DNA of 32,978 nucleotides from Candidatus Nanopelagicaceae bacterium. Lineage in GTDB: Bacteria; Actinomycetota; Actinomycetes; Nanopelagicales; Nanopelagicaceae. Below, piece after piece: positions 1 through 32,978 of the stretch (positions are counted from its first letter, which is position 1; each line of letters starts with the position of its first letter). The stretch lies in the NCBI GenBank assembly GCA_009691185.1, contig SHVD01000007.1, positions 1 through 32,978 on the forward strand, given 5' to 3'. The notes beneath the pieces are model-generated. The model was not told the DNA's origin and did not search any database. It saw only the letters and a program-made list of their open reading frames with translations. The position numbers and the translations under genes were made by a program.

Positions 1-230
1 ATATATTCAATAGCATCGTCATAACCTGCATTTGGAACCTGCAATATCTTTAAGTTTGGCATCTGTTTGGTTAATTCAAGTGCTGGCTTGCCCCCCATAT
101 ACCAAGGAACATAAAAGGTAACTTTGGAAAAATCACCACTATCAATTGGTGTAGTAGCTGGTGATAAACGTTTAAAAGTAGCGGGTACATTTAAGTCATT
201 CCACTCTGTCCAAACTACATGATCACTCAT
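1..230 (-). CDS. D-isomer-specific 2-hydroxyacid dehydrogenase, N-terminal part (cut by window edge)
   Basis: The first 76 codons of a gene that runs off the left edge. The translation begins [14 protein letters not shown] and contains PNLKILQVPNAGYDDAIEY, the pattern at the end of the N-terminal catalytic-domain strand of NAD-dependent D-2-hydroxyacid dehydrogenases (a 'lk.lq...aGyD' segment). The NAD-binding Rossmann domain lies outside the window, so cofactor and substrate cannot be judged. The ATG shares one base with the TAA of the upstream FAH-family gene (TAATG), so the two are probably translationally coupled. Together with the aldo/keto reductase they look like one sugar or sugar-acid operon read leftward. 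The family call is fairly secure; the substrate is unknown. Confidence 0.7.
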   Translation of the reverse strand, partial: MSDHVVWTEWNDLNVPATFKRLSPATTPIDSGDFSKVTFYVPWYMGGKPALELTKQMPNLKILQVPNAGYDDAIEY

Positions 231-1096
231 TATTTAATCCGCTCGTTAATATCTTCTGGCGTAAGTGCCACTTGATTTACTAATGTGCCAATCTGATCAA
301 CAGTAATTGTTACTACATCATTAGGCAGCAATGAAATATCTAGGGGCGGCACAATTCCAGTACCAGTTGAAAGAATTACACCTACTGGAAAATGTTGACA
401 TTTAAAAAGGTAATCAATGAGATCATCAAAGGAACGATTTAATGATTTAAGTGAGGTTTGTGCCTGCCAAATTATTGAGCCCCCTCTTTCAATCTTTGCG
501 TAAATATCCAATTTGTCATGGTCAACAATTTCCCAAATCGGCCGAATCATTGGACCGAGTGCGTTGGAGCCGTAGTAAATCTTTGCCTGTGAAAGATAAA
601 GTGGATTTTCACCTTCAATATTCCTAGAGGTCACATCATTACAAATACTCATGCCAATTAACTCGCCAAACTTATTCATAATAATTGCTACCTCTGGCTC
701 TGGTACTGAGGTTTTAGCATCTTCTCGGATACCAATCTGTCCTTCATGGCCGACAGTTCTACGTGCGGTAGCTTTGAAGAATAATTCAGGTCGATCTGCC
801 TCATAAACTAATTGGTAAACATCTGGAATATCACTCTCTTCTTTCCTAGCATCCCGAGAGCGCTGATAAGTAACGCCTGCTCCCCAAACTTCAGTATCTA
901 ATGCAACTGGTGCTACCAATTTTCCTTTTACCTCTTTAGTACCGGAAATTTCATAAAGCTTTCGAAAGGTGGGTAGGTGCAGCGCTAAGGCATCAGATAA
1001 TGTATTTATACTTTCAATTTCAAAGTACTTACCATTGATTTCTTTTACTAGGTGATATGGCTGGGTTGGGGTAGTGATTACTGCTAGATGACTCAT
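230..1096 (-). CDS. Fumarylacetoacetate hydrolase-family protein, probable 2-keto-3-deoxy-sugar-acid dehydratase
   Basis: 288 aa, full length for the FAH superfamily, whose members bind a divalent metal and act on 2-keto acids. Visible hallmarks are [18 protein letters not shown] (about residues 70-87), RPELFFKAT, the metal-site stretch [11 protein letters not shown] (about 131-141) and the lid/active-site segment [20 protein letters not shown]. The combination of TYQRSRDAR with IEGENPLYL is typical of the subgroup that includes 2-keto-3-deoxy-D-arabinonate dehydratase, rather than of fumarylacetoacetase itself. It sits 3 nt after the aldo/keto reductase and overlaps the 2-hydroxyacid dehydrogenase by one base. 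That suggests a non-phosphorylative pentose or fucose oxidation route: aldose dehydrogenase, then dehydratase, then oxidoreductase. The exact sugar is inference. Confidence 0.75.
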
Positions 1097-1099
1097 TGA

Positions 1100-2092
1100 T
1101 TAAACTTCAATTCGATTAACTAAACCAGAATCCTCAAGTGCATCCCAAACCGCTAACGGAATTTCTCGATCAAAATCCGCGATATTTGAGGTTAATTCCT
1201 TAACTGTGCGAGAGCCGGTCAATATCGAGGTAACGGCTGGATGCCGAAGTGGAAACTGAATTGCAGCTGCTGTAAGTGGTGTGTGAAGATCTGCCAAAAG
1301 TTGTTTTATCTGCTGCGCTTTCTTAATTAACTCATCACTTGCTGGAGCGTAATCAAAGGTCGCACCTGCTACTGGATTGGCCAAAATACCTGAGTTGTAT
1401 ACCCCACCAATCACAACTGCAGTATTTTTCTTTTTGCACTCTTTAAATAACTGCACCTGCGCTGATTGATCAAGGAGTGAGAATCTGCCGGCAATTAAAA
1501 TAATATCTAAATCCATTTCTTTTACAGCTTTAATGGAAGGTGCGCAGTAATTCAAGCCAACACCGATTCCTTTTAATACACCTTGCGAGCGCAATTCATC
1601 TAACACCCCATATGATTTTTCAATCGCCTCCCCAATGCGATCATCAGCATCATGGATATAGGCAATATCAAAGGATGAAACATTTAATCTGCGCAAACTA
1701 TCCTCAATTGAACGAAGAATTCCATCCCGCGAAAAATCAAATACTGGTGTGACCTCTGGATCGAAATCTGCAAAACTGCCAAGTGAATCATCTAGTACTG
1801 GTTTATCTGGATTAATTTTTTCAAGCACTCTACCCACCTTGGTAGATAGCACAAAAGGTTTTCCCGATTTGTTGAGCGCTGAACCTAACCTTTTTTCAGC
1901 AATACCATAGCCATATAAGGGGGCGGTATCAAAGTATTTAATTCCGGCATCAACTGCAGCCAAAATTGTTGACTCCGCCTCTGAATCAGCAACTGAAGTA
2001 AATAAGCCGCCAAGGGGGGCGGTTCCTAGTGCCAGTTTTGTGATCGAAAGATCTATGCGGGGTATTTTTACTAATTCGCTATGACGGGCCAT
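1100..2092 (-). CDS. Aldo/keto reductase, D-threo-aldose (L-fucose) 1-dehydrogenase-like
   Basis: 330 aa TIM-barrel oxidoreductase of the AKR superfamily using NAD(P). The catalytic tetrad can be followed: Asp and Tyr in YFDTAPLYGYGIAEKRLG, Lys in VLSTKVGRVL, His in IAYIHDADD. A C-terminal AAIQFPLRHPAVTSILTG segment matches the cofactor-proximal strand. The overall pattern resembles aldose 1-dehydrogenases acting on fucose or arabinose-type sugars. An ATG at 2092 is preferred over an in-frame GTG at 2098, because a good -10 element (TATACT, 2107-2102) lies only 9 nt before the ATG, implying a nearly leaderless mRNA. It is the first gene of the leftward unit and is divergent from the SDR at 2170. 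The sugar preference is inferred from the neighbouring FAH-family gene. Confidence 0.75.
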   Translation of the reverse strand: MARHSELVKIPRIDLSITKLALGTAPLGGLFTSVADSEAESTILAAVDAGIKYFDTAPLYGYGIAEKRLGSALNKSGKPFVLSTKVGRVLEKINPDKPVLDDSLGSFADFDPEVTPVFDFSRDGILRSIEDSLRRLNVSSFDIAYIHDADDRIGEAIEKSYGVLDELRSQGVLKGIGVGLNYCAPSIKAVKEMDLDIILIAGRFSLLDQSAQVQLFKECKKKNTAVVIGGVYNSGILANPVAGATFDYAPASDELIKKAQQIKQLLADLHTPLTAAAIQFPLRHPAVTSILTGSRTVKELTSNIADFDREIPLAVWDALEDSGLVNRIEV

Positions 2093-2101
2093 ATTCACAA
2101 T

Positions 2102-2107
2102 AGTATA
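2102..2107 (-). promoter_or_regulatory. Probable -10 element for the leftward sugar operon
   Basis: On the minus strand this reads TATACT, a near-consensus actinobacterial -10 (TANNNT), 9 nt upstream of the aldo/keto reductase ATG. No convincing -35 hexamer is visible. The spacing implies a leader of only a few bases. It lies in the 77-nt divergent gap shared with the rightward SDR. Confidence 0.4.
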
Positions 2108-2169
2108 GGAGCGTGTTGGATTAGTGAATACGCTTCGGATATTGAGATAGCAGATCGGAATTGGTGAAC

Positions 2170-2919
2170 ATGGATAAAGAGTTTGCAGGCCTTACCGCAA
2201 TTATCACTGGTGGCGGCTCTGGCATTGGCCTAGCGGTTGCTAAAGGATTAAAGGAGCGCGGGGCAACTGTATTTGGCTTTGATATAAATCAAGGTGAGAT
2301 GGCGCCATTTGCCACCTTTATTAAATGCGATATTGCAGATGCAGCGTCAGTTGAATCAGCTTTTGCTGAGTTTAAAAAAGCTAGCAATAAATTAGATATT
2401 TTAATTAACAACGCTGGTATTGGATCATTGACCACAGTTGAGAAAGAAAGTGATGAAAATTGGCATAAAGTCTTAAATGTGAATGTGGTTGGCACAGCCA
2501 GAGTTTCACGCTCTGCAATTCCACTTTTACGGGAAAGTAAATCTGCTGCGATTGTAAACACCGCCTCAATTGCTGGCACAGATGGAGTTCCAAATCGCGC
2601 TGCTTACAGCGCATCCAAAGGAGCGGTGTTGGCATTAACACTTGCCATGGCAACTGATCACTTAGCTGATGGCATCAGAGTAAATGCGGTAAACCCAGCG
2701 ACTACTGATACCCCTTGGGTTAAACGATTACTTGATCAATCACCAGATGCTAAAGCTGCAAGATCAGCACTGGAGGCAAGGCAACCAATGGGACGCTTGG
2801 TATCACCTGCTGAAATTGCAAGTGCGATAATTTTCTTAGCAAGTCCACTACAAGCATCAGTTACCGGTACCACAATCAATATTGATGGTGGTATGCACTC
2901 ACTTAGAATTCCAAAGTAA
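2170..2919 (+). CDS. Short-chain dehydrogenase/reductase (SDR), classical type
   Basis: 249 aa from ATG 2170, the usual length for classical SDRs; in-frame TTG 2161 and GTG 2164 would add three residues. The cofactor motif ITGGGSGIGLAV is near residue 10, NNAGIG near 80, the catalytic Ser in VNTASIAG, and YSASKGA (Tyr/Lys) near 150. An Asp after the second strand (GFDINQ) favours NAD over NADP. The C-terminus TTINIDGGMHSL is typical of sugar or 3-hydroxyacid dehydrogenases. It is divergent from the aldo/keto reductase and overlaps the next small membrane gene by one base (TAATG). A role in the adjacent sugar-oxidation module is plausible but not demonstrated. Confidence 0.8.
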   Translation: MDKEFAGLTAIITGGGSGIGLAVAKGLKERGATVFGFDINQGEMAPFATFIKCDIADAASVESAFAEFKKASNKLDILINNAGIGSLTTVEKESDENWHKVLNVNVVGTARVSRSAIPLLRESKSAAIVNTASIAGTDGVPNRAAYSASKGAVLALTLAMATDHLADGIRVNAVNPATTDTPWVKRLLDQSPDAKAARSALEARQPMGRLVSPAEIASAIIFLASPLQASVTGTTINIDGGMHSLRIPK

Positions 2920-3164
2920 TGAATCCCCTTAATTATTATCGCTTTGGCGCATACGCCATACTTGCTATGGGACTAATAAATTTGCGCTATCAAACAGGCA
3001 GCGAAGCAAATTTACCTAAAAGCTCAGCTTTAATACTACTTGGCTTAGCGGTCCTATTACTTACTTTTATTCCAGCCTTAAAGAACTTATTCTTATTAAA
3101 AATAAGTAAAGTGGTGGGAATTCTGGGATTAGTAGCATCGATTGTCTACGGCTTTCTAATTTAA
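2919..3164 (+). CDS. Small integral membrane protein of unknown function
   Basis: 81 aa, starting at an ATG that shares one base with the SDR stop codon. Three hydrophobic segments are visible: around residues 7-22 (YRFGAYAILAMGLINL), 34-50 (SSALILLGLAVLLLTFI) and 60-80 (ISKVVGILGLVASIVYGFLI), with short polar loops. I do not recognise the family. It lies in a tight rightward run with a DnaX-tail-like protein and a secreted muramidase, with gaps of a few bases or less, so it is likely co-transcribed with them. No function is assigned. Confidence 0.65.
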   Translation: MNPLNYYRFGAYAILAMGLINLRYQTGSEANLPKSSALILLGLAVLLLTFIPALKNLFLLKISKVVGILGLVASIVYGFLI

Positions 3165-3168
3165 GTTG

Positions 3169-3429
3169 ATGGATTTAGAACAAATAAAATCAAGATGGAA
3201 TGAGGTCTTAGACCTTCTGCTTGAAAATAATCGGATCATTTGGCTAGCCTTTTTTGATGCCAGATTGGTCTCCTTTGAAAAGAATCAATTAACCTTAGAT
3301 TTTGCTGATAGTCAGAAATTTGCAAATCCCCATGACTTTAAAGCTAGTCGTAATCCAGCACACACTCAGGCTTTAATCGATGCAATTACAGCAATTTTTG
3401 GCATCGCACCTACCATAATAGAGCGGTGA
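3169..3429 (+). CDS. Stand-alone protein resembling the C-terminal domain of DNA polymerase III gamma/tau (DnaX)
   Basis: 86 aa from ATG 3169 (TTG 3166 is also possible). The pattern 'IKSRWNEVL ... RIIWLAFFDARLVSF ... LTLDFAD ... F' followed by an amphipathic 'ALIDAITAIFG' helix looks like the small alpha/beta domain at the end of actinobacterial DnaX. There, a W-x-E-V-L helix is followed by 'W' and 'L.L.F' strands. Here it is a separate gene with no ATPase domain, between a small membrane protein and a GH25 muramidase, overlapping the latter by 4 nt (GTGA). It could be a free-standing copy of that domain or a protein with a convergent pattern. Function is unknown; the similarity is judged by eye. 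Confidence 0.55.
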   Translation: MDLEQIKSRWNEVLDLLLENNRIIWLAFFDARLVSFEKNQLTLDFADSQKFANPHDFKASRNPAHTQALIDAITAIFGIAPTIIER

Positions 3430-5048
3430 AAAAAGGAATTATATTTTTAGCAGTAGCGCTGACCAGCACTTCCCTTATTCCAACAGCAAATGCTGCCACT
3501 GCAAAAACTATAGTTTCATTTAATGTTGAGAGCACACCTAATGCCGGTGAGTCTTTAGTAACTTTTTATGGGCAAATAAAACCGGCAGCAAAAGGCAGCG
3601 TGAGTATTGAGAGCTTAGATGGTGATACTTGGAAGCTAACTCCACTAAAAACTACCGCTAGCGCTAGTGGTGCCTGGCAAATTAAGACTGTTGCAACTGC
3701 AATAAAAGCGCAGGGTGAGTATCGTGCCAAAGTTGTGGTGGGCAAAAAGAAGGCGACTTCAAAGAGTGCAAAATTTATTGTTGATAACTCCAAAACATTT
3801 GCTGACACAAATGCATTGTTTATTACCGCAGAAACAAGCAATCTAACTGGTGGCCGAATTCAAGGCTCAGATATAAGCAGATGGCAACATCCCAATGATC
3901 AACCAATAGATTTTAAGCAGATGTTTGATGCTGGTATGAGATTTGTCTTAATTAAGGGATCAGATGCACAAGAAAAAGCAGATATTGAAACGATGAGGTG
4001 GTTGGTTGGAGATCGAAATGCTGCTCAGGCTGCAGGCCTTTACACCGGCATGTACCACTTTGCTTATATGCCAAACAGTACCGATAGAGATTATGTAATT
4101 AGAGATGCAAAGGCGCAGGCACAAAAAGTTATTTGGCGACTTGCATCCCTTGGTGGCTATAACGAGCGCGATCTGCCGATCGCACTTGATTTAGAAAATA
4201 ACTGCGTTAAGAAGAGTAGCTCTGGAGTTTGCACTAAAACCCTGCCACGAAGTTTAGTAACTTTGTGGGCAGAGACTTGGCTTACAACAGTTGAGGAAAA
4301 AACAAGCCGTAAACCATTTCTTTACTCCTACGCACAATTTCTAGAGATGGCGATGGAGCGCAGTGAAACTCTTCGACAATATCCACTTTGGCTTGCCCAC
4401 TATGGAATCAATCCAGCTGATCCCATTTCTACGCCCGGGCAGCGAGAAAAAATCGGGTGCTTTGTGCACTCTTGGAGTACTGCAAATTGTGCATCACAGT
4501 GGCAGATTTGGCAGTACTCATCTTGCGGAATTGGTAAAAAATATGGTGTGCCAAGTTCAAGACTTGATCTGAATGTTTTCCGCGGAGCTCCCGAGGTTTT
4601 CCTCTCACTGATTAAGGGTAAATGGCAGCCTGAAGCGGCGGATTTAATGCCGGTAAATGAAGCAACAACTATTAATTTAATTTCAGTCACTAATACCGAC
4701 ACTAATAAACCAGTCATGGTAAATGTGGAGGTATTTAGAAGTATTGGCACACCAGTTGTCACTGGCACAGTTGTATTTAGACCACTTGATCCAAAAATTA
4801 AAGTGAAAAAACAAACGGCTGAGCGATCTGCAAGTGGCAGGTGGGAATTAAAGATAGAAGGCTTGCCCGTTGGCTTAACAGCAGGAACCTTAAATTATGT
4901 TGATATTTCAAAAACACATGCTGATAATCAACTTGCCTTGGATATTAATCTAATGCAGGGTACAGAGTTACCAACTCCAACTGCCACACCTAAGCCAACC
5001 ACAAGTAAAAAACCAACTGATAGCTGTGCAAAACAAATAAAGCATTAA
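3426..5048 (+). CDS. Secreted GH25-family muramidase (lysozyme) with N-terminal Ig-like region
   Basis: 540 aa from GTG 3426, which overlaps the previous stop codon. A Sec signal peptide is clear: MKKGIIFLAVALTS, then a small-residue cleavage zone PTANAA near residue 24. Residues about 28-120 look like a beta-sandwich spacer. The GH25 catalytic domain starts at IQGSDISRWQHP (about 143) and contains FVLIKGSD, GLYTGMYHFAYMP and LPIALDLENN, where the Asp/Glu pair belongs to the active site; WQIWQYSSCG and LDLNVF mark its end. A second beta-rich region follows and the tail is Thr/Pro/Lys rich with a late Cys. GH25 enzymes cleave the MurNAc-GlcNAc bond of peptidoglycan, which fits wall remodelling outside the membrane. 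Confidence 0.85.
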   Translation: MKKGIIFLAVALTSTSLIPTANAATAKTIVSFNVESTPNAGESLVTFYGQIKPAAKGSVSIESLDGDTWKLTPLKTTASASGAWQIKTVATAIKAQGEYRAKVVVGKKKATSKSAKFIVDNSKTFADTNALFITAETSNLTGGRIQGSDISRWQHPNDQPIDFKQMFDAGMRFVLIKGSDAQEKADIETMRWLVGDRNAAQAAGLYTGMYHFAYMPNSTDRDYVIRDAKAQAQKVIWRLASLGGYNERDLPIALDLENNCVKKSSSGVCTKTLPRSLVTLWAETWLTTVEEKTSRKPFLYSYAQFLEMAMERSETLRQYPLWLAHYGINPADPISTPGQREKIGCFVHSWSTANCASQWQIWQYSSCGIGKKYGVPSSRLDLNVFRGAPEVFLSLIKGKWQPEAADLMPVNEATTINLISVTNTDTNKPVMVNVEVFRSIGTPVVTGTVVFRPLDPKIKVKKQTAERSASGRWELKIEGLPVGLTAGTLNYVDISKTHADNQLALDINLMQGTELPTPTATPKPTTSKKPTDSCAKQIKH

Positions 5049-5085
5049 GCAAATTTGTACTACGCTTAAGCCATGGTGAACTCTT

Positions 5086-6267
5086 TTGAATGAAATAACA
5101 AAAATTTCTGTGCCATCAAAGGTGATGTTACAAAATCGCAAAAGTGAGAAGTGGCGTGCATTTGATCCGCAAATCCTCCCAATGCCCTTTGCTGTGATGG
5201 ATTACGACTTAGCTCAACCAATCAAAGCCGCACTAGTTGATCTGATAAACACATCAGATGCTGGTTATCTAGGAAAATTTCCAGAATTAGGTGAAAGCCT
5301 GGCTCATTTTGCCCAAAGAAGATGGGGGTGGGCAGTAGAGCCGGCTGACATAAAAATATGCACTGATGTGGGTGTTGGTGTGATTGAAGTGTGCCGACAA
5401 GTCGTAAGTGCCGGCGATTTAATTATGATAAATACACCTGTTTACTATAATTTTTTTAATTGGATTAAAGAGTTAAAGTGTGAAGTTTACGATGCACCAC
5501 TTATTGAAACAGATTTGAAATACTCACTTGATTTTTCTGAGATTGAAAAAGGTTATGCATCTGGAGTTAAAGTTCATTTTCTCTGCAATCCACATAATCC
5601 GGTCGGTGCGGTATTTTCTAAAGATGACCTGGCAAAGCTTGCTGAGCTTGCTATGAAATACGATGTTTTAATCACATCAGATGAGATTCATGCACCCCTA
5701 GTTTATAAAGAAAAGTCCTTCACACCATTTTTAAATGCATCGTCGGTAGCAAAGCAAGTAGGTATTGCTTTTTTATCTGCGACTAAATCCTGGAATATTG
5801 CTGGCTTAAAATGTGCTCAGATTATTGCAGTTGATCCAAAGACTAGATCAATAGTTAATAAACTCCCCGCAGCAGTCCACTCTCGAGCTTCCTTATTCGG
5901 TGCTGTGGCCTCAACAGCAGCGTATCGAGATAGTGTTGACTGGCTTGATTCTGTGATTGCAGAATTAGATAAATCTCGGCTGCATTTGCAAGTGCTACTA
6001 AGTAAATTAAATTTTAGTATTGGCTACTGCCTACCTGATGCGGGTTATTTTGGTTGGCTTGATTTGCGGGGTATTAACTCCCAGTTGCAGAAAAATAATC
6101 AAACTGAAATTTCAGAACTTCTTCTCTCACGCGGTGAAATTGCTGTAGCCCCAGGCCACTTTTACGGTCCTTTGGGAAGTGGATTTATCAGAATTAACTA
6201 TGCCACTAGTTTTGAAATAATCGAAGACGCCGTATCAAGAATAGAAATAGCGCTTAAATCCATATAA
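5086..6267 (+). CDS. PatB/MalY-type PLP enzyme (C-S beta-lyase or aminotransferase)
   Basis: 393 aa fold-type I PLP enzyme. The start is probably TTG 5086, because an in-frame TGA lies just upstream at 5077; GTG or ATG codons 8-14 residues in are alternatives. The family opening RKSEKWRAFD...LPMPFAVMDYDLAQPI matches the 'KW.......lpmwvADMDF' signature of cystathionine beta-lyase PatB/MalY. PLP contacts are visible in HFLCNPHNPVGAVFS and ITSDEIHAPL, and the Schiff-base Lys lies in SATKSWNIAGLK. Members cleave cystathionine or transaminate aromatic amino acids. A role as the tryptophan or kynurenine aminotransferase feeding iorAB is possible, but the gene is 20 kb away and the call rests only on family. 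Its end coincides with a strong terminator. Confidence 0.75.
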   Translation: MNEITKISVPSKVMLQNRKSEKWRAFDPQILPMPFAVMDYDLAQPIKAALVDLINTSDAGYLGKFPELGESLAHFAQRRWGWAVEPADIKICTDVGVGVIEVCRQVVSAGDLIMINTPVYYNFFNWIKELKCEVYDAPLIETDLKYSLDFSEIEKGYASGVKVHFLCNPHNPVGAVFSKDDLAKLAELAMKYDVLITSDEIHAPLVYKEKSFTPFLNASSVAKQVGIAFLSATKSWNIAGLKCAQIIAVDPKTRSIVNKLPAAVHSRASLFGAVASTAAYRDSVDWLDSVIAELDKSRLHLQVLLSKLNFSIGYCLPDAGYFGWLDLRGINSQLQKNNQTEISELLLSRGEIAVAPGHFYGPLGSGFIRINYATSFEIIEDAVSRIEIALKSI

Positions 6268-6268
6268 A

Positions 6269-6303
6269 AAATCTTGGCCCCTAATTTCTAAGGGCCAAGA
6301 TTT
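6269..6303. terminator. Bidirectional intrinsic terminator between convergent units
   Basis: Perfect 12-bp inverted repeat: AAATCTTGGCCC (6269-6280) and GGGCCAAGATTT (6292-6303), with an 11-nt loop. A-rich DNA lies on the left and T-rich on the right, so either strand gives a GC-rich stem followed by U residues. It separates the rightward PatB-like gene from the leftward ABC-transporter binding protein. Confidence 0.85.
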
Positions 6304-6316
6304 ATTACATTCCAAC

Positions 6317-6346
6317 CTTTAAGTGATCCATCTAGATCACTTGAAA
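6317..6346. repeat. Second inverted repeat downstream of the ABC binding-protein gene
   Basis: AAGTGATC (6321-6328) and GATCACTT (6335-6342) form a perfect 8-bp stem with a 6-nt spacer. Flanking CTTT and GAAAG extend it imperfectly. It lies between the binding-protein stop codon and the main terminator. It could be a 3'-end stabilising hairpin for the leftward liv mRNA or a protein-binding palindrome. The sequence cannot decide. Confidence 0.5.
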
Positions 6347-6353
6347 GATTTAT

Positions 6354-7598
6354 TTAGAAGCGCACATCTTCTGCATCATTTGAGCTGAGTTTTCCTGCAG
6401 CATCGATGCTGTACACCCTAAACAATGCACCACTTGAGTCACCGGCTGCATCAAACTTTGCAGTTGTCCAGGCACCCTGGTAGGTAAATTTCTTACCGGC
6501 AGCGGCAGCCTTGACTGCATCAGTTAGCTTTGTCCAAGGTATGAGAGGCCCACCTTGGGAGCCTGAAACAGCTCGTAGACTCTTAATCAAAGCAGTGTGC
6601 TTTACGCTTTTTCCGTGAATTGCTGCAAGACATAGCAATACGGTGGCGTCATAACCAGATGCATCAACGAAGGTCTCTTTGGTGCTTGGCTTTGCAGCCT
6701 TTCGATCAGTCTTCCACTTAGCGGAATCAACACCGATCGACTTAGCAGCAGTTCCTTTTGCACCTGCCATGATAGATACACCAATAGTTGCGATAACTGC
6801 TTCGTCATACATGGCTTCAGTAAAGAATGTCTTTTTTGCATCCCACTTACCAGTACGCACTAGCGCTGGGCCAACCTTGGCGAAAGTATCTGGAAAATCA
6901 ACGATTACCCAGACATCAGGTGAGCCTTCAGTTAGCAGTTTTGCTTCTGAATCAAAAGTTGCATTATCTGGATTCCACAAAACCTTTCGGCCTATGTCAC
7001 CGCCACCTTTAACCCACTCATTTGTAACCACATTTGCTAGGGCTGTTCCAAAGGCATCATTACGTGCACCGATGCTTAATGTCACAGTTTTGCCAAAGGC
7101 TTTTTGAACAGCTGCAACGATTACTTTTCCTTGAAATGCATCAGATGGATAGGTACGAAATAACAGATCTTGGTCAGCATATTTTGTAATTGTTGGACTT
7201 GATGCAGCAGTTGCAATCACCACGATGTTGTTAGGAACAGTTACAGACTGAGCTATCCCAAGAGTTGAGCCTGAAGTTAACGGACCAACAATTGCATTTA
7301 CCTTGTTGCTCTTTACCAACTTGGTTGCAGCTTCAACTGCAAGAGCTGGAGTTGCTTGGTCATCCTCTGAGGCAACAATTTTGCAAGATCCTGCCACTTT
7401 AGCAGCTTTCATTGCCTTTGTTACTGACTCAGCGCCCCATTCAGCAGCGGTGGTTAAACCAATTCCATAATCAGCATTACCACCAGTTAATGGATGGATT
7501 GTGCCAATTTTCATATCAACTGCAGCTTGTGCTGGCAGGGCGTTAAGCACAAGTGTTGATGTAAGTGCTGTAGCTAAAAGTACTTTCCTGATTTTCAT
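6354..7598 (-). CDS. ABC transporter substrate-binding protein, LivK/branched-chain amino acid type
   Basis: 414 aa periplasmic-binding-protein fold I receptor (Leu/Ile/Val type). It has a signal peptide MKIRKVLLATALTSTLVL with cleavage near AQAA (about residue 26). The mature part opens with KIGTIHPLTGGNADYG, the usual ligand-site strand, and continues with NAIVGPLTSGSTLG and VVIATAASSPT. A very strong ribosome-binding site (AGGAGGA, 7607-7601) precedes the ATG, fitting the high receptor stoichiometry needed. It is separated by 149 nt from livF, enough for its own promoter. A substrate-binding protein of this kind is also encoded in the known Azoarcus evansii anthranilate cluster, so an aromatic amino acid, anthranilate or indole acid ligand is plausible here. 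Leu/Ile/Val is the default alternative. Confidence 0.85.
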   Translation of the reverse strand: MKIRKVLLATALTSTLVLNALPAQAAVDMKIGTIHPLTGGNADYGIGLTTAAEWGAESVTKAMKAAKVAGSCKIVASEDDQATPALAVEAATKLVKSNKVNAIVGPLTSGSTLGIAQSVTVPNNIVVIATAASSPTITKYADQDLLFRTYPSDAFQGKVIVAAVQKAFGKTVTLSIGARNDAFGTALANVVTNEWVKGGGDIGRKVLWNPDNATFDSEAKLLTEGSPDVWVIVDFPDTFAKVGPALVRTGKWDAKKTFFTEAMYDEAVIATIGVSIMAGAKGTAAKSIGVDSAKWKTDRKAAKPSTKETFVDASGYDATVLLCLAAIHGKSVKHTALIKSLRAVSGSQGGPLIPWTKLTDAVKAAAAGKKFTYQGAWTTAKFDAAGDSSGALFRVYSIDAAGKLSSNDAEDVRF

Positions 7599-7600
7599 AC

Positions 7601-7607
7601 TCCTCCT
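7601..7607 (-). promoter_or_regulatory. Strong Shine-Dalgarno for the binding-protein gene
   Basis: The minus strand reads AGGAGGA, ending 2 nt before the ATG codon at 7598, with the GGAGG core about 4 nt upstream. It is the best anti-16S match noticed in the window and contrasts with weak or near-leaderless starts elsewhere. Confidence 0.6.
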
Positions 7608-7747
7608 AGTAGGTAACGAAGCCCGAAAGCTTCAGCTATGTTTTAAGTACTTGAACTGTATCTTCAGATTAGCAGGATGGATAGATAGGGGGGCGAATTT
7701 TTTCCAATTAGGCGAGAAATACCTCAATAAATAACGAAATGTGATAA

Positions 7748-8491
7748 TCACTTTTTCCCCAGGTAGATACCAACTATCTCAGGGTCATCCACCATGCTAG
7801 CACCAGCACCCTCATGCCGATTTTTTCCCATATCTAATACATACCCATAATCTGAGATTGCCAAGGCACGCCTGGCATTTTGCTCAACCATTAAAATCGT
7901 GACACCAGATTTATTAATTTTTACAAGTTCTTCAAAGAGCTGATCGACAAGTGCTGGGGCTAGTCCAGCTGATGGTTCATCAAGTAATAAAATTCGCGGA
8001 GAAGACATCAAAGCCCTGGCCATTGCCAACATTTGGCGCTGACCACCGGAGAGAGTGCCGGCGCGATCCTTAGCCTTTATTTTTAAATCTGGGTAGCGCT
8101 GATAAATATCATCTCTAATCGTCTCCAAATTATTATTTTCAAAATTAACAAAGCCAACCTCAAGATTTTCTTCAATGCTCAACGCTGGAAAAATATTTTC
8201 AATCTGTGGCACATATCCAACACCAATACTTGATAAATTGTGTGGCTTAGTGGCTAACACATCAGTAATCACACCATTTTTATTAAGTGTCACTGAACCA
8301 GATGTTACATCAGCAATTTTATATATCGCTTTAAGGATTGTGGATTTTCCCGCACCGTTAGGACCCACGATTGTAACTATGGATTGATCAGGTACTTTAA
8401 TTGTTACACCGTTAAGAATTTGAATATCACCATAACCACCCTGTAAATCATTAACTGAAAATAAAGCTTGATCCGAATTAGAATTTATCAT
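7748..8491 (-). CDS. livF: Branched-chain amino acid-type ABC transporter ATP-binding protein LivF
   Basis: 247 aa cytoplasmic ATPase of the LivF class. Walker A GPNGAGKST is near residue 43, Q-loop GYVPQ near 96, signature LSGGQRQMLAMARAL near 145, Walker B ILLLDEPSAGL near 165, and the switch His is replaced in VEQNARRAL, the 'MVEQNA' form diagnostic of LivF. The start overlaps the livG stop by 4 nt (ATGA). With livG, livM and livH it would power uptake of the ligand bound by the downstream receptor. The C-terminus EIVGIYLGKK is normal for the family, so the protein looks intact. Confidence 0.93.
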   Translation of the reverse strand: MINSNSDQALFSVNDLQGGYGDIQILNGVTIKVPDQSIVTIVGPNGAGKSTILKAIYKIADVTSGSVTLNKNGVITDVLATKPHNLSSIGVGYVPQIENIFPALSIEENLEVGFVNFENNNLETIRDDIYQRYPDLKIKAKDRAGTLSGGQRQMLAMARALMSSPRILLLDEPSAGLAPALVDQLFEELVKINKSGVTILMVEQNARRALAISDYGYVLDMGKNRHEGAGASMVDDPEIVGIYLGKK

Positions 8492-9315
8492 TTTATTTCT
8501 TTTCTTCGAGAGCCCAAGTAGGCGTCGATTACAACTTCATTTTCATAAATTGCCCCAGGTAGACCATCTGCAATAATTTTTCCATCAGCCATAACAATTA
8601 CCCGATCAGAAATATTCATGACAGTCTCTAAATCATGCTCAATCAACAAAAATGTCATAGATTTTTCTTTTCTCAGCTCACCTAAAACCATTATTAATTT
8701 CTCCACCAGGGTTGGGTTTACTCCAGCAAAAGGTTCATCTAATAACAACAAACTTGGCTTTGCCATCAACGCTCTTGATAAATCAAGAAGTTTTCTTTGA
8801 CCACCAGAGAGAATTCCAGCATATTCATCGGCAAACTTAGTTAACCCAACCTGATCCAGTCGGCGCATCGCCTCAGCGCGAGCCTGTGCTTCAAAATCTC
8901 TTCTAGCTCTAATTCTTAAAAAGCCTGAAAGATTATCACCTGGATTTCCTTGCACCGCCATCATTAAATTCTCTGCCACCGTCAAGCGCTTAATTATCTT
9001 TGCGCCTTGAAAGGTTCTAATTAATCCTTTTTGAGCAATTTTATGTGGGTGAATTGCTTGTATTGCTTGCTGCCTAAAAATAATCTCACCTGCACTGACT
9101 TTATTCATGCCACTTATTAAATTAAAAAGAGAGGTTTTTCCCGCTCCATTGGGTCCAATTACAGAGGTGAAAGAGTTTTCACTAATTTTAAAACTGACAT
9201 CTTGCACTGGTCTCACGCCACCAAAACTTACTGAAATATTTCTAACATCTAGTATTGCGAAATCTGAGGAGGAATTATCCAAGCTAGTACTAGACGCTGA
9301 AGCAAGATTTTCCAT
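8488..9315 (-). CDS. livG: Branched-chain amino acid-type ABC transporter ATP-binding protein LivG
   Basis: 275 aa. After a Ser-rich N-terminal extension of about 20 residues, the ABC fold begins at LDVRNISVSFGGVRPV. Walker A is GPNGAGKTS (about 54-62), the signature LSGGQRKLLDLSRAL, Walker B LLLLDEPFAGVNP, and the switch region LIEHDLETVM, the LivG form. The Ser-rich leader is longer than usual; no internal Met offers a shorter start before the fold, so the ATG at 9315 with an upstream TGGAG is kept. It lies 3 nt after livM and overlaps livF by 4 nt, so the four transporter genes are one operon. Confidence 0.93.
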   Translation of the reverse strand: MENLASASSTSLDNSSSDFAILDVRNISVSFGGVRPVQDVSFKISENSFTSVIGPNGAGKTSLFNLISGMNKVSAGEIIFRQQAIQAIHPHKIAQKGLIRTFQGAKIIKRLTVAENLMMAVQGNPGDNLSGFLRIRARRDFEAQARAEAMRRLDQVGLTKFADEYAGILSGGQRKLLDLSRALMAKPSLLLLDEPFAGVNPTLVEKLIMVLGELRKEKSMTFLLIEHDLETVMNISDRVIVMADGKIIADGLPGAIYENEVVIDAYLGSRRKEIK

Positions 9316-9318
9316 AGT

Positions 9319-10299
9319 TTACTCCAGAACCATCTCTTGGCGTTTTCCAAATAAACCCTGTGGTCGTTTTAGCATTAGTAAGACAATGACAAATCCAATC
9401 AAGAAAACCCGTAAGTAGGCTCGCTCTGGTGAGGATAGAAGTGAGAGGGGCCAAAACTCTAAAAATCTAGTTGAGCCGTATAGAAAACCAAAGAAAATGG
9501 ATGCGATTATTAATCCCTTAACCCTGGTTGCACCGGCAAGAATTAAGATCATCCAGCCATAGAAGGTAACAATCCTTAAAAAATCCTCAGGTGCTAATAA
9601 AGCAAACTGTAATGCCCAAAATACACCTGCAATTCCTCCGAATACTGAACCTATAACTAAAGTCTGAAGCCGAAATCGGAATACATTTTTTCCTAATGAA
9701 CGTGGAACATCATCATCCTCTCGAGTTGCACGTAATACCCTGGCCCAAGAAGTTTGTTGTAATTTTGATGCGATCCAAATAAATAAGAATAAAAATGGCC
9801 AAACAATAAAGATCATAGACATATCCCGAGATGCTTCATCTCCAACTATTGGATAGAGTCGATCAGAGATCCAAGTTAAGATTAAATCTGGCTGATTTGT
9901 GTATCCACCAAAGCCCAATGGATTTGGGATCGCAAGCGTGCCTTGTGTGCCACCGGTGACACTATCTGTGTTCAAAATCCAGTATCTAGTTATCTCAGCA
10001 AATGCAATACTTGCAATTGCAAAATAATCACCACTTAAACGTAAAGTAGTTAAGCCCAAAAGTGCGCCCAAAAGTGCGGCTAGTACCACGCCAACAAATG
10101 CCGCCCACCAAAAACTCCACTGATACTTTATTACTAGAACTGCAATTGTATAACCAGATACAGCCATCATTCCTACGTGGCCGAAATTCATAATTCCACC
10201 CACTCCATATTGAATCTGAAGTCCCAGGGCAAAAATTCCGTAGATTCCTGCCAGTGCTAGGACAAAGACCCAAAAACCTGGTTGTACGAATGCATCCAT
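9319..10299 (-). CDS. livM: Branched-chain amino acid-type ABC transporter permease LivM
   Basis: 326 aa very hydrophobic protein with about eight or nine membrane segments. Family landmarks are LQIQYGVGGIMNFGHVGMMAVSG in pieces near residues 27-49, LRLSGDYFAIASIAFAEI (about 87-104), the cytoplasmic coupling loop RATREDDDVPRSLGKNVF (about 198-215) and a final helix before LLMLKRPQGLFGKR. This is the LivM permease partner of LivH in the inner membrane. It starts 2 nt after livH ends and stops 3 nt before livG. Nothing looks truncated. Confidence 0.92.
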   Translation of the reverse strand: MDAFVQPGFWVFVLALAGIYGIFALGLQIQYGVGGIMNFGHVGMMAVSGYTIAVLVIKYQWSFWWAAFVGVVLAALLGALLGLTTLRLSGDYFAIASIAFAEITRYWILNTDSVTGGTQGTLAIPNPLGFGGYTNQPDLILTWISDRLYPIVGDEASRDMSMIFIVWPFLFLFIWIASKLQQTSWARVLRATREDDDVPRSLGKNVFRFRLQTLVIGSVFGGIAGVFWALQFALLAPEDFLRIVTFYGWMILILAGATRVKGLIIASIFFGFLYGSTRFLEFWPLSLLSSPERAYLRVFLIGFVIVLLMLKRPQGLFGKRQEMVLE

Positions 10300-10301
10300 G
10301 G

Positions 10302-11195
10302 CTAAACCTTCCTCCCTCGATAACCGAATATTCCTTCGGGTTTGAAAAGAAGGACTAGAACAAGAGTAGCGAAGGCGACCACCGGCTTGTAGTTACTTGG
10401 TACTCCTCCGAAGAAGAAACTAAGTTGGGATAGCTCCATGAATAAACCTAATAACAAGCCACCTACTAAGGCCCCATAGGCATCACCAATAGTTCCAAGA
10501 ACAACTGCTGCAAAAAAAGAAAGCAGCAAACTCTCACCCATTGAATTATTAAATTGTCCCTGCACTAAACCTTGAAAAACTCCCGCCAGTGATCCAAGTG
10601 CACCGGAGATTAACCAGGTAGCTAGCACCACACGATCGACATTAATTCCTGAGACGGCAGCTAGTCCGGGATTATTTGCATATGCCCGCATGTCTTTACC
10701 AATTCGAGCTTTTGAAATAAATAGCGCAATAACTAAGATTGAAGCTGAGGCAAAGATCAAGACCAATAATTGCGTGTGGGCAATTCTGGCGCCAAGAAAA
10801 TCATAGGTTTTTAAAATATCTATATTAAATTTTCGTGTCTCTGTGCCAAATAAAAACTGTATTATTGGGCGAAGCATCAAGGCAACACCTGTTGCTACTA
10901 AAAATAATGCCAAAGTTCCAGCCTTATTTCGGCGCAAATTTCGCCACAACACTAACTCTAAAAACCAGCTAATCCCCATTCCAGCCAACATTGAAACAAC
11001 TATGGAAAAGAAAAAATTTAATTCCAGCGTTACGCTTAGAAAGTATGTGAGAAATGCACCTAATGTTAGAAAATCACCTGCTGCAAAATTCACAAGGCGC
11101 AAGACACTATAAAGAAGAGAGATCCCCACAGCTGCGATTGCAAATATCGAGCCAACTACCAGCCCATTAAAGGTATATTGGATTAAGTCACTCAT
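10302..11195 (-). CDS. livH: Branched-chain amino acid-type ABC transporter permease LivH
   Basis: 297 aa permease with about eight membrane segments. Motifs include FNGLVVGSIFAIAAVGISLL at the N-terminus, LVNFAAGDFLTLGAF (the 'NFAqGdl' motif), the coupling segment MRAYANNPGLAAVSGINVDRV (about residues 174-194) and FKPEGIFGYRG at the C-terminus. It is first in the leftward order livH-livM-livG-livF-receptor. A GGAGGG stretch lies about 12 nt upstream of the ATG, a little far for an ideal Shine-Dalgarno. The 171-nt region above it (11196-11366) must hold the operon promoter; no clear -10/-35 pair is visible to me. Confidence 0.92.
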   Translation of the reverse strand: MSDLIQYTFNGLVVGSIFAIAAVGISLLYSVLRLVNFAAGDFLTLGAFLTYFLSVTLELNFFFSIVVSMLAGMGISWFLELVLWRNLRRNKAGTLALFLVATGVALMLRPIIQFLFGTETRKFNIDILKTYDFLGARIAHTQLLVLIFASASILVIALFISKARIGKDMRAYANNPGLAAVSGINVDRVVLATWLISGALGSLAGVFQGLVQGQFNNSMGESLLLSFFAAVVLGTIGDAYGALVGGLLLGLFMELSQLSFFFGGVPSNYKPVVAFATLVLVLLFKPEGIFGYRGRKV

Positions 11196-11314
11196 CTAAC
11201 GCTTAATCCCTCCAACTAAAGATAGGTCAGTCTAAACTTATTTGCAGGCTTATCAAGGCCGTACCGTTGGCTCAATTGGCTTACAACAATTTTGATACAT
11301 AAGAGGACAAATAA

Positions 11315-11352
11315 GCCCGTGGAGTGAGGGCATGAACTTCCGCTGACCGGGC
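11315..11352 (-). terminator. Structured GC-rich hairpin between livH and the SDR unit
   Basis: GCCC/GGGC ends pair, and an inner GUGGAG/UUCCGC-type helix extends the fold with a bulge. On the minus strand the stem is followed by TTATTT, so it could end transcription of the upstream leftward unit (B12 subunit, hydrolase, SDR). It may equally be the leader of the liv operon. I cannot match it to a named riboswitch. The surrounding 11196-11447 stretch otherwise holds only the possible SDR tail (11367-11447) and no other gene. Confidence 0.4.
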
Positions 11353-11366
11353 GCCATTTTTTGGCT

Positions 11367-11447
11367 TTATTTCACCAATTTAAGATAGTGCTTGACGTTC
11401 ACATGCTCAGGTAGCAGGCTTCTCCCATCCAACATAACTCGGTTTTT
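11367..11447 (-). pseudogene. In-frame 26-codon tail after an SDR stop codon, possible SDR C-terminal remnant
   Basis: Directly after the TGA of the SDR at 11448, the same reading frame stays open for 26 more codons to TAA at 11367. It encodes KNRVMLDGRSLL followed by PEHVNVKHYLKLVK. The 'VMLDG' element resembles the final strand and 'DGG'-type ending of SDR proteins. The SDR itself lacks roughly the last 45-60 residues expected after its IAP motif. The simplest reading is an SDR decayed by an internal deletion plus an in-frame TGA; chance openness of a short stretch is the alternative. Confidence 0.4.
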
Positions 11448-12023
11448 TCAAAGGAGTCGTGATGGTGCAATCGCAAATACATCAATATTGCTATGAACAT
11501 TTTCAGCTGCTAACTGCCGAGTTAAAAATGAAACTGCAGCCTTGCTCATCCCATCTGAAAGTCTAAAGTTAGGAAAAGCCTGAAATCCCCCACCAACAGA
11601 GCTAAAATTAATTAATTTCTTAACCACAGTTGAATTCTTATTTAATTCAATGAAGGCTTCTGAAATCTTTAAGGCACCAAAGGCATTAATTTCCATCATT
11701 TTCAAATCTTGTGAGTCCTTATCAGTGGCATATGAATTAACAGTTGCTGAACCGACTGCAGCAGCATTTACTAAAGTGTCAATTGAGCCTATTACTTCAA
11801 CTGATTTTTCCAGTGCAGCTCTGATTGAGTCAGGATTACCCATATCAATAGCCAAAGCGGTAGCAGTTGGGCCGATGCTCTTTGCTAATTTCTCAGCCTC
11901 CGCCTGATTAGCTTTTTCTGTGGCAAAGGTAAATGTGACTTTATCGCCTTGTTGAACAAACTTTTGCACGCACGCTTGACCAATTCCACCCATGCCACCT
12001 GTAATAAAAATATTACGTGACAT
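11448..12023 (-). CDS. Short SDR-like protein lacking the canonical catalytic Tyr and the C-terminal region
   Basis: 191 aa from ATG 12023, which has a GGGTGAG ribosome site; an in-frame GTG at 12041 would overlap the previous gene. The nucleotide-binding motif ITGGMGGIGQA and an NAAAVG segment (NAG position) are present, as is a catalytic-type Ser in INFSSVGGG. At the YxxxK position the sequence reads SDGMSKAAV, so Asp replaces Tyr, and the Ser-to-Lys spacing is about two residues longer than usual. The chain ends at FAIAPSRLL, where a normal SDR would continue for another 45-60 residues. It follows the alpha/beta hydrolase by 7 nt in one leftward unit. It is either a decayed reductase or a non-catalytic or variant SDR. 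Confidence 0.6.
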   Translation of the reverse strand: MSRNIFITGGMGGIGQACVQKFVQQGDKVTFTFATEKANQAEAEKLAKSIGPTATALAIDMGNPDSIRAALEKSVEVIGSIDTLVNAAAVGSATVNSYATDKDSQDLKMMEINAFGALKISEAFIELNKNSTVVKKLINFSSVGGGFQAFPNFRLSDGMSKAAVSFLTRQLAAENVHSNIDVFAIAPSRLL

Positions 12024-12030
12024 TATTTTC

Positions 12031-12768
12031 TCACCCTTCACCTATTTTATTCATTAAAACGTTATTAACAGCTTTTACTAGTTGCACCAAGCCGGCGCCT
12101 CTGGGGTCGATTAAAGTGTAGTGATCTGCGTCGACAAGAAGTGTAAAGTCAATCTTTGATGAATTATTTTTATGCTGCTCATAGTAATTTTTTGCAACAT
12201 TAAGCGGGATAAAATCTTTTTGAGTATGCATAATCTCAACCCTGCAACTAGGCGGTGAGAGTAGAACTGGGTCTAAATCTTGAAAATTTTGGGCACTACC
12301 ACCCAAATATAGATTAATTGCGCCATCGCCTAGATTCTCTTTCTCACCAGCTTGCAGATCAGCTACTGGTGATGCAGCAATGACGCCAATGCAGTTTGTA
12401 ATTTTTCTGGCTGCCAAAATGGCTAGCTGTCCACCGGCTGAGTGTCCAAAAAGAATTACGTTCTTATCCGCAATTGCAGATAGTGCAGCAAGAACATCAT
12501 CAAGTGATTGATAGGGACGGCCGGGCAATCTTTGATACTCAATTAAGGCAACACAAAACCCTTGAGCAGACAGAGCAAAGGCTAAAGGTTGTAAATGTGA
12601 CCGATCAATTGTTGGCCGCCAGAACCCACCATGAATTAGAACTAATACTGTGGGGTTACTGGTGCTTCCATAAAATTCAATCACCTGATCTGGTGCGCCG
12701 CCATAAGTAATTTTTAAATCACCGACTGGGCCACTTTGATTAACTATGTGTTCGGGTGGGTAATCCAT
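12031..12768 (-). CDS. Alpha/beta hydrolase, arylformamidase (kynurenine formamidase)-like
   Basis: 245 aa serine hydrolase. The oxyanion motif HGGFW (about residues 46-50) is the HGGxW form used by yeast and animal kynurenine formamidases. The nucleophile is in GHSAGGQ (about 110), the acid Asp in HTQKDFIP (about 197) and the base His in DADHYTLIDP (about 220), giving a complete Ser-Asp-His triad. In this catabolic context it would release formate from N-formylkynurenine, or hydrolyse another N-acyl or lactam intermediate. It lies in a leftward unit after the mutase B12-binding subunit (59-nt gap) and before a short SDR. Carboxylesterase of unknown substrate is the cautious alternative. Confidence 0.65.
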   Translation of the reverse strand: MDYPPEHIVNQSGPVGDLKITYGGAPDQVIEFYGSTSNPTVLVLIHGGFWRPTIDRSHLQPLAFALSAQGFCVALIEYQRLPGRPYQSLDDVLAALSAIADKNVILFGHSAGGQLAILAARKITNCIGVIAASPVADLQAGEKENLGDGAINLYLGGSAQNFQDLDPVLLSPPSCRVEIMHTQKDFIPLNVAKNYYEQHKNNSSKIDFTLLVDADHYTLIDPRGAGLVQLVKAVNNVLMNKIGEG

Positions 12769-12827
12769 GGTTTAAGGAGTAATTGATGCCGTTTAGTTAA
12801 CTGACTTAAATAGATCTATTTGCAATA

Positions 12828-13247
12828 TTAGGTGCCTTTAACGCCGACAGCATTTTGTAGCCAGGTAATGATCTCATTGGTGGTTGCACCGGGAGTGAAA
12901 ATTTCACCAACACCTCTACTTTTTAAATTCTCTTTATCTGCCTCTGGAATTATTCCACCCCCAAAAATTACAATATTTTGAGCGTTCGCCTCTTTGAGTA
13001 AAGTTAAGATGCGATCAAAGATACTCATGTGCGCACCAGAAAGTATTGAAAGCCCAATCGCTTGGGCATCTTCTTGTATCGCTGTTGCAACAATCTGCTC
13101 TGGGCTTTGATGAAGTCCGGTATAAATTACTTCACATCCGGCATCTCTCAACGCCCGCGCTACAACCTTTGCGCCACGATCATGCCCGTCCAAACCAGGT
13201 TTAGCTACAACAACACGTATGGGGGCAACTTGGGTTTTTTGCACCAT
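12828..13247 (-). CDS. Coenzyme B12-binding small subunit of an acyl-CoA mutase
   Basis: 139 aa, the size of stand-alone small subunits such as IcmB or HcmB. The B12 'base-off/His-on' signature is complete: [12 protein letters not shown] with the DxHxxG core, LSILSGAH (SxL), and FGGGIIP (GG). It should carry adenosylcobalamin and pair with the separate large subunit encoded 2.4-4 kb away at 15632-17122. The gene is transcribed away from meaB with a 41-nt divergent gap and heads a leftward unit with the formamidase-like hydrolase. This ties the mutase to the aromatic pathway rather than to a propionate operon. No B12 riboswitch is visible upstream. Confidence 0.9.
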
Positions 13248-13275
13248 GGCTTCAACTTATCATGAAATTTTATCG

Positions 13276-13281
13276 TAGGGT
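13276..13281 (+). promoter_or_regulatory. Candidate -10 for a leaderless meaB-ligase transcript
   Basis: TAGGGT (TANNNT type) ends exactly 7 nt before the meaB ATG, the spacing expected if transcription starts on the A of ATG. There is no Shine-Dalgarno in the short 41-nt gap, which it shares with the divergent B12-subunit gene. Confidence 0.35.
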
Positions 13282-13288
13282 TTAGACC

Positions 13289-14053
13289 ATGAGCCAAAAA
13301 ATTGATCCAGAGATCCTGCGTGAAGTACAGCAGGGCAATAGACAAATTTTGGCAAAGGCAATTACCCAGATTGAAAACTCAAATCAAAAAATTGAGGTTC
13401 CTGATCTAACCTCTTCAATACAAGTTTTAGGGGTTACTGGTGCTCCAGGTGTTGGAAAATCAACAACAGTTAATTGTCTGGTTAAATACTTGCGCCAAAA
13501 AAATCTATCGGTTGCCGTTTTAGCAGTTGATCCCTCATCTCCAATCTCAGGAGGTGCATTACTTGGTGATCGAATCAGACTTACTGAACATTTTACTGAC
13601 GCAAAAGTTTTTATTCGCTCCCTTGCTACCAGGGGGCATCTTGGTGGGTTGTCAGAGTCCACGGAGGCTATTTTAAAATTAATAAAACATGCAGCATTCG
13701 ACTTTATTATTGTTGAAACAGTCGGCGTCGGTCAAAGTGAGGTTGAGGTAATGGGCGTAGTTGATACTGTGTGTGTCGTTTTAGCTCCTGGCATGGGTGA
13801 TGGTATTCAGGCTGCAAAGGCTGGATTATTAGAAATTGGTGATATCTATCTAGTGAACAAATCTGACCGAGAAGGAGCTGAACAAACAAAGGTAGATATT
13901 GAAAAATCCATTGCAATGTCTGCGCTAATCAGAAATAATAGTTTTTCTTGGACCCCGCCAGTCTTACTAGGTTCAATGCAGCAGGACTTAGGAGTGACAG
14001 ATCTGATCTTGCAGATCGAAAATCATAGAAAGGCTAGAAATCTTGAAAAATAG
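13289..14053 (+). CDS. meaB: MeaB/ArgK-type GTPase, mutase chaperone (short form)
   Basis: 254 aa G3E-family P-loop GTPase. Walker A is GAPGVGKST (about residues 51-59), the family motif DPSSPISGGALLGDR follows, then FIRSLATRGHLGG, the switch/Walker B ETVGVGQSE and guanine-specificity NKSD. Proteins of this group load adenosylcobalamin onto acyl-CoA mutases and protect them from inactivation. Usual length is about 310-340 aa; here the C-terminal helical arm that mediates dimer formation is missing after ENHRKARNLEK, so it is a compact version. It is divergent from the B12-binding subunit and overlaps the downstream CoA ligase by 11 nt, tying mutase maintenance to aromatic CoA activation. Confidence 0.88.
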   Translation: MSQKIDPEILREVQQGNRQILAKAITQIENSNQKIEVPDLTSSIQVLGVTGAPGVGKSTTVNCLVKYLRQKNLSVAVLAVDPSSPISGGALLGDRIRLTEHFTDAKVFIRSLATRGHLGGLSESTEAILKLIKHAAFDFIIVETVGVGQSEVEVMGVVDTVCVVLAPGMGDGIQAAKAGLLEIGDIYLVNKSDREGAEQTKVDIEKSIAMSALIRNNSFSWTPPVLLGSMQQDLGVTDLILQIENHRKARNLEK

Positions 14054-15635
14054 GAGCACTCAAGTAGATAGCTTTGCATTCGAAAATTTACCTGAAGCTT
14101 CTAGTTGGCCAGATTTTATTTTAGATCATCCAAGTGCTACCTATCCAGAGTATTTAAATGCCAGCACTGAGTTACTGGAAAAGACGATTGCCCTGGTTGG
14201 GGGTAATAAAATTGCTCTCATTGCAGCAGATGCAACATTGACTTACCTACAGATGCTGCATTTAGTAAATCAAATAGCAAATTACTTTCAAGAGCAAGGT
14301 GTAGTTTCTGGCAATAGAATTGCCATTAGGAGTCCAAATAATGCTTTATCAGTGGCAATTTGGCTGGCAATTTTGCGTGTGGGCGCAATCGCAGTAACTA
14401 CAATCCCACTTCAACGTGCTTCTGAGTTAGAAAAAATTGTTGATATTGCCAAGGTTCAGTTTGCTTTAATTGATCACCGCTTCATGGATGAGTGGAATGG
14501 GGTTACAAATTTTCAAGGAGAAACCTACGTCGTAGGAGGTGATAGTGATTTTGATAAGCAGGTATCGCTTCAATCTGTTGATTTTACTGCCCACAATACG
14601 TTATCAACTGATGTCAGTATCTTAGCCTTCACATCTGGCTCAACTGGCTTGCCAAAAGCAACAATGCATTTTCACCGAGATATATTGGCAATTGCAGATA
14701 CTTTTTCCCAACATATTGTTAAGCCAACTGCTGATGATATTTTTGCAGGTAGCCCGCCAATTGCTTTTACCTTTGGCTTAGGTGGGCTAGTGATATTTCC
14801 ATTAAGAGTTGGAGCCACCTCAGTGTTGCTTGAAAATGCGGCCCCAGCAGTGCTCTTAGATAAAATTATTGAGCACAAGGTCACTTGTTTGTTTACCGCC
14901 CCAACTGCATATCGGGCCATGCTCCCGCTTTTATCGGCTAAGCAGCCATCAACTCTTCGAAGGTGTATTTCAGCAGGTGAGCATTTACCATTGGCTACTT
15001 GGAACGCATGGTTTGCCGCAACTGGAAATAAATTAATTGATGGAATTGGTGCGACAGAATTACTTCATATTTTTATATCAGCGAGTGATGATGAAATAGT
15101 GCCAGGCATGACTGGTAAACCAGTGCCAGGTTATCAAGCAAAAATTGTCAATGAAGATTTTCAAGATGTTGCAGATGGGGAGCAAGGATTCTTAGCAGTA
15201 AAAGGACCAACAGGTTGTAGATATTTAAATGATGCAAGGCAAGAAAAATATGTAAAAGATGGTTGGAATTTAACTGGAGATATTTATACTAAGAGTGCAG
15301 CCGGATATTTCAAATATGAGTCCCGCGCTGATGACATGATTATTTCAAGTGGATACAACATCGCAGCCCCAGAGGTTGAAAATGCTCTTCTACTTCATGA
15401 GTGTGTGGCAGAGGTAGCAGTCGTAGGAGCTGCTGATCTTGATCGGGGAATGATTGTTTCAGCCTATGTTGTACTGCGCCCTAATTACTCCCCTTCAGAT
15501 GCTCTGTGTAAGGAGCTGCAAGATCATGTTAAAAATAAAATTGCGCCATATAAATACCCCAGATCACTGCAATTTGTAGATACCCTGCCGAAAACAACAA
15601 CTGGCAAATTACAAAGATTTAGATTAAAAAGCTAA
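14043..15635 (+). CDS. AMP-forming aromatic acid CoA ligase, 2-aminobenzoate-CoA ligase-like
   Basis: 530 aa ANL-superfamily ligase. Start TTG 14043 is inside the meaB end; no ATG lies near, and the family's opening 'VDsFa.eNLP...WP.f' (here QVDSFAFENLPEASSWPDF) needs this start. The AMP loop FTSGSTGLPKAT, the motif MHFHRDILAIADTF, IAFTFGLGGLVIFPLRVGA, the A8 hinge YESRADDMIISSGYNIA and the catalytic Lys in PKTTTGKLQRF are all present. This set resembles the anthranilate/benzoate-CoA ligase branch. It would convert anthranilate, ATP and CoA to anthraniloyl-CoA, the substrate of the ACMR-like flavoprotein at 25643. Benzoate, salicylate or a related acid remains possible. Its stop codon overlaps that of the convergent mutase gene. 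Confidence 0.75.
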   Translation: MKNRSTQVDSFAFENLPEASSWPDFILDHPSATYPEYLNASTELLEKTIALVGGNKIALIAADATLTYLQMLHLVNQIANYFQEQGVVSGNRIAIRSPNNALSVAIWLAILRVGAIAVTTIPLQRASELEKIVDIAKVQFALIDHRFMDEWNGVTNFQGETYVVGGDSDFDKQVSLQSVDFTAHNTLSTDVSILAFTSGSTGLPKATMHFHRDILAIADTFSQHIVKPTADDIFAGSPPIAFTFGLGGLVIFPLRVGATSVLLENAAPAVLLDKIIEHKVTCLFTAPTAYRAMLPLLSAKQPSTLRRCISAGEHLPLATWNAWFAATGNKLIDGIGATELLHIFISASDDEIVPGMTGKPVPGYQAKIVNEDFQDVADGEQGFLAVKGPTGCRYLNDARQEKYVKDGWNLTGDIYTKSAAGYFKYESRADDMIISSGYNIAAPEVENALLLHECVAEVAVVGAADLDRGMIVSAYVVLRPNYSPSDALCKELQDHVKNKIAPYKYPRSLQFVDTLPKTTTGKLQRFRLKS

Positions 15636-17122
15636 AAAGCTTTTGTTGGTTGCCACTTTCCGTAAACTTTGCGTAACTCCCCCACAATCTCACCTACCGT
15701 TGCATAGTTCTTAACCGCTAGCACTGTAGCTTCCATGATGTTCTCACCTGATTTTGCCACCGCTAATAGATTGCTTAAGGCAGCTGCGACAACTTGATTA
15801 TCCCTACTATTACGCACTTGCTTCAAGGAGTTCACCTGATCAGATTCACTTTTAGGATTAATCTCAAATTGCTTAAATGGTGCTGACTCAGACTGAAATA
15901 TGTTTACTCCAACTACTTTTTTTGTACCCGATTCAATAGCATTTGTTAGCACATAGGCATTTTCAGATATTTCATTGACAAAATATCCATTGTTAACACA
16001 CTCCAGTGCGCCCCCTCGTTTTTCAATACTTTCTAATAATTTCCAAATTTCACTCTCTAATGAATCGGTCATGCGCTCCAATTCAAAACTGCCAGCAAGT
16101 GGATCTGTTGAGTCCAATATGCCACTTTCGAAAGCAACTACTTGCTGAGTTCGCAGCGCCAATGTAGCGGCCTCCTCCGTTGGAACTCCTAGTGCTTCAT
16201 CAAAGGCGGAGACATGCATAGTTTGAATTCCACCCAATGCAGCAGCCATCATTTCAATTGATGTTCGAATAACATTATTCATCGATTGTTGCGCTGTTAA
16301 TGATGAGCCAGCAGTAAATGCAAAAATTCTTAATTTTTCAGATGCTGGATCTTTTGTTTGGTATTTTTCCCGCATTAATTTTGCCCAAACTCTTCTTGCT
16401 GCACGAAATTTTGCAATCTCAGGTAGAAAATCAATATTTGATGATAAAAATGTAAAAAGTGTAGGAGCAACTGAATCAACTGAAACCCCGCGCAAGACTG
16501 CCCGATCTAAGTACTCCCGGGCATTAGCAAATGTAAATGCAACCTCCTGGACAGCTGTAGATCCGGCCTCTCGTATGTGATAACCACTCATAGCCAATGG
16601 CACCCATTTTGGAATTTTAGTTGCGATATATTCAATTACATCAACAGATAGTTTCAGCCCAGCCTCAGCTGGAAATATTTGTGTACCACGGGCAACATAC
16701 TCTTTTAATACATCATTTTGAATAAACATTCCAAATTTATTTGGATCAACACCTTGTTTTTCTGCTAAGGCAATAAACATGGCAGCCCAGATATAACCGA
16801 TAGAATTTGCAGTTGTTCGAACTTGGCTGATCTTCTCTAATGGAATTCCATCCATTAATATCTCAATATCTGCTAGCGAATCTATTGCTACTCCAACTCG
16901 ACCCACCTCACCTAAGGCAAGTGGATCATCAGAATCAAGACCTAGTTGAGTTGGTAAGTCCAAGGCCACGCTGAACCCAGTTAGACCCTGATCTAGTAGA
17001 AGTTTAAAACGTGCATTTGTCTCAGTTGGTGTGCCAAATCCACCGTACTGACCCATTGTCCAAACACCTGATGAGCTATTTATGCCTCTCGTGTAAGGAT
17101 ACTCGCCGGGATTTTCTAACAT
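15632..17122 (-). CDS. B12-dependent acyl-CoA mutase large subunit, unusual variant with short N-terminus
   Basis: 496 aa TIM-barrel subunit of the methylmalonyl/isobutyryl-CoA mutase family, without the B12 domain. It begins at MLENPGEYPYTRG, only 3 nt after the ligase stop, so the roughly 50-60 residue leader found in relatives is absent. Compared with Propionibacterium methylmalonyl-CoA mutase, the Tyr89 position is Tyr (WTMGQYGGF) and the Arg207 position is Arg (QNDVLKEYVAR). Isobutyryl-CoA mutase has Phe/Gln there, so this enzyme should bind a carboxylated acyl-CoA. His244 is kept in SGYHIREAG. The loop with Tyr75-Thr77-Arg82 is three residues shorter and rewritten (INSSSGV), and TIRQY has become TMGQY. 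The substrate may therefore be bulkier than methylmalonyl-CoA, for example an aryl-succinyl-CoA. It is last gene of a five-gene leftward unit. Confidence 0.85.
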   Translation of the reverse strand: MLENPGEYPYTRGINSSSGVWTMGQYGGFGTPTETNARFKLLLDQGLTGFSVALDLPTQLGLDSDDPLALGEVGRVGVAIDSLADIEILMDGIPLEKISQVRTTANSIGYIWAAMFIALAEKQGVDPNKFGMFIQNDVLKEYVARGTQIFPAEAGLKLSVDVIEYIATKIPKWVPLAMSGYHIREAGSTAVQEVAFTFANAREYLDRAVLRGVSVDSVAPTLFTFLSSNIDFLPEIAKFRAARRVWAKLMREKYQTKDPASEKLRIFAFTAGSSLTAQQSMNNVIRTSIEMMAAALGGIQTMHVSAFDEALGVPTEEAATLALRTQQVVAFESGILDSTDPLAGSFELERMTDSLESEIWKLLESIEKRGGALECVNNGYFVNEISENAYVLTNAIESGTKKVVGVNIFQSESAPFKQFEINPKSESDQVNSLKQVRNSRDNQVVAAALSNLLAVAKSGENIMEATVLAVKNYATVGEIVGELRKVYGKWQPTKAF

Positions 17123-17125
17123 TAT

Positions 17126-18685
17126 TTATTTTCCTTCAGCTTCAAGTTGCTGCTTCAGTAATTTCTTTGAGATCTTACCAGTTGAATTCAATGGAAACTC
17201 AGTGACAATTCGTAAATCTTTTGGCTTCTTATATGAGGCCATTTTTAACTTACAATGTTCTAAAATCTTACTTTTAATTTCATCCTGAGTAATCAGCGCA
17301 TTAGGATCAATTGTCACCATGGCAGTTACTCGCTGACCCCACTCAACATCATTGATGCCCATAACAGCAACCTCTCGTACCTCAGGTATTTCAGCAATCA
17401 CATCCTCGATCTCACGCGGATATATGTTGTAACCACCACTAATAATCATCTCGCCTTTGCGATCTACTAAGTAAAGTCGATTATCCCCATCAAATCGGCC
17501 AAGATCACCTGTGTGCAACCATCCATCTCTAACGGCTTTAGTGACAGTTGCATCTTGTCCAGCAGCTCCGTAATACCCATGCATAACATGATCACCGCGA
17601 GTTATCACTTCACCAATTTCACCCACGGGTACCTCATGACCTTTCCCATCCACAATTAATACTTCAACACCCACACATGCATGACCAGCACTTGTTAACA
17701 CCTCTGGGTTTTTAAATAAACCTAATTCATGGTCGGCCTCATTTAAGACCGTGACAGGTGGAATCGCCTCCACTAGACCGTAGTACTGCACCATATTTTT
17801 ACTGACCCGCTCGTAACATTGTTTTATCTGCTCCGGTGGCATTGGCGCACCTGCGTAGCCAAGTAGTTTTAAATTTGATAATTTTTCAGTTGTTATCCCA
17901 TCTACGGTTAGTAATCGAGCCACCATCGTTGGAACTAAGGCGGTTGCATTTCCACCTCTATTTTGGATCACATCAATTAACTCCTCAGGATCATACTTTT
18001 CCAAAATTATCTGTTTGCCGCCATAGGCAAAGTAAGGCAGGACAAACAAACCACTTGTGTGTGTAATAGGACCGGCGTGAATCCAACAATCACTTTCATT
18101 TGGTATACGCCTTAAAATATCTGAAATTATGTTACTCATACTTGCAGTTCTATTTCGATGAGTTCTAATTGCCCCTTTTGGATTACCTGTTGTGCCAGAG
18201 CTGTAATTTAATGAAACGAGTGCATCAGGCGAGATCGCTGAAGAAAAAGGATTTGACTCTTGCTTGGCTAAGAAGGCCTCATAAGGCAAAGTTTTTTCAT
18301 GATCACCATGAATAAGAATCACATGCTCTACAAGACCTCTAACCGGTGCAGAGGCATCCCAGAATTTAGCATCGACAATAAGCGCCTTCGCCTGGCAATC
18401 ATTTGCAATACGCACCCAATCATTAGGGTGTAGGCGATAATTAAGTGCAACCCGACATAAACCAGCTGTGCTGATACCCAAATCAGTTTCAATGTAGCTA
18501 CTTTGGTTGTACTGAAGATCTAAAACTCGATCACCTAAATTTAATCCCAAAGATTTTAAGCCTCTGGCAAGCTGAAAGATTCTTGAACCAATTTGTCCAT
18601 AAGTCATTGAGCCTTCTGAACTTTCTACCGCTACTTGGTTGCCATATTTTTTCATAGATCTTGAGACAAGTGTTCCTACATCCAT
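17126..18685 (-). CDS. AMP-forming acyl-CoA ligase (FadD-like), substrate unknown
   Basis: 519 aa ANL enzyme. P-loop YSSGTTGNPKGAIRTHRN (about residues 168-185), acyl-pocket segment GPITHTSGLFVLPYFAYGG, A5 motif MVQYYGLVEAIPP (the usual Y-G-x-x-E reads YGLVE), A7 WLHTGDLGRFD, A8 DRKGEMIISGGYNIYPREIE and the catalytic Lys in LNSTGKISKK are in order. The start ATG shares one base with the ADP-forming synthetase stop (TGATG), and the mutase begins 3 nt after it ends. Position between the synthetase and the mutase suggests that it makes the CoA thioester used by the mutase, perhaps indoleacetate or an aryl-succinate. That is inference; a medium-chain acid is the default. Confidence 0.75.
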   Translation of the reverse strand: MDVGTLVSRSMKKYGNQVAVESSEGSMTYGQIGSRIFQLARGLKSLGLNLGDRVLDLQYNQSSYIETDLGISTAGLCRVALNYRLHPNDWVRIANDCQAKALIVDAKFWDASAPVRGLVEHVILIHGDHEKTLPYEAFLAKQESNPFSSAISPDALVSLNYSSGTTGNPKGAIRTHRNRTASMSNIISDILRRIPNESDCWIHAGPITHTSGLFVLPYFAYGGKQIILEKYDPEELIDVIQNRGGNATALVPTMVARLLTVDGITTEKLSNLKLLGYAGAPMPPEQIKQCYERVSKNMVQYYGLVEAIPPVTVLNEADHELGLFKNPEVLTSAGHACVGVEVLIVDGKGHEVPVGEIGEVITRGDHVMHGYYGAAGQDATVTKAVRDGWLHTGDLGRFDGDNRLYLVDRKGEMIISGGYNIYPREIEDVIAEIPEVREVAVMGINDVEWGQRVTAMVTIDPNALITQDEIKSKILEHCKLKMASYKKPKDLRIVTEFPLNSTGKISKKLLKQQLEAEGK

Positions 18686-20766
18686 CAGGAGTTGCCTCGA
18701 TTCGAAGTTATCTGTGTCGATGAGTATGCGGCATCAAGGAGCCAAACACCATCTGGTAGAACGGTCACTGGATTTAAATCTAACTCGCTACCTTCTGGCC
18801 AATCTTTTACCGCATCAGTGATTCTTAACACTGTTTGAACAAATGCTGCCCGATCTGCTGCTTTAAAACCTCGGACACCAGCAAGCAAATGAGCCAACCT
18901 AGTCTCATCGATCATTTGATTTACAATCTTTGCATCGACGGGCAAAATGCGCAATGAAACATCGGAAATGATCTCAGTTAACAGACCACCGATACCAAGG
19001 GTCAAAACTTTTCCCAGCGAACTTGAGGTAATACCTACTAATGCCTCAACTCCTTTGGGTATAAAAGTTTCAACTAAAACCTTATTGCCTGATTTATTAT
19101 TTGGATCAAGGTGTGAAAGTCGCTCAAAGGTTTCTACAGCATTTATATTAGTAATATCTAATGCGACTGCGCCAGACTCACTTTTGTGTAGGAGGCCTGG
19201 AATTATTGATTTCATAACTGCTCTACCACCAACTTTAGCAATTGCCGCTAACACATCTGATTTATCTGTGACGACTACTGATTGGGGAACTGCGATACCG
19301 ACGCAGGCAAATGCAGCCTTTAATTGATCCTCGGTGACATCTGCAGCCGGTGTTGCCAACGGTTTACACAATGAAGTTCGATTCACGCGCTGAGTTGGAA
19401 TTGAAACCTTATGTAGAACGCCAAGCGCTCGAACTGCTCGTTCTGGAGTAGGAAAAATTGGCAGATTTGCTGTTTTAAACAGCTGATCAGCTTGTGGTGC
19501 TAGTGATTTTGACCCAGTCCGAGCAACAACTATTGGAATTTGGCGAATATCTCGACTGCCCCTCAACGCATCTGCAATTGCCTCAACATCTTTACCAACT
19601 AGCACACAAAAAGTTGCAATAATTGCATCAACATTTGGATCCTGAGTTAATACTTCAACACATCGCTTGAATAAATCTGGTGATGACATTACAGCTGCCG
19701 TAACATCAACTGGATTTGAAGTATTTCCATAACTAGGAACAATTTGATTTAATTCACTAATAGTTTTTTTTGAAAATTTTGCTAACGTTAATCCATGAAT
19801 TTCTAATGCATCAGTGCCAAGAATTCCACTCCCACCTGATGTCGTAAGAATTGCAACCCTTGATCCAGGCATAGATATTTTGGCAGAGAAGATGCTGCCA
19901 GCATCTAAAAGATGCTCTACATCATCCACGCGCACCGCACCTGCTGCAACTATTGCAGCATCAATAACTCGGTCCTCTGTGGCGAGTGCACCAGTATGTG
20001 AGGCTGCAGCTTGCGCACCAGCTGCTGATCTACCACTTTTTAAGATTGCAGTTGGTTTAGTCGCACAAACTTTCTGCAACAGAGTGAAATCTGAGAATGA
20101 TTCTATGTAAATAAGAATTCCATCCACATTTTTATCATCTGCCAAAGTTCTGGCAACTTCAAGGGCGGTTACATCTGCTTCATTGCCAGTTGTTACTACA
20201 TAGCCAATTGGAATATCTCGATCATTTGCCAATGAAAATATGCCATATCCCAGCGCGCCAGATTGACTGATCAAGGCAATATTGCCAACCGCTAATAAGG
20301 TATCAGCTCCAGAAAAGACTGGTGAAAATGTTGCTGCCAGTTTTGATACACCTGCTGCAGAGCCGATGCAATTAGGCCCAACAATTCTCAACCCAGATTT
20401 TTTAGAAATTTGAATCAACTTGTCCTGTGCCGCAGCGCCAACCTCACCTGCCTCAGCAAAACCTGAGGACATTACAACTGCCACTGCCACCTTAGAATCT
20501 GCACAGTCTTGTACGGCCTGGCTAACTAAATCAAATGGCACCATGATCAGTGCAAGATCAATCTCTTTACCAACATCTTTAATATTTTTATAGGTTTTAA
20601 AGCCTAAGATATTTTCACCTTTTGGATTAATTGGGTAGACCTCACCTACGTAGCCATACTTTTGAATATATTCCAACGGAAGTCGCCCGATGGCACCGAC
20701 TCTCTCAGTTGCCCCAATTACAGCGACAGATTTAGCCGACCAAAGAGCAGCGATTTGATCGCTCAA
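18685..20766 (-). CDS. ADP-forming acyl-CoA synthetase (fused alpha-beta, acetyl-CoA synthetase-ADP family)
   Basis: 693 aa. The N-terminal CoA-binding domain starts SVAVIGATERVGAIGR and is followed by SSGFAEAG, IVGPNCIG and a ligase domain with ISQSGALG. The phosphorylated His is in AASHTGALA (about residue 260), and a C-terminal ATP-grasp domain contains GGRAVMKSIIPGLLHKSE (about 520-540). These enzymes run acyl-CoA + ADP + Pi <-> acid + CoA + ATP. In archaea they pair with 2-oxoacid:ferredoxin oxidoreductases such as IorAB to harvest ATP from aryl-acetyl-CoA. The same pairing within this locus suggests indoleacetyl-CoA or another aryl-acyl-CoA as partner. It overlaps ridA by 4 nt and the FadD-like gene by 1 base. 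Confidence 0.85.
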   Translation of the reverse strand: MSDQIAALWSAKSVAVIGATERVGAIGRLPLEYIQKYGYVGEVYPINPKGENILGFKTYKNIKDVGKEIDLALIMVPFDLVSQAVQDCADSKVAVAVVMSSGFAEAGEVGAAAQDKLIQISKKSGLRIVGPNCIGSAAGVSKLAATFSPVFSGADTLLAVGNIALISQSGALGYGIFSLANDRDIPIGYVVTTGNEADVTALEVARTLADDKNVDGILIYIESFSDFTLLQKVCATKPTAILKSGRSAAGAQAAASHTGALATEDRVIDAAIVAAGAVRVDDVEHLLDAGSIFSAKISMPGSRVAILTTSGGSGILGTDALEIHGLTLAKFSKKTISELNQIVPSYGNTSNPVDVTAAVMSSPDLFKRCVEVLTQDPNVDAIIATFCVLVGKDVEAIADALRGSRDIRQIPIVVARTGSKSLAPQADQLFKTANLPIFPTPERAVRALGVLHKVSIPTQRVNRTSLCKPLATPAADVTEDQLKAAFACVGIAVPQSVVVTDKSDVLAAIAKVGGRAVMKSIIPGLLHKSESGAVALDITNINAVETFERLSHLDPNNKSGNKVLVETFIPKGVEALVGITSSSLGKVLTLGIGGLLTEIISDVSLRILPVDAKIVNQMIDETRLAHLLAGVRGFKAADRAAFVQTVLRITDAVKDWPEGSELDLNPVTVLPDGVWLLDAAYSSTQITSNRGNS

Positions 20767-21158
20767 ATAACTGCCACCCCTTCTATTTCAAGGAGTGCTT
20801 GTGTGTCCCAGAGCTTGGTTACTCCCACCAAAGTCATTGCAGGATAATTTTTACCAATTAATGCTTGCCAAATTTTTCCAATTTCCTTTGAATTAGCCCG
20901 ATAATCAACTGGGTCGACTGAATAAATATTAAGCTTTACCAAATTCTCTGGCGTCCCACCAGCCTCTCTCAGTGCTGTAAGTAAATTGGTTAAAACCCGC
21001 TCAAATTGTTCAACAATTGTGACTCCTTCAATGACACCATTTTTATTTAAAGCGGTCTGCCCTGATAGGTAGATGAGTTTGCCACCATCAATAACCATGG
21101 CATGGGAGAAGCCAACTGGTTTTGCAAGTCCTTCAGGATTTATTTTTTTAATACTCAC
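20763..21158 (-). CDS. RidA/YjgF family protein lacking the substrate-carboxylate Arg
   Basis: 131 aa, full length for the trimeric Rid fold, with LIYLSGQTALN and a C-terminal LLEIEGVAVI strand keeping the usual Glu. RidA deaminates enamines and imines. In canonical RidA an Arg in 'PARS.V.V' (Arg105 in E. coli) clamps the carboxylate of the amino-acid-derived imine; here that site reads YPAMTLVGV, with Met. A substrate without a free carboxylate, such as a CoA-thioester enamine, would fit. The known anthranilate cluster of Azoarcus evansii also encodes a protein then labelled translation inhibitor, the old name of this family. Here it would hydrolyse the 2-amino group of the ACMR product. It sits 1 nt after an SDR and overlaps the synthetase. 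Confidence 0.82.
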   Translation of the reverse strand: MSIKKINPEGLAKPVGFSHAMVIDGGKLIYLSGQTALNKNGVIEGVTIVEQFERVLTNLLTALREAGGTPENLVKLNIYSVDPVDYRANSKEIGKIWQALIGKNYPAMTLVGVTKLWDTQALLEIEGVAVI

Positions 21159-21159
21159 T

Positions 21160-21909
21160 TCAATCTCCTTTTACGATTTGAGCCAAGCCATTTTTTTCTG
21201 GCTGGTCGATAAATGAAATAGCCACCTGAGCTACCTCTTGTGGAGTTAATAGTCTGCCGCCAGGAAGTTTTGCCAAGAGCAGGCTCTTTACCTCATCAAA
21301 ATCCTTACCAGTCCTAGATGCGGCTGCTTGCAAGGAACGCTGCGTCATTGGAGTATCAACATAACTTGGACAAACTGCGTTAACTGTGATTCCATACTTT
21401 TCCAATTCTGCCGCAGCGGATCTGACTAAGCCAATTACACCATGCTTTGCCGCAGTGTATGCGCACACATTTGGCTCTCCCTCTAGTCCTGCTGTACTCG
21501 CAATTACAATGATTCTGCCAAACTTGGCGGCCTTCATTAGCGGAACTGTCGCTCTGATGTATTGAAATGGCGCAGTTAAATTCAAAGCAATTGAGTTTTC
21601 CCAAATCTCATTTGTAGTCTTCTCAATAGGAGCTGCAGCCCCATCACCAGCATTTATAATTAAGACATCAAGTCCACCCCAGTTGGCATTAATTTCTTTG
21701 ATAGTTGATTCGCCGCTGTCTGGATCCGTGGAATCAGCAACAATTGTCAGAGTTTTATTTGAGCGCCCGGCCACAACAGCTTTTAAATCTATTAAATTTC
21801 TGGCTGTAATCGCGACGCTATGGCCTGCATCTAAAAGCTGGATTGCAATCTCGCGTCCAATACCTCGACTGGCGCCGGTAATGAGAATTCTGAGCGGCGA
21901 AGTTCTCAT
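21160..21909 (-). CDS. SDR, 3-hydroxyacyl-CoA/ketoreductase-like
   Basis: 249 aa from ATG 21909, chosen because CGGAGAA lies just upstream; a longer in-frame start at 21936 lacks this. Motifs: ILITGASRGIGREIA at the N-terminus, INAGDGA, catalytic Ser in VIASTAGLEG and YTAAKHG for Tyr/Lys, then VNAVCPSYVDTPMT. The last is the form seen in 3-hydroxybutyrate and 3-hydroxyacyl-CoA dehydrogenases (HSD10/BDH-like). As first gene of the leftward unit SDR-ridA-synthetase-ligase-mutase, it is a candidate for reducing the 5-oxo group of the dearomatised ring, or for oxidising a 3-hydroxyacyl-CoA later on. It is divergent from the thiolase with a 75-nt gap. Confidence 0.8.
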   Translation of the reverse strand: MRTSPLRILITGASRGIGREIAIQLLDAGHSVAITARNLIDLKAVVAGRSNKTLTIVADSTDPDSGESTIKEINANWGGLDVLIINAGDGAAAPIEKTTNEIWENSIALNLTAPFQYIRATVPLMKAAKFGRIIVIASTAGLEGEPNVCAYTAAKHGVIGLVRSAAAELEKYGITVNAVCPSYVDTPMTQRSLQAAASRTGKDFDEVKSLLLAKLPGGRLLTPQEVAQVAISFIDQPEKNGLAQIVKGD

Positions 21910-21984
21910 AAATTCTCCGTTCAAATAATAAATCAATACTCAAATAGGTGAATAAAAATCTCTTAGTAAGCAATAATACGACAT

Positions 21985-23166
21985 ATGAACCAGCGGGAGG
22001 TAATTATCGCAGAAGCGGTTCGTACTCCTTTTGGTCGCTACTTTGGTGGCCTTTCAAAGGTTAGGCCTGATGATCTTCTTGGATTCACCCTTTCGGCGCT
22101 GGCAAAAAAAATTCCTCAATTTAATTTAAATCAATTAGATGATGTTGTCATTGGTGACTCAAATGGAGCCGGTGAAGATAATAGAAATGTTGCAAGGATG
22201 GGATTACTGCTTGCCCAATTTCCACCAACAATTCCAGGTGTAACTGTTAATCGATTATGCGGTTCTGGCGCAGAGGCGGTAATTCAGGCATCACGTGCCA
22301 TTAGAAGTGGGGATAGCGATTTTGTAATAGCCGGAGGAGTTGAATCGATGAGTCGTGCGCCATGGATTGTTGAGCGGCAAAGTAAAGAGCTGCCGACTGA
22401 TCCCACTTTTCACCAGTCAACTGTTGGATGGCGGTTAACCAATCCTTTATTTCCAACTCAATGGACTCAAAGTTTGGGACGTTGTGCTGAAAATGTTGCT
22501 GAACGATTTAATATCTCAAGGCAGGCTCAAGATGAGTGGGCCCTGCGATCTCACCAATTAGCCAGTGTTGCATGGTCAAAAGGTTTTCATACTGGTTTTG
22601 CTACTGAGTTTAATCAGATCCAAATTGATGAATCAATCAGGGTGGCAAGTTCTATCCAAAAACTTGCTGAACTCCCCTCAGCTTTTTCTGACAATGGTGC
22701 TGGGACTGCAGGAAACTCATCTCCAATAAATGATGGAAGTGTAGCAATGTTAATTACGGATCGTCTTGGCTTAGAAAAACTAGAGATCACTGGAATTGGT
22801 CGAATAATTGGTTCACAGGTAGTCGCAACAAACCCAGATGAGTTTACGCTTGCACCGATTTTTGCAATTCATAAGGCACTAGCTAAAACTGGCAAAAAAA
22901 TTGCAGAGATTAAAGTTTGGGAAATTAATGAGGCATTTGCCTCGATGGTTTTGTCAGTTCTTCACGAGATACCAGAGATAGATGTGAATCGAGTAAACAT
23001 TAATGGTGGAGCAATCGCAATGGGTCATCCCATTGGCGCCTCTGCCGCCCGAGTTATTGTTGATTGTGCCCGAGAACTTAAGCGTCAAGGCGGAGGTATT
23101 GGAGTTGCAGCTGCCTGTATTGGTGTAGGTCTTGGTGTTGCCATCATAATCGAGGTTAAAGAGTAA
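21985..23166 (+). CDS. Acetyl-CoA acyltransferase (beta-ketothiolase)
   Basis: 393 aa, typical thiolase length. The acyl-accepting Cys is in NRLCGSGAEAV (about residue 90), GGVESMSRAPW follows, the His is in NGGAIAMGHPIGASAA (about 345-350) and the second Cys in AACIGVGLGVA near the end. The family cleaves 3-oxoacyl-CoA with CoA, releasing acetyl-CoA or succinyl-CoA. It runs toward a BadI/MenB-like hydrolase 9 nt downstream, a rightward pair divergent from the ridA unit. In this locus it could cleave a 3-oxo product of the opened ring. It could also cleave 2-aminobenzoylacetyl-CoA directly to anthraniloyl-CoA and acetyl-CoA (inference). Confidence 0.88.
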   Translation: MNQREVIIAEAVRTPFGRYFGGLSKVRPDDLLGFTLSALAKKIPQFNLNQLDDVVIGDSNGAGEDNRNVARMGLLLAQFPPTIPGVTVNRLCGSGAEAVIQASRAIRSGDSDFVIAGGVESMSRAPWIVERQSKELPTDPTFHQSTVGWRLTNPLFPTQWTQSLGRCAENVAERFNISRQAQDEWALRSHQLASVAWSKGFHTGFATEFNQIQIDESIRVASSIQKLAELPSAFSDNGAGTAGNSSPINDGSVAMLITDRLGLEKLEITGIGRIIGSQVVATNPDEFTLAPIFAIHKALAKTGKKIAEIKVWEINEAFASMVLSVLHEIPEIDVNRVNINGGAIAMGHPIGASAARVIVDCARELKRQGGGIGVAAACIGVGLGVAIIIEVKE

Positions 23167-23175
23167 ACTAATCTG

Positions 23176-23979
23176 ATGATAGAAATCAAAGATTTTACTG
23201 ACATCAAACACGACATTGATGCAGGTGTAGCGATAATTACAATCAATCGACCAGATAGATACAACGCGCTTCGAGGTCGAACAGTTGATGAGCTTTTATC
23301 CGCTTTTAAATTTGCTTGGGTGAATAAACAAATTGGTGCCTTGATTTTAACTGGTACTGGAGAAAAAGCCTTTTGTACCGGAGGAGATCAAAAAGAGCGT
23401 GCTCTTACGGGTAATTATGGTGAGAATGAGACAGGAATGTTTGAAATTGAGGCACTACACAAAGTAATTCGAGCAATTCCAAAACCAGTTATTGCGGCGG
23501 TGAACGGCTTTGCGATTGGCGGTGGCCATGTATTACATGTGCTTTGTGATCTTTCAATCGCATCTAGCACTGCAAAGTTTGGTCAAGTTGGCCCAAGAGT
23601 TGGATCATTTGATGCTGGCTTTGGCACTGCTTATCTGGCCCGAGTTGTTGGTGAAAAACGAGCTCGAGAGATTTGGTTTTTATGTGAACAATACGATGCT
23701 CAAACTGCAGAGCGTTGGGGTTTAGTAAACAAAGTTGTTGAACCAAAGGATCTACTTCCTGCAGCTATGGAGTGGGCAAAAAAAGTTGTCGCACTATCAC
23801 CAACTGCCATTAAGACTCTTAAGCACTCATTCAACGCGGATACTGATCACATTGTGGGAATTCAATCCTTGGCATTTGATGTATTAGATCTTTATACAAA
23901 AACTGGTGAGGCGCAAGAAGGTGGTGCTGCTTTTAATGAGAAGCGAGCACCAGATTATTCAAAGTTTCAAGATAGTTAG
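23176..23979 (+). CDS. Crotonase-fold ring hydrolase, BadI (2-ketocyclohexanecarboxyl-CoA hydrolase)/MenB type
   Basis: 267 aa crotonase. Instead of ordinary enoyl-CoA hydratase features it shows AFCTGGDQ (about residues 69-76), FAIGGGHVLHVLCDL, GQVGPRVGSFDAGFGTAYLAR (given in part: VGSFDAGFG) and REIWFLCEQYDAQTAERWGL, plus a C-terminal NADTDHIVGI and KRAPDYSKF. This pattern is shared by BadI, which opens 2-oxocyclohexane-1-carboxyl-CoA hydrolytically, and by naphthoate synthase MenB. The short central loop and the 'SFN.DT.H..GI' tail favour BadI. No other menaquinone gene is nearby, while deaminated ACMR product would be exactly a 2-oxocyclohexanecarboxyl-CoA. So ring opening to an oxo- or hydroxypimelyl-CoA is the likely job. 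It shares stop-codon bases with the convergent dioxygenase gene. Confidence 0.72.
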   Translation: MIEIKDFTDIKHDIDAGVAIITINRPDRYNALRGRTVDELLSAFKFAWVNKQIGALILTGTGEKAFCTGGDQKERALTGNYGENETGMFEIEALHKVIRAIPKPVIAAVNGFAIGGGHVLHVLCDLSIASSTAKFGQVGPRVGSFDAGFGTAYLARVVGEKRAREIWFLCEQYDAQTAERWGLVNKVVEPKDLLPAAMEWAKKVVALSPTAIKTLKHSFNADTDHIVGIQSLAFDVLDLYTKTGEAQEGGAAFNEKRAPDYSKFQDS

Positions 23980-24686
23980 TTTTCACCCTCTTCTGCAATT
24001 GCGTAATTAGTAATCGCAGTACGTGCATCCCATAGTTCTGGAAAGAAAGTAAAATTATTTAGTCTCGATAATATTTCAACTGGTGTTCCTTGAGTACCTG
24101 AAACTTTTAATCCAATACTTCTCTCAACCACTTTAAAATGTCTATGTCGCCAGAGATACATTCGCTCATCTAGTTCAATTAGTGACTCTGCCAGGAGGTA
24201 AAGATCTTCAAACTCAGTATGGCGAATAAATAATTGAATTAAATCAATTTTTTCGACCCCAAGTAACCGATTAAACTCCACTCCCAGAGGTGGAATAGCT
24301 TTACGAATTGAATTCATACCAGGTGAATCAAAGCCTGAGCCATGACCAAGTGCCCGGCGAACTTGTTGGTAATCCCATGGTGACATCTGCTCCAACATAT
24401 CTAATGACTCATGGCAATACTTAATTGCTAAAAGAATTCTTGGGAAAAGCCGTAGTGCTGATCTAATTTGATTATCTTTCAAATATGCAGCTGCCTGCCC
24501 CGCCTCTGCCGAGGCATGCTTTAACCACAACTCTGAAGTTTGATGAACAACTGTAAACAAGAGTTCATCTCGGTGCTTCCAAGATTCCTTTACCGGTTGT
24601 AATTGAAGCAGCTCACTTAACTTCAGGTATCTTTCATAATCACTTTTACCAACACCGTCTAGAATTTGATCTGGACCATAGCTCAT
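23976..24686 (-). CDS. kynA: Tryptophan 2,3-dioxygenase (compact, divergent form)
   Basis: 236 aa heme dioxygenase, shorter than most bacterial enzymes (about 260-300 aa). The family opening YERYLKLSELLQLQP and HRDELLFTVVHQTSELWLKH place the active-site Phe and distal His (Phe51/His55 in Xanthomonas). Tyr and Arg of DYQQVRRALG match the carboxylate contacts Tyr113/Arg117. The proximal His is in WRHRHFKVVERSIG, and Thr of the GTGGSSG loop persists in SGTQGTPV. The normally invariant SGFQSxQFR segment is changed to SGFDSPGMN, and GTGGSSG is altered too. So it should still cleave an indole carrying a carboxylate, with tryptophan to N-formylkynurenine most likely, while pocket changes could admit another indole acid. 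It follows an SDR by 37 nt. Confidence 0.85.
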   Translation of the reverse strand: MSYGPDQILDGVGKSDYERYLKLSELLQLQPVKESWKHRDELLFTVVHQTSELWLKHASAEAGQAAAYLKDNQIRSALRLFPRILLAIKYCHESLDMLEQMSPWDYQQVRRALGHGSGFDSPGMNSIRKAIPPLGVEFNRLLGVEKIDLIQLFIRHTEFEDLYLLAESLIELDERMYLWRHRHFKVVERSIGLKVSGTQGTPVEILSRLNNFTFFPELWDARTAITNYAIAEEGEN

Positions 24687-24723
24687 GCTCGCTTACTCCT
24701 AACGTTTAACCGAACCCGTGCCA

Positions 24724-25500
24724 TCAATTTGGCATCATTCTGCCACCATTAACATCTAGAACAATACCCGTAATATAAGAAGCCTCACTGCTAGCTAGAA
24801 ATAAAACCGGATCGGCGCATTCTTGTAAACTCGGCATTCGCCCAAGTGGAATAGCATTGATCACTTCAGCCTGTTCACTTTCAGACATTTCACTAAACAT
24901 ACCCTCTAATCGATTGGTCAGAAATAAACCAGGCGCAATCGAATTTACTCTGATATTAAACTCACCTAATTCCTTTGCTAATCGCCTGGTCAATCCTAGG
25001 ATTGCTGCTTTTGCAGCGGCGTAGGCAACCCCAGTGACTGGACTTGCACTCCTTCCGCCGATAGAGGAAAAGGTAATAATGCAACCACCACCAGATTTTT
25101 TCATATAAGGAACCACCGCTTTAGCGCAATTAAAAGTACCCTTTACATTGACATCTAGAACTAGATCTAAATCTATTTCAGTTATCTGTTCTAAATCTCT
25201 TGGTGTCCCTAATGAGCCACCAGCTGCTGCAACTAAGACATCAACTCCACCGAGTGATTGGGCAAGCTCCGCGACGGATTGGTCCACCAATTTAGAATCG
25301 CGAACATCAACTTGCCGGCCTACTACAACTGACCCAGTTGATTTATATTTATCAAGTATGAGATTGATCGCATCAATATTTGAATCTAGGATTCCAACTT
25401 TTGCGCCCTGGGTTATAAAGGTAGCGGCGATTACACTCCCAAGACCGCCTGCTCCTCCTGAGATAAGGACACTTTTGTCCTTAAAGCGTTGCAGTGTCAT
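24724..25500 (-). CDS. SDR, classical type, upstream of the dioxygenase
   Basis: 258 aa from ATG 25500, preceded by TTAGG at close spacing; an in-frame GTG at 25521 would add seven residues. Cofactor motif ISGGAGGLGSVIA, an AAAGGS variant at the NAG position, catalytic Ser in ITFSSIGGRSAS, Tyr/Lys in YAAAKAAILGL, and an ending ITGIVLDVNGGRMMP. An Asp after the second strand (GILDSN) favours NAD. It forms a two-gene leftward unit with the tryptophan dioxygenase and is divergent from the ACMR-like flavoprotein. It may oxidise or reduce a hydroxy/oxo ring carbon of the dearomatised product, but nothing in the sequence fixes the substrate. Confidence 0.8.
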   Translation of the reverse strand: MTLQRFKDKSVLISGGAGGLGSVIAATFITQGAKVGILDSNIDAINLILDKYKSTGSVVVGRQVDVRDSKLVDQSVAELAQSLGGVDVLVAAAGGSLGTPRDLEQITEIDLDLVLDVNVKGTFNCAKAVVPYMKKSGGGCIITFSSIGGRSASPVTGVAYAAAKAAILGLTRRLAKELGEFNIRVNSIAPGLFLTNRLEGMFSEMSESEQAEVINAIPLGRMPSLQECADPVLFLASSEASYITGIVLDVNGGRMMPN

Positions 25501-25642
25501 GTACCTAACATTAACTGCCACATGGATTTATTCCAATCTACTCATGGCGGGGTAGCAAAAAATATATCGCTAGCCTAGTATTCTCGTATTAGATTGAGTG
25601 CAGCGTGGCAATAAAGCATAAGTGAGAGGCCCACACAGGCGT

Positions 25643-28039
25643 ATGAAGATTGTTTGTATTGGCGGTGGCGCTGCTGGTCTGTATTTTTCAATTTTGATGA
25701 AAAAACAAGACCCTCTTCATGAAATTACGGTGATTGAACGTAATCGCCCTTATGACACCTTTGGTTGGGGAGTAGTTTTTTCTGATGCCACCCTCTCAAA
25801 TTTTGTAAAAGCGGATGAGCACACAGCCCGCACTATTTTGCAATCCTTCAACCATTGGGATGATATTGATGTTCGAATCAAAGGTAAGAGCATGATCTCG
25901 GGTGGTCATGGTTTTTGTGGAATTGGCAGAAAGCGCTTGCTAAACATCTTACAAGAGCGAGCAGAAGCACTTGGTGTCAATTTAGTTTTTGAAACAGATG
26001 TTAAAGATGATCAAGAAATTGCCGTTCAGTACGATGCCGATTTGGTGATCGCCTCGGATGGTTTAAATTCAGCAATCCGAACAAAATATTCAGCCACTTA
26101 TAAGCCTGATATCGATACTCGCGTATGTCGCTTTGTTTGGCTGGGGACAAAAAAAGTGTTTAAAGATTTTACATTTTCCTTTATTGAGACAAAATTTGGT
26201 TGGTTTCAAGCACATATCTATCAATTTGATGGCGATACCTCAACATTCATAATAGAAACTCCTGAGGATGTTTGGCAACGTTCAGGTCTGCAAGATATGA
26301 GTCAAGAAGAGGCGATCGCATTTTGTGAAGATTTGTTTGCAAAAGATTTAGAAGGTGCCAAACTAATGAGTAATTCAGCGCACTTAAGGGGCTCCACAAA
26401 TTGGATCAAATTCCCTCGAGTTATTTGTGAGAATTGGACGCAATGGAACAATATCAACGGCAAGGATGTGCCAGTTGTACTCATGGGCGATTCGGCTCAT
26501 ACCGCGCACTTTTCAATTGGCTCTGGCACCAAACTTGCCATGGAGGATGCCATTGATTTCGCTGGATTCTTAAAGGAGCTAGGGGATCGAAGCATGCAGA
26601 ATATTTTGGCTGACTACCAAGAGGTTCGAGGGGTAGAAGTAATAAAGATTCAAAACGCTGCGAGAAATGCGATGGAGTGGTTTGAAAATGCTGGGCAATA
26701 CACTGGGATGGAGCCTGAGCAGTTTAACTACTCACTTCTAACCAGAAGTCAAAGAATTACCCATGAAAATTTGAAGTTACGTGATGCCAATTATGTTGCT
26801 GAGTATGAGAAGTGGTTTGCGACAAAAGCATTTGCCGATGCAGGTTTGCCCCTGCCAAAATCAGGAGCTCAGATTCCACCGATGTTTACCCCATATAAAG
26901 TTCGTGATCTAGTCTTACAAAATAGAATTGTGGTCTCACCGATGGCGCAATATTCAGCTGTTGATGGTCTGCCATCTGATTATCACCTTGTTCATCTTGG
27001 TGCGCGGGCAATGGGTGGCGCGGCGCTAGTGATGACTGAAATGACCTGCACCTCAGCAGATGCTCGAATTACCCCAGGATGTCCTGGGATTTATACGCCA
27101 GAGCAATTAAATGGGTGGAAGCGAATTGTTGATTTTGTCCACACTAGTACTCAGGCGAAAATTGGAATTCAAATTGGTCATGCTGGTGGAAAGTCTTCGA
27201 CTCGTCTGGCTTGGGAAGGTATAGATCAGCCGCTGAAAGAAGGAAATTGGCCGATCATCTCCGCCTCAGCAACACAATATCTTGAAGGTGTCTCACAAAC
27301 TGCTCGTGAAATGACACGTGAAGATATGGATAGAGTTAAATCAGATTTCATTGCCGCCACTAAAGCAGCTGAAGAAGCAGGTTTTGATTGGCTAGAGTTA
27401 CATGCCGCACACGGCTATCTACTCTCTTCATTCATCTCACCTTTAACAAATTTGCGCACAGATGAGTACGGCGGTTCATTAGAAAATAGGATCAAATACC
27501 CAATTGAAGTATTCAAAGCTATTCGTGCAGTTTGGCCAGCAGGTAAACCAATAAGTGTAAGAATCTCGGCTCATGACTGGACAGTTGGTGGAACTACTCC
27601 GGATGATGCTGTTGAAATTGCCCGGGCATTTAAAAATGCTGGGGCTGACATAATCGATTGCTCATCAGGTCAAGTTAGCAAGAAAGAAAAACCTATCTTT
27701 GGTCGTACATTTCAAACTCCATTTGCAGATCGGATAAAGAATCAGGTCGGTATTGCCACAATTGCAGTAGGTGCAATATTTGATGCTGATAGTGCCAATA
27801 CAATTATTGCTGCTGGGCGAGCTGATCTATGTGCAGTAGCACGGCCACACCTTGCAAATCCAGCCTGGATTTTAAATGAAGCTGCCAAGAGTGGCTACAC
27901 AAACATGCCTTGGCCAAAACAATATGTAGCAGCAAAAATCCAACTAGAACGTAATTTAGAGAAAGAAAAGCAACAGGCGGCGGTGGCAAAAAACTCGATG
28001 ACCTTTGAGCAGATTACGCAGAACTTTAATACGCTTTAA
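25643..28039 (+). CDS. Bifunctional 2-aminobenzoyl-CoA monooxygenase/reductase (ACMR)-type flavoprotein
   Basis: 798 aa from ATG 25643; GTG 25622 is in frame but the FAD fold begins right at MKIVCIGGGAAGLY. Residues 1 to about 400 are a group A FAD monooxygenase: GxGxxG, the DG motif in ASDGLNSAIR, and the GD motif in LMGDSAHTAHFSIGSGTKLA. From about 413 an old yellow enzyme domain follows: FTPYKVRDLVLQNRIVVSPM, MTEMTCTSADAR, IQIGHAGGKSS, HAAHGYLLSSFISPLTNLR and DEYGGSLENR. The size and order match the 87-kDa Azoarcus ACMR. That enzyme hydroxylates anthraniloyl-CoA and reduces it to the non-aromatic 2-amino-5-oxocyclohex-1-ene-1-carbonyl-CoA. A salicyloyl-CoA 5-hydroxylase activity is the main alternative. 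The stop codon overlaps that of iorB. Confidence 0.88.
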   Translation: MKIVCIGGGAAGLYFSILMKKQDPLHEITVIERNRPYDTFGWGVVFSDATLSNFVKADEHTARTILQSFNHWDDIDVRIKGKSMISGGHGFCGIGRKRLLNILQERAEALGVNLVFETDVKDDQEIAVQYDADLVIASDGLNSAIRTKYSATYKPDIDTRVCRFVWLGTKKVFKDFTFSFIETKFGWFQAHIYQFDGDTSTFIIETPEDVWQRSGLQDMSQEEAIAFCEDLFAKDLEGAKLMSNSAHLRGSTNWIKFPRVICENWTQWNNINGKDVPVVLMGDSAHTAHFSIGSGTKLAMEDAIDFAGFLKELGDRSMQNILADYQEVRGVEVIKIQNAARNAMEWFENAGQYTGMEPEQFNYSLLTRSQRITHENLKLRDANYVAEYEKWFATKAFADAGLPLPKSGAQIPPMFTPYKVRDLVLQNRIVVSPMAQYSAVDGLPSDYHLVHLGARAMGGAALVMTEMTCTSADARITPGCPGIYTPEQLNGWKRIVDFVHTSTQAKIGIQIGHAGGKSSTRLAWEGIDQPLKEGNWPIISASATQYLEGVSQTAREMTREDMDRVKSDFIAATKAAEEAGFDWLELHAAHGYLLSSFISPLTNLRTDEYGGSLENRIKYPIEVFKAIRAVWPAGKPISVRISAHDWTVGGTTPDDAVEIARAFKNAGADIIDCSSGQVSKKEKPIFGRTFQTPFADRIKNQVGIATIAVGAIFDADSANTIIAAGRADLCAVARPHLANPAWILNEAAKSGYTNMPWPKQYVAAKIQLERNLEKEKQQAAVAKNSMTFEQITQNFNTL

Positions 28040-29637
28040 ACAACAAGCAGCTCGCGCAGCTTACTTCCATCCTCATCAGCAAGAGCAGCGATCCGAAGTT
28101 CTTTAACTCTTAACGCTGCATTGGCATTATTTGCAACTTTATCTGCCTCATCCATAATTGATGTGAAATTACGCCAGCCATTTCGATGGGTATCACCATA
28201 TCCTTTGATTACATTTGCACACTCGGCTACTTCACAAGCTAAGTCATAATTCACTGGTGTGAATTTTTTTATTCTGCCCAGCCAAATTTCAATGCGCTCT
28301 TGTTCTAAATTAAAACGTAATGAGCGAGGGCGGATTGGTTTGAGCCGAGATAATGTGTAAAGAAGTAGGTATCCACCGATAGAGGCAGTATTCAAAATCA
28401 TGCCATTTTGGGTAATTTTTTCAATAATTTTTGTAACAGGTTTTGTTCGCAAGATCCATTTGCCGATAGGAGTAGGCAGCGTATCTGCAATCTCCTCTGA
28501 CATAGGATGTAAATACTCCCGCACCTCCATAATTTGTTCATCATTTATCCGAGCCTCTTTACTCACTCGATTGAATCTACTGCCCCGTGTTTTTAAATCT
28601 GCAACCCTGATTGTGTCCTCATATGTCATCCATAGTGCGGTGTATCTAGCAGTTTCATTAAGTAAGCGAGCAGTACCATTTCCATGATCACTCTCTAATT
28701 GAATCAAATCATGTACTCGGGTTAAGTACTGGCGGGCATATTTAATACTCTGATAATCCGCCGTTCTTTTTATTCCATTTACAGCCATTACTCGAACTGA
28801 CTCAGGAAAATCACGTTTTATTTCATCCGCTAATTCTTTGAGTTTACTTCCCACTGCAGAGGATGGATCAGCAATTATTTTTAGTTGATCTGCTGGGGAA
28901 ATCTCACCTGGAGTAACAGGACGAGCGCTAATCTCAATTGGTATACCTGAGGTTTTTGCCCTGCTTTGATCTTTAACAATCGTTTCAGCAATCTCAAAAC
29001 TTTTATCAAAAGCAGCAACTGAAGTCTTAACTCCAACGCCTCCTCGTTCAATTGCCTCAATAAAGTGCTGACGTTCAAAGGGTAATGTGCCACTGCCAGC
29101 GATTGCACCGAAAAGTGCAGCTGAAATTACACTTGAGGTATCTTCTGCGACCTGTGCAAAATCTGCAGCAATTAAATTTTTGGCTGATTCCTTAGCCGAC
29201 TTTAAAATTGCCTCTGAGTCAACTCGCCCATCACCTGATGCTGTTCGCTCAGTCATCGAATAGACACGATTAGTTGATGCAATCAAAGTTGTTACATCAG
29301 CAGTTACAAAACCTCTACTGATTGCTCTACCTGCCTCCATTAATTCTGAGGCTACGACAATATCTACTTCACCCGGTGTTGCCATGGTGCTTAAAATTGG
29401 TTCATGAACACCTAGTTTGCCTTGGCCATCATCTGGATAAAACTCAAGGTAATACACAGTTGTTCCGGTTCGTTGCGCTACACCTGGTACCGAAGTTGTT
29501 TGAGCGAAATAACCATTTCGCTCTGCCATATCAATTGCCCAATCAGCCAATACACCGCCGCCTTCACCGCCCATGGCAAGAAGTGCCAATGTGATTGGAC
29601 GATTTTGTGGTGACTTTAAATTAGGCTTCAATTCCAA
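28036..29637 (-). CDS. iorB: Indolepyruvate:ferredoxin oxidoreductase beta subunit, extended form
   Basis: 533 aa. The first about 200 residues are the gamma-type 2-oxoacid oxidoreductase domain: LALLAMGGEGGGVLADWAI, TTSVPGVAQRTGTTVYYLE and SELMEAGRAISRGFVT. The rest is a long mostly helical extension (including TARYTALWMTYEDTIRVADLK and PLRPRSLRF-like KPIRPRSLRF) seen in the two-domain IorB proteins of bacteria. Together with IorA it should convert an aryl-pyruvate such as indolepyruvate, CoA and oxidised ferredoxin to the aryl-acetyl-CoA, CO2 and reduced ferredoxin. The start lies 17 nt inside the iorA 3' end, so translation is coupled. Confidence 0.88.
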   Translation of the reverse strand: MELKPNLKSPQNRPITLALLAMGGEGGGVLADWAIDMAERNGYFAQTTSVPGVAQRTGTTVYYLEFYPDDGQGKLGVHEPILSTMATPGEVDIVVASELMEAGRAISRGFVTADVTTLIASTNRVYSMTERTASGDGRVDSEAILKSAKESAKNLIAADFAQVAEDTSSVISAALFGAIAGSGTLPFERQHFIEAIERGGVGVKTSVAAFDKSFEIAETIVKDQSRAKTSGIPIEISARPVTPGEISPADQLKIIADPSSAVGSKLKELADEIKRDFPESVRVMAVNGIKRTADYQSIKYARQYLTRVHDLIQLESDHGNGTARLLNETARYTALWMTYEDTIRVADLKTRGSRFNRVSKEARINDEQIMEVREYLHPMSEEIADTLPTPIGKWILRTKPVTKIIEKITQNGMILNTASIGGYLLLYTLSRLKPIRPRSLRFNLEQERIEIWLGRIKKFTPVNYDLACEVAECANVIKGYGDTHRNGWRNFTSIMDEADKVANNANAALRVKELRIAALADEDGSKLRELLVV

Positions 29638-31786
29638 CTAACCGTCTATCAATTCCCCGCTGAAGTGAGCCGATAATAAGATTCCTAGCTTTTGATTTAC
29701 TGCGATCCCAAATTGAGGGATTACTTATGGCGGAAGTTTTATAAAAAGAGGGACACAAAACAGCCGCATGTGCAGCCTCACCACACAGGCCACAACCTAC
29801 GCATGTGTTGAGAATTGTTGCAACTGGATCTTTGCGCATCAAGTCTGGGTTGGCAGCAATAGTCAGGGATGGACAACCATTAATTCGAATGCATGAGTGA
29901 TCTCCAGTGCAAGTATCTGGATCGATGCCAAATCTCTCTCGGACAACTCGCTTACCCTCTTTAATCTTTTTTGCCGTGATCGGCCGCTCACGTCTAGTTT
30001 TATTTAAAGTACACTCACTTTGCGCAACAATTACCTTAGGACCTTGCTCTTTGGTGGTTAATGCATCTTTAAATAACTTTTTCATCTCATTTACTTTAAA
30101 TGTGTTTGAGACAGTTTTTGCCCATTCAACTCCAACACCTCGCACAGCTCTTTCGATGGGATGTTTGGTCGAGCGAATCTCACTTGAGGCTGAGGATGAG
30201 AGTATGTCTTGTCCGCCAGTAGCCGCGCTGTAGGCGTTATCAACGACTACTACCAAACCATCGTTTTTATTAAATACTGCGTTACCAATTCCGCTAGTTA
30301 ATCCATTATGCCAAAAACCACCATCACCCATAAAACTAATGGTTCGCTTTTCACTTGTGGGGTCATGAAGTGCTGCCGCACCCGCTGCGCCTAAGCCATA
30401 CCCCATGGTGGTTGCGCCAATATTAAACGGTGGCAAGATTGAAAAAAGATGGCAACCAATATCTGCAGAAATATGATGCTTGCCAGTCTCTCGCTCTGCC
30501 AGCTTTAGCGCCGTAAAAATTGGTCGCTCTGGACAACCAGTACAAAATGATGGTGGCCGTCCATGAATCTGTTCAGTTGGTGGATTCGACTTTATTGAGT
30601 TCGGCTTATCACCCATTGGGGTGACGATTGCCGGTAAATTACCTTCATTTAATAATTGTGGACCAAATTTTCTAACAAACTCTAAAATCCCCTTAATGAC
30701 TGCAGCAGGTGTGTACTCACCAGCTACTGGTAACAAATCTTTTCCATGCAAAGCGGTATCAACGCCAGCTCGGCGCAAAATTGCATTTATATTTTGCTCA
30801 ATATAGTCAGGTTGCCCCTCCTCAACGAGCAGGATTCCCCGCTTGCTGCTGGCAAAGGCAACAACCTCATCATCAACAATTGGGTAGGTCACATTGAGGA
30901 TGTAAAGCGGAATTTTACTATTTCCATAAACATCAGAAAGACCAAGCAGTTGTAGCGCCCGAATCACTGTGTTGTAAAGCCCACCTTGCATCACTATTCC
31001 AAAATCCTCTGCTCCGTCAGCAAATAACTCATTAATTTTGTTATCTTTAATAAACTTAACCGCAGCAGGCCAGCGTTTAGTGATTTTTTCTTGCTCATGT
31101 AAGAAACTTGCTGGTGGTAACACAATTCGGTTGGTATCACGAACTGGATTCTCCATTGCGTGACGTAAAGTAAAGGAAGGTTTGATATTGTCTTTCGCAA
31201 TAAAGCGACCGTGTAGGTGACATGAGCGCAAGCGAAGTTGCAACATGACTGGTGAATTACTTGCCTCCGAAAGCCTAAACCCAATATCGACTGAGTCAAC
31301 AATTGCAGTTAAGTTCGGCCGCGGATCTAGTAACCAAATCTGAGATTTCATTGCAAACGCATGAGAGCGCTCCTGCATAATCGATGAGCCTTCTCCGTAA
31401 TCCTCACCAACAATAATTAACGCCCCACCAGTTACACCACCTGATGCCAAATTTGCTAATGCATCTGAAGCCACATTTGTACCAACAGTGGACTTAAAGG
31501 TTACCGCACCCCTTAATGGGTAATGAACAGATGCTGCCAACGATGCAGCAGCGGTCGCCTCTGAAGCGCTATTTTCAAAATGAACTCCTAGCTCATCTAA
31601 GATTTCTTTTGCATCACCTAGCACATCCATTAAATGTGAAATAGGTGCGCCTTGGTAGCCACCTACATAAGCAACGCCAGATTGAAGAAGTGCTTTGGTA
31701 ACAGCAAGAATTCCTTCGCCATTAAACTCTTCACCAGCTGAGGCACGCAACTTTCCTACCTCTGTTGCAAATGAGCGCTCAGCCAT
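29621..31786 (-). CDS. iorA: Indolepyruvate:ferredoxin oxidoreductase alpha subunit
   Basis: 721 aa. The N-terminal pyrimidine domain carries GVAYVGGYQGAPISHL. The central CTGCPERPIFTAL leads to the TPP-binding half with DIGCHLFSILPPF, FMGDGGFWHNGLTSG and VVVVDNAYSAATGG (the GDG...N motif). The C-terminus (about 625-680) holds cysteine clusters for [4Fe-4S] centres: CTGDHSCIRINGC and CVGCGLCGEAAHAAVLC. Spacing in the first cluster is unusual but close to bacterial relatives. The ATG has a GGGGGAC ribosome site and a TATTCT -10 candidate at 31809-31804. It transcribes leftward with iorB and is divergent from the cyclase-family hydrolase. In an organism degrading aromatics aerobically it supplies reduced ferredoxin and an aryl-acetyl-CoA without ATP. 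Confidence 0.9.
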   Translation of the reverse strand: MAERSFATEVGKLRASAGEEFNGEGILAVTKALLQSGVAYVGGYQGAPISHLMDVLGDAKEILDELGVHFENSASEATAAASLAASVHYPLRGAVTFKSTVGTNVASDALANLASGGVTGGALIIVGEDYGEGSSIMQERSHAFAMKSQIWLLDPRPNLTAIVDSVDIGFRLSEASNSPVMLQLRLRSCHLHGRFIAKDNIKPSFTLRHAMENPVRDTNRIVLPPASFLHEQEKITKRWPAAVKFIKDNKINELFADGAEDFGIVMQGGLYNTVIRALQLLGLSDVYGNSKIPLYILNVTYPIVDDEVVAFASSKRGILLVEEGQPDYIEQNINAILRRAGVDTALHGKDLLPVAGEYTPAAVIKGILEFVRKFGPQLLNEGNLPAIVTPMGDKPNSIKSNPPTEQIHGRPPSFCTGCPERPIFTALKLAERETGKHHISADIGCHLFSILPPFNIGATTMGYGLGAAGAAALHDPTSEKRTISFMGDGGFWHNGLTSGIGNAVFNKNDGLVVVVDNAYSAATGGQDILSSSASSEIRSTKHPIERAVRGVGVEWAKTVSNTFKVNEMKKLFKDALTTKEQGPKVIVAQSECTLNKTRRERPITAKKIKEGKRVVRERFGIDPDTCTGDHSCIRINGCPSLTIAANPDLMRKDPVATILNTCVGCGLCGEAAHAAVLCPSFYKTSAISNPSIWDRSKSKARNLIIGSLQRGIDRRLVGIEA

Positions 31787-31950
31787 GTGTCCCCCAAATA
31801 CCTAGAATAGGCCAGCCCAAGTGGCCATTCCTGAATCCTTGCATGAATGCGAATGCATGTCTAGGGATATTCTGCCATAGTAGGTTGTGCTTTCAACAAC
31901 ACAGGCAGTGCTTAGTTTTTGGCTGAAGGCATAGAAATTTGCTGTTCTCA

Positions 31951-31975
31951 GTACTAGTATCTAGTTTTGTACTAG
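31951..31975. promoter_or_regulatory. Direct repeat GTACTAG ... GTACTAG in the iorA/cyclase divergent promoter region
   Basis: GTACTAG occurs at 31951-31957 and again at 31969-31975, an 18-nt period, with CTAG half-sites also around 31961. It lies 41-65 nt upstream of the cyclase-family ATG, inside the 229-nt divergent gap (31787-32015). Position and spacing suit an operator for a dimeric regulator or overlap with a core promoter. No regulator gene is in the window. The rest of the gap shows only an imperfect GAATGC repeat near 31845-31855. Confidence 0.35.
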
Positions 31976-32015
31976 CTCGACTTGGTCGATTAAAAACCCT
32001 ACTAGAGGAGTAGAT

Positions 32016-32789
32016 ATGGCTGGATTAGAAAAATTAGCAGCAGGACTGGCATCAGGAGATGTGCAAGTCCTAGATTTAACGGCGCCATTGCATTCAAACA
32101 CCCCAATTTTAGTACTGCCTGAACCTTTTGGTCAGACTGCGACTTTTAAATTAGAGGAGATTTCCAAGTATGACGATCGAGGTCCAGCTTGGTACTGGAA
32201 TAACTTTCATACAGGTGAGCACACAGGCACCCATCTAGATGCACCTAATCATTGGGTAACTGGCAAAGATGGCGATGATGTTGCATCAATTCCACCAAAG
32301 CGCCTAATTGGGCCTGCAGTAGTTCTAGATTTTGTCAAAGAGTCAGCAGCAAATCCAGATTTTTTGCTGGAGGTTTCACACATTGAGTCGTGGGAAAAAG
32401 CCAATGGCCGTATTCCAACTGGGGCATGGGTTCTCTTTCGAACTGGCTGGTCAAAATTTGGTGATGATCCAAAGGCATTCGCAAATGCAGATGACAAAGG
32501 ACCACATACGCCTGGACTACCACCAGCAACTGCAGAATTCCTAGCAACTAAACGAGACATCCTAGGATTAGGAGTTGAAACTGTTGGTATCGATGCCGGT
32601 GGCGCATTTGGCATGGATGTGCCATTTCCTTGTCACAATTACCTACTTGGCAACAATAAGTATGGCTTAACTCAACTTCGAAACTTGGACAAACTTCCAA
32701 CAACAGGAGCCATTGTAATTGCAGCTCCACTGAAAATTGTCGGTGGGTCAGGATCACCAACTAGAGTGCTAGCGTTGATTTCAAAGTAA
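32016..32789 (+). CDS. Cyclase-family metal hydrolase (kynurenine formamidase / isatin hydrolase type)
   Basis: 257 aa of the cyclase family (PF04199-type fold). The metal-binding motif HTGEHTGTHLDAPNHW is complete (about residues 68-83), preceded by WNNF, and LGVETVGIDAG and VPFPCHNYLLGN line the site. Bacterial kynurenine formamidase (KynB) and isatin hydrolase share this fold, both opening or deformylating anthranilate-like amides, often with Mn or Zn. A strong GAGGAG precedes the ATG. It is divergent from iorA and the only gene in its unit, ended by a perfect terminator. N-formylkynurenine, an oxindole-type lactam or isatin are all conceivable substrates; the sequence alone does not separate them. 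Confidence 0.78.
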   Translation: MAGLEKLAAGLASGDVQVLDLTAPLHSNTPILVLPEPFGQTATFKLEEISKYDDRGPAWYWNNFHTGEHTGTHLDAPNHWVTGKDGDDVASIPPKRLIGPAVVLDFVKESAANPDFLLEVSHIESWEKANGRIPTGAWVLFRTGWSKFGDDPKAFANADDKGPHTPGLPPATAEFLATKRDILGLGVETVGIDAGGAFGMDVPFPCHNYLLGNNKYGLTQLRNLDKLPTTGAIVIAAPLKIVGGSGSPTRVLALISK

Positions 32790-32799
32790 TTAAATATCT

Positions 32800-32829
32800 A
32801 AAACCCCACCAAGATTTTGGTGGGGTTTT
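32800..32829. terminator. Perfect 13-bp intrinsic terminator
   Basis: AAAACCCCACCAA (32800-32812), loop GATT, TTGGTGGGGTTTT (32817-32829), then T-rich DNA. It ends the rightward cyclase-family transcript. The left-hand A-tract makes it work for the opposite strand too, and the stop codon of the leftward flavoprotein gene touches its right arm. Confidence 0.92.
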
Positions 32830-32978
32830 TATTTTTGTAAAATTTTACGCAATAAACTTTTTTTTGTAAGTTTTTGAGCGACAATAAATCCTGAGCCACC
32901 GCCAAGCCCTGGCCCCGGATGGGTAGATGCGCCAATATGCCAGAGTTTTTTGACTGGGGTTCGATGCCCTGTTGCAGT
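32829..32978 (-). CDS. NAD(P)/FAD-dependent oxidoreductase of the phytoene-desaturase-like family, C-terminal end
   Basis: The last 49 codons of a gene cut by the right edge, ending TAA at 32829. The segment LWHIGASTHPGPGLGGGSG is the C-terminal FAD-contacting motif ('G.sthPG.G..g') of phytoene desaturase and related amine-oxidase-like flavoproteins. It is followed by a Lys-rich tail LTKKSLLRKILQK. Nothing upstream is visible, so substrate (carotenoid, retinol-like or other) is open. It faces the cyclase-family gene and shares the bidirectional terminator, so it is probably a separate function from the aromatic locus. Confidence 0.7.
   Translation of the reverse strand, partial: TATGHRTPVKKLWHIGASTHPGPGLGGGSGFIVAQKLTKKSLLRKILQK

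Follow-up and report, generated by a model that had tools for sequence, protein, structure and literature searches.

Rid proteins without the carboxylate-binding arginine in 2-aminobenzoyl-CoA monooxygenase/reductase gene clusters: candidate deaminases of a CoA-bound enamine

Introduction

RidA (YjgF/UK114), the 2-iminobutanoate/2-iminopropanoate deaminase, is found in the company of PLP enzymes. RutC, a 3-aminoacrylate deaminase, is tied to one catabolic pathway and provides a precedent for a Rid protein acting on a beta-enamine; it needs Arg104 and its substrate is a free acid (PMC8113886). AmnE, a 2-aminomuconate deaminase, is a Rid protein of aromatic amine degradation that releases ammonia, and is a hexamer with a conserved Arg117 and a free dicarboxylic acid as substrate (PMC6742747). 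Rid4 to Rid7 lack Arg at the corresponding position (105 in RidA), which is occupied by Trp in Rid4 and Rid7 and is variable in Rid5 and Rid6 (PMC4433059). RidA has also been suggested to play a general part in aromatic regulons (PMC6449761). The literature reports no tie between Rid4-Rid7 and the enzyme considered next.

2-Aminobenzoyl-CoA monooxygenase/reductase (ACMR), the dearomatizing enzyme of the aerobic 2-aminobenzoyl-CoA (anthraniloyl-CoA) pathway, converts 2-aminobenzoyl-CoA to 2-amino-5-oxocyclohex-1-ene-1-carboxyl-CoA, which is a beta-enamine of a CoA thioester. The closest described gene clusters are the ACMR/abm cluster of Azoarcus evansii and that of Arthrobacter Rue61a, which combine ACMR with an anthranilate-CoA ligase. 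The literature searched states no role for the Rid gene of such clusters and draws no link between Rid and 2-aminobenzoyl-CoA; the original A. evansii cluster paper, which may mention the gene, lies outside that search. Here we describe a Rid protein encoded near ACMR in a 32,978-nucleotide stretch of DNA (the window) from a Candidatus Nanopelagicaceae bacterium. It resembles RutC in its tie to one catabolic pathway and its putative beta-enamine substrate, AmnE in belonging to aromatic amine degradation with predicted ammonia release, and Rid4-Rid7 in lacking Arg at position 105.

Results and Discussion

A Rid-family protein with methionine at the arginine position

The gene and the two codons of interest are as follows.

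20763..21158, minus strand: rid, Rid-family protein of 131 aa, GTG start, stop within these coordinates (PF01042, E 2.4e-20)
20835..20837, minus strand: codon of Met108, at the position of RidA Arg105 (translation and alignment)
20787..20789, minus strand: codon of Glu124, equivalent to RidA Glu120, the proposed water-positioning residue (alignment)

The sequence-only reading had described a RidA homologue in which Met replaces Arg, without giving its strand. Alignment to E. coli RidA (reference sequence identical to PDB 1qu9) bears this out, placing Met108 (motif NYPAMT) opposite Arg105, with Glu120 retained. Genomes of the same genus, with Rid proteins 98% and 79% identical to this one, also have Met here, as do all 60 Rid proteins found near ACMR in named genomes (see below), so Met108 is no sequencing accident. 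The protein gives a full-length match to the PF01042 profile (73 bits against a cut-off of 27.3, residues 16-131), but falls below the threshold of TIGR00004, the RidA-type hydrolase model (50 bits, cut-off 106), and of the RutC equivalog model (26 bits, cut-off 169), Met standing at the RutC Arg104 position. Met also stands where Rid4 and Rid7 have Trp. Arg is absent, but assignment to Rid5 or Rid6, in which a variable residue takes its place, goes by the CDD subfamily models. NCBIfam has no curated family for the ACMR-linked clade.

An AlphaFold model of the single chain (pLDDT 96.4) has the Rid (chorismate-mutase-like) fold. The 50 matches listed in a structural comparison are of Rid/YjgF type (Z 16-20, rmsd 1.5-2.3), with Z about 19-20 against RidA-type structures. 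By sequence, the best match among solved structures was PDB 5v4f, which we take to be Yersinia Y3550. Y3550 lacks 2-aminoacrylate deaminase function (PMC7221256).

The shared fold, PF01042 membership, SGQ-type loop and Glu120 are features that a housekeeping RidA, protecting against 2-aminoacrylate or iminobutanoate and located here by chance, would also display. We regard that explanation as highly improbable, given a score far under the RidA cut-off, the absence of Arg105, a position on the Arg-less side of the tree and the near absence of this Rid type from genomes lacking ACMR, the last two described below. Further differences from RidA are, in the ACMR-linked group, Gly for Asn88 and mostly Ala or Gly for Ser30, and an association with a CoA pathway rather than with PLP enzymes.

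Genomic context of rid

On the minus strand, rid forms one tight run with an SDR-family reductase and an ADP-forming acyl-CoA ligase. These and the other features of the neighborhood are listed below.

21160..21936, minus strand: SDR-family reductase, one base between its end and rid (NCBIfam SDR hits; SDR recurrent in ACMR operons)
18685..20766, minus strand: ADP-forming acyl-CoA ligase, 4-base overlap with the rid stop (NCBIfam profile search)
21985..23166, plus strand: thiolase of 3-oxoadipyl-CoA type (NCBIfam profile search)
23176..23979, plus strand: crotonase of MenB/BadI type (MenB 347 bits, cut-off 380; BadI 310 bits, cut-off 468)
23976..24686, minus strand: diverged tryptophan-2,3-dioxygenase-family protein, 236 aa (PF03301, E 2e-29)
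25622..28039, plus strand: ACMR, an FAD monooxygenase fused to an OYE-type reductase, 805 aa (PF01494 and PF00724; NF006101, 1330 bits against a cut-off of 1078)
14043..15635, plus strand: benzoate/anthranilate-type CoA ligase (benz_CoA_lig 350 bits; 52% identical to Arthrobacter Rue61a ARUE_RS22905)
32016..32789, plus strand: cyclase or kynurenine-formamidase-like protein (PF04199; 57% identical to the cyclase of a Deinococcus ACMR-rid operon)

The combination of PF01494 and PF00724 in one protein is the architecture of ACMR, and the window ACMR is 55-71% identical to ACMRs from many rid-bearing clusters. It lies about 4.5 kb from rid on the opposite strand and shares no operon with it; the pcaF-type thiolase, the crotonase, the diverged tryptophan dioxygenase and an SDR lie in between. 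The crotonase is a candidate ring-opening hydrolase for a 2-oxocyclohexanecarboxyl-CoA-like product. ARUE_RS22905 is taken as ARUE_113p00220, the ligase gene adjoining ACMR on plasmid pAL1, the two names being matched by position and product. Anthranilate-CoA ligase activity of the ARUE_113p00220 product has been demonstrated (PMC3534580), and the 52% identity thus suggests that the window cluster includes an anthranilate-CoA ligase.

Several other genes in the window were recorded. The tryptophan-dioxygenase-like gene (23976-24686) and the KynB-like cyclase gene (32016-32789) hint that, ahead of anthraniloyl-CoA, the indole ring of tryptophan or of an indole acid is opened. The same island includes, at positions 12828-17122, genes for a methylmalonyl-CoA-mutase-like large subunit, a B12-binding subunit, MeaB and CoA ligases, which are retained beside rid in related genomes; operons of other phyla have an acyl-CoA dehydrogenase and a PRK08258 crotonase in place of the mutase set. 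Indolepyruvate-ferredoxin-oxidoreductase (IOR)-type proteins (28036-31786) adjoin ACMR, and a pair of this type (67% and 45% identical) also adjoins a second, Rid-less ACMR copy of Paraburkholderia ferrariae (L145). Another contig of the source assembly holds a second ACMR fragment (G000:C51:6027-6383; 85% identical to residues 8-126), which is either a paralogue or sequence from a related strain.

Residues at the arginine position in ACMR-linked Rid proteins

The search for ACMR covered 296 evenly drawn genomes of Actinomycetota together with a set of named genomes, and the flanks of the hits were retrieved. Most actinomycetotal ACMR loci had a Rid of the window type within approximately 10 kb, and in the named genomes a Rid lay within 10 kb of ACMR at 60 of 80 loci, with Met in 60/60. 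Overall, the 145 ACMR-associated Rid proteins had Met in 130 cases, Thr in 5, Ile in 4, Val in 3, Leu in 2, Ser in 1 and Arg in none, the residues other than Met belonging to some distant members of the group. Among the 62 other Rid proteins, by comparison, Arg and Ser occurred 21 times each, other residues 20 times and Met never. Hence, the expectation that Rid proteins of ACMR clusters elsewhere are always non-Arg held across several hundred genomes.

The 20 of 80 named-genome loci without a nearby Rid proved not to be true absences for the most part, reflecting mostly contig ends or a Rid located farther off. Of 14 genomes in which ACMR had no Rid next to it, 12 carried a Met-type Rid elsewhere. 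In Caldimonas, for example, it lies slightly past the retrieved flank, in the same cluster as ACMR. A Met-type Rid was not found in a Thermoflexus MAG (L149), nor in a Pandoraea MAG (L103) among the subset of its Rid genes read. In Aromatoleum buckelii, a relative of Azoarcus evansii, a Met-type Rid (L343, 10996) is located apart from ACMR, and its neighbors are a MenB/BadI-like gene and a gene that weakly matches the monooxygenase domain of ACMR. A haloarchaeal Haladaptatus plasmid encodes a Rid with Leu at the Arg105 position (L311, 8986-9405), near a benzoate-CoA-ligase-family protein, a 718-aa FAD-dependent monooxygenase and an LLM-class flavin oxidoreductase (1-4553); this locus is possibly a rearranged ACMR system. 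The proposed Arg-less subfamily extends across Actinomycetota, Proteobacteria and Deinococcus, and probably haloarchaea.

Phylogeny and pocket residues

In a tree of 207 Rid proteins (about 138 columns, with the trait column left out), all ACMR-associated members fell on one side of a single branch, which had a support of only 63. A single change between Arg and non-Arg suffices for the whole tree. The nearest Rid proteins without an ACMR link mostly have Ser at the Arg105 position, with some Ile and Val, and Arg-lessness is therefore older, or at least wider, than the ACMR link. The proposal in the sequence-only reading that Arg was lost owing to a thioester substrate is thus not supported as originally stated. 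The mark of the ACMR branch is Met, not the absence of Arg.

Relative to RidA, the ACMR branch has Gly for Asn88 in 97% of members and Ala or Gly for Ser30 in 89%, changes that would enlarge the space and remove charge around a substrate, as judged from the alignment. Glu120 is invariant (100%) in ACMR-linked and other Rid proteins alike, and Gly16, Tyr at RidA position 84, Gly at 88 and Ala at 117 are almost invariant from phylum to phylum in the ACMR branch. Such conservation bears on whether the protein is an enzyme at all. Its role could be one of binding without catalysis, whether it senses an effector, serves as a chaperone or modulates flux, comparable to the Arg-less Rid4-Rid7; no deaminase activity is on record for Arg-less Rid proteins, and Y3550 alters growth with an aminotransferase in spite of having no deaminase activity. 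Nonetheless, the invariant Glu120 and the nearly fixed pocket positions speak against mere binding, as does the fact that the constant partner is an enamine-producing enzyme, while the regulators of the clusters differ (MarR, PaaX), and we consider this explanation improbable.

Co-occurrence of Rid and ACMR

Across the 296 actinomycetotal genomes, 40 encoded ACMR, 41 the Rid and 39 both (P = 4e-45), so that the Rid was present in 39/40 genomes with ACMR compared with 2/256 without. Results for 200 evenly drawn Burkholderiales genomes were similar (ACMR 26, Rid 25, both 24, P = 1e-27; the Rid in 24/26 genomes with ACMR and 1/174 without), although both P values are overstated because the genomes, which are related, were counted as independent. 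Rid thresholds were placed in the score gap between the high and low hit sets (68 versus 57 bits; 152 versus 68 bits). A chance association is implausible given two phyla and many genera. In two of the three Rid-only genomes (L246 and L247), rid adjoins an acyl-CoA dehydrogenase gene together with a crotonase or ligase gene, and as other pathway genes are present beside rid, ACMR may be located on another contig.

Gene order supports the same association. Proteobacteria and Deinococcus share a recurrent operon in which the genes typically follow the order ACMR, SDR, MarR regulator, crotonase (PRK08258 type), acyl-CoA dehydrogenase, CoA ligase, RidA, whereas in Arthrobacter and Rhodococcus, ACMR, ligase, thioesterase, cupin and an FAH-family protein surround RidA. 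Plasmid pAL1 of Arthrobacter Rue61a encodes a Rid of the window type (ARUE_RS22885) near ACMR and the anthranilate-CoA ligase gene. Kynureninase or tryptophan dioxygenase genes are close by in some clusters, which points to anthranilate derived from tryptophan. The assignment of the window Rid to the ACMR pathway, also made by the sequence-only reading, is supported by its regular membership of ACMR clusters and by the 52% identity of the window CoA ligase to the Rue61a enzyme.

The NCBI name for this ACMR protein type (NF006101) is "bifunctional salicylyl-CoA 5-hydroxylase/oxidoreductase". A deaminase would be of no use on salicylyl-CoA, and the association with Rid and anthranilate-CoA ligase suggests that the name is wrong for most members. 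Where both are present, a true salicylyl-CoA hydroxylase is unlikely. The salicylyl-CoA hydroxylase kind may be represented by some homologues of ACMR that have neither Rid nor pathway genes close by (G377, G422, L149 and, in L145, the copy linked to IOR).

Proposed reaction

We think it likely that the window Rid is dedicated to the 2-aminobenzoyl-CoA pathway and deaminates the ACMR product, an enamine bound as a CoA thioester. The protein would presumably form a trimer, with its active sites at the subunit interfaces, and bind the neutral ring of the ACMR product in a pocket without the carboxylate-binding Arg. The conserved Glu would activate water for hydrolysis of the enamine, which would release ammonia and leave the ketone 2,5-dioxocyclohexanecarboxyl-CoA. 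This beta-keto thioester could then undergo ring opening by a crotonase-type hydrolase and pass into beta-oxidation. The analyses above establish the sequence, fold, subfamily, residue pattern and association with the ACMR pathway; from these we infer the reaction, the step at which it takes place and what Met does.

For the acid of the ACMR product, C7H9NO3 + H2O - NH3 gives C7H8O4. A C7H8O4 CoA ester was found only in anthranilate-grown cells of Arthrobacter Rue61a, in a study whose passages on the ester do not discuss the Rid gene (PMC3534580). As this strain carries the Rid on pAL1, the ester lends the proposed reaction indirect support. The deaminated product may also arise spontaneously, without Rid.

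Deamination could instead occur at another step of the same pathway or on a side product. Its target could be a ring already processed by the SDR or acyl-CoA dehydrogenase, a free acid released by thioester hydrolysis, or a reactive imine derived from 5-hydroxyanthraniloyl-CoA, a compound formed by ACMR under NADH shortage. The same operons do hold SDR, crotonase and acyl-CoA dehydrogenase genes, whose products could act in more than one order, as well as thioesterases in some cases, and the Rue61a study records a hydroxyanthraniloyl-CoA-type ester in Arthrobacter (PMC3534580). The C7H8O4 ester, however, fits deamination directly at the ACMR product, and a free-acid substrate would be expected to favor Arg. 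On these grounds, an action at another step seems unlikely.

Direct action on the CoA-bound ACMR product also has results against it, in that an Arg-to-Ala change abolishes the activity of RidA and RutC, and no deaminase activity had been found for any Arg-less Rid (Rid4-Rid7) up to 2021 (PMC4433059, PMC8113886). The free-acid deaminases RidA, RutC and AmnE carry Arg, whereas the ACMR branch does so in 0/145 cases, a contrast that is expected for a thioester substrate but is a correlation. Arg-lessness is no proof of a CoA substrate, as it is common to the neighboring Ser-type Rid proteins.

Implications

Taken together, we lean towards the view that these proteins form a separate and widely spread Rid subfamily that functions without the carboxylate-binding Arg and hydrolyzes a cyclic beta-enamine in the form of its CoA thioester. 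A PAM motif combined with Gly at RidA position 88 is offered as a signature for annotation. In 2015, Rid proteins lacking Arg105 were described as mysterious, and no activity was yet listed for them in a 2021 paper. With the ACMR product, a Rid lacking the usual catalytic Arg would have its first proposed substrate, and the tie to ACMR makes an open question testable with a concrete and easily assayed compound. If the reading is correct, the Rid family would gain its first enzyme shown to function with no Arg, also its first with a CoA substrate, and the deamination step in the breakdown of anthranilate and tryptophan by the ACMR pathway would be accounted for.
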